From positions 158,550,828 to 158,614,827 of the forward strand of contig OU015499.1 in the NCBI GenBank assembly GCA_907164885.2: DNA of 64,000 nt, in the 5' to 3' direction. How positions within the stretch are numbered: the first letter of the stretch is position 1; each line of letters starts with the position of its first letter. The stretch is from Dolomedes plantarius. Lineage: Eukaryota; Arthropoda; Arachnida; Araneae; Dolomedidae. The notes under the pieces were generated by a model that saw only the letters and a list, made by a program, of their open reading frames with translations, searched no databases and was not told where the DNA came from. Below are positions 1 through 64,000 of this stretch, piece after piece. A program made the position numbers and the translations under genes.

Positions 1-2700
1 TATATATCTTTAGTAGGACAACACATAATTAATTATATCGATTTAAAAAATATATAATGATGTTAAGCATCACATAGAAAAGAAAGAAAAATGGATCTAA
101 TGTTTGTCATTATTCGTGGTGTAGTTTTAAGCTCTCTGGTGCATTATAATATCTCAATCTGCAAGCATGGACAATTTCAGAATCTCGTTTAGTGTGAAAG
201 TTTGGTCTATCAATTTTATATTCAATAGAATTCAAAATACACAACATATGAAAGTATTAAACACACACTAATAAAATACTCCTAATACCAATAATAACAA
301 TAATAATACCTTAATATTCTCTATCAATTGCCATAATTTAATGTTAATGTTCAAATTTCAAACTATTATTCTATTAATTGACACAAATAATCAAAATTCT
401 TTTACCAATAGATATCTCAGTTTTATTAAGTTAATCATGAAATCGATAAACCAAAAACAATTTTTCTTTTCTTATATCACATTTTGGTATGAATCCTCGC
501 TGTAAAGTTCCCAAATATTCATCATTTGTATTTAATATCTTAAAACATATTTCTCATTATAATATTATCTTTCCTATTTATTTATTATTCTTCATTATTT
601 CTATTTCGAGAATTTTCTGGGGCGGATGAACCAAATATAACATACAATGGTTTTTCAATTCTCCAATTGTGGTTTTTTGGCACCCTAAGTCATGTTATAA
701 AGACGTTCCGTTTATGAAAATCGTAACATGAATTTTAACTGTCGACTAACCTCCAGAAATCTCCTTTACTTAAATTCGTAGAACAATTTACGAGGTCTCA
801 ACATCAAATGTAATATGTCAAAGTACTTAAATTATAAAATTTTCTTGATGTCTGAAAATTACTATGTTATCCCTGCAGATATTTTCCAAAACCAAAACCA
901 CAGGCATCATGTTTAAATGTAGAGTCGCAAAAATTCTAAGTTAAATGAATCAAAACAAGTTTGGCTCTTTTCATGATCGTGTTTACAAAACTAATGCTGA
1001 GCATTCAAATTTATTGCGGAGGCGACCTTCGAAATGTAATACAACGGCGCCCGAAACCGGAAATGATTAGTTATTTTTCTTTTTCTCCGCGACGATTCAG
1101 AACTGCGTGCTAAATTAGATACTCGTAACATTACTTTACTCATTTAATATTTCAGTTTAACGTAACCAAGGATCATTAATTATCTTAAAACACTAAAATA
1201 TTCATTATCAGAAAAAGAACATAGAAATATTATAAAATTACACTAAAACACACACTTATAATAAATTTATCACATATAAGTCTCAAAAATTTCTTTAAAT
1301 TCAAATATCTTATAATAGGAAAAAATATACTCTTAAAATTCTATCAAAATGCAAATCAACATGAAACATTTTAAAATCAAAAACAAAATACACGTTTTAA
1401 ACCAATGATTCCTACTTTCGTTTTACTTTTTATCGATTTATTTTTTATCATCAGTACTTAATTAAATCAATAATTTGAAAATACTTTCACCGAAACACAT
1501 TTATAATAAATTTTTATCAATATCTATTAATATTAAAATTTTCACCCTTAACAATAATTCGTAAATTTTAGCTTACCAATTGAAGTGGTTATTCACACTC
1601 TTTACCATTATCCTTATTAATTTTCACCATTAGTATTTCCAAATTAATTATACACATTTTTCATATATTTAACATCTGCAGCTCGGTTCTGAATTTATCT
1701 TGGTGAAGTTCTTAGCTTAGCTAGTCCCAAGGTGACAGTTTTTATTTCGAAATAGTCCTAGAACTCAGTATCCCAATTGGAGATGACACTAGATGACAGT
1801 CTCTCATAAAAGTGAATTTCCAGTCAATTAAATTCAAAACTTCGCACGTTGTATTCAACAGACTATTCCACTGCACACAGCATGTTTTCGCAGAATTTCT
1901 CGGGATATTTTTATCCCCAGGTCAACGATTAGTGAAAATCGACGTTTCACATAATCTGAAAATATTTTTTCACGAAACTTCGGAAGTTCACACACGATTC
2001 GACGACTGAAAAATATTCAAAACTAACACTGGTGGTCACTCCGAAGTAAGCGACATCATCTTGACTTAATGTAATCCGGAAATGAAACTCCTTTTTGACA
2101 CAAAAATTTAAATTTCAGATTCAATCAAAGTTCACTTCGTGGGAATCCACGGGATTTGTACGCGACACACTCAGCCCAATATTGTATTCCAGTAAAGTTA
2201 TCAATGTCACATGGTAAGATAGGGGAGTTTTTTCTCCGTTGAAAAGTATTGATGGCGGCTCAACTCACTGTCTGTATCCGAGGGGAGGTATTCCTGCCGA
2301 CTTTTGTAACGTACTGGACAACCCAAGGAAAAGATGGGCGTCCAGCACATCACTGGGAATGAAGATGTAGTCGTGGCTCGAATAAACGACGCGGCAAGTT
2401 ACGGCATTAAATTTTATTAGACGGCGAATACGTCTTATCAGGACCGTTACATTATCAAAAAAGCGTTACATGTACCCTTCATGTGGTTTATATAAACTTT
2501 GTCATGTGATCATCATCGCGATTAGGGATTTGCTGTTGTCGATAAGTCACATGTGGTTTTATATAATCTGCGCAGAGCTTATCTAAAATATTGGGGACGC
2601 CGCGCCTATTTGAAAAGGAAGCCATTTAATATTTTCTCTCGAGGTTATTAGAGTTTAGAATCAAAAGCGAAATTTAGCTCGTACGCCCAAGGGAATTTAG
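1..2700. other. AT-rich region, no gene recognised
   Basis: The sequence is AT-rich with short homopolymers and no open frame that resembles a known protein. The longest open stretch, near 1812-2009, is 65 codons and has no recognisable motif. A less AT-rich part at about 2030-2600 contains two similar patches, at about 2483-2500 and 2550-2570, each with CATGTGGTTT followed by a TATATAA-like string. They could be promoter-like or repeat-derived, but nothing ties them to a transcript. Confidence 0.4.
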
Positions 2701-2733
2701 AATAATGTTAGATTTTAAAATGGTATGGGGTTT

Positions 2734-2930
2734 TTATGTTATATACATATATAAGTTACATTGACTAATATACATATATAAGTCTGATGGTGCTAAGTCA
2801 GGGCTGTATGGTGGATGGTCCAGTAATTCCCAATTAAAATTGTCCAGTTGCGTCTTTGTTCTTGCCGCAACGTGCGGTCGAGCTTTGTCGTGAAGCACAA
2901 CGACGCCGCTCGAGAGCAGTCCGCGCCGTC
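2734..2930 (-). pseudogene. mariner transposase fragment (left arm of palindrome)
   Basis: The minus strand encodes a fragment with HDKARPHVAARTK followed by ELLDHPPYSPDLAPSD. This is the second catalytic block and the YSPDLAPSD block of a mariner (DD34D) transposase; 34 residues separate the two aspartates. The first residue of the usual HDNARPH block is kept but N is changed to K. Only this part survives. It faces the plus-strand fragment that starts near 2930, so the two form an inverted repeat with arms of about 70 bp (2782-2856 and 2932-3000). Confidence 0.8.
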
Positions 2931-3705
2931 GATTTTGACAATTGTTATTGGGAATTACTGGATCGTCCACTATACAGCCCTGACTTAGCACCATCAGACT
3001 TTCATCTGTTTCCAAAACTTAAGGAATTTCTTGGTGGAAAGCGCTTGGAGAATGATGGCATGTTCGAAAGAAACTGTTAGGCCCGTTGCACACGCAGCGT
3101 TTTTATCTCTAGCGGAAATTTTCTATCGGACGTCGTTCCAACTGTAGACCACAGAAGTCAATTGGAGCTTGCACACACAGCGGAAAATGAAATTTTTCTT
3201 CGACGGTAGCCTGTGCAGCTGTCGAGTGCCACTGTGCGCTAGCGGATTCGTTGACGCCAGATTGAAGTAGTTATCCATGTCACCCTATGCACGCTTACAC
3301 ACACAGCGGACTCTACCGTCGTAGGGTCATTTGCGAGAGGGGTGTTTGGGGGTTTGCTGGGGGGGGGGCGCTGGTTTTCTTGGAATCGTAGGGGATTCGA
3401 AAAGGAGGGCTCCTCCGATCCCGGCTGGGGGGAGGGGGGCGTAGATGCGACCCCTCTGGTTTTCTTGGACACGTGCAGGATTCGAAAAGGAGGGGTGGGC
3501 CTTTTCCCCGGCGACGGAGTTTTTCGCCGTGTGTGTAAGCTCTACTTTTAAAACGACGTCCGATGGAAAATTTCCGCCTACGCCGTGTGTGCAACGGGCC
3601 TTACTGACTGGTTTAACGGTCAGGCGGCAGAGTTCTTTGATGATGGGATGCAAAAGCCGTTGACACGACTTGACAAATGTTTAAATGTTAACGGTGACTA
3701 TGTTG
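2930..3705 (+). pseudogene. mariner transposase C-terminal remnant, split by a MITE
   Basis: The plus strand encodes ELLDRPLYSPDLAPSDFHLF and the following LKEFLGGKR stretch up to about 3078. After a 523-bp insertion the C-terminus resumes at 3604 with TDWFNGQAAEFF and ends NGDYVEK at a stop near 3704. These are characteristic of mariner transposases. The two parts are in different frames, so the gene was also broken by an indel. The element may end near 3811, where ACCCTCG is followed by TA and reads on the other strand as a mariner-like end (CGAGGGTCATTTTTAAAG). It is a dead copy. Confidence 0.8.
3079..3601. mobile_element. PIF/Harbinger-type MITE with TTA target duplication
   Basis: The ends are inverted repeats: GGCCCGTTGCACACGCAGCG on the left matches CGTGTGTGCAACGGGCC on the right, and the similarity continues about 55 bp inward. 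Flanking TTA (3076-3078 and 3602-3604) is a 3-bp target duplication, typical of PIF/Harbinger elements. The interior is GC-rich with two imperfect copies, about 89 bp apart, of a unit containing GATTCGAAAAGGAGGG. Short open frames inside it are products of this composition. It lies inside the mariner remnant and so is younger than it. Confidence 0.8.
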
Positions 3706-3837
3706 AAAAGTGAAAAAATGTTCATATTTTAGTTTGAGATACAATTTACGTTCATAACTAAAGTTTCTCTTACTCCATTACAAAACGGTTCTTACTTTAA
3801 AAATGACCCTCGTATCATACCATTCTTCAGGGTAGAA

Positions 3838-4580
3838 TCATGAAAATTCCTGAAGAGATGCTGCGGTGGATATCGATACCTTTATCTATCCGCTTATACA
3901 GGTCATGGTGGTTGGATGATTTATAATCGGGGGGATTGTACAGGGGCAAAATAAGATATTTGACTTATTTTTCATGCTCTTCAAACCAATACTTGACAGA
4001 TTTAGCTGGCCAGAATCTTACGCTTGTGTAGGTGTTCTCCAGACATATGCCCGTCCTGTTGCGAGGAACAATGTGAACAATGACTCGTCGGATCAAATGC
4101 CGCTTTTCGACATATTACTCGACCAGGATTTGCGCTCGTGGCACCGTTGTGGATGATATCTTGTATTGGCATATATTACAAGTGGCTTGTGAATAACTAC
4201 TCTTTCGTAAATGCTTTGTTTGTGAAGTTCCCTTCTACCTCCAATGGTTGATACCGGAACATGCTTATGCCGATTGAGCTCTTCGGTGATGTTGGTTGCA
4301 GTTGTTTCCTTTCTTCGTGTCACAATCCGCTTCAATACCTCGTCAGCCTCTTTCAATCAGCTCTCCCTTTCGTCCACTATTCTGTTTGACGAAGGATGTT
4401 TTTCCGTGCACTCTGTATGCTATCATGACTTTCGATACCATAGCCCGAAAAACGTCCATTAGCCTGGGGGTCGCAGTAACAGATACTCCAATTTAAACGC
4501 GCTCCAACAATTTGCCCTTTTCGCAACGTCTGCAAGGTTTGATATTTTACCCTGTGCCCCCAAAAAGCACGATACCCTTA
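3838..4580 (-). pseudogene. broken Tc1-like transposase
   Basis: Read on the minus strand, a degenerate Tc1 transposase starts near 4530 with GQIVGARLNWS (first helix-turn-helix) and continues with ITEELNRHKHVPVSTI and RRELHKQSIYERVVIHKPL (second helix-turn-helix) at about 4290-4170. The first catalytic block follows at about 4092-4025 as SDESLFTLFLATGRAYVWR. A TGA stands where the family has the tryptophan before SDES, and another stop lies in the N-terminal part. The rest of the catalytic domain is not recognisable. The right end near 4540-4580 (GGGTATCGTGC on the minus strand) could be the outer terminus. Confidence 0.75.
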
Positions 4581-4729
4581 GCTTCATTGCTACTTCCTGA
4601 CAGTAGAAATATACATACACTATATTATATAAAAAAATACCGGTGTCCAGACTCGTTTTTTAAGGAATACGAAGCACATTCATAAACACCACTAATATTG
4701 ATAGGTATTTCCATTATTTTGATAACCAC

Positions 4730-4732
<3 letters not shown>

Positions 4733-4815
<83 letters not shown>
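4733..4815. repeat. (TA)n microsatellite
   Basis: About 80 bp of pure TA dinucleotide repeat lies just left of the DD41D transposase gene. A second TA tract (6071-6108) flanks its other side, which fits insertion of that element into a TA repeat. The IYIYIY open frames here have no coding meaning. Confidence 0.9.
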
Positions 4816-4823
<8 letters not shown>

Positions 4824-4871
4824 GCTGTTCACACATTTTTAGACGATGTATATTGTATTCACAAAGCTAAA

Positions 4872-6032
4872 TTACATAAAATTCTTGTGTTTTAAATGTT
4901 CTATTTGACATCCCTTATTCTGAACTATCTTCCGACACCGCAATTTCCAGGATAATAATGCCTTTTGAAGTGTCACAAGAGGTATTCTATCCCATTCCTC
5001 CTGAACAGCTTTCCAGAGTCCTGTAAGGGTTTGGGGACGACGTTTGGATAATGCAGATTTTAAAAGTCCGAAAGCACAAAAATCCATAGGTGATACATCG
5101 GGAGATTTAGTAGGGATATCAGTGGAGGGTATGGCCTTGATACCAGTTTTTTGTTCCATTTCTTTTAGGAAATTTACAGTGGATTGTGATGTGTGACTGC
5201 TAGCTTTGTCCCGATGGAGTCTCACAGATTGATGGCACTGTGGGTAAAGCGATGGCATTTCATTCAGAAAAATTGGTGATAAAATATGTTCCTGATAGTA
5301 TTTGGAGTTAATCTTGACATTTTTTTCCACTCTCTTTATTTTTAACTTGCCATTATAAGAAAAACCAGCAACAATCATGAATCCCTTAGAAAAACTTTCT
5401 TTCGATTCTTTGAACCATGTACTGAAATTTTTTTCTCCCCTTTTATGATAATAAATGGCTCTTTTTTGGTTGCAATCATTTAAATACACCCATGATTCAT
5501 CTGTTGTGACAATTGTTTTCCATTTTTCTTTGGATAAGTGTTTCTCATATAGAATTCTGCAGCGTGTCCTGCGTTCAGCGATATGATTTGGAAGAAGACG
5601 ATGCACATTGCGTTTTTTCGCTTTCTTAAGATTTAAATCAACGTTTATCATTTTGTTTACAGTGGACACCGAGCATTTTAATGATTTTGCAACTGTCCTT
5701 TGACTAGGGGGATTTTCTTTTAACATTAAACAACGTACCTTTGCAATAGTCGAAGATGTCCGTTTTTTCCTTGGATACTTGTTTGGAATTTTTGTCCCAC
5801 TTGAGGCTCCAATTTGACGTTTTTTTCCTTTCTTGTTGACGATATTACCTATCGACGCTTTAGATATCACAAAACGATGACTCTCACATCGTTTTTGGAT
5901 AACGGAGTATGCATATTTCTCTTCGGAAAGAGCATAAATGTAGCCTTCGAACCACTGCTTTGTTAAAAACGCCATTTTGAATAAAAACAAAACTTTCAAG
6001 CCGCAGACGATAATTTTGACTTTTAAAAACAT
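4872..6032 (-). CDS. DD41D Tc1/mariner-superfamily transposase, uninterrupted frame
   Basis: An open frame of 386 codons encodes a cut-and-paste transposase. The likely start is the internal methionine at 5975 (MAFLTKQWF), giving 367 residues; the 19 residues upstream look non-coding. The N-terminal third has helix-turn-helix-like blocks (SKASIGNIVNKKGKK and SQRTVAKSLKCSVSTVNKM). The catalytic blocks are TTDESWVYL, LHRDKASSHTS and KSPDVSPMDF. Forty-one residues lie between the second and third aspartates, so this is DD41D rather than the DD34D of mariner or DD34E of Tc1. DD41D is the spacing reported for the rosa group. TA repeats flank the gene on both sides. No clear terminal inverted repeat was found by eye. 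The lack of stops suggests a young copy, but activity cannot be judged. Confidence 0.85.
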   Translation of the reverse strand: MFLKVKIIVCGLKVLFLFKMAFLTKQWFEGYIYALSEEKYAYSVIQKRCESHRFVISKASIGNIVNKKGKKRQIGASSGTKIPNKYPRKKRTSSTIAKVRCLMLKENPPSQRTVAKSLKCSVSTVNKMINVDLNLKKAKKRNVHRLLPNHIAERRTRCRILYEKHLSKEKWKTIVTTDESWVYLNDCNQKRAIYYHKRGEKNFSTWFKESKESFSKGFMIVAGFSYNGKLKIKRVEKNVKINSKYYQEHILSPIFLNEMPSLYPQCHQSVRLHRDKASSHTSQSTVNFLKEMEQKTGIKAIPSTDIPTKSPDVSPMDFCAFGLLKSALSKRRPQTLTGLWKAVQEEWDRIPLVTLQKALLSWKLRCRKIVQNKGCQIEHLKHKNFM

Positions 6033-6066
6033 AGTACAATTGCAATTATTTCTTTTTCAGCAAACG

Positions 6067-6070
<4 letters not shown>

Positions 6071-6108
<38 letters not shown>
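6071..6108. repeat. (TA)n microsatellite
   Basis: A TA dinucleotide tract of about 38 bp lies immediately right of the DD41D transposase gene and mirrors the tract at 4733-4815. Confidence 0.85.
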
Positions 6109-6109
<1 letters not shown>

Positions 6110-6931
6110 CAAGAAAACGCGTCTTCCTAAATTACTTATAAAGCATATTGTTGTCGAATAATCTCGAACGTGAAAGGTTGAAGACCCCTGTATTAGACAG
6201 CGGAACTAACTCATTCGCAAAACCAAGTTATATTCGAATTGTTTATCCGCTAAGCACCCGGTTTCGAGCTGTAATGCCTCCTTTACATGTCATTACTGTA
6301 AACAGAAACACCATTCACGCCTACACGAGAGCAATTAATAATCATAAGTACTCCATGGCAGCTCTCTATCGCAAGCCAACATTCTGCTGATGATGCGTCA
6401 CGGGCGATCAGATTGTCCAAACAAACTCAAGTATATCTATAAATTCATAGTGACGTCGGCTTTCGCACTTTTACCGACCCGTGTTTATGTGAAAGATTCC
6501 TCTGAGCAGATCAAACTAGTTAGAGACTCAGGGAACGTTCATAACCGAAATATTTTATGCCTACCCAGAAAATCTCATCTTATATCTGGGTTAGCGCACT
6601 CTCAAGTGGTTATTACTCCATCGAGCTTACATTATTAAAAGCAGTAAAGTAAGATCATGTTGTAGCTCTTGACGAATTATTCAGCATTTAAGTATTTTTA
6701 TAATTGTATGTTTCAGTTTAAAACATTTTTAATATATATCAAATCTAAATGAGTGCTTATACTGTGCATAGCTGGGGAAAATAAAAGTCTGTATTTGTAT
6801 TAAGTACTTTTTTGGCTATTTTTATTTGAAGTATGTAGAATGACATTATGACTGTTTGTAACTATTATACTGTACCAAATCCGTGATACGGAAACATATT
6901 TTAAAAAGTGAATTCCAAATACAGAAACAAA
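6109..6931. other. no gene recognised
   Basis: Two adjoining open stretches of 80 and 82 codons on the plus strand (6148-6390 and 6390-6638) show no known motif and no coding context. The stretch ends at ACAAA (6927-6931), the left target duplication of the copia element. Confidence 0.4.
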
Positions 6932-7304
6932 TGTTGTGATTTTATTTCTTCCAAATATGAACTTCCGTACAAAGGTGGTAGTGAAAAGTTCACTTACCTG
7001 GTATCTATTGATACACAGAGCTCTTGAAGAAATGTTCCTTGTAGCATCTAATGCCGGTGAAACTAACTGAGTAGTCAAATTAATTCCATCAGTAAACTTT
7101 AAATTACTTTAATAAACATGAACACAAAACTTATACAATTATTGCTACTGACGACATTAATACAACTAGCTACTACAGACATGATTAAGGAAGTGCGTGT
7201 GAACAAAACAAACACAGCCACACAGAGCCTATTCCCAGTGCCATCTGGTGGTTGCTAGGAAATTGTTAGATTACATAGAGAACAGAAATTTATGATTTCC
7301 AACA
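6932..7304 (-). repeat. copia 3' LTR
   Basis: This 373-bp LTR reads on the minus strand from TGTTGGAAATCATAAATTTC (at 7304) to ATAAAATCACAACA (at 6932). It follows the polypurine tract directly. Its first part (7195-7304) matches the 5' LTR remnant at 13104-13201. TATTAAAG (near 7107) could serve as a transcription signal, but this is not certain. Confidence 0.85.
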
Positions 7305-7317
7305 TCCCCCCTTAATC
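7305..7317 (-). other. copia polypurine tract
   Basis: On the minus strand TTAAGGGGGGA lies directly before the LTR start TGTTGG. A purine run in this place is the primer site for plus-strand DNA synthesis in LTR elements. Confidence 0.85.
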
Positions 7318-9345
7318 TAGCAATTTTGAGAAGAAATTAAATTTAGCTTTTCCCTTATTTTTCGTAAATTGGGGTCTGGGAAGATGCTTTGTCATGATAT
7401 CGGCAATCATGTCTTTGCTGCTGCAAAAATCTACCTGCAAGACATTCTGCTCTTGTAAATGTCTAATATAGTGGTATTTCACGTCTATATGCTTGGTTCT
7501 TGAATTGTTCCTTGCAGATTGTGTCAGCACAATGCAGGATTCGTTGTCTTCAAACAGTTTGATTGGTAGACATTGTTCAAGATCTAAGTCTTTGAGTAGA
7601 TTCAGTATCCACTGTAGTTCTTGTGCGGCGTTTGCTGCAGCAATGTATTCCGATTCTGTTGTTGATAGTGCAATGCAGCTCTGTCAGCACAATGCAGGAT
7701 TCGTTGTCTTCAAACAGTTTGATTGGTAGACATTGTTCAAGATCTAAGTCTTTGAGTAGATTCAGTATCCACTGTAGTTCTTGTGCGGCGTTTGCTGCAG
7801 CAATGTATTCCCATTCTGTTGTTGATAGTGCAATGCAGCTCTGTCAGCACAATGCAGGATTCGTTGTCTTCAAACAGTTTGATTGGTAGACATTGTTCAA
7901 GATCTAAGTCTTTGAGTAGATTCAGTATCCACTGTAGTTCTTGTGCGGCGTTTGCTGCAGCACTGTATTCCGATTCTGTTGTTGATAGTGCAATGCAGCT
8001 CTGTCAGCACAATGCAGGATTCGTTGTCTTCAAACAGTTTGATTGGTAGACATTGTTCAAGATCTAAGTCTTTGAGTAGATTCAGTATCCACTGTAGTTC
8101 TTGTGCGGCGTTTGCTGCAGCAATGTATTCCGATTCTGTTGTTGATAGTGCAATGCAGCTCTGTCAGCACAATGCAGGATTCGTTGTCTTCAAACAGTTT
8201 GATTGGTAGACATTGTTCAAGATCTAAGTCTTTGAGTAGATTCAGTATCCACTGTAGTTCTTGTGCGGCGTTTGCTGCAGCAATGTATTCCGATTCTGTT
8301 GTTGATAGTGCAATGCAGCTCTGTCAGCACAATGCAGGATTCGTTGTCTTCAAACAGTTTGATTGGTAGACATTGTTCAAGATCTAAGTCTTTGAGTAGA
8401 TTCAGTATCCACTGTAGTTCTTGTGCGGCGTTTGCTGCAGCAATGTATTCCGATTCTGTTGTTGATAGTGCAATGCAGCTCTGTCAGCACAATGCAGGAT
8501 TCGTTGTCTTCAAACAGTTTGATTGGTAGACATTGTTCAAGATCTAAGTCTTTGAGTAGATTCAGTATCCACTGTAGTTCTTGTGCGGCGTTTGCTGCAG
8601 CACTGTATTCCGATTCTGTTGTTGATAGTGCAATGCAGCTCTGTCAGCACAATGCAGGATTCGTTGTCTTCAAACAGTTTGATTGGTAGACATTGTTCAA
8701 GATCTAAGTCTTTGAGTAGATTCAGTATCCACTGTAGTTCTTGTGCGGCGTTTGCTGCAGCAATGTATTCCGATTCTGTTGTTGATAGTGCAATGCAGCT
8801 CTGTCAGCACAATGCAGGATTCGTTGTCTTCAAACAGTTTGATTGGTAGACATTGTTCAAGATCTAAGTCTTTGAGTAGATTCAGTATCCACTGTAGTTC
8901 TTGTGCGGCGTTTGCTGCAGCACTGTATTCCGATTCTGTTGTTGATAGTGCAATGCAGCTCTGTCAGCACAATGCAGGATTCGTTGTCTTCAAACAGTTT
9001 GATTGGTAGACATTGTTCAAGATCTAAGTCTTTGAGTAGATTCAGTATCCACTGTAGTTCTTGTGCGGCGTTTGCTGCAGCAATGTATTCCGATTCTGTT
9101 GTTGATAGTGCAATGCAGCTCTGTCGTTTGGAGAACCATGATATTATGTTATTACCAAGGAGAAAGATGTTTCCACTTGTAGATTTTCTTGTTGTTTTAT
9201 CACCAGCCCAATCAGCATCGGAGTAGCAGGTGAGGACGGGTGCCTTTTCGTTGTCGAATACCAGATTTAAGTTCTTGGTGGTGTTGAGATACATGATGAT
9301 TTTCTGAACTGCTTTCCAATCTCTCTCGGTCGGTTCTTCAACCTT
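7318..9345 (-). pseudogene. copia RNase H domain, broken by tandem array
   Basis: The minus strand from about 9345 encodes RLSRKVEEPTERDWKAVQKI, then CYSDADWAGD and SCIALSTTESEYIAAANAAQ, the RNase H core of copia elements. It then runs into the 160-bp array. Because 160 is not a multiple of three, the frame is lost in the second unit and ends at 8857. After the array the C-terminus resumes in 7530-7312 as LTQSARNNSRTKHIDVKYH, followed by DMIADIMTKHLPR. A short deletion with frameshift near 9350 separates this domain from the reverse transcriptase. Confidence 0.85.
7526..9125. repeat. ten tandem 160-bp units inside copia RNase H
   Basis: The period is exactly 160 bp (AGCACAATGCAGG recurs at 7526, 7686, 7846 and so on), and ten units fill 7526-9125. 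Units are nearly identical. At one site the units read A, A, C, A, A, A, C, A, C, A in order from left, and unit 2 alone has CCC for CCG five to six bases later. The unit is part of the RNase H gene itself: it runs from CIALSTTESEY to ESCIVLT on the minus strand. The junction has TGTC on both sides (7522-7525 and 9122-9125), which suggests microhomology at the first duplication. The plus-strand 88-codon frames that recur with the period are artefacts. Confidence 0.97.
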
Positions 9346-9350
9346 TCGGC

Positions 9351-10218
9351 TCAGTCTGTCAGTCTTGATACTGTGGCGATATAAAGGAGAGCTCCAATAG
9401 CTTGTCTATATTCTGCATTATCAGTCAGAATGTTCGTATCATCTTCAGTTTTCAAGTAAGATGTTTCCATTGGAATATATGTGGGTTTACCTTCCTTCAT
9501 ATTAAATTTCTCCAGTAATTCTTCAATTTTTAGCTTTTGGTTAAAATCAAATGTGCCATTAAGATTTCTTTGGATGTTGATTCCAAGATAATGTTTTACA
9601 TCACCTAAGTTCTTTATTTCAAAGTTTTCTCTCAGCATATCAATCACTTGTTTGATCTTAGTTTCATCTTTACTTGCAATTAGGAGATCGCCAACGTATA
9701 GAATGATTATTATATTCTTGCCTTCATCCTTTTTCGTAAAAAGACATGGGTCTGATGTGCTTTGCTTGAAGTTGCTTTTCTGTAAGACTTCTGTGATTTT
9801 AAAATTCCAGGCGCAAGCTGCCTGTTTTAGTCCATATATTGCCTTTCTTAACTTGCAAACTTTATTCTCATGACCAGGCTCTATATATCCTTTCTTCATT
9901 AAGGTCTCCGTGTAAGAAAGCTGTCTTGATGTCTACGTGTTTCACGTGCATGTTTTGGTAGACCGCAGCTGCAAAGAAGGCTCTTATGGTAGTATGTTTA
10001 ACAACTGGTTCAAAGGTCTCATCATAATCAGTTCCGAATTTTTGGCTGTAACCTTTGGCGACGAGTCTGGCTTTGTAGCGTTCGATTTTTCCTTCTTCAT
10101 TTAATTTAGCTTTAAATGTCCACTTGCAGTTTATGGGTTTCTTATCTTTTGGTAGCTGTACGAGATCCCATGTTTGATTTTTGTTAAGAGATTTTATTTC
10201 CTCCTCCATTGCTTCCAT
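9351..10218 (-). pseudogene. copia reverse transcriptase, frameshifted, YVGD active site
   Basis: The first part (10218-9868) carries the copia signature from MEAMEEEIKSLNKNQTWDLV through YKARLVAKGYSQ to DIKTAFLHGDLNEE. A frameshift with a small deletion near 9890 moves the rest to another frame (9899-9351), starting GYIEPGHENKVCKLRKAIYG. The catalytic motif, normally YVDD, reads YVGD at residues 68-71 of the second part, so an aspartate that binds catalytic metal is missing. The frame ends at RLTD near 9351. This polymerase would be inactive. Confidence 0.9.
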
Positions 10219-10227
10219 CCATTTCTT

Positions 10228-11949
10228 CTATTCTGCAGGATTTAGAGAATCCAGGTCTTTATAACTTCCAGGCTCCTTCTTTGCTCCTTTGGCAAGGTAG
10301 GAATATCGCTCTGGTGGTTTTCCTTTGTTCATTCTCTCAGATCTTCTTGGTTGTACAAGAGATTCTTCCTTTAGAATATTGGAATCTTGTTGAGGTGTCT
10401 CTTCTTCTATTTCTTCTTGGGTTTCATTATTCTCTTCTAGAGGAATGGCAGTTTCGTCTTTATCTGAACTTGTATTTTCGATAAACTTGACTGTTCGGCT
10501 TATTATGACTTGGTTATCAGATACATAGATCCGGTATCCCTTGCTTCGGTGATCGTAGCCAATTAGGATTCCTTCAACAACTTTCTCATCTAATTTTCCC
10601 CTTTTGGTTTTGTGAACGTATGCGAATTCTTTGGATCCAAAAGTTCTGATATTGGACAAGTCCGGTTTTCTGCCGGTCCACAGTTCAAATGGTGTTTCCT
10701 TGTTGGCTTTAGTAGGCAACCTGTTCTGAAGATAGTTTTCTGTCATGACTGCTTCTGCCCAGAATCTTTGGGGAAGATTTGCTTCTGATAAGAGGCATCG
10801 TGTCATTTCCATTATACTCCTGTTCTTTCTTTCCGCTACACAATTCTGTTGCGGAGAGTACGGTACGGTCAATAGGTGCTCAATTCCTTGACTCTTAGTG
10901 AATTCTTCTATTTCTTTTCCTATGTATTCACCCCCATTGTCACTTCTGAGGGTTTTAAGTGTTCTTCCGAATTTATTCTTAGTCATTGCTACATATTCTT
11001 TAAATTTAGAACAGACCTCACTCTTGTTAGTCAGCAGATAAATCATAGTAAATCTTGAGAAATCATCAACAAAGGTAAGAAAATAACTTTTCCCGCTAAC
11101 GCTCTTGGTTTGTATTGGTCCACACGGGTCACTATGAACGAGCTCAAGAGATTTCTTAGCCCTAAATTTCGATTCTTTGGGATAAGGAAATTCTGAAAGT
11201 TTATTTTTAATACAGTGTGTACATTTCATTTCCTTTTCACAACTATCGAGCGCGATGCCATCAGCGAGATTGTCTCTCACAAGTTGCTTGATTGCATCCG
11301 TGCTTCGGTGCCCAAGGCGTTTATGCCATAAATTTATACGGTTATCGTTCCTACAGTTCAAAGCGAACGTTGGAATTTCGTTCAGATCAATGTTTTCGTT
11401 TGATATTACTTTGTAGAGACTATTGTCATTCGAGATCGCTTCTAAATACACCATGTTATTTTTCACAACAAAGCATTTGTTTTCTTCGAAAATGACCGAA
11501 AAACCCTTTTCAGTAATTCTTTTTACTGATATTAAATTACATTCCAAATCAGGTAAGAAATATGCGTTTATTAAATTAATATCGTGACTGGTTCCGTCGG
11601 ATAATTTTGTCTGAAAATGAACGGTACCGAACGGTCTGAACGGAAATGAACGGTCTGAAAATGAACGGTTCCTTGCGAAAATAAACATTTCCCATCTGCC
11701 ACGATGTATTTTCACAGGTTCCGTGTTAAAATTTATGTCCGAAAATAGATTGAGGTCGGTGATTAAATGCTGACTGGCTCCGCTGTCTATATAAAAACAT
11801 TCATTATAGTTGTATGTGCAAGAGCTTTTCAGCTGTCTGTTTGATTTACAAACTGAAGCACACTGATCGCTGCCCATATCATCAGTATTCAGAATCGAAC
11901 CAACTGAAACACATGACTCACAGCTCGTTGAGTCGTTTCCGCGTAACAT
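10228..11949 (-). pseudogene. copia protease and integrase
   Basis: The 573-codon frame has protease motif YIDSGASQHL (aspartate about residue 55), a gag-pre-integrase zinc region around INLWHKRLGHRS with CTHCIKNK, and an integrase core with VHSDPCGP, LRSDNGGEY and AERKNRS, the D, D and E blocks. The C-terminal part has the GYDHRSKGYRIY type motif and an acidic linker. A single TAG at 10228-10230 interrupts the frame before the reverse transcriptase, which continues in the same frame from 10218. Gag lies in another frame just upstream; whether this is a frameshift site or decay is not clear. Confidence 0.92.
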
Positions 11950-11987
11950 GCTGGAATACTCATCGCATTTGTTTATGTGTTCGCCGT

Positions 11988-13043
11988 CTACTGTTGACGT
12001 CTACTAGAATTCTGATTTTTAACATGCATGCATGTTGCGGTTTTGTCATTAAACTTTGGATTCTTTTCATCCATTTTCGCGACGCTAGCTTTGTTAGTGT
12101 TCTGCTTCCGATTATTACTATTCGCTTGAGGGTAAAATTTACTTCGGTTTTGACCGTTCTTATTCTTTAAGTGATAACAAAAGTCTCGAGAATGACCGGA
12201 TTTCTTGCAGTATGTACAGAATTTGTCATTTTTGTTTTCATTGCGTTTATAGACATTTGTTTTGAAAGCTTGTGTAACCTCTCGCTCAGCGTTCATTTCA
12301 ATGCGACGGTTGTACTCGTCAGTTAATTTATTCTTAATTAATTTTGGCGTTTCTGATCTCGCTTCCAGAGCAGTTATTAAGTGATCATATGATTTAGGTA
12401 CAGAAACAAGAAGCAATGCGGCAATGTAATCGTCTTTTATTTCTTCTCCCACGGCTTTAAGTTTATCAATTAACTCAAGAATTTTAGCGATATGCTCATT
12501 CATATTACCGTCTTCTGACATTTTTGTTGCTTATAATTTTCGAAGTAAGAAAAGTTTGCTCGATAAATTTGTTCTTTCGTGTCTAGCTTTAAGCTTATCC
12601 CACGTCGCTTTTGCAGTTGTTTCATATTTGATATGAATTATTTGTGAATCTTCTATACAGAGATTAATTGATGCACGAGCTCAGTGGCGTAGCGTGGGGT
12701 GGGCAAGGGGGTCTATCACGCCACTCGAACAGGGGCGCCAAATGGTCCTTTTCACTAATTCTATATACTATATTACTTTATGTTTTTCGGAAAGGGGGGC
12801 GCCAAAACAGTATCGTGCCCCGGGCGCCAGTTATGCTCGCTACGTCACTGCACGAGCTTGTCTGTCACGTTTTAAAAGTTTCGCGTCCGCTTTATCTAAA
12901 ATTTCGGTTTCGATTAGATCATATAAATCCTCCTTGATGAGGATCATTTCCATTCGAAATTTCCATATGGAATAATTGGTATCATTTAATTTAGTAATTT
13001 GAAGATTATTTTCCTTCAAATAAGACATTTTCAATTGATACAA
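11988..13043 (-). pseudogene. copia gag, interrupted
   Basis: Gag begins near 13028 (MSYLKENNLQITKLNDTNYS, a copia gag start) and is cut at about 12850 by a hAT MITE. It resumes at about 12673 with ATWDKLKARHERTNL and continues to SRRQQ at 11988. A zinc knuckle, CTYCKKSGHSRDFC, lies about 90 residues into the 12521-11988 part; the last residue is Cys in a C-x2-C-x4-H-x4-C pattern. A stop (TAA) lies near 12530. Gag forms the particle that packages the RNA. Confidence 0.85.
12682..12850. mobile_element. hAT-type MITE, TSD CACGAGCT
   Basis: The 169-bp element starts CAGTGGCGTAGCG and ends CGCTACGTCACTG. It is flanked by an exact 8-bp duplication, CACGAGCT, at 12674-12681 and 12851-12858, the length made by hAT transposases. 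It codes for nothing. The interior has G and C runs. Its ends resemble the MITE at 24839-25014. Confidence 0.93.
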
Positions 13044-13103
13044 AGTTTTTGTTTCGATTTCAAGCTTAGCTTTCGATTACTCTCAGTTTGTTAATAATAA
13101 TTT

Positions 13104-13201
13104 AACAAACACAGCCACATAGAGCCTATTCCCAGTGCCATCTGGTGGTTGCTAGGAAATTGTTAGATTACATAGAGAACAGAAATTTATGATTTCCAAC
13201 A
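13104..13201 (-). repeat. copia 5' LTR remnant
   Basis: About 98 bp match the first part of the 3' LTR, from TGTTGGAAATC (13201) to the GTGTTTGTT near 13104. The remaining 270 bp and the primer-binding site are absent; gag starts only about 75 bp further on. A deletion within the 5' LTR and leader is the simplest reading. Confidence 0.85.
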
Positions 13202-13370
13202 ACAAATATGCCAGTTACCGCAATTGAAAAACAGAAATTTTATAAGCAGCAAATCTTTAGTACACTTTTTCACAACTTGCAAAAGTTGACAAAATAAGAA
13301 CAACGAATCTTCGCTGAAAGTCGACAAATTCCAGCACCTAAGAACTTTTCTTTACAAGTCAGGATTTTAA

Positions 13371-16300
13371 GGGGTCTCAGGAGTATTACTTTTTCACTGA
13401 AGGTGCAATTTAGCATCATGTTACATTTAATTTTATTTCTCATTCCCTATAAAACATAAATGCATGAATTTTTTGCCACTGAAAACTTAATATATCTTCT
13501 ATGTAGCATAATTATTTCAATATTCTACAACTGGTATTTTAATTAATTTTTAAATTTTAATTTTGATGAAAATTTTAAAATTGTGTTTTGGCTTGCATCC
13601 ATTGCGCGCAAGACTGTAGCAAAACTATTGGGTCCAGAGTCCCAAAAAATATTGATAATGATGTAAAACTAATGTATATTTAACGTATACTTCATTTTTA
13701 AGCAATTAAAAACTTTAATTTTAATTTTAATTTTAATAAATTTCAAAATTTTTTAAAAAAGCATTTTTTTATTGAAAACATGTTAATTTTAAATAATTAA
13801 TGCAATTAAAAATACTAAATTTGAAGTATACATTATTCCTTGCATCCAAATGAATGTATTTACCCAGTTTTATAGAAATTGCTTTATCAGTTTCAAAGAA
13901 ATGTTACGGCAAAGCATAAAATCTTACAAACTGAGAAAATTGCATTTAAAGATTAAATTGTAACAAAATTTTAAAATTTTATGAATATAATATAATTGAA
14001 CTATAATAAGAAATACATCTTACCTTTTTAAATATTGCTTTCCAGTATTTTTAATTAAAAAAATATTTTTAAAGAATCCTGAAGCATTTTCAATGTTGTC
14101 GATACTTGAAATCTCACAAAAACAATTTCCCACAAGATTGCATATATGCATAAAATCATTTTCCTATAAACTATGGCTACCATTATATTTATGTATACTA
14201 AATGTAAACTGAAAATGAAATATTGTATTTCTTATAAAGGTAATTTAAATGAAAGAAATGACAAAAACTGTAAAACCCAAGTATTTTGAAAATTGATGTC
14301 TTATACTTTTCAATGGATGTATCATGTAACACAAACACACACACACATATATATATATATACAAATGCATGTAACATTACACTTCAGTGATTAAAATTCT
14401 CCTGATGCATACATTGTGCCTTCTAACATTTTTTCTGATTCATGTTTTAAAGTTTTAAGTCTTTTTTGTTTTTTGTTTTATGACCCTCGAGTGTTGCTGC
14501 TTTGGCACGATTTTCTGCAGTTTCCATTCTTTTTTTGTCCTTTTCATGAATGTTCTTCAGTGCACATTTTGATATAGGCAAGTCTAAAATTTGCATTATT
14601 TCTATAATACCTTTATTATCATCATTAAATATGACTGTAGCAATAGAAGCAGCAATTTCTGCTACCTTTCTACCACTGCCAATAGTTTTTGGACAGTATT
14701 TCCAAAGCATTGAATTGAAGAACTCATTTGGATTCTGAGTTTTACCTTCAAGATAGCGTGTCAATAAATCAGGGTGGGACAGGTCTTTAAAAATTGGCTT
14801 TATGGCTAGCATTACAGGAAAAGGAATAGTATGTTTATGTTTAAATTCTTCGTTATTTGAAACTGCTCGGTTATACTTGCACCAGGAATTTTTCCCTTTG
14901 AGACAAAAATAGTGCATGGCTTCCTAATCAGATGATGCTGTATGAGACCAAACAGCCCAAATACTCTTATTACCTCTAATGGCATTACCATAGTAGGTTG
15001 TGAGTTTTAAAATCAGGGAATCGGTCAATCGTCCCTTTCCTCCAATAGTTTTCCTATCAGAAAGTTTTGTTCCCTGCATTTGAGTCTTTAATTTTCTCAT
15101 ACGAGAATCCATTCTTATTTGAATGTGATCAATACACTCTATTTTATTAATGTTTATATCATCATAAGGTTTTGCGTCTTTTAGAGCTAGAAAAGTTTTT
15201 GTATCGCCATCTCCAATATAACTTGTATAGCGTACACTATGCTTTTCAAGTGATCGAGAAAATATTGTAAGCATACCAGAAACTTCCATTTTCCCCGCTG
15301 ATCCATTATGCTTTTTTTTGCACAGTTTAGCATGTTGTTTTTCCAGATTTGAAAGCGAACACCGCTTTTGGGTCCTTTATATGATTCGCATCCTTTACAG
15401 TATGCTGACATAACATGTGTGTCTATTACTTTGCCTGTATTGGCACCAATAACAGCACATGCACCTATAATTGAAGAATGGCCCCTGGTTTTCCAGGTGC
15501 CATCTCCACTGATAGTTAAATCAGTACTGCCATAATTTGTAGCTGTTTCTTGTAGCATAGCAACTTGCATGGAATTTTCAGCAGCAGATGAAGCAGCTAC
15601 ACAAATTTGATTGTTTGTAGCATTATATGCCTTTTGAGACACAGGATTTTGTAAACACATTATATTACAAAATGTTTGCAAGTCTGTCAGGCTTTTACCA
15701 ATGCACCTCATTGCTAAAGTAGCACGACTGTTAATTTCAGGAATATTAAATTTTTCACCAATTAGTCTGTTATTTCTGAAAATATTAACTTCTTTCCATA
15801 TCTTACATGCTATTTGAAATGTAGAGCTCAATCCACAAACCAATTTTTCCTCTATTTTTACTTGTCCATTACAAGTTTTACATACTAGATAATTTTCCAG
15901 ATTTTCAAATAATATAGCAATGTCCATAAACCTATAACCTGAAAATGTTTTAGGACAGCTTTTACTGAAGTTTGATAACTTTCGATCTGAAGCACTCACT
16001 TTCTTAGCTTTGTGAACTTTTCGGCTATCCACGAATTTATTTCCATGAAATATTTTTTTTTCTGGGCCTTTCCCCAGACTTCCTTTTCCTTTTAACACTT
16101 TCCATTTGAAGATATTTATATACACAATATAAGATAAAAAAAAGGTAATCCACAAGTAAAGAAATAGAGAATAACTGCGCAACAAGATTCACAAACATGT
16201 GCTTATTTTCAACTGAATTATAGTAAACAACTTGTCTGACTTGACAAACGTAGGTGTCATATTGTAGGTTGGATGCTTATTTGATGTTCTGCAGTGTACT

Positions 16301-16571
16301 TATTAAAAATACATGGAGCATAAAAACATTTCTGAACGAAACACAGCTTCAAGATCTATGTAAACAAAGATCATATGGTACTTTGACGTCCCTTTAAATC
16401 TGCTAACGCCGCTTTAGCTTTTAGTGGCTGTAATTATAATAGCCATAACTTTAGTTCTAAGGGGAATTTCAAGTAAAATGATACATCAAAATGTTCAGAA
16501 AAGATGGGAGTTTAACATATAAAAAAATTGAAATTTCGAAAATTTTGAAGATTTAATAGTCCTGAGACCCC
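13371..16571 (-). mobile_element. Kolobok-like DNA transposon flanked by TTAA
   Basis: The ends are GGGGTCTCAGGAGTATT on the left and AATAGTCCTGAGACCCC on the right, flanked by TTAA at 13367-13370 and 16572-16575. A TTAA target duplication and G-run termini are known for the Kolobok superfamily. The transposase, on the minus strand, is of the Mutator-like type often annotated in arthropod genomes. The parts on either side of the gene (13371-14440 and 16190-16571) are AT-rich and non-coding. The element is 3.2 kb and probably dead because of a frameshift and a stop in the gene. Confidence 0.75.
14447..16185 (-). pseudogene. Mutator/Kolobok-like transposase, frameshift plus stop
   Basis: The minus strand encodes a zinc-binding N-terminal part (LVCKTCNGQVKIEEKLVCG), the block STDLTISGDGTWKTRG and a run of cysteines (AYCKGCESYKGP). 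A second block, RYTSYIGDGDTKTF, and IECIDHIQIRM follow. The C-terminal part has YFCLKGKNSWCKYNRA and NEFFNSMLWKYCPK. GDGTW and GDGD are likely acidic catalytic blocks. The frame shifts at an 8-A run (15312-15319) between AKK and HNGSAGKME, and a TAG at 14924-14926 interrupts the frame further on. The hydrophobic start (MLRSYSLFLYLW) is probably untranslated or intronic; the real protein likely starts at the basic stretch near 16090. Confidence 0.82.
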
Positions 16572-16575
16572 TTAA

Positions 16576-18268
16576 TACACAGTCAACTAATGCACATATA
16601 ACAGTTATTAATAAGTAGCATACGACCTCCACAATCTTTTACGAAAAAGGACCTCGTCTTATCCCAGCTTTGAATAACAAAATTGTTCACACTGAAAATC
16701 ACCTGTAGAGAATACACCCACTCGCAACAAAACCAACTCTTTAACTGATCTTTTATTCCAGACTCTTATTCGCCTAGGAAACAAATGCCACACCGCTCAA
16801 CCAAACCATTTTCCAACAATAGACCCAAGAGCAGGATTTATTACTTACTCCATGGCAAACGCGTGAACGCGCTAAACCATAGTTTTAATTAACGTGAACT
16901 CCAAAACATCCCATGCTGGCGATAACACGCCAAGTTGGCCCCTAAATCGTAACAATACTGCCACTCATAAAAACAATGTCAACTGCTATAAAGTACTGCT
17001 ATAAACTACATAAAGTCTTCATGTAGTTCGCAGACGATTCAGATTTGTCATTATCACTTGCCAAAAGAAAGCAAAGTCCTGTTTCGATGTAATAAGTGAT
17101 TTATATGGTGAATGTTTTCTGTCAGAAATAATTATATTTGCATTGCTAGTAAAATAAATCTTGTTTTTAGTAATATTTGCAAGTTTTAGACTATTTTAAT
17201 GTTGAACTGTTTCTAAAATGTCTAAAGGCAGTAAGTGTATTTGTTCAGTATATTCGACATTAGAAAAGCTAATCACCTTTTTAATTAGCATATGTTTTCA
17301 GCTTAGTTTTCACATATAAGGTAAATCTCATTACCATGTTTTTATTAACTTGCTTTCTTATTTGTGAGTTTGTGTGTGTGTTTGTCCAGTACAAATCTTG
17401 CAATCGATTTTTAACTAACTTCCCGACTAGCTAGACATTTGAAACTTTTAGAATAGCTCAGAAAACGATGACATTGCATTCGTTTAATACTTTTAACCAT
17501 CTTTAAGCATAATTGAATTCTTTTTCAGTTAATTTTGTTTTGTAAACTGGTGCAGCCATCTATCGACCGGAACGCGAACGAAAGTCAAATGCAAGTTAAC
17601 TTCCAATTAACTTCATTTTCTTCCAAGTTGATGGGATAATTCATCAAAAAAAAATTTTTTAAGTATTTATTAATGCATCGAATTGTCAAGTTTATATGAT
17701 TCAACAGAAAATTAAAAAAAAACATCGTATATAAAAAGTTCTTTTTATCTTGTAATTATTTTTAATTATAAGTTCTTGATTATGATTAGTTTGTCACTCC
17801 TCATATCGTTGTGAAATTATTATATTTGGCTCCATCATCTTTATTAAAATAATGATATGGTAGTGCTAAACCAATTCAGGCCAACATACATTCATGTCCA
17901 GTTGTAACATTTCTTTGTCTACAATCCAAAATAGCTCTAATTATGAAGCATCTGCTAATCCGATCGTAATCAGTAAAAGAAATGTTTGTTTAGATTTTTT
18001 TTTTCTATTGCACCGTAATTAATATCATAAATCTGATTTTCAGAAGTAGGAGTGATCAAATGGTTAACTTTAAATTTTTATGTATACAGTCCTTAAAAAC
18101 TCCTTAATTTTGGTTGCTGAAAATTTATAGCAATTTTAGGTATTTACAACAGGTCTTAATTTATTTTTTATGTAAAGAACTGCTCATGTATATACATGAT
18201 CAACTCTTAAATGATAGCTGGGAATTAACAGTGGTCATCCGTTTTACAAGTATTGTTTTATGTTTTTA
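16576..18268. other. no gene recognised
   Basis: AT-rich sequence with no open frame above 60 codons and no repeat that I can place. It holds a short TG-rich tract near 17370. Confidence 0.4.
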
Positions 18269-18346
18269 CTAGCTGAAAACCCGCACTTCGCTACGGAGTA
18301 CATTCAAAGTAAAAATAACAGTCAATGTATGCAATTAATGCCAATA

Positions 18347-18401
<55 letters not shown>

Positions 18402-18445
18402 AATACGACGATCAATGTATATAATTGATGTAAAATATATATATA

Positions 18446-19856
18446 CACTGCTGGCCACCCAAATTGCAACACCAAGAAAGGCAAGAGATATCACAACAAA
18501 ATTTATTTTGTAGATAACATGTTGACCAAGTATCAAATGATTAAATTTATAGACTTCTGTGAAGTGTGGTTCCTGCCAAAATCAGTAGCCAGAGTAGCCG
18601 CCATTGTTGGAGATCACCGCTGCCACACGCCTCGGCATTGATTCAAAGAGACTTTGGATGAGTTCTTGGGGTACAGCAGACCAAGCAGCTTCCACACGTT
18701 GCCAAAGTTGATCTGCTGTGGCAGCTGGGGATGGAATCTGGGTCAATCGTAGAGCAACCATGGACCACATGTTTTCTATCGGCGAAAGATCCGGAGAGCG
18801 AGGCGGCCAGGGAATCAATTCAATCTGGCGATTGACGAAGAACCGTTGGACAATGCGTGCCACGTGTGGTCGCGCATTATCCTGTTGAAATATGGCTGTG
18901 GGCAAGCCCTGAGGGTAAGGAAGGACAACTGGCTCCAACACCTTGGAGATGTAGCGTTGGCTGTTTAAAGTACCGGCAATGCGTACTAGAGGTGTGCGAG
19001 AGTGATATCTAATACCGCCCCATACCATAATACCCGGTGCAGAACCAGTGTGGCGGTGCATAACGCAGCTGTTCAGCATCCTCTCTTCACGGTGTCTCCA
19101 GACTCGAATGCGACCATCGTGGTGTTGCAGACAGAAGCGTGACTCGTCAGTAAAGACAATTTCATTCCATTCTGCCGTCCACATCCTTCTATAATCGCAC
19201 CATTGTTGGCGGAAACGTCTGTGGTTCTGCGCCAAGGGTAGACAAAGCAATGGACGTCTTGCGGACAGACCACTCTGCTGTAAACGGCGTCGAATGGTAC
19301 GCGCAGACACTGGATGATGCGTTACAGACTGCATGTGCTGTGCTATGGTTCGTGATGTGACTGAGCGATCCGTCACTGCCATGCGCACAATTTGCCTGTC
19401 ATCACGTGAAGTGGTGCGCTGAGGTGGTTACGATCGAACATGCCGGTCCGTCGTACCCTCCTGCATCCAACGATCACATATCCGCATTACAGGTGTTTGG
19501 TTTCGTCCAACACGACTACCGATTTCCCTGAAAGATAATCCACAATCTCGGTAGGCCACTATCCTTCCTCTGTCGAACTCGGATACTTGATCAAAAGATG
19601 ATCGCTGTTTTCGACGAGGCATAATTGATCGTTTTTTTTGAAAAAAACCACAAGAAAAACACAATTGCCGAACTTGAAATCGTCGAAATCTCCAAGCCTT
19701 AAATAGCGCTTTGAAGTGGCGCCACAGGCGCGCGTGATGTGCGTCTGCGCTGAAATTCTAATCATTTGCATATCTCACCTCTGCTAATGCATGTTGTAAA
19801 TTTCATGTTATTTGCATGTTTCCTTCAGGGTGTTGCATTTACAGTGGCCAGCAGTG
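18446..19856 (-). mobile_element. Tc1-like DD34E transposon with TIRs
   Basis: The terminal inverted repeats are CACTGCTGGCCAC... at 18446 and ...GTGGCCAGCAGTG at 19856, with a shared GCAACACC block slightly inward. TA flanks both ends (18444-18445 and 19857-19858). The 1.41-kb length is typical of Tc1 elements. It sits inside Helitron-like element A and is therefore younger. Confidence 0.92.
18582..19622 (-). pseudogene. Tc1-like transposase with one nonsense codon
   Basis: The frame runs from MPRRKQRSSFDQVSEFDRG (19622) to the stop at 18582, about 346 codons, near full length for the family. The N-terminus has a helix-turn-helix with LSFREIGSRVGRNQTPVMRI, followed by ISARTIRRRLQQSGL-like second helix-turn-helix sequence. 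Catalytic blocks are VFTDESRFCL, IFQQDNARPHVA and SPDLSPIENMW; 34 residues separate D and E, so DD34E. A single in-frame TAA at 19428-19430 is the only break seen. No other lesion is visible, so the copy is recent. Confidence 0.93.
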
Positions 19857-20508
19857 TATATATATTTATAAAAAAATCGTGAGAGATATTTTTATAGACA
19901 AAATAATGTAGAAGAAGATATTGAAATTAAATCTAATATAAAGAATACTAAAGAATATAGTACAGTTAATATAGTACAGTTTGTAGAACATTTTTTTTTA
20001 CTGTATTTTAATATTTTTTTGGATATTGTCCAATCGTCTGCCGCATTATCAGGGGAAAAAATATTTTTTTGTCTATTTAGTTTTTATGCACGTGACGATA
20101 AATTTATTTAAAGTACCAGCAAAAGAAATCACGTGATCGGCATTTAATAAATTAAATTCTAAAAATTAATCTTTAAAAATTCACCAAAAATCGGGAAATG
20201 GAGGTAAAGATTCGAAAAATATTTCATTTTAAAGGAATTTTTATGATCTTTCTCGTGATATAAATTATATAACCCTCAAATTATTATTTTAATGAAAACT
20301 TGGAAAAAAGTTAAAAAAAAACAGCTTAAAAATTTAATTTAAAAAATCTAAGAAGAATTTTTCAAAAATCTTTCTTAGTGCACCCCTACACCATAAGAAG
20401 AATCGCCATGCAAAATGTCAGCCCTTTAGGTCCAGCGGTTTGGTCTGTGCGTTGTATGTCAGTCAGTCAGTGAGTGAGTCAGTTACGGAACTGTTTTATA
20501 TGTATAGA

Positions 20509-21005
20509 CTAGCTGAAAAAAGCCACTTCGCTATCCTATCTTGATAACTTAACTTCGTGCTTTCGTTGTGCACTGCTATCGCTCGCGTCTCGGGACTCGC
20601 TGGTCTGGGGTTCGACCCCCGTCTGAGCAGTCTACCCTTTTCCAAAATTTCCTTCCTTCTAATTTTAGCCTCCCCTCGAGGCTTCGCTATCATCTCTTTA
20701 TGTAGTTGTACGACCCTGAAACGGGCCTTTTTTATTTTCGTTTCCTCTCGACTAGTGTTTAAACTTTTAATTATTAAACTAAATTAACTTTCTAGTTTCT
20801 TCTTTGAGCCATACTTAATTATTTAACTTTATTTACCGCTCTCTCTCCTCCTTAAGTTTAATCTTAGTAGTAATGTACTCTTATCTTAAAATATCTTCCA
20901 TCTTTAATTTTAACTTTACTGAGCACAGATATCTTGACACCTTTTAACTTGCTTACTGGAGATAAAGTCCAATCGGACCAAGGCACTCCAATTCATAAAC
21001 ATCAA
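20509..21005. repeat. tRNA-like SINE head within a CTAG-ended repeat
   Basis: The segment starts CTAGCTGAAAAAAGCCACTTCGC, abutting element A. At about 20565-20625 there is a tRNA-like stretch with a box B match, GGTTCGACCCC (20609-20619), and a weaker box A region near 20570. This suggests an RNA polymerase III SINE inserted in, or joined to, a Helitron-like copy. The remainder is T-rich and non-coding. The boundaries of the SINE are not resolved. Confidence 0.5.
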
Positions 21006-21189
21006 CTAGCCACTTCGCTACGGAGTACATTCAAATTAAATACAACGGTCAATGTATGCAATTAATAACAAAAAAAATAAATATATGTATATAAATATAT
21101 ATAATAAAAACGACGATCAATATATACAATTGAAGAAAAAAATATATAAATTTATAAAAAAATCGTAAGGGATATTTTTATAAACAAAA
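21006..21189 (-). mobile_element. Helitron-like element C, 5'-truncated
   Basis: Only the 3' end part is present: CTAGCCACTTCGCTACGGAG on the plus strand, then the ACATTCAAATTAAATACAACG segment shared by all copies, stopping in AT-rich sequence next to element D. Confidence 0.55.
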
Positions 21190-21742
21190 CTAGCTGAAAA
21201 CCCGCGCTTCGCTACGGAGTACATTCAAATTAAATACAACTGTCAATGTATGCAATTTATACCAAAAAATAAATATATATATTTATAATAAATGCGATGA
21301 TCAATGTATACAATTGATGTAAAATATATATCTATCTATCTATATATATATTTATAAAAAAATTGTAAGGGATATGCATTTTTTTTTTATAATATCCAAT
21401 CGTCTGCTGCATTAGAAAGAGAAAAAAATATTTTTTTTGTCTATTTAGTTGTTACGCACGTGACGATAAATTTATTGAAAGTACCAGAAAAAGAAATCAC
21501 GTGATCAGCATTTAATAAATTAAATTGTTAAAAATAGTTACAAAAACAGCTTAAAAATTTAATTTAAAAAAATCCAAGAAGAATTATTGAAAAATCTTTC
21601 TTAGTGCACCCCTACACTATTAGAAGAATCGCCATGCCAAATTTCAGCCCTTTAGGTCCAGCGGTTTGGTCTGTGCGTTGCATGTCAGTCAGTCAGTCAG
21701 TGAATGAATGAGTCAGTTACGGAACTGTTTTATATATACAGA
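21190..21742 (-). mobile_element. Helitron-like element D
   Basis: A complete 553-bp copy. On the minus strand it begins TCTGTATATATAAAACAG (21742) and ends CTAG (21190). It keeps the conserved block around GGTCCAGCGGTTTGGTC on the plus strand and the TCAGTCAGTC tract next to the 5' end. Confidence 0.6.
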
Positions 21743-22216
21743 TAATGTCCAAACGTCTGCCGCATTAGCAAGAAAAAAAATATTTTTTTGTCTATGTAGT
21801 TGTTATGCACGTGACGATAAATTTATTTAAAGTACCAGAAAAAAGAAATAGCGTGATCGGCATTTAATGAATTAAATTCTAAAAATTAATCTTTAAAAAT
21901 TCACCAAAAATCACAAAATAGAGGTAAAGATTCGAAAAAGATATCATTTTAAAGGAATTTTTAGGCTCTTTCTTGTGATATAAATTTTATAACCCTCAAA
22001 TTATTATTTTAAATGCAAACTTTAAAAAAAGTTACTAAAACAGCTTAAAAATTTAATTTTAAAAAATCTTAGAAGAATTTTTCAAAAATCTCTCTTAGTG
22101 CACCCCTACACTATAAGAAGAATCGCCATGCAAAATTTCAGCCCTTTAGGTCCAGCGGTTTGGTCTGTGCGTTGTATGTCAGTCAGTGAGTCAGTTACGG
22201 AACTGTTTTATATATA
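21743..22216 (-). mobile_element. Helitron-like element E, 3'-truncated, split at its 5' tip
   Basis: This copy lacks the CTAG end; it starts on the plus strand at ATGTCCAAACGTCTGCCGC. Its 5' tip was cut by the 1.86-kb TIR element: the last bases (GTATAGA) are found after that element at 24083-24089, directly before element F. Confidence 0.55.
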
Positions 22217-24080
22217 GGGTAGGTGGGGGCAAAGGTTTGCAGTTTTGAGTTTTGGGTTTTTTACGGGCCTCCGTTAGATCCTATCGCCCCAAAAAGTCAC
22301 TTGTATTGTAGTTGGGTATCCCCTCTACCTTCTATAAAATAATGAATGTTTTCCCGAAATATTTAGTCACCGAATTTTTAATTTTGCCAAAAGACCTGTT
22401 TGCGAACCTTTGCCCCAATCGGTGGGGCAAAGGTTCGCACTGCAAACCTTTACCCCACTCGTTGGTTTCTTACTGGATAGGCATCGAAAATCACAAAAAT
22501 AGTTGTCTAAATAATTTTATTTCACATTTTGTAATCTTTTTAAAGGTGTTACATATATAGAAAATCACAAATTGAACAGGTTAATCTCAATAATTTTTTT
22601 CTTAAACTAAATAACTTCAAAATGAAATATCAACTATTAACACAGAAAGTTGAATCTAACAATGAAATTCACAAAATGAAAAGGGGTTAATCTCAATAAT
22701 TTTTTTCTTAAACTAAAGAACTTCCAATTAAAATATCAACTATTAACACTATCGTTATATCATATCTTAGGCTTTACTCATTCTTTTAAAACCCGTAAAA
22801 ATTAAGCAAATTAATGGGATGGGGGACATTACAAAGCAATTTTTGAAAATTTTACCTCAGAGATATGAAATTGGGCATAAATATTCATTAAAGTAAAACT
22901 ATTTCAAACACCTTATAAAATTTTATAAATATTTAAAATTTTATTTTTTATATTTAAAAATTGAAATTTTTATTATGTTTTTTAAAATGCTCCTTGCGAT
23001 CCAATTTTTAACCTTATCCTTAATTTTGCATTTAGATTGCTTATACATTTTGATCAAGGTTATGTTTTGATTTGTGCTTTCGTGGAATAATTAATTTTTA
23101 GGAAATATTTTTATGCTTGTATTCTGAATTCTCGTGAAAATTTTGTACTTTTCCACGCTTAAGTTAAACTTTGATAATCTGAATGATGATGATATCGAAA
23201 CCTGAAATGGATACATAACTTTATTTTAATGTATAAGAGGAGTCTTTGTAATAAATTTTATAAAATTTCCTCAAAAATTGTGACGCAAGGAGCATTTCAA
23301 AGACTTGCAAATCTGGAAATTATTCATTTAGAGCTTTTTTCCCTAACCAGACCTTCGAAGCTTATAATGTCTTGTAACAACATTTAATTCTTTTATCTTG
23401 TAATATAGGTCTTTGTTCAGAGCTATTTTACTTTTGTGTTGTACTAATTTATTTTATTTTTAATTTATGGATTTTCAAGCATTTTACAAAAAATTTTCTG
23501 ATTAAAAACAGGCAGTTTTTATCAAAAACCATAATTTTTTTTCAAATTACAAAAATGTGAATTCCTATTAATAATAAAAGACGTTGTTAATAAGGATTCC
23601 TAATAAAAAGAGGACATGAAACAAATGTTAATAGTTAGAGGTGCAAAGGTTTGCAGATGGGGCAAAGGTTTACACTGCGAACCTTTACCCCATGACTCCC
23701 GCAAACCTTTACCCCATTTCGTGCTGGTTCTGTTTCTGCAGAATGGACGCCACTGTATTTGAGTTAACCCAAAACTTAAGGTAGGATTTGAAAGGTTATT
23801 TGCCACCCTAACATGCGAAAATAAGCCCAAAACAGTTCGTGAGTTTGAGTGATGCTCAAAGTTACTCAAAAGTTGCAAAAAATTACATTAAAAGAGACGA
23901 AAATAAACTTACCTCATTTTCTCTGCAAAAGGGGGTCTTAATTCCAACATTTTTTACGAGGCAACTGACTGGAAGTAGAGGAATGCATTGCCTACCCTAT
24001 TCTTCCTAAAACTCTTCCCGGTCATTTTAAAATGTATGTGCGAACCTTTGCCCCATGCGAACCTTTGCCCCCACCTACCC
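22217..24080. mobile_element. TIR element with repeated internal copies of its end motif
   Basis: The ends are inverted repeats of about 24 bp: GGGTAGGTGGGGGCAAAGGT at the left and the complement ending GCCCCCACCTACCC at the right. TA flanks both sides, in line with a Tc1/mariner/pogo-type TA target, though the superfamily is not certain. The motif (GGGGCAAAGGTTYGCA or its complement) recurs at about 22398-22460 (at least three times, both orientations) and at 23640-23725 (at least four times). No transposase frame was found; the interior is AT-rich. It is 1,864 bp and non-autonomous. Confidence 0.75.
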
Positions 24081-24089
24081 TAGTATAGA

Positions 24090-24775
24090 CTAGCTGAAAA
24101 CCCGCGCTTCGCTACGGAGTACATTCAAATTAAATACAACGGTCAACGTATGCAATTTATGCCAAAAAATAAATATATATATTTATAATAAATGCGATGA
24201 TCAATGTATACAATTGATGTAAAATATATATCTATCTATATATATATTTATTTATAAAAAAATCGTAAGGGATATGCATTTTTTTTTTGGATAATATCCA
24301 ATCGTCTGCTGCATTAGAAAGAGAAAAAAATATTTTTTTGTCTATTTAGTTGTTACGCACGTGACGATAAATTTATTGAAAGTACCCGAAAAAGAAATCA
24401 CGTGATCAGCATTTAATAAATTAAATTCTAAAAATGAATCTTTAAAAATTCACCAAAAATCAGGAAATAGAGGTAAAAATTCGAAAAAAATTTCATTTTG
24501 AAGGAATTTTTATGATCTTTCTTGTGATATAAATTTTATAACCCTCAATGTATTATTTTAAATGCAAACGTAAAAAAAATTAAAAAACAGCTTAAAAATT
24601 TAATTTTAAAAAATGTAAGAAGAATTTTTGAAAAATCTTTCTTAGTGCACCCCTACACTATTAGAAGAATCGCCATGCAAAATTTCAGCCCTTTAGGTCC
24701 AGCGGTTTGGTCTGTGCGTTGTATGTCAGTCAGTGAATGAATGAGTCAGTTACAGAACTATTTTATCTATACAGA
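24090..24775 (-). mobile_element. Helitron-like element F
   Basis: Complete copy of 686 bp. On the minus strand it begins TCTGTATAGATAAAATAG (24775) and ends CTAG (24090). It has the GGTCCAGCGGTTTGGTC block and a TCTATCTATATA tract. Confidence 0.6.
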
Positions 24776-24838
24776 TTACAATTCATTTCACCAAAGAGTG
24801 AGGATTCATGTTTTGATATAAATAAGGATGGACAGGAA

Positions 24839-25014
24839 CAGTGGCGCACCCAGGGGGGGGCCCAGGGGGCCCTGGCCCCCCCCAAAGAAGTAGAAATATT
24901 GATTTTGCATTATAAATATTTTTATTCGTTCATCTCGGCCCCCCCATGCATTATAAATATTTTTATCCATTCATCTCGGCCCCCCCCCAAGAAAAAATCC
25001 TGGGTGCGCCACTG
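24839..25014. mobile_element. hAT-type MITE, TSD GACAGGAA
   Basis: The 176-bp element begins CAGTGGCGCACCCAGG and ends CCTGGGTGCGCCACTG. The 8-bp duplication GACAGGAA is exact (24831-24838 and 25015-25022). C and G runs fill the interior with two copies of a CATTATAAATATTTTTAT segment. No coding. Confidence 0.95.
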
Positions 25015-25449
25015 GACAGGAAGGTTTGCACATTGTTTGAGAGGAAATTTGTCATTTCCTGAGAAATTCCTTAGCATTGAATGACATTCCAAGGTATTTT
25101 TCATACATTCGTGCCTTATAAATTTAAACTAGTTAGAATAAAGTAATTCTATCTGATAAACATGAAAACATGTTTTAAATAAAATATTTTATTTTGTATA
25201 CTTACTATTTAAGTTTCTCGTAAGAGATGAGCAATTAAGCTTATTAATTGTAAAATTCTTCATTTAAACTCTTTTTTTTTCTTGTTAGTATATATATATT
25301 TTTTTAATGAGAAATATACTTAAATTTCTTTTCTTAAAATAAGAAATATTTTTTACACTTAAAGCTTTAAAAAGTATTTTAAAACTTTAACTAAAAGTGA
25401 AATTTATAAAATTAAATTTTTTATTCAAGTCCTACGATTATCGTAAATA

Positions 25450-26044
25450 AAATAACAACTGTAAAGCGTTTCGGAGTCCTCTCACCGGGCGTGAAGAATG
25501 AAAAAATATTAAAAAATCTCAATGTTATCGTGAACGACAAATTACATATATCGACAAATATTCGCCAAATGTCGCGAACGTTCGCCAGATCTATTCCCCA
25601 TACCCTACAAATATCATCTAATCAGGGTGAGACGCATGCGCATCTTCTGTTTTATATGGTACAGAAAACTATTCATTTTGTACATAAACGATGACCCCTT
25701 AAGCTTACCTACTTCGATGAACGGTTTTTCAGATTTCGAAGTCCCTGCGCATGCGCAGTTTCTCCGCATATTCTGGAACTGAGTTGCGCATGCGCGCATA
25801 TTATGAAATTGAGACGCATGTGTTTATGCGGCCTCGTTCTTAGTGAGAATCTGAAGCCAAATTTAAACATGTCACCGAGCATGCGCAGAAAACAATTTTT
25901 TAACTGTAAATTAACTCTAATTAATAGAAATTGCTGTTATAAAAACCAAATTTGACACATCTATAAATCAAAATCTTACATTTAAGGCCAAAATGAAGTC
26001 AATTGATACAGTCGTTTTCTCTCACGGACTGCCCAAAGAATTGT
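25450..26044. repeat. repeat with TGCGCATGCGCA palindromes
   Basis: This stretch has four close matches to the NRF1-type palindrome TGCGCATGCGCA (25633-25642, 25746-25757, 25785-25798, 25879-25887) in an otherwise AT-rich setting. The part from about 25845 to 26055 is similar, in reverse orientation, to the sequence near 43100-43470, so it belongs to a dispersed repeat. Whether the palindromes bind a factor is unknown. Confidence 0.55.
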
Positions 26045-26055
26045 CTTAGCAACTT

Positions 26056-28616
26056 TTTTTTTATTTCCAATGGCAAAGGAAAATGACAAACTCTTACAAG
26101 TTAACAAGATTAACAAGGAACAAGGAATATAAAAAAAAGGAACAGTAAGAGAAAAAAGTCAATGTCCCATCAGCAGATGTCGTGCTCTCCAATATCGCTT
26201 TACCTCGGAGTCTCCACGCAGAGCCGAGCATCCCAACAAATGGTTCCTGTCCATGATTTCATCTTTCCCACAAAGTGGGCAATTAGGACTCGCAAAAATG
26301 CCAATCCGGTGAAGGTGGTTCGCCAGACAGTCATGGCCCACCGTAAGTCTGAATTCCGCAACAGCCTTTTCACGGGGCTTATCTGAAATGTTTTGACCAA
26401 AGCTATTCCTCCAACTTCTTGAAGAAATGCGAGAAGTGAGCAATGCTTTCCAGTTTTGTCTCATTAGATTTTTGATATAAAGTTTTATGGAATGGAAAGA
26501 GTTAGAAGTATTTGGCTGTTGTAATATTTGAGTGCCCTTCTTAGCCAATATATCTGCCTGTTCGTTGCCATAAATATCACAGTGTCCTGGAATCCATTGG
26601 AGTGTTATTTGTCGTCCCTATGCCTTCAACCTATCCAGAAGAACCCGACAATCTAGGATATTTTTAGAGATGGGTATTTCCCTAGCTCCGATAGCCTGAA
26701 TGGCAGCCTTGGAGTCAGATAGGATAACCACCTTATTATAAAGGTGTCTGGGGACAAGTTGCTCCAGTGACACATAGATAGCCAAAACTTCCCCGTCAAA
26801 GGCGGTTTTTTGTTTTCCAACAGGCACATAAAAGGAAAAGATAGAAGAATATATTCCTGCTCCGACAAATGGTGAGAGTTCAGTCAAAGAACCATCGGTG
26901 TAAATATGTAACCATTCAGGCTCAGGGTAGAGGTTATGGATGGTCTCAAGTGCAAGGATCTTTAAGCTGCTTTGAGGCAATTGGCTCTTAAGGAATGGTT
27001 GGGCAAGGTCCAGCCTGGTAGTTATTTCAACATAGGTCACAGGGTTAGGGGATCTCAAGAAACCCTGGGCAATTCCATCATCGAGTTCCAGCTCTGCTCT
27101 TAATTCTAGGACTCTCTGTAAAAAACCACTTTGGGTCTTTAGCTGTCTTGGTACATTTTCATAACAGTTCCAAAACGGTACATTTAGTCTGATTAACTTT
27201 TCATAAAGTATAAGAGCCCTCTCTTCGATAATTGACTTAATGGGTCTAGTATTAGTGAGGAGTAGAAGTGAGTCGATGGGAGAAGTCTTCACTGCACCAA
27301 CGATCAGCCTGAGGGCCTGGTTTTGTATTAATTCCAGTTTATCGATCAGGTTCTCTGGGGCAGAGATAAAAACCTCACAACAATAAGTGATAACAGGTAA
27401 AAAAAATGTTTTATAGGAGTTTTCCAATGTAGTGCGGGCCCACCCCCAATGACAACCAGCCAGGCGTTTAAGGATGTATAGGCGTTTTACATAGGCGTTT
27501 CGATCACACTTTCAATATGCAGTTTCCAGCTTAACCTATTGTCAAAGACAACTCCCAGGTATGAGAATCTATCTGTATGCAACAACTCTTGGTCTCTGTA
27601 AATCAACTTTGGTCGGATGTTTTGATGCATCAGTGAAAAAGTCTGCACTGCAGACTTCCCAAGGTTCACTATCATGTTATTCTCTTCACACCATTCAGAT
27701 AGAGCCCTAAGAGCTCTATTCAAGAGCTTTTCTGTCTCTTGCTTTGCATTTTTCTTTGCAGCTTGGGACCACATAACCAGATCATCTGCAAACAGGAGGC
27801 ACTCCACTCCGATTGTCCTTAGGGCCAAAATCAGATCATTTATGTAAACATCAAAGAGTGAGCAGCTACTCACTGCTCCTTGGGGCAATCCGGTCTGGAG
27901 AATAAAGCTTTTGGAGGTTGAATGTCCGAAACGGACTTTACAGCTTCTCTGGCCCAGGAATGAAGAAAACCAACGTAGCATTTTACCTTCTACTCCAATT
28001 TCCTGGAGTTTCCAAAGCATATTTTCTCTCCATACGGAGTCGTATGCAGATTTAAAATCAATATAAATTGCTGACAAGACTTCCCTTCCATCAAGAGAAT
28101 CTTTAACCTTTTGGCTCAAATGAGCCACTTGATCAGCCGTGGACCTATTCTTAAGAAAACAAGCTTGTTCATGTCTGAGTAAATCATTAGTTTCAAGGAA
28201 CCAGTTCAGTCTATTGACAACCATGCGTTCCATTAATTTGGCCATAGTGCTAGTGAGTGAAATGGGCCTGTAGCTTCCAGTATTAGAAGCATCTTTGTCT
28301 TTTTTCAAGATAGGAACTATCGTAGCCCCTTTCCAATTTCCAGGCACTATTCTTGTCCTCCAAATGTGATTGAAAATCTTTAGAAGAGTTGATTTTGCAT
28401 TATTACCAAGATGTTTAAGAAACTCAGAATGAATTCCATCCTGTCCTGGAGATCTTTTGGTTTTCAGGTAATTCAGACAAAAGATGAACTCTTCTTCAGT
28501 GAAAGGTAAATCAAAAATATTCTCTGTGTCTGCCAAACGATGAGTCTGAGGTGGAGACAGTTTGCATGTGTCCCTTTTAAGAACTCTTGATGTCTTTCTA
28601 GCGTAAGCTCCTTCCT
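26056..28616 (-). mobile_element. non-LTR retrotransposon (LINE), 5'-truncated, 11-bp TSD
   Basis: The LINE is on the minus strand. It ends in an A-rich tail (AAATAAAAAAAAA on the minus strand). CTTAGCAACTT flanks it on both sides (26045-26055 and 28617-28627), an 11-bp target duplication. The order reverse transcriptase, RNase H, CCHC-like finger fits the I/R1/LOA-type members of the Jockey-I group. ORF1 and the endonuclease are missing: the copy begins inside ORF2 at about 28616. It is broken by a frameshift and a stop. Confidence 0.92.
26159..27427 (-). pseudogene. LINE RNase H and C-terminal zinc finger
   Basis: The frame from 27427 continues the reverse transcriptase thumb region (SYKTFFLPVITYCCEVF). 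RNase H follows with HIYTDGSLTE, GEVLAIYVSLEQL and VVILSDSKAAIQAI. A TAG at about 26618 interrupts it, after which WIPGHCDIYGNEQAD carries on in the same frame, and the end has LTVGHDCLANHLHRIGI and the finger CPLCGKDEIMDRNHLLGC. The frame stops at 26159. Confidence 0.9.
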
Positions 28617-28620
28617 CTTA
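27487..28620 (-). pseudogene. LINE reverse transcriptase domain
   Basis: Motifs in order are RSPGQDGIHSEFLKHLG, GSYRPISLTSTMAKLMER, EQACFLKNRSTADQV, IYIDFKSAYDSVWR, LPQGAVSSCSLFDVYINDL, the active site LLFADDLVMWS and FSYLGVVFDNRLSW. These are blocks of a non-LTR reverse transcriptase, with both active-site aspartates present. The frame is open upstream to about 28616, where the copy is truncated. A frameshift between 27487 and 27430 separates it from the RNase H frame. Confidence 0.93.
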
Positions 28621-28629
28621 GCAACTTAA

Positions 28630-31330
28630 ATATCTAGATTTCTGTCAAAACACACATTTTCTTTTGTTCATTTAAACAGCAGTGCTGCTAGGTTTTAAAG
28701 TGTGGTAACAGATTTTGGAAATGTATATACATGTGTACTTACAAGACAATTATTTTGAAATCGTTTTAGACTAAACAAAGCGTTAAAAAAAGGACTTTTT
28801 TTCTTGGACCGTGTAACTTCAAATTCTAGTTTTTAAAAAAAAGTTTTAAAAAAGAGTTGGGTGTATTTACAAAAAACATTGAAATATATCAAAAGAGAGA
28901 AAAATCATGATTTTTTTAAAAATTATCTTTTTAGAAGTTCAGGTACCTGTAGCATGATTCATTGAACACAGATAACTTAGCTTTTGAGTCAAAACACAGT
29001 GAGTAATATGCCAAACTCTATTGAAAAATTTCATTGAAATGTATTGAAAACTTTTTAAATGATCGGCTTTCTCGTTTACAAAAGAGACCGAAAAATGAGT
29101 TTTCTCGAACACGCATTTCAAGAGGCTCCTTTTTGTCTTTTAATATCGCTTTCAGTTTATTAGATTGTCCATAAACTATGATCTAATGATCGTCTGAATA
29201 AAAGTAAAGCAGTTTTAGAATCCCTAAAGAATGGCCTTGGAAAGAAAGCCCCCCCAAAAATTCGAAATGTTGCACCAAAATGGCCATTTCAATGTAGGCA
29301 GATACCTTAAACTGTTTCGGGAAAAACTCTCCATATTATCAGGGATGTTGCGCATATTCACCTTGTGACGTTTGGTTCTTTTGTATTATAGACTTCAGGC
29401 GTTGAACAACATAAACATTTATTGAGAACTAGAAAATAAAATATTTATCACAAGATACTGAGATGCCCTACTCAACGATCTCAGGAGATGCCCTACTCGG
29501 CGATCCCAGCGAAGTAAAATTGTACATAATTGGTTCCTTGACCTAAAAACAACCTACAAACGTATTCCATCTTATACACTAAAAATATATAGAAGTTGAC
29601 ATCTTCAGTTATTGTAAAATGAGAATAATACAAAATAAAATATCACGCGAATAATACAAAATATAATATCATGTGTGCAAATAATCTCAGGTGCAGGAAT
29701 CTAGCAAATATTATATTACGTCATACTGGTAGGCTGAATTTCAAACATCTCACACCTTGTTTCTTTTTATCTTTTAAAACGTTTAAATAGAGCCATTTTT
29801 TTGCATGGATGTTAAAGAATTTCTAAAAGCATCCGTTTGTTTTGCATAAAGTATACATCATTGGTTAGAGACATACCTCATGGTTCATGTTGGCAATATG
29901 AGCACAAGTCATGTGCACTTAATTAGGCAACAGAGTCTATAGAACTTCTTTGTCAGCTCGTATCCTCTGGGCTGTACTTTTAATTAAAATTGCTGACACT
30001 GTTAAAATCTGTTTACATATTTAATATTCACTGCACGACATCTGGAAAAAACTAACATTTTAATAATTTTTTTATTTTTGTTTAGTAGTTATTTTTTCTT
30101 ATTTCTGCTGTGGTTTTTGTCAAAAAGGAATTTTTTACATTTTTAGCAACTTTTTTAACGTTGTTTTCACTTTTTCACACTGTAAGTGCACTGTTTTTAA
30201 TATTGTTTTAATTATTAAAACTTTTTGTTTACATTTCGCACTTTTAGCCTAAGGTCTGCGAAAACGGGGTTTACTCGCCAAAATATTTTTGCGGAAACTT
30301 TTCGTCTACGGGGTGCGTATAGCATATCTGTTCCTTTCACTTATCAGTTTCGTTAGTTTCACATGGATCTGCATTTGACTTTCCTGAAATTTTAGGATAA
30401 TGTTACAAAAGGAGTAACTACCAAAGACAACGGCATCCAGAAATCTGTACATAAGTGTTAACAAACTGTTTTTAATCGATAAGCAAGGGACATCGATATA
30501 AAAAGGCTTTCTTCTTTTGTTTAGGAACCCTTAAGGTTCTTGAAAGAAACTGAAAATTTATGCATTAACAGCCTTATACTTTGAATTCCACCACATTGGG
30601 CTGTTTGAAGGTTATGTTTCTCTTTGTAAATGTTTGTAGGTTACACCAGACATATTTAATAATAGAAGCGAATACATAAAATCACTGTTAGATAATTATA
30701 TCGAGGTATATTTTATGTCTGTAAAGCGTTAGAACACTGATAACATAAGAAAGCACTGCCCATCACGTGTGTGCAAGCTTCTGGGGAAAACACACGGGCC
30801 AAGGTATACACAGTCCAAGGTAGAAGTTCGCCATTGTCCTTTTGAACCCAGTTTTGGGAAAACCCATGGAACTTACTCCATGTTCAATTGACTCTGCTGA
30901 GCTTCTAGGAAACGCCGTAGTGCCATAGAAATCATACGGATAGCAGGTTTCATTTGTCCTGATTTGCAATGGGAGAAATGAAGCAGATTTGATAATCTTC
31001 TTGTCACGCATCTCTACTCCATGAATAAAACAATTCCCATATTTCCCACAATTTACGATGTTTATAAAACGATGTAGCCTTCATGAAATGTAAGCTCAGT
31101 CAGAGCTATCTCAAAAGGATCCACAAATTTATTTCAGTATTTAAAGGTATAAATGTAGTATCAAGACGTTTAATTTATTGCTATGTTCTCAAAAAACAAT
31201 CTTAAATTTAAATTTTTCATCTACTTTAGAACCTCATGTATGGTGCGGAATTTCTAAAGCAGTTTTCTAACTCTCAGCCAATCAGATTTACTCTTACCAA
31301 ACACCATCAGATTTACCAATTACGTTTTCT
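28630..31330. other. no gene recognised
   Basis: AT-rich region. The only notable piece is a short imperfect tandem repeat at 29460-29510 (GAGATGCCCTACTC appears twice). An 82-codon frame at 30763-31011 on the minus strand matches nothing I know. The elongin B promoter may start near the right end. Confidence 0.35.
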
Positions 31331-31503
31331 CCTCATCTTCATAAGCACTCTGTGATTTTTGCTTGTCTTTGTTCACAGGAACTGCGAAGTATCTGGCAAT
31401 AGGAATTTTAGGTCGTTCCTGGGTTTTGTCGTTAACAGGGATCAGATTTGATTTTATTTAGCGCGTTTGCAAAGCGTACCTGCCTAGAAATTTGCTGAAA
31501 ATG
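31330..31503 (+). promoter_or_regulatory. ELOB: candidate elongin B 5' end and start-codon exon
   Basis: Exon 2 opens in frame with the second residue, so the first exon must end ATG before a GT donor. GAAAATG followed by GTATTT at 31501-31509 fits. The sequence just upstream is less AT-rich than its surroundings and could be the 5' leader. Several other ATGGT strings exist in the 3 kb before exon 2, so this choice is an inference. Confidence 0.45.
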
Positions 31504-34500
31504 GTATTTTTTCCCTTTATTTTGAAATCTATATAACATAATTTATGTGTGATTGTTTTTATGTATCGCCATAAGGTTGTTGTTGATCAAATTTTAATTA
31601 GCTTATCATGACTTTCATTTTTGCATTTGCAAATGAAGTCGCCGAATTTACTTGGTGTACTGAGAATATTGTTACACGTGGTTTGTTTCGTTAAATTTTT
31701 TAGTTATTGAATCTTTTTCAAAGTTTAAACTTAACAAGAATGTGCTCTGGTTCAGATTTTAAGTACTTTTTGGCATGTGTTGTGTTTATTTCACACTATC
31801 ATTGCGTTAGCGTTCTGCGATAATATCGTAAAACATTCTTTTAAAAAAAATGTGTCTTTGGCAAAAATGACATAGTAGCTATTATGTATGTATACACATA
31901 CCTGAAAGGTGGCATTTTCTATAAATATCAAACTTTTCAGCGGTTTGGACATGAAAGTTCCTGTGTGCGTGTTTCATATGATAGTTACGCTGGTTGTAAT
32001 TTGATTACAATTTGTGTTTTTTTTAAAAGTATTCTGATATCTTGAAATTTTCTATTCATGTGTAAAATCTGATTTAGTCAAAAATACAGGTAGGTGCATT
32101 CATACTTCATTAATAAATGTCTTTCATTTTGGCATATGTATCAGTTTGCATGTATTACAAACACATGCAAATTATTTATTCATTATTTCAATCGTTTGAA
32201 TTTCTAAAGAAGCCTGTGTGTAATTTACAAATATCTCATACATAACTACTAAAGAAATTCATGATGTTCAGATTTTAATGTATTTCAGTGTGTACTTTGA
32301 TTGTTTACTGATTTGTTTTTGAAAGTAATTGCCCTCTAAATTCAGCAAGATCCTTCATTTAATAATAAAAAAATAAGTTGGATTCCCTGTAGTAATAATT
32401 TAGGTTAAAAAAGGAAAACATTCAGAAATATCTGAACATTCATTATACTTAAAACAGATTTTTAGAACTCATGTAACATAGTTTACACCATTTTCTTGGA
32501 TACTTAATGAATTTTGCTTATGCATTTGTTTGAGAAAATATATTTTATGAAAAAAAAAATCAGTTTTTCCAATAGTATATTAAATAGTGTATTGTGGTGT
32601 TAAGTGCCATGAGGTTCTTGCTGAGATCGTTATCATGATAAAATCTAAAACTGACTATCCCCAAAAATTGTCACATTTTATTGATAAGCTCTGATATTTT
32701 AACTTGTTTCTGTCATTTTGTCAAATAGTGTTAGGCATTGTAGCGAATATTTGAAGAAAATTATTATATATACTTGTAAAATATTTGGTAACACAACAGA
32801 AACAAACTTTAAAATTTGTAATTAAGGATTTAATGTACAGCTGTTCAATCTGCACCAGTTTTAGGTGCTTTTCTTGCACAGTATGAGGTCTGGCATTGTC
32901 AAACCATAAATCTTGTGCAGTTGGTTTACTGCTGTTGTCGCATTGTGGCCTTGACTGAACTCCCAGAGAAAAATGTGTCTTATATGAGGTTTTGACTGTT
33001 TCATGATAAAGGGTTAATTTTGTCGAACTTACATGTGTACTACACAAATCCTACTCCGATACTAAGAAAACAATGGACCATATAACAGCAAACATGTCTC
33101 TCACCTATTGGCCACGATGATGCAATATTGCGTTATTCATTAAAGCAAAATCCAAAATGCATTATTTATGGGATGACTCAATAATCAGAGGAAAAAAATT
33201 CTAGGGTTTTCTTAAATTGTATAGAACATACTGTATAGGGATATCATAGAAATCTTATTATTTCTTTTGAGGTGATAAATGATTCTGTTAACTTTTTGTC
33301 AATATTTTTTATTTCTTCCTTCAAATTAATTTTTTTATCTTGTTATATACTATAAGAATATGCTGAAAACTATTCTGGCTAGAGTGGGATACTTAATCTG
33401 ATCAATTTTTGTAAGCAGTAAGTGCATCATTCTGGTTGCCTTTAACACCTTCCATCTATACATGGATAATGGTTTACTTGGATTTTTTATATATATATAT
33501 ATATAATATGTGTGTTTTCAGCTGAATTTTTACCCTGGAAACACACATTCGTGAAACAGAGCGAAGTGTAGGGGAAAGCAGTGATTTATTGGTCCCGTCG
33601 CGGAGAGGAGGTTTTATGGCGTCCCTTGTGCCTTTGAAGTTTGTAGTCAGACTGCCCCGGATGGCGGTTTTAAGATGGATATTCAAGGCTGCAGATTACT
33701 TCCCCCACGTTGGGGGTGGGAGGAGACTAATCGACTCCAAAATGTGTCAAAAGGCGACGGGTGGAGTAGATGCGCCTTTAGAATTCTACATTTGTTTTTA
33801 TACTAAATATTGAATAATTATTTATCTGGATGTATATACTATTGGAATTTGCATAATAAAAGCATTTTGGTCACAACATAATAGTTTTCATTAACATTTG
33901 TAGCAAATTTTTTAAGTTTTCATCTGAAATACAGTTTAAAATGTTTGTCCTAGAATTTCAAAAATTTAATTGTTATTAAAATGCTTTAAAGCAGAATTTG
34001 AACTGATCTAGATTTTTTCTTTTTGAGGGGAGGGGGTGGGGAGTTAATATTTATTTTTGAAAGTATCATATTCTTATTTTTTGGGGAAAGTTTTTTTTTA
34101 TCATTGGATTTTAGACCTTTTTTTAAAAAAGGTTGGTAGATAAAGCTTTTAACATAGAGATTTCATCGTATTTATCTTATATTTGTATTTATTTAATTAA
34201 GGTAATGGTTTCTTTATTTTTAGGTGTGTTTTGAGGGAGATAATCCTAGTCACTGTTCCTATCATGAAAAATTTTGAAATATTGATGGTTTGAGACTACT
34301 TAAAATTTTCTCTCTCAGCAGATGGCTGAAGGTTCTTTCCTGATGCAAAATACAAATTATGAATATAAATGAATCACTTATAACAGTAATCATCATATAA
34401 CATATTAGGTTTGAAATTTATTTAATAAAAGATTATGGGTATAGAATTATTACCACTTATAGCATGTTAGTATACATAACATTTTGATTTCTGGATTAGG

Positions 34501-37500
34501 GTATAACCATCCTCTTTAATATAACATGTAATCAAAGATTTTTAACCATGATTTATAATCAGAATTAAATTTGTGTTTTAATTATAGGATGTATTTCTTA
34601 TGGTTAGACGCAAAAAGACAACTATTTTCTTAGACGCTAAAGAGAACACTACAGTCAATGAACTTAAGAAAATGGTAGAAGGTATTACTAAAGTTCCACC
34701 TCAAGATCAGGTCTTGTATAAAGATGATCAGGTAAGTTGTGATAAAGATGATTATTATTCTATAAGGCCATTTCAAATTGATTTTATAAGTAATTCTGAA
34801 TTATAATAAAGCTGAAGTGAGAGAGAGAATGTAGTTAAAAATAAGGTTCTTCATTTATCACTATATACTGTATACTGGAATCATTATATACTGTATGATT
34901 GCCTGTATTTTGCAAATTTGGCTTAAATGATGTACATTTCAATTTATAGTATATCCTAGAGAGGTAATTAACCTTATTTTGTACATATTTGCCACAAAAA
35001 TAGAGAATGACATACTGTTTAATTTCATCTGCTCTTAATAATTTTGTTTATAAACTATGTAATGTAAAGGATGTAGAAGACCAATAAACAAAATAGGGTC
35101 TTATTTCTGTACTTGCGTTTTATCCTGTCGACTATTTTCGACAAACAAAACCTGTTGCCAAACAGGTACATTAGATATAGTGCCATGAATGGTTAAATAG
35201 TGTGTTGTGCCTGGCACTCTCTACCGAAGAAAGGGACACCGCTGTGGAGGTCATAGGAAGAGGGAACCCATGGTAGTCAGTCTGTATTGGGGAGTTTGAG
35301 AAAGACAACGTAGTGCTAAAAATTAATGAGAATATTTTAAGAACAACTATCCTTATAGTTTTGTTTTGTTTGTTGTGTGTGTGAGGAAGTTGGCCACCGA
35401 ATAATTTACTGTAATACACGATATTGAATGATTTTGATTTGCTTTATGTAAAAAATTGTAAAAACTAATGATTTTAATATTAATTTTGTTTTATTATTCT
35501 AATTATTATACCCATTCTTGGAGCTAAATCATACAATTTGGCGACAGTTTTTCTTTGGCGTAAACGGTCAACAAGATAATATGCAAATATTATCCCTTTT
35601 TTGCCTGTCCTTGCCCCATTTTTAAAGAAATTTTCATCTGACATGACTCAGATAGATTGCTATCTTGTGTCTTAACCAATTTATATATTAAACCACTTTT
35701 ATGTATTTGTAGTAAATTTTTAGGAGCTTAAATACTTGCACACTCTTGGATTTTTTTTAGGGCTACTCATTGTAATGCTTTTCTACTTCTCAAAACATTT
35801 TTAATCAGTCTTACTGTATCAATTATTTTATGCTGCTTACTCTACTTTCATGATCTATTTAATATTGTGTCAGTAGAGATTACCAAAATAAGTTACTATC
35901 ATAAAATTGCTGCTTGAGATTTTTTTTTTTTTAATGCATGAAAGAGTTTATTGTTTTCAATATTGTAATGTTGTTTCTGCTTAATCAGAATGTAGCTTAA
36001 ATTGTCTTTCAAGTTAATTACAAGGAATTGCTTCACAGAAACATTTTTTTTTTCTTATGCTCTGAAAACAAATTTGGTCCTCCCTCAAAGTTGGGATTTT
36101 GTCTGGTTTCTCACAGTTATGGTTTGTTCAGTTATTCATATTTTATCGTGAGGTTATCAATTCATACTAAATATCATTAAAAAGTATGTAGTTTTTTCTA
36201 GTTATCACTGAACAAATTAATACTGAACTGATTTATTTATTTAAAAATAAATCAGTGATTCGTGAGAATGGGATCTCAATGTGGTAAAATATGATTTGTC
36301 TGAAGGAATCAGAAAAGTAAATATCACTTTTTTCTTATTTACCTTGTAAAGTTAAAACAGACAAGTCAGATTGAAACTGAGAAATTAGTATCTATAGCCA
36401 TGTTCTAAAGAAAATCTATTTGCGTTATGTTAGCTTAGTGAATGAGAAGGATGTTTATAAAATACTTTGTATGATTTATTATTTGTCTTACATAGGCCTT
36501 ACTACTTCTGATATATCTGAAAACAGCATTAAATGTTTGTTAAAATCAACGCATATCTGAATCAGGGACTGCTGGACGATGGCCAAATGGGTAGGGCGCT
36601 GGCCTTTGGTACCAGAGTCTTATGGGTTTGAGACCCACTATTGGCATGGATGTTTGTAGTCGTTCGGAATCGGCATTAAGCTGTAGATTTCGGTCTAATT
36701 TCCCGTCATGTAGCAAGAAATTGACTGCTCCAAGAAACCAAACCAAACTAAATCAGGGCTACTCAAACTGCAGCCTGCAGGCCAACCAAGCTTTTATATG
36801 CGGCCCAAAACACTCGCACTCATTATCAGGCAGTTGCATTTATAAACATATTTTTGAAAATTTGTGTTAGAAAAAATTATTGCTAAAAATACAAAACTGT
36901 ACAAAAATGTGCTACCTGTTGCTTGCGTTGTACATATCAACGTATCTTTGGGAATCATCCAGTTCCAAATTGAAATACGTGAAGAATGTATATAGAAATT
37001 TGCTTACTGATTCTCTAGCCTCAATGACGCATTGAAAGAAGCATGTAGCAAGTATAAACCTAATGTGTCTAAAATAGTCTCAACATAAAAAATCCACTTA
37101 TTTTTAAATAAGCGTGAGAGTACATTTAGGTTTAGAGCTTTATTTTTGATGTTATTATATTATGAGGTATAGTGTTGTGGCCTGTATAACATAGCAAACA
37201 TATGCTTGTGTCCCAATTTAAAGAAAGATGGCTGATTTAAATTCATGGTAGCTAAAACTGCAGGTAACTGGGGCAAAAATTCAAATTTTTATCATTAAAA
37301 TTATTAGTGTAAACCAAGGGTCCCCAGAGTGGTCAATATCGACCCCTTATGGTTGATAAAGAGTTCTCTAGGGGTCAATGAATACACAAGGGTCGAAAGG
37401 GGGTTGGTGAATACATAAGGGTTGAAAGGGGCTCGATTAATACGAAAGAGGATCAATTTTAGCCTCGATGACGCATTGAAAGAAGCATGTAGCAGGTATA

Positions 37501-38624
37501 AACCTAATGTGTCTAAAATAGTCTCAACATAAAAAATCCACTTATTTTTAAATAAGCGTGAGAGTACATTTAGGTTTAGAGCTTTATTTTTGATGTTATT
37601 ATATTATGAGGTATAGTGTTGTGGCCTGTATAACATAGCAAACATATGCTTGTGTCCCAATTTAAAGAAAGATGGCTGATTTAAATTCATGGTAGCTAAA
37701 ACTGCAGGTAACTGGGGCAAAAATTCAAATTTTTATCATTAAAATTATTAGTGTAAACCAAGGGTCCCCAGAGTGGTCAATATCGACCCCTTATGGTTGA
37801 TAAAGAGTTCTCTAGGGGTCAATGAATACACAAGGGTCGAAAGGGGGTTGGTGAATACATAAGGGTTGAAAGGGGCTCGATTAATACGAAAGAGAATCAA
37901 TTAAACTGTCTAGGAAAAAAATAAAATAGTCCAATAAAAATTTTAAATGTGGATATGATCAACTACTGACTACCCTAGTTATAGCTTGAGTTTTGCCTTA
38001 GCCTATGTTGCTTACAGTATGTGTTATAGGGATGCGACATCGATGTCGATGTTTTGATAAAATCATCGATTTATTGAAGCCGATGTTTTTTTAACCTCGA
38101 TGTTTTCTTTTTAATGAAAAAGTACCATAATAAAAAATATATACCACGTAGCATAATTTTCACACTCAGTAAATGTAAGTAAGTCTAAAAGGGGGATCGA
38201 TTCCTTAGCGAACAGACAAATGGCAATCAACAACCAATGAACCAATCAGAGTGCTTGGAATGTTCTTGACACTCCAGAACCTTCGATGGGGTTTTATTTT
38301 ATAAATAGTATATACACGAGAGCAGCCATTTAAGTTTTCGTTTTTTTCTGGTTTTATATAAGTTGACGTTAATATTATTAGTAAGATGCCTCCTAAAAGT
38401 ACCGTTTGGAAATATTTTTGCAAAACCTCTGACAAATTAGCGAAATGCAATATTTGCCTTAAGTCCCTCAAAACTTCTGGCAATACCACAAATTTATCTG
38501 GACATTTGAAGGCAAAACATGGCGATATTTACAACGATAATTTTGAGTCATCAATGTAGCCCAAGGCAAAAGCAACTAAGTTTTTGTCATTTGTGTCAGC
38601 CCAATCAGAGTAAAATTAAATCAC

Positions 38625-38655
<31 letters not shown>

Positions 38656-41600
38656 ACGACTAACCGAAGTAACATTAATGTTAGAGGTTACTAAACCAGT
38701 TTTTAAAAATGGATGTTCTAAAACATCGATATTTAAAAACATCAATGGTATTTGGGTGATGTTTTATCAGCATCGATGTTTTAATACTGAATATTGATGT
38801 TTTGTTATCGATGTCGCATCCCTAATGTATTACTTTGTTTTCATGCATCTGGCAACAGTACTGGTATTGCAAACATGTTATGAATGCTGGTGGTTCATTA
38901 TACACAGAGATACGCTGCACTGTTACATTCTAAGTATTTAATACCTAAATGTAGATATTTTGTCCTTTACAGAGAAAATATCGTAATATATTCAAAATCA
39001 TTAAATTTAGATACTTTTTTATAAAATTTAGATATAACTAGCCGCTGCGCGACCAACATGGTCGCTTTTAGCAAAACAACTCAACTGAAAGTAACATATG
39101 TAAAGAATGTTACCATTATTTGTCATCATAAATATATGTTGTTAAGGGGTATTCTCTATCATGATTCTAAAGCAGGTTCTAAAGGGTTGATTCTAAAACA
39201 TTGTGATCAAAAAATGTGAATTTCTATCACTTCAGAACAGAGTTAAAGATAAGACTGAGAATCCCAACACCAATGATTTTAAAAATTACATCCCTCTCTG
39301 TATGTACTATTTTTCAAAATTAAGATATCTATACTTTCATTATAACAAATAAGAAATTGTTGGGGAAGAATTTAAAATATATTATTGATTACATTACTCT
39401 CTGTATGTATTGCTGTTCACAATTCAGATATCTACACTTAATCATATCAAATAATAAATTGTTGTGAAAACTTCTTCACTTATAAATGGAGTTAAAAATT
39501 CAGCAAGTACTGAAAAAAGTGTAGAAAATTAACTATTCCTGGCTGTTGGTTGCTATGCTGGCGACGGTTAAGCCTCACCTCGCGATCATTTATGCTCTTT
39601 CACGCCTCTCTCTTAATGAATTATTTCTTCTTCGCTTTCTTTGGTAATGTTATTCGGTTTTTTTGGTAATGTTATTCGGTGGATTTTATAAGATATGGGA
39701 ACTATCAATCCTTTCGTTGGTTTGTTATGCAGGTCTCCTTGTTTAACTTAAATATAAAATGATTTAATGTTTTTGTTAAATACTTAATCTGGGGGTCGAT
39801 AAGAAGGCAAATATTCTATGAAGGGGTCGATGGGATAAAAAGTTAGGGGGCCCCTGGTGTAAACTCTACACCTAAATTAGATTTTCTTGGAAATTCTCTT
39901 AATTTGTATTAATTCCTCTTTTCTGGTAAATAACTTGTCTCCTTATCAGCTGCCTGAAAAAAATATTTACATGTAAATATGTATCTTAATTTCAAGCTTT
40001 TCTACTTTTTTCTAATTATGTGATCATATTTCTCATACCTCTAAATTCCATAATTTTGTTTTTCCCCTGCCTTTGTTATCGTAAAGAAGCCTTTTTGTGC
40101 AAGGTTAGGAACACTGATTTTGGAAATTTTTATCCACTCCTATTATCATTTCTTTTGGCATTTGTTAATTGACCATAGAGAGACAGTTACACCAGATGCT
40201 TGACTGCCTGAGGAAATGTGAGGTGTGTTTGAAATGGTTGCTGTTTTTTGATTTCTTAATCCTGTGTTTTAAATAGCTATTACTGATTTATCTTTGGTCA
40301 TAAGTTTCATTAAACAATTAAGGAATTTAAGTCATTTGCAGAAATTTTTGTATAAAATTATGTTGTATGAGAAAAAGATACTGAAATTTTTATGCTGTTT
40401 ATTTGTGTTGCATGTTTCTTTAGTTTCCTGTTGAGACTTAATGGTAGTCTGTGGTCTTTGTTGCTGTAAGAGGTGATTAAATCTACAGTTTGGTTAAAAA
40501 AAAGTCCCTTCTCAAAAACAGGCTCTGTTCAGTGCCTTTTTATTAATTTGTGAGGGGAAAATTTTTTTATGTCCTGTAATGTCTCTTATGTTGTGTTATG
40601 AGTTTCAAGTAGTGTTTTCATCACTAAAAAGAACAGCCTTTTTTTACATTTGGGAAAAATTGCTTTTGTGACCAAAATCATTAATTTGGATGTTTGCATG
40701 ATTCAGTATCGTTTCAAGAAATCTTGAAATAAATTCATTTGAGGAAAAGGCCTTTTAAAACACTCTAGGATCCCTGTTATCTGAAAAAAGGTTGTTATAT
40801 AAATTTATACAGCTCATTGTGACCTGATTAACAATTCCTTAGTTTTTATGCCACTGGCAGTTCTTTTGCTTTGATGCTTTTTATTATCAATATAATAAAA
40901 TGTCCCATTGGGCATGTTATTTCAAAAATTTTCTTGCCTTTGAATCAATGAGGAAGGGATTAAGTAGTTCAGTATCGTCAAACCCAGCATCTGTATTTGT
41001 CTCTGAAAAATATGAAAATGTATTTATGAAGTTAATATTTTTGTATAGTACTCTAATGGTCCAAGTTGGGGCATATCGTAATGTTGTAGTAAAAGTGAAA
41101 GTTGGTTGACTTTATTTAGGCTATTTTTATCCTTGCATGCTAATTTCAGGTTTATTAGCTATAACAGATAGAATCAATCTGTACAGTGTTTTTACTAGGT
41201 GCCACCCTTATTATATGGTAGTCAGAAGGTACCACAGCATGAGCTTGGTGTCTAATCGTGGTGAAGGCCTGGACATTCCTGTGTTCATTCCTCATGGTAC
41301 AATGTTGGCTTATCTTCTGGGTGCTCCCATAATAATGTAATCAACAAAACTTGGTTGAATATCCATGGTATAAGGGCCTGCCAATCCCCCTAAAAAAGTG
41401 TTTACTGTTGTATAGAACTTGCAAAGGAAAAATTAAATTATTAGTATTTGGGAAATTCTAATTATAAAATTATCTGATTTAAATCAGGAGGGTGCATGAA
41501 ATAATGATACTGAAAATAAATTTATTAATCTAATTAAATCAGATTAATGTAAAAAAAAAGCTGTATTTGTAAAATAAGTATCTTTGATACTAAGAAAGTT

Positions 41601-44600
41601 AAAACTTCTTTAATAACGTACATGAATTAGCTATCATGTGATAATGCATTGTGCATAGTTAACTGTAGTGTTGTAATAGCCTGTTTAAATTCTAGATTAT
41701 GATGAATGAAAGAGTCTTGGGAGATTATGGTTTAAATTGTTCTACAGCGAAAGCCCAAGCACCTGCTCAAGTAGGGTTGGCATACAAGAATGTTGGTGCG
41801 TATATAATTTATTTTATTCCTCTTTTTTTGAAAATGTTGATATATTGATACAATTTTAAATTTGTATAAAATTTTTAATTTTGCACACTTATTTATTGTT
41901 AATTACCAGCTTTCAGAGCACAATTGTGATTATAATTTTGTTCGAGATTCGGCTCTAATATATTATCTATATATATAAAACAGTACTGTGACTGACTGTG
42001 ACAGATAATGCACCTAAAGGGCTGAAATGTTGCATGGTGATTCTTATAGTGTAGGGGTGCACTAAAATTTTTTTTTAATTCTTAAGATTTTTTAAAATAA
42101 AATTTTTAAGCTGTTTTTGTAACATTTTTTAAGTTTGCATTTAAAATAATAATCTGAGAGTTATAAAATTTATATCATGAGAAAGATCATAAAAATTCCT
42201 TTAAAATGAAAACTATTTTGAATTTTTACCACCATTTTCTGATTTTTTGTCAATTTTTAAAGATTTATTTTTAGAATTTAATTTATTAAATGCTGATAAT
42301 GTGGTTTCTTTTCTTTTTGTTATACTTTAAATTAATTTTGCATTATGTGCATAACAAAATAAATTGGCAAAATTAATTATTAAAATATAATAATAGATAA
42401 AATTTAATCTTGTAACTTTATTACATACAGGTTGCATTGTGCAATTGAGTTTTTTTTATACTTCTTTCAAATACTAAATATTTTTAGAATAGGAAATGGA
42501 TTATATTGAATCTTTTTGGGGAATCAAGCATTTCTATTCCAAGAAGTTTCAGGAGAAAGAATATTTATGGTCTATGTTATAGACTTGCATGACTATCACG
42601 TGTAACCTATTCATTACTTTTGATTGAGAGAAATAGGTTATAACCATGCTTTAAAGCAGTTTATTATGATTGTGAGACTGATGTTTTGCCCATGAATGGT
42701 TTGAATAGATAAAATTTTATGTTTCTGAACCAACAGAGAAATAAAAATTAAGCAACACCTACAGCAGATTTTTGGTGCAACATGTTTAAAAATATATATA
42801 TTTATTACGTAGTGACCTCTTTTCAGTTATTGCTTCCTGATTTAGAGTACCTTTTTTAGATTGGAATTTTTTGTTACTCTTTGCTTCTGAATTCTTCCTC
42901 ATATTTTGCTTATTGTTTATCTGAATGCTGGGTGATAAATATGAATGAAATAGTAGAAAAGAAAAAAATCAAGAAGTGTTTTAGTGAATTAAAATCTTTA
43001 AAAAGAAAATCTTAGTTAACATGGTGTATCAGAGCAATAATTACTTAGTGTTATTGAATAACTGGAAAGTGTAGTGAATGGTAGATTTACCAAAAATCTA
43101 TATATATTTAAGTTGCTAAGCCAATTCTTTGGGCAGTCCATGAGAGAAAACTATTTACTTCATTTTGGTCTTAAATGAAAGATTTTAATCTATAAATGTG
43201 TCAAATAGGTTTTTGTAACTGCAATTTCTATTAATTAGCGATAATTTGCAATTAAAAATTGCTTTCTACACATGCTTCGTGACATGTTTAAATCTGGCTT
43301 TAGATACTCACTAAGCAGGAGACCACATAAACACATTAATTTGTTTCTGTGCATGGTCAGTGATATGTTTAAATCTGGCTTTAGATACTTACTAAATCCA
43401 GGGCCGCATAAACACGTTAATTTGTTTATTCCTAGAAATCTCTCTACCATTTTTATTTTTAATGTTTGTGAGACATAGAATTAAACCTGATGGAAATTGT
43501 TTATTTCGTATTGTTAAGTAACCGTATTTCTTTTTATTGGGTTCAATAGTAATTTTTTGAAGTGTTTCTCTATTCATAATATTATGATTTTCAACATTTG
43601 GCAATGATGTGTTGAGTATAATTTGTGTATTAGAACATTTATTTACTATCCATTTGTCATGTTTTGACTGGTACCAACTAGTACAGTAACCACCGCTTAT
43701 AGTGATCAGTGGTTATAAGAATCAATATCGCGAAAACAAAAACAAATGTATTATTTCCATGTTAAAATTTTCGCTTTAAAGAATCAATCCACCGGTTTTA
43801 AGAATCAGTTTACACTCTTCGCTTTCCTTTCATTTTTCAAAAAAAGCCACTTAAACCCTCAAAAGGCATGAAGTTCTTTCTTTTTTTTAAAAAGAAAGAT
43901 TGATAAGATTGGATGGAATATAGTCGTAAAATTCCCCCCCTTCTTTGTTATACATAACATAATAGTTCCCCTTAAACGATTTAGCACAACGCTGTCCTGT
44001 TAGCTTGACCCAGGCGCATCTTTACCCGTCCGGGTCCGATTTCACTTCTCTCCACTGTCAAACAAAAATATTAAAGAGGTATAAACAGACTCCTGAAAAC
44101 TTCATTACATTAAACTACCATAGAAAACTTTTTCTTGCTCCTTTCCTGTAGTTGAAATGTTAAAACTGTTAAGCAGGTATGTTGTAACAAATATTGGATT
44201 TTATTTTCTCTTACTATAATCGTGTTTCTAGTTATAGGTTTAGAAATTAAGTTGTATTTTTAAAATTATAAAAAATAATTTTAATAAAAGATAATTAACG
44301 TATATTAATGAGTATTTTATGGTAAATTTTCTAATATATGTATATATAGGTGTGTGTGTGTGTGTGTGCCTGTCCAAAAACCTAAATTTCGGCTATAAGA
44401 ATCAACCGCTTATAAGAATCAAAAACAGTAATAACAAACGTGATTCTTATAAGCGGAAATCGCTGTATATTTAAAAACAATTATGAATACATGTTGGGTT
44501 GGGTCCGTAAAAATGGAGTTTCTTATAAACTCTTCAATTTTACTTTCAAAAACTGAGTATGGAACTCAGGTATATAATATATGAAAATAATACACTGTGA

Positions 44601-45579
44601 CATTTATTGAGCTATATGGAAAAAAAACTTCATAACTTTAGAACCATTGGCGAGATTCAGTGAAAACTTGGCGCTTGAATGCAGGGCATGTTGGGATTTT
44701 TTTTAGCATGCACACTTGTATTGTTGCTGTTGTTTATTTTTCATTGAAAATGTTGAAATACAGCATTTCTGAGTGTTTATCCAGTGTCAAGGCCTACTAT
44801 TCGAGTAATAACAGCCCAATAGAGGCGCAAAGGAAATCATTGGTGTGATATTCTTTGAAGGCACGGTGATTGCTGAACGATATGTCAAAATTTTAGAAAA
44901 TGATCTCATCCCTATTATCTAAAGTGTCTCAGATTTCGAATAGTTGAGGTTCATGCAGGATGGAGCACGACCTTATCTGACCAAAAGAGTGTTTGAAGTC
45001 TTGGGAGAGCACTTTGAGCACATTCTGGCTTTGGGGTACCCAGAGGCCAATGGAATGAGAATCGCTTGGCTGCCATATTCTTCTGATCTCAACACTAGTA
45101 ACTCATTTTTGTGGGGCAATATTAAAGACAAAGTTTATGCAAATAACCCCAAAACCATCACTGAGCTGAAAATAGCCATTCAGGACGTCATCGAAAGTAT
45201 CAATGTCTCGACACTTCAGCAAGTTTTGCAGAATTTTGCTCTTCGTCTGCACCACATCATAGCTATGGATGGTAAACATATCAAACATGTCATAAACTAA
45301 ATCCAATTAGCTGTAATTACTTTTCAAATTTGATTAAAATTTTTGAATTCAGTAGTTTTTTAAAATTTAATTTTTCATTTCACATAGCTCAATAATTGTC
45401 ACCCTGTACATGGATCATAATGTTTAGTTATTTAACTTTTTTTTTTTAATATATCATTTTTTTTTGCAGAGACTGGAAGGTTTGAAGTACTAGAAATCAC
45501 TCCACTATCAAGCCCACCAGAGCTACCAGATGTTATGAAACCCTCTGAAACACAAAGCCAGGAGCAGACGATTGCTTAA
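31501..45579 (+). CDS. ELOB: elongin B (transcription elongation factor B subunit 2)
   Basis: Four coding exons: 31501-31503 (start codon only, inferred), 34588-34731, 41696-41795 and 45470-45579. Joined lengths of 3, 144, 100 and 110 nt give 118 codons and a stop, exactly the length of animal elongin B. Elongin B is a ubiquitin-like protein that pairs with elongin C; the pair activates elongin A and links cullin-2/5 ubiquitin ligases to VHL- and SOCS-box receptors. Recognisable blocks are the ubiquitin-like strand [53 protein letters not shown], and the C-terminal [14 protein letters not shown]. All introns start GT and end AG. Introns of about 3.1, 7.0 and 3.7 kb are full of mobile elements. 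No break was found. Confidence 0.93.
32721..33047 (-). pseudogene. possible transposase scrap
   Basis: A 108-codon frame includes [14 protein letters not shown], which resembles the second catalytic block of mariner/Tc1 transposases. Nothing else in the frame matches, so it is at best a small fossil inside elongin B intron 1. Confidence 0.3.
33511..33795. repeat. GC-richer island of unknown origin in intron 1
   Basis: About 285 bp of higher GC content, with blocks such as GGTCCCGTCGCGGAGAGGAG and CCACGTTGGGGGTGGGAGG, stands out in the AT-rich intron. It has no tRNA-like boxes and no clear inverted ends. It may be the 3' end of an unidentified retroelement. Confidence 0.3.
34588..34731 (+). 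CDS. ELOB: elongin B exon 2
   Basis: Preceded by TTTTAATTATAG and followed by GTAAGT. Encodes 48 residues from DVFLMV to YKDDQ, phase 0 at both ends. Confidence 0.95.
36556..36740 (+). repeat. tRNA-derived SINE
   Basis: GATGGCCAAATGGGTAGGGCG (box A region, from about 36577) and GGGTTTGAGACCC (box B, about 36625-36637) are spaced as in tRNA genes. The 3' part is not tRNA-like. It lies in elongin B intron 2. Confidence 0.7.
37017..37904. repeat. 444-bp tandem duplication
   Basis: 37017-37460 and 37461-37904 are almost identical, with a period of 444 bp (only a few substitutions, such as CAATGACG versus CGATGACG). Each unit contains host flank, the 8-bp GTGTAAAC and the first 146 bp of a hAT element, so the duplication came after the hAT insertion. 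Confidence 0.95.
38027..38824 (+). mobile_element. nested hAT element with BED finger remnant
   Basis: The ends are TAGGGATGCGACATCGATGT at left and ATCGATGTCGCATCCCTA at right. The flanks ATGTGTTA (38019-38026) and ATGTATTA (38825-38832) match at seven of eight positions, an 8-bp hAT duplication with one change. The interior keeps a BED zinc finger gene start, a 17-C run (38624-38640) and a CA repeat, but no catalytic domain. Confidence 0.85.
38386..38559 (+). pseudogene. BED-type zinc finger, hAT transposase N-terminus
   Basis: A 57-residue frame starts [20 protein letters not shown] and contains C21-x2-C24 and H40-x4-H45 with the phrase [18 protein letters not shown]. This is the BED zinc finger that binds hAT ends. 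It is followed by a stop and decayed sequence, so the transposase is truncated. Confidence 0.85.
39038..39075 (-). repeat. Helitron-like 3' terminus
   Basis: On the minus strand GCGACCATGTTGGTCGC forms a perfect 6-bp stem with a 5-base loop and is followed 10 bases later by CTAG and then T. A hairpin shortly before CTAG is how Helitrons end. The matching 5' end was not located. Confidence 0.45.
39870..41695. other. elongin B intron 2, right part; nothing else seen
   Basis: AT-rich intronic sequence without recognisable element. Small open frames near 40900-41340 lack motifs. Confidence 0.4.
41696..41795 (+). CDS. ELOB: elongin B exon 3
   Basis: Preceded by AAATTCTAG and followed by GTGCGT. 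Encodes [20 protein letters not shown] and on to AYKNV, ending in phase 1; the split codon becomes GAG with exon 4. Confidence 0.94.
41966..42374 (+). mobile_element. Helitron-like element H, 3'-truncated
   Basis: Begins TCTATATATATAAAACAG after A and carries the block GGGCTGAAATGTTGC and the GTAGGGGTGCACTAA stretch of the family. It loses similarity near 42374, before the CTAG end. It lies in elongin B intron 3. Confidence 0.55.
43090..43480. repeat. dispersed repeat, inverted relative of 25.8-26.05 kb
   Basis: TTAAGTTGCTAAGCCAATTC, the following CTTTGGGCAGTCCATGAGAG and the AAATGAAAGATTTTAATCTA stretch match the reverse complement of 26055-25960. A segment with GTTTAAATCTGGCTTTAGAT occurs twice, about 100 bp apart. 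Here the site where the LINE sits at 26.05 kb is intact and single. Confidence 0.7.
43684..44465. mobile_element. pogo/Tigger-like non-autonomous element, copy 1
   Basis: Starts CAGTAACCACCGCTTATAG and ends CTTATAAGCGGAAATCGCTG, with TA on both sides (43682-43683, 44466-44467). Compared with the copy at 57771-58726 it lacks about 150 bp in the middle. It holds a TG microsatellite near 44350. No transposase. Confidence 0.85.
44593..45406 (+). mobile_element. internally deleted Tc1/mariner-superfamily element
   Basis: Inverted ends CACTGTGACATTTATTGAGC and its counterpart GCTCAATAATTGTCACCCTG, flanked by TA (44591-44592 and 45407-45408). The 814-bp element keeps only the C-terminal half of the transposase. 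It sits 63 bp before elongin B exon 4. Confidence 0.88.
44850..45300 (+). pseudogene. transposase C-terminal half (Tc1/mariner superfamily)
   Basis: Encodes [18 protein letters not shown], then after stops [40 protein letters not shown] and [16 protein letters not shown], ending HIKHVIN. These are the second catalytic block and the block that normally reads W-P-x-R-S-P-D-L-x-x-x-D-F-F-L-W-G. Two stops lie near 44920-44942, and the third acidic residue (before FLWG) is S, so it is inactive. Confidence 0.82.
45470..45579 (+). CDS. ELOB: elongin B exon 4
   Basis: Preceded by a T-rich tract and TTTTTGCAG. Encodes [20 protein letters not shown] and then [15 protein letters not shown] before TAA at 45577-45579. 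Confidence 0.95.
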
Positions 45580-45653
45580 TTTCTTTCATTTTTTGAAGTT
45601 AACAGCTGTTTTAAATTTTTTTACAAGTATGTTGCCTTTACAACTTAGTGTTT

Positions 45654-45659
45654 AATAAA
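45654..45659 (+). promoter_or_regulatory. ELOB: elongin B polyadenylation signal
   Basis: AATAAA lies 75 bp after the stop codon, a usual distance for a short 3' UTR. Confidence 0.7.
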
Positions 45660-45773
45660 ATTGTATTATAAATATTTAATGTGTCTAACAACTAAACTTA
45701 TGAAGTCAAATTGATTTGTGTGTATAAAAGTCAGTTTTTAAGACGTTTTAAATAGGTCTAATTCAGGGGTTGG

Positions 45774-46160
45774 CAACGTGGTGCCCCCGAGTATCTTTTA
45801 AATATCTAAATTTCAGATATTTGAATAACAAAATTGTATCAATGCATCAAGCACAATCACCACATTAATAAAAATCAAACTTTCATGCAACTACAATCTG
45901 TGTTTCTGAAATCTTGTTTATATTAGTGAAATTAAAAATGGAAATAGTACAAGAATAATAAAACGTAATCCTAATGAACCACTTTTTCTAAATTTTTGTT
46001 CCTACTTTTAGTCAAATTGTTATATTTAAGTGTTTTATGTGCAATTATTAGTATTATGTTGTATGCTGTAGTATATTATAGTGAAAAATGTGTGTGGAGG
46101 AAGTCGATAAAGAAAATCATTTTAAAAGGATAGAAGTAGGAAAAAGGTTGGGAACTCCTG
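45774..46160. mobile_element. hAT-like non-autonomous element
   Basis: Begins CAGGGGTTGGCAACGTGG and ends AGGTTGGGAACTCCTG. The right part is the reverse complement of the left part of 46940-47575, so both belong to one family in opposite orientation. No clear 8-bp duplication was seen. Confidence 0.6.
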
Positions 46161-46658
46161 ATTTAAATGCTTGAATGAAATTAACAATGTGAACCGCCCA
46201 TAAGGTGATACAATTTTAGCAGAATTGCTGGCATTATGATTGTGTGTGATTTATAGTAACTATATATATATATGTACATACTGAATCACTGATAGAATGA
46301 TTTAAAAAAAACCGACAAAAATTCTCCCATGTAATCTATTCATGGATGGAATTTTAAACTTTTTCTTTTTTTTCTTGCTCCTTAGGTTAAACAGAATCAT
46401 CAAACATTGTCATTTCTAATAATCTATGTAAGACTGGTTTGTTACAGTACCTGAGTAATTTATTTGGGTTTTTTTAATTTGAAAAGCTATTTCAGGAAGA
46501 GAAAATTGGTTTCTAAAGAACACTAATTGAGAAGTATATAAATTTTGTGAAAATGGAAACTAAGTGTGCAAAAGAAGAGGGAATTTTTGACTGATGACGA
46601 GACAATTGAATGCTTTAAAAATTCCTAGGATGATGGTGTTTCTTTTCTAGGGTCTAGG

Positions 46659-46930
46659 CAGGGCCGCCCAGAGGGGGGGGGGGCAACTGGGGCACTTTGC
46701 CCTAGGCCCCCGACTGCCGGAGGGGCCCAAAAAAATTTTAAAAAATTTATTTATTAGATTTCCTCCGAAAGAAAATTCTGAAACTTGTACCATACTTCAA
46801 AATTCAAAATAATCGCCTGAAAAAAGGGGCCCCCCAAAAAAATTTTAAAAAAATTATTTGATTAATCATATTTCTTGGGGCCCCCAATAGAAGTTTGCCC
46901 CAGGCCCCGTAAAGTCTCTGGGCGGCCCTG
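46659..46930. mobile_element. hAT-type MITE with G-rich ends
   Basis: Begins CAGGGCCGCCCAGAG and ends CTCTGGGCGGCCCTG. The flanks GGTCTAGG and GGTCTAGA agree at seven of eight bases. 272 bp, non-coding, with G and C runs. Confidence 0.85.
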
Positions 46931-46939
46931 GGTCTAGAT

Positions 46940-47575
46940 CAGGGGTTCCCAACCTTTTCCTACATTGACCCTTTTTAAAAGAATGATTTTCTTCATCAAC
47001 CCCCTCACATTTTTTTTTTTTTTTTTATAATGTACAGCATATAACATAATTATAATACTAATTGCACATAAAACATTTAAAGATAACAATTTGACTAAAA
47101 GGAGGAACAAAAAATTAGAAAATGTCGTTCATTAGGTTTGTTTTATTATTTTTGTACTATTTTCATTTTTAATTTCACAAATATAAACAAGATTTCAGAA
47201 ACACAGATTGTAATTGCACAAACATCGCCAAGAGGAAAACTAAACTGCTTCTGATTGGTTGCATCGGGAGAACTCATGTGCTGTTTAAGGTCCCATAGTT
47301 TTCCCCAGTTCTGCCTAGTGTTGGTATACAAATAAAAGTCAATGGTGGCATTTGATTACCAAATGTCATTGTTATACAAAAACGTCATGACATTCGACTT
47401 TAGATGTGTGGATCACTTCACCCTATGCAAATCTGTATTTTTACATATTAAAATTGATATTATCTAACAATTACATTCATAAAAAAAATTAAATTAAATT
47501 TTAAAACAGAAAAATTTGTCATCAACCCTCAATAGACCCTTTTTAAACTTCCATTGACCCTGCTGGGAATCCCTG
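46940..47575. mobile_element. hAT-like non-autonomous element, inverted relative
   Basis: Begins CAGGGGTTCCCAACCTTTTC and ends GGGAATCCCTG. It lies directly after the 46659-46930 MITE and shares sequence, inverted, with 45774-46160. It includes a T run near 47010. Confidence 0.6.
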
Positions 47576-47589
47576 GTATAAGGGTTTAT

Positions 47590-48600
47590 CTAGTTTGACT
47601 GTAATAACTGCAAGATCATGTTCAAAATGAATACCGTACTTACCAGCCCTTTATAATACTGCAGAGGGCTTCTAGATTTTAAGAAAACATGCAGAAAAAT
47701 TAAAATGTTGGCTAATGAATTTCAAGTTTGTTTTGTTGTTATTGTTCTATGCGTAGAAACTTGACATTTTAAAAAAATTATAATGAATATTTCAAAGTTT
47801 AAAATGTCTAGTGTATTTTTATTATCATTTTAAATCAATGTGGACTAGCCGATAATGCATTTGAAGGATCTTACTTGAAATGACTTTCTTAATTTATCAG
47901 ACAACATGAAGCAAATGATAATTAAAAACAGATACGTAATATTAAATCAAGCTGACATTTGCTATTTTATGCGGATGGTTTTGGTATTTATTTCAGTAAT
48001 GTACTCTAAAAATGAGCTAAAAAGGCACCTTGAAGACTCAATCATTTAGACTGAGTCTTCAAAGTACTCTTTTTTTAATTGTCTTTTAAAGAAGCTCTAA
48101 ATTAGTTTTTGTAAAGTTTTTGCCAAAATTCTGCAGTTTTTGAAATATTAGTGGACTTTTAGAAATAGAATGAAGTCTGAAGTCAATATATGCAAAATTT
48201 TTACTATGCAATGTCATGGTTAGGAAAGATTACCAAATGTCATTGCTTTATTATTCTAAACAGTGCATAATTAAGGGGGAGAAAAACATACGAGTCCATC
48301 TCATACATATCAAATGTTATATTTTCTTAATTTTTGTTTTTTATGGTGGTAATTCACATATTATTTCTTCATCCTTCCTCATACCTGTATCTTATTTTTG
48401 TTATTATACTTAGTCTTTTTTGGCCATATTAGCTGTTGGTACTTACCACTAAAAGAAGTTAATTAGTTTAGAGCTGTCGAGAATAGTTTATATTTTAATG
48501 TTAATTTAGAAAACTTTTTTTGAATTTATTATGTAATTCTGTTTTTCAGAAAACATATATTAGATGTGTGTTGAAATTCTAAAATGGAAACTAACCAAAC
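47590..48600. other. no gene recognised
   Basis: AT-rich; a short inverted pair around 48030-48065 (AGACTCA...TGAGTCT) could form a hairpin (AAGACTCAATCATTTAGACTGAGTCTTC). Nothing else seen. Confidence 0.4.
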
Positions 48601-48651
48601 TATATGTGTATATCAGTGGTTCTCAACAGGTGGAAGTCTGTGGATCACTAA

Positions 48652-48753
48652 AGCCATCTGCACACAGAGCAACTCAAAAGAAACTGATAACTGACTCAGA
48701 TATCAGTAAACTGATATCAGTTTCTTTTGAGTTGCTCCGTGTGCAGACGGCCT
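48652..48753. mobile_element. foldback MITE, PIF/Harbinger-like ends
   Basis: An almost perfect palindrome: AGCCATCTGCACACAGAGC on the left, GCTCCGTGTGCAGACGGCCT on the right, with arms reaching to the centre (ACTGATATCAGT-like). Flanking TAA/TTA resembles a 3-bp target but is not an exact direct repeat. Confidence 0.75.
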
Positions 48754-48968
48754 TAGCCTTAAATTTAACCATGTGCAGACCCCCAGGTGGACCTTCTGGG
48801 AGGGTATAGAAAAAGGGAAAAGGGATACAGGATTAACTTACTCACTGTTCGTTTCAACCTTGATTTCAATCTTTAGAATTGGATAGCCTAAATAATTTAA
48901 GAATGCATAAGTTACCCTAACATTTAAACATACATAGGTCATGAAAATTATTTTGTATCATATTCTAA

Positions 48969-49528
48969 TCTATAGATATATAACAGTTCCATAACTGACT
49001 CACTGACTGACATACAATGCACAGACTAAACCGCTGGACCTAATGGGCTAAAATTTGCATGGCGATTCTTCTTATGGTGTAGGGGTGTACTAAGATTTTC
49101 CAAAAATTCTTAGATTTTTTAAAATTATATTTTTAAGCTGTTTTAGTATCTTTTTTTAAGTTTGCATTTAAAATAATAATTGGAGGGTTATAAAATTTAT
49201 ATCACGAGAAATTTCCTAAAAATTCCTTAAAAAGGAAATCTTTTTCGAATCTTTGCCTCCATTTTCTGATTTTTGGTGAATTTTTAAAGATTAATTTTTA
49301 GAATTTAATTTATTAAATGCTGATCACGTGATTTCTTTTTATGGTACTTTAAATAAATTTATCGCACGTGCATAACAACTAAATAGACAAAAAAATTTTT
49401 ATTTTTTTTCTTGCTAATGCGGCAGACAATTGGACATTATTTTGTCTATAAAAATATCCCTTACGATTTTTTTATAAATATATATATTTTTTTCTACATC
49501 AATTGTATATATTGATCGTCGTATTTAT

Positions 49529-49594
<66 letters not shown>

Positions 49595-49666
49595 CATTAA
49601 TTGCATACATTGACCATTGTATTTAACTTGAATGTACTCCCTAGCGAAGTGCGGGATTTCAGCTAG
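48969..49666 (+). mobile_element. Helitron-like element G
   Basis: A complete 698-bp copy in plus orientation, from TCTATAGATATATAACAG after A to CGGGATTTCAGCTAG before T. It has the GACTGACATACAATGCACAG, CCGCTGGACC and GTAGGGGTGTACTAAG blocks and a 60-bp TA repeat (49531-49590). Confidence 0.62.
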
Positions 49667-49940
49667 TAATAAAATAATTATGTTAAACTTTTAGAAATTT
49701 CAGTTCAACACCCAATAGTCATTGGATATATTCGTCCCATCTAGTTCAATGAACATTGCTTTCAAAATCCCTATTTATTTGGCAACTTTTTTATGTGTGG
49801 TGCTGGACCACTCCCGAGGCTCTCTCGGACCACCGGTTGGGAACCACTAGTGTATATGTTATTCATATGCTGATACACTTGTGTATGTTGAGGCGAAATT
49901 ATTTAAGCTGTGGAGCCAACATTCCTTCACTTATATTTAA

Positions 49941-50953
49941 CTATGTCTCTCTTACCTTCTGCATTTGTTTTTGGCAAATCTCCTTTGACTAAGATTTCAT
50001 ACTTTAATATTAATATATATTTGTATTTTATTTAGATGAAAATTTAAAAACTGGAATTAAAAAATAGCATGATTTCAGAATTATAAACTTCGTATTGAAA
50101 CTTAGACATTATAAACTTAATTTATTGAAATAATTAGTGTATTGTTGACTTGCAATTTTATTTAAATATATGCGCAAGTCACCAGCAGAGACTGGGATTT
50201 TTTATTTTCTGAAATCTGTTTTCTTTTTATAGGGGAGGGGGGCGTTTGAGATTCAGTTTAAATGATAAAATATTAGGATTTGCCTGAAACTCATTAAAGT
50301 TGTAGTGAAAGTCATGGTACTATAATAATTATTTGCTTTTAGGACTTTCATAGATTGATCCATGGATTTAACTCCTTAATTGTCTTCAACATTTACATGA
50401 ATTTACTTAGTGCTGGCCAAAAATGTGTTAATATATCCCTCTATGCTGTTTTGTAAATTATGAGTTTATTCATATTATGTACAAAATTGAGTAATATCGA
50501 AACATTGATGTTAAAGCACATTTTGTGAATTTGTTTGTTTTACATAGAGCTGTGGTGCACAAACTTTTTTCGACTGTGACCCACTATCTGTAAAAAAAAA
50601 AAATCGTTGAACTCCAATGGAAGTTTTTAAGTAATTATAAGGAAAATGAGAGAAATGTACGCCAAAAAAATAGAAAAAAAGAAATAATTAAATTTTGACA
50701 AACACTTTAAAATCAATGAATTGAAGATTTGGGGTATTTATTTACTTTGCATAACAACAACAAAAAAGTCTCTTAACTTCTGCAATTGTTTTTGATAAAT
50801 CTCCTTTGACTATGATTTCATACTTTAATGTTAATATATATTTGTGTTTTATTTAGATGAACATTTTAAAAACTGGAATTTAAAAAAAATAGCTGAATTT
50901 CAGAATTATAAACTTCATATTAAAATGTAGAAAATTATAAACTTAATTTATTT
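49941..50953. repeat. direct repeat pair of about 190 bp
   Basis: 49941-50123 and 50766-50953 are similar (shared blocks include AAATCTCCTTTGACTA and TTCAGAATTATAAACTTC), about 825 bp apart. The region between does not repeat clearly. A sequence at 50552 (GGTGCACAAACTTTTTTCGA) resembles a hAT-type end. Confidence 0.7.
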
Positions 50954-51727
50954 TATATAAAACTAAAACAAAACAAATATAAGAAGGGTGAACCTGGACC
51001 TTAGATAAAGTTTAATATTTGAGTGTGCTTCTCTTATATTAACTTCTGGGTTGTCTTAATCATTATGTGGCTTTTAAAGCTATTCATTTTGAAAATCCAG
51101 TGTGTCACCAATAAGTAGAAGAAAATATAAAGCAATGTTATTATAGCCTTTTGCTAATGGAGTTTTTATTAAGGCTGTTTGACACCTTATTGAACAATAT
51201 CATACCACATATTTTTTATTTTAAAAAATATAAGAGTATTAAACATTTAACAAAAGAAAATTCAAAGCATATTAATTAAATAATTCAATATGATATAAAT
51301 CTTTCAGACTATCTACGACCCCTTCAATTTCCATCACAACCTCCTTAAAGGGTTGCCAAAAAATTGATGGGGTTGCGAATAGTCTGAAGTTGTTTGATTG
51401 GATATGAAATGGCACATTATCTAGAATCTATTAGTGTTCAGTGCAGTTTTGTACAGCTTAATATAAAGAAGAAATGACTAAAATCTTTTAACATAAAAAT
51501 AGTTTATTTACTATAAACAAAACATTGTAGAAAAATAAGATTCAGTATAAAGTCTAACTTAGGAAAACCATGCACACTACCTTTAAGGTACGCATTCTAT
51601 ACAGAAAATGATGGGAATAGCCACTTCCCCAACCAGTCATGATTGGTTTCATAGTAATATGGCAGTTTGCTGTTAATACATCCTAAAATAGCATCTAAAC
51701 CTGTGTAATATTAATGTATCCCTTTAA

Positions 51728-53200
51728 CCCTTTCGCGGCGACCGTCACGTATACGTGCCAGCAGCTATCCGCGTTTCTGGCCGAACGTCACGTATACGCG
51801 ACAGCAGCTATCCGCGCTTCTGGCCGAACGTCACCTATACGTGTCAGTAGTTCGGAACGTTTTATTAGTTAATTTTTGAGGCACAAGATGGCACCGCATG
51901 TCTATGAAATTTGGAGTACACGTAGTTGGGACCTTCTATTCGAAAACAAGACTAGTATGAATCACATGCGGTCTATCGTTTTATGTAAACAAACGGAGGA
52001 ATGGATGTATTGCGTTCGACTGTCAGCGGGTAGGGCATTTAAACTTTGCACGTGGTCTTTGTTTACGAGATATCTTTGTTTATTTTTCTTTTGCGGTGGG
52101 ATTGTAGCATTGGGTATATGGGTTTTGAGTCAGAATCAGATTCTGTTGCAGTGAAATTTCTTTCCTTTGATGATTTAATATGGAGAAAAGGAGAAAATAT
52201 TTAACAGAAGACGAAATTTCTGAATTGATGAGAAATGTGTCTGATTATGAAAGTAGTGACAGTGATACAGAAATCTCTTCGGGTGAATCTGTTTATTTGG
52301 AACATCGGAATCAGAGTGATGATGAAGATACTCAGACATTTCTATTCTGAGTATATCGCGGGATGGTACTTCTTTGTGGACTTCTCACGTAAGGGATTTA
52401 AATCAACTAACATTCACAGCGGCATGCGAAATAAAAGTCCATGATGCTGTATCAAATGAATTGGATTATTTCAGATGTTTTTTTGATGAAACTGTAATGG
52501 ATTTAATAACTAAATTATTGCGTATTATATTATACTAACCAAATTAATGCGTATGAGAGGTACATAAATCCGGAAAGCGAACAGAGTTCATCCTCGAAGT
52601 ATTTTTGCCTGTAACTAAAGAGGAAATGTTTGTTTAATTTGCTTTGACAATTTTAATGGGTATCGTGAAAAAACCGAAAATTAAGATTTACTACTCAACG
52701 AATCCCAGGATTGCAACACCTTTTTTCAGTAAGGTTATGAGTCGGGACCAACGCATCAAAATTCTTCGATACTTGCATTTCTCTTCTTCTGATGCCAAAA
52801 AGATTGAAAAAATTAAACCTTTTTTAGATTTAATCATTCAAAACTTTCAGAGTTCTTGATATATTATTGACATATTCTTGATATATTCCTGATAAGAATA
52901 TATCAGTTGAAGAAAGTCTCTTACTGTGGAAAGGGAGAGTAGGATTTCGACATTATGTCCCAGCGAAAAATATTTTAAACTGTATAACAAAAATTTTTTA
53001 GTGGAAAAATAATAAAAGAATGTGTAAGTAACCCATATATAGCTTAAATAAATAGATTTGTTTGTAAATGTTACTATTTTGGAATTTTTCGTAAATTTAG
53101 GCTTAGCGCTTAAAAGTCCACCGGCCTGGAAGGTACGCTCGCGAGAAAAACCTCCGGCCTCAGAGGAAAGCGCGTGATCGGAACTGCCGTCGCGAAAGGG
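51728..53200 (+). mobile_element. piggyBac element, internally deleted
   Basis: The ends CCCTTTCGCGGCGACCG and GCCGTCGCGAAAGGG are flanked by TTAA (51724-51727 and 53201-53204), the piggyBac target. The left end has repeated CCGAACGTCACSTATACG units. The length, 1.47 kb, is short for an autonomous copy. Confidence 0.92.
52180..53010 (+). pseudogene. piggyBac transposase fragment
   Basis: Starts MEKRRKYLTEDEISELMRNV with a Ser/Asp/Glu-rich N-terminus, as in piggyBac proteins, then is broken by stops after 52350. A later part (52650-52858) encodes MGIVKKPKIKIYYSTNPRI and SRDQRIKILRYLHFSS, followed by KIKPFLDLIIQNFQSS. After another break ISVEESLLLWKGRVGFRHYV appears at about 52902, where the family has I-D-E-S; the catalytic Asp is replaced by Glu. 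The rest of the catalytic domain is missing. Confidence 0.88.
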
Positions 53201-53534
53201 TTAAGGTACACATTCTATACAGAAAGCGAAGGGAATAGCCACTTCCCCAACGAGTCATGATTGGTTACATAATACTGCAGTTTGCTATTAATACATCCTA
53301 AAATAGCATCTAAACCTATGTTTTAATGTATGTGAGATACATTGGTTTCCATGCCCATGATGTGGATTGTTCCCATAATTTCGGAACATGTAATAGATCA
53401 AGCCATATTTGCAACTGAAGTAAATTTACATACTATTAAATTATTTAATTAAAAAATATTCTTTCAATTTTCTATAATTACATGTTTTTAATATTTTTAT
53501 TTGTATTTTTCGTATGTTAAAATATGTTATTGTT

Positions 53535-53760
53535 AGACGCTCGGTAGCATAGTGGTTAAAAGCATCAAGCTACCACACCACAGGTCCAGGGTTCGAGCCT
53601 GCGACTGGGCATAGTCGACTCATACTTTTCATTCATCCCTTGAGTGGGTCGATAAAATGTGGACCAAGCATGCTTGGGAACTAACTCACTGTGGGTGTTC
53701 TGTGTCAGGTTGACCACCTGACCCAGACATATGCTATATGGTAAGGCTGACCATGATTTT
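53535..53760 (+). repeat. tRNA-derived SINE
   Basis: Box A-like GGTAGCATAGTGGTTAAAAG (53542 onward) and box B GGTTCGAGCC (53590-53599) are 30-odd bases apart as in a tRNA. The body has CTTGAGTGGGTCGATAAAAT. No clear poly-A end. Confidence 0.8.
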
Positions 53761-53769
53761 TTATTCAGC

Positions 53770-55035
53770 GATCGACTAGTTCTCATTTTTTTTTGTGGAA
53801 AATTAGCAGCTTATTGTCACTAACATAGTCCATATATTTATGAAATTATGGCTCGCGATTGACTAAAATCATACCGAAGATCGACCAGTTGGCTACTCCT
53901 GCTATATGGTACCCCAAGCCCTCATGAAAGTGGTGATTGGTACCGCAGGCCTTGGTCCACAGTGCTGAAAAGCAACTCAGACAGTTGTGCCATTTGTTAG
54001 TTAGTTATATTGTTATATTAGGTGTCAAACAGTCGTATGATAAAAATTTCATCAGCAGAAGGCTCCAATTCCATGGCTTCCATTTTCCTCTACCTATCTG
54101 TGTGAGACTGGATTTTTAAAATAGCTTGTCAAAAGTTTATTTCTTTATTCTACTCTTATTTTACTAATTTTTAAAATTTTGCTTCATCCTAACTAGGGGC
54201 TTCGCCCCTAGACTCGCTACGCTCGCTCCTCTGGTGAATCAAGTGAATGAATGACTAAATACTTGTTTAGAGCGATTAAGTCATTCATTTGTTTACAGTT
54301 GAAGCTTTTCCCCCCCCCCCTCCCGGCGAAATGGATGAAGCCCGGGTAGATGGGGGGTATAAGCCCGGATGAAGATGGGTGAAAAATCGGATCTTCTTTC
54401 AATCCTTCTGCAAAGCAAGCGAATGAGAAGATTTTTTTGAAGTATTTCTTTAAAATTCAATTAAAAATCGAAATTTTAAGATAGAGACTTGAAATGAAGT
54501 TTATATGAATGAGAAAGCTTTCATCTTCCAGTTGATATAAATATTTTCTTTGTAACATAATAAGTCTGATAGCATCGAATTTATGCATCTCGAAACGTAT
54601 AAATTTTTCCAAAAAGTGAGTTTTCAATTTTAATAAAAATATCAGTCTGTTTTAAATTATTTTTAAACAAATGAGGTCTTGTTTGAAGGAGAAATGTCTG
54701 TAGTCTTAGATTGTAAAAAAAAAAATTCTACGATCCTTTTTTGGCGAGTTATCGTAATCTGAACATGAAAAAGTCAATATTTTCCCACAAAACATAAAAT
54801 AAAATAAAAAAAAAACTTAAAGTCCGACGAATATGAGACATGTCTTACTTTCTTCCCCACATTATTCTGCATCGATTGGTATCGGTCTCGACCCCATACC
54901 CCCAGCGGTTTCGGAGGAGATAGCGTGACAAGCTTTTGGCGGCGGCGGCTGCTGCAGCGGCAGTTAGTTTTTTTTAGAATAGAGAGAAAATTCAGCGGGT
55001 CATAGTCGAAAATGTCTGTGTACCTCTGGTATCGA
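53770..55035. other. no gene recognised; a CTAG hairpin
   Basis: Mostly AT-rich. At 54194-54212 CTAGGGGCTTCGCCCCTAG is a perfect hairpin followed by GACTCGCTACGCTCGCTCC. On the minus strand it ends CTAG before T, so it may be a Helitron-like 3' end. A GC-rich patch with GGCGGCGGCGGCTGCTGC lies at 54936-54960. Confidence 0.4.
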
Positions 55036-55041
55036 GGAATA

Positions 55042-55170
55042 CAGTCGATTCTGGGTAATCGGATCACATTGGAACGCAATCATTTTGGTCCTAATAGCCG
55101 GCTGGTCCGACTAAACAAACATGCCTTATGTTCCAAGATGGGATTCGGTCCAGTAAACTGGAATCGACTG
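55042..55170. mobile_element. short pogo/Tigger-like MITE
   Basis: 129 bp from CAGTCGATTCTGGGTAATCG to CCAGTAAACTGGAATCGACTG, with TA on both sides. The ends resemble pogo/Tigger termini. Confidence 0.75.
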
Positions 55171-55174
55171 TATT

Positions 55175-57345
55175 AAAGTGAATAATCTTGTATCTGTAGC
55201 TAAGTGTCCTTATAATATGGAAAAATGTTTTTCCTTAGTGAAGTATTTGAAGTGACGTGTTTTCTTTTTGTTTTAGATTACCTCACATGGCATATGTGTT
55301 CTGACACTCGGCTCTTATTTCAAAGGTATAAAGGTAAATGAGCAAGTGGTCAAAAACTTATTTCTAATTTGGATTGTTGCAGTCCAGCAGTTCTGCCCTT
55401 CGTTGTTTCTGTGATATGCCTTTTGTGAGATAGAATAGTACTGAATAATTTGTTCGTTAGTCCATTTTCTGTTCATTCATTTTTGTTTCTAATATCTCCA
55501 ACTCATTTGCAATATACTGCTGCACATATTTTCCTATTATATATTATCACTGCATTCGATAGATTGCCATGTTGCAGTTTGTAACTTTCCTAGCTTAAAC
55601 ATTCTAAATAAGGTACTTATATTTATAGAAAAATATTGTGGCAGTCATTGTAATGCTTTCACTTCACTAAAGTTTCAAGTATTTTTCTAATATCTCGAGA
55701 ATAATGAATATACATCATTATTTAATTCACTCTTAGTTGAAATAATGTGATTTTTATTGAGTCAGTGCTATCTTCTGAATATCAACGTTTGAAAGTTTTT
55801 TACAGACTTTAAAAATTGTTCTGTGCCTCAAATGTATGAAAGATTGTCATAAAAAAGCAGTGTAAAAAAACAGTTGGCAAGTTTCAATAGTGAGTTTGGT
55901 CATGCGTGTTTTGTAATACAATCTTTAGAGTTTATTTAAGAGCAATATCTAGTTCTCGTAGCGGTGAGTATCTAGCAGAATCAGCATGGATGATTGTCAA
56001 CCTTTTATTGCATTTTTCCTTCAATTTGTTTAGCTTCAGCAGTCTAGCAGTCATTATTTATAATTGTCACTCACGTACGAAAGTTACTTCCTTCTAACTT
56101 AAGCGTTTGACTTGCTGTAGTTTGTTGTGGTATACCATTAATAAAATTACTCTAGGAAACTGCACTGGCCAAAGGCTGAATTTAGATTTTACCATGTTGT
56201 CAAAATATAAATATTTCTTGGGATTTTGAAGACTCTTTTTCTGTTGCTTCTTTTTATGTATACTTAGTTAATACTGATATATATGAAAATTTTAAAAATA
56301 GATTGTTGTAAATTGATAAAAATCCTAGTATGTCCTCCATATATTAAAGTATTCTCTAACTATATATGCTCTATGTTTCTTTACATTAGAATGGCTGTTT
56401 GAGGTTTTATTTTTTTCTTATTTTGTACAGTGTTATACTAACAGCTACTGGATATATATATAATTTTGTTGGAGCCATCTTTTTGATGTAATGCTTAATT
56501 TCTCTTGCATAGGCATACACTGAGATATCCGAGGCACATTTGTTATTTTACTGTTTTACTCTACTTTGTTGAGTCATATTGTCATTGTTTTGTCTCACAA
56601 AAAATTAAATGTTTAAATGTTGTAAATTTTTTCTCACAAATGTTCTTCGAATTGATTTTTTTTTTCTTGGTTTGTAATTAAATCTCCAAAAATTAGAAGT
56701 TTTATTTTTTGTGGGGTATTTATTTTTAAATTGCATTTAGATGGTAGCTGTTGGAAATTAGTTTTTGTGTACAAGGAATAAAGCTTAATATAATATTTTG
56801 TCTATGTACAGAAAGCTTTTCATTAAAATTTTGCAGAAATTTAATGTGGTGTTCTCTCAGAGTACCATCTGTAACATCTTTAGTCCTTTGTACATTATAT
56901 TTTAAAATAAAAAAAATTGCCAACGTAGAGTTTTTCTTTGATTTTACTTTTTTGCCTATTCTCATAGAGGTTTTTTTTATTCAAAAGCATCCTAAAATGT
57001 GTTCAAACATTTCAACTCTTTAGAAAGTAAGATTGTATTTAAGAGCCCTGGAGATCTCTTAAGATATCCGCCTATGTTCAAAGCACTTTTTTTTTTCTCA
57101 AAAACTTGAGAAAACTTGTCTTATTTTTCGAAGGAATATAACACCAAAAAACGAAAATGAGGAAACAATAGACAATAACTATGCAACTTTTTGCAAAATT
57201 TAGGAGTTTTAATCGAAATTTAGCAAGCTTTTACAAAAACGGCTCTAGCTCTAAAAAATAAAGTTATGCATGTAACAATTTCTTTTTGTCATATGTATGC
57301 AAATACCTCCTTTGTGTCATGATCTAAAAGCTAATTGATATCTTG

Positions 57346-57379
<34 letters not shown>

Positions 57380-57768
57380 TGAAGTGACGTAAAATTTCAG
57401 TAGTTTCTCATGAGATTTTTTATAAATGCAGCTATAAATCAAGCAGTAATATACCTAGAACCAAACTGTAGTTCATGACATTCTTAGTATAATGAAAAAC
57501 ATACCTGAAAAATTTTCATAGACATATGGTTAGATTTTGAGTTATCACAATAGTCATTTGATTTTTTGATGACAAATAAGTTCTTCGGAAAACACAATTA
57601 AAGTTTTCACTGGTATTGAAATGGATAGCTGATGATCTTTTAATCATTCTCATTTCATTTCTAATGATTGTATGGAAAAAATAAAAGCGGATCTAGAAAC
57701 AGAAATTCACTTCTTTAAAAAAGAGGAATGAAAACTCACAATATTCGTCAAAATCTATGTTTTAAAGG
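55175..57768. other. no gene recognised
   Basis: AT-rich sequence, with a 28-A run at 57352-57379. No repeat or open frame that I can name. Confidence 0.4.
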
Positions 57769-57770
57769 TA

Positions 57771-58726
57771 CAGTAACCACCGCTTATAGTAATCAGTGGT
57801 TATAAGAATCAATATCGCGAAAACAAAAAACAAATGTATTATTTCCATGTTACAAGTTTTGCTTTAAAGAATCAATCCACTGGTTTTAAGAATCAGTTTA
57901 CACTCTTCACTTTCCTTTCATTTTTCCAAAAAAGCCACTTAAACCCTCAAAAGGCATGAAGTTCTTTCTTTTTTTTTTTAAAGAAAGATTGATAAGATGG
58001 GATGGAATATAGTCATAAAATTCATCCCTTTCTTTGTTAGACATAACATAATAGTTCCCCTTAAACGCTTTAGCACAACACTGTCCTATTAGCTTGACCC
58101 GGGGGCATCTTTACCCGTCCGGGTCCGATTTCACTTTTCTCCACTGACAAACAAAAATAGGGACTCTTTTTTTTTTCCCCCACATCCTGGTTGCGGCTTT
58201 CTGGATCCTGAAACACATAAATCTTCGGTGAAGTGTCCAATATCACTTAGGCAAACGTGACATCAGTAGATTCAGCACGTTATCAAACCGTGAAACGTAA
58301 GCTATAAGGTGAATCTTCGTCTGAGACTATTAGTATTGAATGAGGTATAAAGAGCCTCCCGAAAACTTCATTACGTCAAACTACCATAGAAAACTTTTTC
58401 TTGCTCCCTTCCTGTAGTTGAAATGTTAAAACTGCTAAGCAGGTATGTTGTAACAAATATTGGATTTTTTTTTCTTCTCTTACTATAATCATGTGTATCT
58501 ACTTCTAGGTCTAAAAATTAAGTTGTATTTTTAAAATTATAAAAAATAATTTTAATAAAAGATAATTAACGTAAATTAAAGAGTATTTTATGGTAAATTA
58601 TTTAATATATGTATATATAGGTGTGTGTGCCTGTCCAAAAACCTAAATTTCGACTATAGGAATCAACCGCTTATAAGAATCAAAAACAGTAATAACAAAC
58701 GTGATTCTTATAAGCGGAAATCACTG
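57771..58726. mobile_element. pogo/Tigger-like non-autonomous element, copy 2
   Basis: 956 bp, CAGTAACCACCGCTTATAG to CTTATAAGCGGAAATCACTG, flanked by TA. Same family and orientation as 43684-44465, with an extra central block (about 58160-58345) missing there. Confidence 0.87.
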
Positions 58727-58874
58727 TAGTTGGATACTTAGAATACACTTAGAATTTTCAAGAGGTCACTTTTCAGTAATATCCAGATTATGCACTGACC
58801 GCATTAAGATCATGATATTTAGTAACAATCTGAAAATCTGTTGTTGCTTATGCCACTTGACCGACAGCAACATC

Positions 58875-59180
58875 AGATCAAGTTCCAAAGGCTATGGGTG
58901 ATGAAGTTTTCACTGGCATCACAAGGGTTGGAGTCCAACTTGGCCAAAGGACCAGTCCTGTCATTTTGAACCGAGTCAAGTGACGAGACCAGAACACTTG
59001 ACCCTGCACCTCCAGAGGTAATTTTGAGAACTTGGAGGGCATTGCAGCACGACAAATTTTACATGCACCAGCCACCGTTAGTGTACACACAAGTGGATTT
59101 ATCAGCAACGAGCATTGAACCAGTGACTTTCAGATCACTAGCCCGCTGTTCTTTCCAACTGGGCCACTGCACCCATTATG
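58875..59180 (-). repeat. tRNA-derived SINE
   Basis: On the minus strand GTGCAGTGGCCCAGTTGG (box A, about 59173-59156) and CTGGTTCAATGC (box B, about 59122-59112) have tRNA spacing. The SINE body continues left to about 58880. Confidence 0.75.
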
Positions 59181-59699
59181 AAAATCTTCCCATCATGTCC
59201 TAACTGCCATTCCAAGGATACTTCTGATGTATTTTGTTATGTTTGGGAGTCAGCCATTCTACTCACTTTGAGAAAACTTTGGAGGTGTTCAGCCTGCTGC
59301 ACTTACGAGATATGCATGGATTTACCTAATGACATGGGATAAGAAGAAGAAAGTAAGATTACTATTATCTTTAAAATGCTTTGCTTGTGATCTTTTCAAT
59401 CGAAGCTGTGCCACAACTGACTCTGACTCGTGTTTAAGAATGTTTTTGAAAAAGGTCTTTCCATAGTTTTGACAAACCTAGCACAGGCCATATAAAGCTA
59501 TTAATTTTCATACATAAAGTTTGAAATGTTTTTTTTTCCCTCTCTTATACCCAGTGAAGTAAGTAACAATATATCTGAAAACTGCTCCTTATATTACAGA
59601 TCATCACCACAAGCTCGGTAAGTCTAGTTTACCTAGGAAAATCCCTCAGTATCCTTCATGAAACATTGTTTGCTAATGAGAATCCCTTAAAATTTCAAG

Positions 59700-60207
59700 G
59701 TTGGAGACGTGGGACAGATGTCGCAGCCTGAGATGTAAAAGCTATAGAATTCCACTTGTGTGGATATTTTTAGACTCGGGGGAAATAACTCGCGCTTGCT
59801 TTTTGAAAAATTGCAAATTTCACAAACATCTAAATGTCCTGATAGTCCGTCAAGTCCAAACACATTATTTGATTTTGAAAATTGAACTAATGCTTCACAG
59901 TTAAGATGACCAAACCTACAATGCCATAAGGTTAAATTTTTGTTTGCAAAATGAGCCTGACCAGGTTCTTCTTTTACAACTGATGTTCCCGAAATGACAT
60001 AAGACTTATCTTTTAATGGAACTTATACATTATTAAATTGTATACATTATTAAATTTGTTAATAACAGCATGATCTTTAAGAAATTTTACATTATAATTA
60101 TCAAGAGCAAGGCATCTTGCCGATATTAAATTTTTCACCATCCCTGGAGCAAAATATACATTATACAAAGAAATTTTTTCTCTAATATTACCATGCTGGA
60201 TAGACAC
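59700..60207 (-). pseudogene. copia protease tail and gag-pre-integrase
   Basis: 60207-60013 encodes VYFAPGMVKNLISARCLALD, the conserved stretch after the protease. Further on, near 59930-59760, the phrases WHCRFGHLNCEALVQFSKSN and CEICNFSKSKRE match the zinc-binding gag-pre-integrase. Stops interrupt it. Confidence 0.75.
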
Positions 60208-60527
60208 TTTTATCGTTCCTTTCCCATGGATGTCTGTAGTTCCTTCAGCAATGGCAGCTTGGCTCTTACATTCTTGAAGTTGTCAAAAAGGGTTCTGTCA
60301 TTACAAAAGGGATCCTTCGCTGCAGAGTCCAACACGAAATCAATATCTGTAGATTCATTAATAAGAGCAGACGCATACATTCCATTATGATAGTCTCTTT
60401 TTGAATCTGGTTTCCGGAACTCCTGGGGTGATCTTTAATAAGATGATCAGTCCGTCCACACCGGTAGCAACTTCTAGTTTTCCTCCTATTCCATTTCTTT
60501 TTCAATTCCTGCTATTAGTTCACACTC

Positions 60528-60879
60528 TCCCTATATATATCTTGTTCAAATTTTCAATCGTTAATAAAATACTTTTTATTCATCCACTCAAGTTCATATA
60601 CATTTTTTTAAACTTGTAGTGGATGACACTTGATGTTAATACAGTTTTTTCAAATATTAATTCATTCATTAAATTTAATTAATTAGTTTTAAACCTAGAG
60701 CGTCTCTTGCTCTTGACTAGTAATTTTCCTCTTTTTACTGTGTAAACTGTAGCACTGCGGTATCGCGGGCTTCTCCCGTCCTGTAGGTTGCGAGATCGAA
60801 TCCCCAACCTGACCCTTTTCTCTCTCTTTCCCCCGCTCCTAATCTCGCACAGTAGGCAAGGTTCTGGCAGGCAATCATT
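60528..60879 (+). repeat. tRNA-derived SINE inside copia gag
   Basis: The insert is bounded by a near-identical direct repeat, TTTTTCAATTCCTRCTA... to GTTCACACTC (60498-60527 and 60880-60906). It contains TAGCACTGCGG (60750-60760, box A) and GAGATCGAATCCCC (60792-60805, box B). The part before the tRNA-like piece is AT-rich and may be a second repeat. Confidence 0.65.
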
Positions 60880-61400
60880 TTTTTCAATTCCTACTAGTTC
60901 ACACTCAAATTTTTCTTTGTTGACCTAAGTAGGAATTGACTTTAAAAATTTTTTTTATATATTACTATTATATATTATATATTTTATATATTATTTTGTA
61001 CTTGTTCTGTTGATGCTGGATATATTCCTTTCCGTACGAGACCAGGGCTTTTCAACTTACTTTTTCTTGAGAAGAGTTCTTGTATTGCACTCTGTCGAAT
61101 TCAGCCAGTGGAGATTTTCTTATTACTTCAGTTGTAAACTCATCATCTGATTGATATAGCTGCATTGTTAGGTCCTTAGCTGCATCTAACACACGACTGA
61201 TGTAGCCATTCATTGTATCTAAGCTCTCAAACTTTACGTTCATAAATTTTCTTCTACAAGCTGCTGTTCTTGCACGACTACAGGGCTCAAAAATTGCTTT
61301 CGGGGCTTCCCATGCTTGTGGAGTTTCAACTTCGTACAAGATATTCTTAAGCTCTCATGGAAACTATTGTTCCCATATTACGGACATCAGAAGGTATAAG

Positions 61401-61971
61401 CAGGCCCAGATTTCCGCATGGGCAAGTGGGGCACTTGCCCAGAGCCCCTAAAATTATGGGGCCCCCTAATTTATTATTAAGTTGTACATATTTTTGAAAA
61501 TTTCCTGTATGTACGCAAATTAAAAACGGTTTCCGTATTTTCTATATTTCCTATTTCTATTTCACTATAGTGGGGCACAGTGCACCCACTATAGTGAAAG
61601 CATACTACGTACATCCGTAAGCGTTTCTTTCTTTCTTTTTTTTTTTTGGGGGGGGGGGGTTGTAATAACTCCAGGCTGTGATCTATTTTGAATTTCAAAA
61701 GAAAATTTCATGAATTTATTTATTAATATTAAAAAGTAAATTAATTAGCACTTATTATTATTATTTTCAAATTTTTCCCTTACTGGTCGGAAATATTTTG
61801 AATTTCTGGTCCCAATTTATGGGGGGGGGGGGGGCTGGGTGAGTGTCCCACATGTTCATGTGGAAATCTGGTCCTCGGGGGAGGACGTGCCCCCCTTTGG
61901 ATCTGTCCTTGGAGGGGGGGCCCCCAAAGTCTGCTTTGCCCCGGGCCCCATTGGGTCAAAGTCGGGCTCTG
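61401..61971. mobile_element. hAT-type element, TSD GGTATAAG
   Basis: Begins CAGGCCCAGATTTCCGC and ends AAAGTCGGGCTCTG. GGTATAAG is duplicated exactly (61393-61400 and 61972-61979). 571 bp with long G runs; short open frames inside are composition artefacts. Confidence 0.92.
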
Positions 61972-62461
61972 GGTATAAGCAGCAATTAAAACTTATTAAC
62001 ATGTTCTTTTATTTAAAACTTGACATATGGCATAAATTTACAATAATCGTTACGAAACCCGGCTCATAGTTCATCGCAGTGAATTCGCAGCGGAGAAGCG
62101 TGCGTACCACACTAGTACGGAGAGTGAAGTGAAGTTCGGTGTTCCAATGTCCGCGGCAATCCCCAATCCTGCGCGAACCAGATGCGCAGAACGCGATGTC
62201 GGAGCTGTCTGCGAGTTGGGTTGCCACACTCTTCTTCTATACTCAGGCATATTAATGACAAGGCTTTCTGCTTCCTAGCTTCTATATCTGCCTTCTGAGT
62301 TTTGGCTGCTTCTTCAGTCACAGTCTCGGATTCACAAAATCGCCCAAGTTAACACTTCTCAAATACATACTGATGTTGAATTACCAGGCTTTATAATTAT
62401 CCCTATTCAGTTTAGGGGAATTAAATGTTCCTTCGCCAGTAGCCATTTTCTACTTTAGCAA

Positions 62462-62477
62462 CCACGCTCTGCTACCA
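62462..62477 (-). other. copia primer-binding site, initiator-Met tRNA
   Basis: On the minus strand TGGTAGCAGAGCGTGG follows the LTR by three bases. It is complementary to a tRNA end of the type CTCTGCTACCA, as in initiator methionine tRNA, the usual copia primer. Confidence 0.8.
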
Positions 62478-62480
62478 CTT

Positions 62481-62949
62481 TGTTCACTGGTGGATCATAT
62501 ATGTAGAATTCATCAGGCAGAAAAGTCTTGGATAACTTAAGGCTTTATTAAGTTTCAAACATTAAAGAAATAAAAGATACTGTCCAGCAGCATATTGAAA
62601 ACAAGCATAATCACCTTGGGTACATAAAAACAAATATGGCATCTATCTTGATGCTAACTGTAGCCTGCTTGCTGGCTGACTTCGCGCTGACCAAACTTGG
62701 CCTTTTATATCATTATATATAAAACAAATCTGCATATTCTGAAAATATGTGCAGGTGGTGCCATTTGATCAAAAAGAAATTAAAACCCAGGGTTGAGGTG
62801 TACCTGACTTCCAAATACTCGATCACTATTTGATGATCTCATGCCTGGGAACCAATGAGTAATTAACAGGCTATCAAATGACATCACATGCCTATCATAC
62901 TTCAACTTCAACTACCTCCAAATGAAAAATTTGCTGAGGTAAGTGAACA
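62481..62949 (-). repeat. copia 5' LTR
   Basis: 469 bp from TGTTCACTTACC (minus strand, 62949) to CCAGTGAACA (62481). The ends are inverted TGTTCACT/AGTGAACA. A TATATAA-type signal lies near 62712-62725. Confidence 0.75.
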
Positions 62950-63164
62950 GCTCTTAACTGTGGGAAAGAGAAAGGTAATTATCAATTACAATTAAATAAT
63001 ATTTAACGAATTCTATCTTATTTATACATTATATTTTTGGACTATATGTCAAGCCTGGGGAAAAACCTATTGGGATCCTATAAAAATCCTATAAAAATAT
63101 ACCTTATTTTTAAGTCTTGGTGCTAACCGCCGATGCCAGAAGTCTACGTGAGTGGCCGGCTTTA

Positions 63165-63344
63165 GGGCCTGTTCACATAGGAGTCCGGTAGCGGCAGCGT
63201 AAAAATGTTGAAATATATTTAACCAATGACAAACCTCCAAACGATTAGCGACGAAATTTTTAACGTCTATGATTGGTTTATTTCCGTATCAGCGCCATAT
63301 TTCCTTTTACGTTTCCGCTACCGGACTCTTATGTGAACAGGCCC
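63165..63344. mobile_element. foldback MITE, PIF/Harbinger-like
   Basis: Inverted ends GGGCCTGTTCACATAGGAGT and ACTCTTATGTGAACAGGCCC; the arms extend with GTCCGGTAGCGG. Flanks read TTA and TAA, so the target duplication is not exact. The centre shares CCTCCAAACGATTAGC with the next element. Confidence 0.8.
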
Positions 63345-63584
63345 TAACACGTAAAGCGTACGCATGCATTTCTATAGGAATTTTAGTAATTACGCACTGA
63401 TGAAGAGATCATTTATGAGTTTGCAGTTGATATTCACCCTGAAGAGCGCAATGAGATATTGATTAAACTAGAGGGGGAAAGAAGCAACAGTTGTGGAAGA
63501 GTGGCCCCATATGCTTTGTCCTTTGTTTTTTAAAGATTTGGGGTGCGACATGCTGCGTGCTTATGCGTAGATGCTTTATCGTTA

Positions 63585-63770
63585 GGGCCTGTTCACATAG
63601 GAGTCCGTTGCGTTGCGTTAAGGAAAAGATGACGTTGAGACGAAAATAAACCAATCATATGCCTCCAAACGATTAGCAATGAAATTTTTAAGGCCTACGA
63701 TTGGTTTATTTTCGTCTCAACGTCATCTTTTCCTTAACGCAACGCAACGGACTCCTATGTGAACAGGCCC
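63585..63770. mobile_element. foldback MITE, PIF/Harbinger-type, TSD TTA
   Basis: 186 bp with nearly perfect arms (GGGCCTGTTCACATAGGAGT / ACTCCTATGTGAACAGGCCC), extending about 80 bp each. TTA is duplicated at 63582-63584 and 63771-63773. The interior CCTCCAAACGATTAGC links it to 63165-63344. Confidence 0.9.
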
Positions 63771-64000
63771 TTATTCTCTCATATTTCATGGAAGCTATCG
63801 CCGTGATACATGGACATGAAGTTTTCGTGAGGTTCCAAATAGGGCTAAGAAAGCCCTTTACTCTCGGTGTGGATATGGGAAGCACTGAAGCTTTTCAAGC
63901 ATGGTTCAAGAAGAAATTAAGTTTTATTTAAAAAAAGGGTAAAGTTAAGTTACAAAAATAAAAACATTAGAATTTAGTAAGTTAACACACAAAAATTAAA

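What the first reader, a model, noticed from the sequence alone, without database searches (positions are those of the whole stretch)
7526..9125. Exactly ten near-identical 160-bp tandem units inside a copia RNase H gene
The unit is part of the RNase H domain itself, not a foreign satellite. It is repeated ten times with a period not divisible by three, so the protein is destroyed. Variants (A or C at one site, in order A A C A A A C A C A from the left) suggest growth by unequal exchange of multi-unit blocks. It could be the birth of a satellite from a retrotransposon, or an assembly artefact.
Basis: seen in the sequence. Interest (0 to 1): 0.75.

Follow-up and report, generated by a model that had tools for sequence, protein, structure and literature searches.

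The report
Repeat expansion in one dead retrotransposon
In one broken copy of a copia retrotransposon in a large animal genome, a 160-base piece of its own RNase H gene has multiplied to ten copies in a row, while the related copies looked at have only one; it is a clean but ordinary example of how a tandem repeat starts.

Summary
Ten head-to-tail 160-bp units lie at 7522-9121, closed by TGTC. The A/C series is as stated; unit 2 has one more change. The unit is native RNase H sequence of a copia element on the minus strand, 6932-13201, with ACAAA on both sides.

Of 49 matches to the unit, 10 are this array and 39 lie elsewhere (a lower bound). Each of the 39 has one unit. So the array is private to this insertion among the copies found, and one unit is the ancestral state.

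All ten units share a change (site 21) absent from 38 of 38 scorable copies. Two later changes are seen; about 17 would be expected if ten units were as old as this copy's private changes.

Best reading: duplication at a 4-bp TGTC microhomology after insertion, then growth by unequal exchange, probably with multi-unit blocks. The copy is broken in other ways too. No second array was found, so 'birth of a satellite' is potential only. TE-derived tandem arrays are well known in print.

The parts
6927..6931 (.). target-site duplication ACAAA, 3' side of the element
   Evidence: identical to 13202-13206
6932..7304 (-). 3' LTR of the copia element, 373 bp
   Evidence: full-length match to the 5' LTRs of six other copies, 373-374 bp; its part 7207-7304 pairs with 13104-13201 at one mismatch in 98
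7312..7683 (-). end of the RNase H reading frame: unit 1 plus the 3' part of the gene
   Evidence: ORF of 123 aa; aligned with relatives; no Pfam match
7522..9121 (-). ten 160-bp tandem units of RNase H sequence
   Evidence: other copies found in the genome hold one unit, 39 of 39
9122..9125 (.). closing TGTC, same 4 bases as at 7522-7525: the microhomology at the junctions
   Evidence: a match of 4 or more is seen at 77 of 4072 random 160-bp spacings in the element
8857..9405 (-). upstream part of the RNase H region running into unit 10, then out of frame into unit 9
   Evidence: ORF of 182 aa; 63-65% identity to three Stegodyphus dumicola proteins over 55-59% of the query; no Pfam match
9351..9932 (-). 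reverse transcriptase, second part (RVT_2)
   Evidence: Pfam PF07727, E 3e-37; deletions of 23 and 27 bp near 9361 and 9891 shared by 0 of 15 other copies
9868..10227 (-). reverse transcriptase, first part (RVT_2)
   Evidence: Pfam PF07727, E 6.3e-32
10228..12000 (-). pol: beta-barrel, GAG-pre-integrase, integrase core, SH3-like domains, ending at a stop codon
   Evidence: Pfam PF22936, PF13976, PF00665, PF25597
11988..12530 (-). gag part
   Evidence: Pfam PF14223, E 2.5e-18
12682..12850 (.). 169-bp hAT-like MITE inserted in gag, 8-bp duplication CACGAGCT on both sides
   Evidence: ends and duplication read; absent from 6 of 6 other copies whose 5' end was reached; the hAT label rests on recalled knowledge of 8-bp duplications
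13104..13201 (-). remnant (98 bp) of the 5' LTR
   Evidence: 373-374 bp in 6 of 6 other copies reached
13202..13206 (.). target-site duplication ACAAA, 5' side

Best explanation
This is a young tandem array (minisatellite-like) that grew in place inside one already inserted, decaying copia retrotransposon. Shown: 39 of 39 other copies found have a single unit; the array is private to this copy among them; its ten units share one private change and differ by two later ones. Inferred: a break or stalled fork joined the two TGTC sites 160 bp apart and made a first duplication; unequal sister-chromatid exchange (or slippage) between the now homologous units then raised the number to ten, with at least one step copying more than one unit (or a conversion), which put the C at site 122 into three units. 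No function is proposed; the element was broken in other ways too.
For: Single unit in 39 of 39 other matches: 20 read with 1.5-kb flanks, 19 with 0.6-kb flanks. The left edge TGTC is present in 39 of 39 and the right edge TGTC in 33 of 39 (five have a base change there, and L055 is cut off at unit base 153). A microhomology of 4 or more occurs at 77 of 4072 random 160-bp spacings of the element. Site 21: C in 10 of 10 window units, T in 38 of 38 scorable copies, one gap, so it predates amplification. Site 122: A in 39 of 39 others, so C arose in the array. This copy has 16 private substitutions in 1489 flank sites against 15 copies; ten units of that age should hold about 17 unit-specific changes, 2 distinct ones are seen (Poisson 6e-6; 3e-4 with rate uncertainty). 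Both ends of the element and the target-site duplication are present.
Against: Homogenisation by exchange inside the array would also keep units alike, so the youth may be overstated. The 16 private changes may partly predate insertion; the nearest copy in the tree, L011, is joined with support of only 0.70 and no close sister was found to date the insertion. The LTR comparison rests on 1 difference in 98 bp (95% interval 0.03-5.6%); worked by hand, half of 1% per lineage gives about 8 expected changes (P about 0.01), and the lower bound would not reject equal age. Site 21 could have been present in an unsampled parent copy. The C at site 131 of unit 2 also occurs in 1 of 39 other copies. No reads were available.
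Confidence: 0.77

Rival explanations
1. The first duplication, or the whole array, arose during reverse transcription by template switching at TGTC, and the element inserted with it.
For: Tandem duplications by abnormal strand transfer are proposed for Ogre 3'UTR arrays (PMC7004042, passages read). Only one insertion found carries the array, which fits a dead-on-arrival cDNA too.
Against: Ten units of insertion age should differ more: about 17 changes expected, 2 seen, unless homogenised or unless the insertion is younger than its private changes suggest. An initial two-unit state at insertion cannot be excluded.
Confidence: 0.13
2. Assembly artefact: the unit number was inflated or invented.
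For: No reads could be examined.
Against: The contig is 169 Mb long in a 2.78-Gb genome of 390 contigs and the window has no N, which implies long reads (inference) that span 1.6 kb. Units differ in a placed pattern, and 39 of 39 other copies found were assembled with one unit, so the assembler does not tend to multiply this sequence.
Confidence: 0.06
3. The array was laid down many units at once (rolling circle on a small circle, or repeated fork restart), not by successive unequal exchanges.
For: 18 of 45 unit pairs are identical and the ends fall exactly on TGTC, as one-step amplification would give.
Against: The same C variant in units 3, 7 and 9 and not between them needs later copying of blocks or conversion, so one step is not enough.
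Confidence: 0.2
4. The array is part of, or the source of, a genomic satellite made of this unit.
For: A 160-bp period is in the usual monomer range (recalled), and TEs do give rise to satellites (PMC12628747, PMC9659126, passages read).
Against: The other 39 matches found are single units in element copies. The search scored 40 of 53 candidates and skips very common words, so it gives a lower bound, and the junction search did not complete.
Confidence: 0.04

Closest known systems
Satellites grown from short tandem arrays in Ogre LTR retrotransposons of Lathyrus sativus (PMC7004042; abstract and passages read)
   Same: Tandem units inside an LTR retrotransposon; growth in length at some loci
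   Different: There the arrays lie in the 3' untranslated region and belong to dispersed elements; here the unit is RNase H coding sequence and the array is in one of 40 copies found
TE-derived satellite DNAs from coding parts (reviews PMC9659126 and PMC12628747; passages read)
   Same: gag, pol and ORF2 pieces are listed as sources; proposed steps are microhomology joining or slippage, then unequal exchange
   Different: Those are mostly established satellites; here there is one ten-unit array with its single-copy ancestor state seen in 39 other copies
'SRS*N + unit + SRS*N' tandem amplification by unequal sister-chromatid exchange (PMC8831618; passages read)
   Same: A short repeat (median length 2-11 bp in that paper) on both sides of the amplified unit
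   Different: That screen kept only arrays whose short repeat varies in number; here TGTC occurs once at every junction

Membership tests
Ty1/copia LTR retrotransposon | integrase upstream of reverse transcriptase, copia-type gag | tested here: met
   PF14223, PF00665, PF07727 in that order on the minus strand
Ty1/copia LTR retrotransposon | RNase H after the reverse transcriptase | tested here: met
   by alignment with relatives; Pfam gave no match to these pieces
Ty1/copia LTR retrotransposon | two LTRs and 5-bp target-site duplication | tested here: met
   ACAAA on both sides; 5' LTR cut down to 98 bp in this copy, full in 6 of 6 others reached; 5-bp duplications matched in 5 of these 6, the sixth had its LTR edge trimmed by two bases in the match
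Satellite DNA | head-to-tail near-identical monomers | tested here: met
   ten units, 99% matches
Satellite DNA | long arrays or many array loci | tested here: not met
   one 1.6-kb array; 39 of 39 other matches single; lower-bound search
TE-borne tandem array that travels with the element (Ogre type) | same array in many copies | tested here: not met
   0 of 39 other copies found have a second unit
SRS*N + unit + SRS*N arrays | short repeat on both sides of each unit | tested here: met
   TGTC at each junction
SRS*N + unit + SRS*N arrays | number of short repeats differs between junctions | tested here: not met
   one TGTC at each junction

The most novel reading that the evidence does not exclude
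This is the first step of satellite birth caught at one site in an animal: the ancestral single unit, the 4-bp joint, a change dated before amplification and changes dated after it are all visible, so the order of events at the founding of a tandem array can be read, and the locus should be polymorphic in unit number in living populations.
Probability: 0.2. Interest if true: 0.45.

Novelty: new member of a known kind. Interest (0 to 1): 0.3.

Why it matters
The steps from single sequence to satellite are mostly inferred from finished arrays. Here 39 single-unit relatives in the same genome give the starting state, so the site of the first joint and the order of changes can be stated. It is a good worked case, not a new mechanism.

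Tried and rejected
Searches with no result: copia RT piece in viral contigs (1 stretch matched a pattern, not confirmed) and genome contigs (25 stretches, none confirmed); array junction 24-mer in viral contigs (none); unit against plasmids (none); RNase H piece against phages (none); the 88-aa frame that crosses a unit junction against the protein database (13 candidates, none at E 0.001); RNase H piece against solved structures (none); tRNA and Rfam scans of the window (none).

Block-duplication reading of A A C A A A C A C A: two block duplications from a four-unit A A C A array are enough, but 76 of 120 placements of three C units also need only two, so the order itself is not evidence; only the shared derived base is.

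Considered and dropped: a coding role for the array (frames break within each unit; both variants change the amino acid). A junction search of the whole genome for other arrays was asked eleven times and never answered (only waited).

Rows dropped before counting: L013, L014, L016, L018 and L019 have broken flank alignments and were left out of the private-change counts (15 of 20 used; the other 19 copies, fetched later, were not used there). Of nine 5' stretches fetched, L031, L034 and L039 did not reach the 5' LTR and gave no answer. The site 122/131 letters printed were read without turning the minus-strand loci and are void; replace them.

Full report
What is there. Ten 160-bp units stand head to tail at 7522-9121, closed by TGTC at 9122-9125. 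There are three kinds of unit: the common one, one with C at site 122 (units 3, 7, 9) and one with C at site 131 (unit 2). The unit has no other match in the window.

The host element. The array lies in a copia element on the minus strand. Pfam finds gag, integrase core, SH3-like and two parts of a copia reverse transcriptase. The RNase H part is recognised by alignment, not by Pfam: the ORF entering the array and the ORF leaving it share the unit and together align with relatives. The closest named proteins for this part are from the spider Stegodyphus dumicola at 63-65% identity (an unnamed one reaches 72% over 43% of the query); for the integrase part, Araneus ventricosus is second and third in the list.

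Ends and other damage. The element runs from 6932 to 13201 with ACAAA on both sides. Its 3' LTR is 373 bp; its 5' LTR is cut to 98 bp, with one mismatch between them in the shared part. A 169-bp element with inverted ends and an 8-bp duplication sits in gag. Of 9 other copies fetched at the 5' end, 6 were reached: these 6 have a 373-374-bp 5' LTR and none has the gag insert. Deletions of 23 and 27 bp in the reverse transcriptase region are shared by 0 of 15 other copies. The copy is therefore broken in several private ways, and the frame shift made by the array is only one of them. Six other copies differ between their LTRs by 0 to 4 bases of 372-374, so the family moved recently.

Single-unit relatives. 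A search of the genome with one unit gave 49 matches, 10 of them this array (53 candidates, 40 scored, so a lower bound). The 39 others lie at separate places on 14 contigs. Twenty were read with 1.5-kb flanks and 19 with 0.6-kb flanks. Each has one unit, 39 of 39. The edges are the same two places in the gene where the array begins and ends: left TGTC in 39 of 39, right TGTC in 33 of 39. L055 is cut off at unit base 153.

Order of events. Site 21 is C in all ten window units and T in 38 of 38 scorable copies: this change came before amplification. Site 122 is A in 39 of 39 copies, so its C arose in the array. Site 131 is G in 37, A in 1 and C in 1 of the 39; the C in unit 2 alone is best read as a later change too. 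Flanks of this copy carry 16 private substitutions in 1489 sites against 15 copies. If ten units had existed for the same time, about 17 unit-specific changes would be expected, and two are seen (P 6e-6, or 3e-4 with uncertainty in the rate). So the array is about a tenth as old as the private changes, or exchange keeps it uniform, or both; and some private changes may be older than the insertion. The LTR clock is too coarse to add much (1 of 98).

Mechanism. The two edges of the unit share TGTC. A match of 4 or more is found at 77 of 4072 random spacings of 160 bp in the element, so the joint fits microhomology-driven duplication, but one case is not proof. Once two units exist, unequal exchange can change their number. 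The three C units are not neighbours, and C is found at that site in none of 39 other copies, so block copying or conversion is needed. Two block steps from a four-unit array are enough, but this is true of 76 of 120 placements and is not evidence by itself.

What is known. Satellites grown from tandem repeats in LTR retrotransposons are established in plants (PMC7004042, abstract and passages). Reviews list gag, pol and ORF2 pieces as sources and name microhomology joining, slippage and unequal exchange (PMC12628747, PMC9659126; passages). A screen of 568 genomes describes units bounded by short repeats, six of them retrotransposons (PMC8831618; passages). I saw no published case of an RNase H unit in a copia element in the listings of searches, which does not show that none exists.

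Verdict. Real in the assembly, private to one insertion among 40 copies found, young or homogenised, and ordinary in kind. It is a nascent tandem array with its ancestral state in the same genome, not an established satellite.

Noticed in passing
window 37016-37902: A 444-bp tandem duplication, two copies at 99.3% identity over 443 bp, another recent local duplication in the same window.
   Followed up: partly
window 12682-12850: A 169-bp small DNA transposon with ends CAGTGGCGTAGC / GCTACGTCACTG and 8-bp duplication CACGAGCT inside gag; absent from 6 of 6 other copies reached.
   Followed up: yes
window 4872-6056: An uninterrupted 394-aa minus-strand frame next to the element that looks like a Tc1/mariner-type transposase by eye, but had no Pfam match at E 0.001.
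   Followed up: no
window 14924-16188 and 18582-19427: Pieces of a Mutator-like transposase (PF20700) and a Tc3-type transposase (PF01498, PF13358).
   Followed up: no
window 26618-28617: Remains of a non-LTR retrotransposon with reverse transcriptase (PF00078) and an RNase H match below the curated cut-off.
   Followed up: no
window 20014-24782, 42009-42382, 48962-49677: A family of dispersed repeats of up to about 500 bp, several copies at roughly 75-97% identity in both orientations.
   Followed up: no
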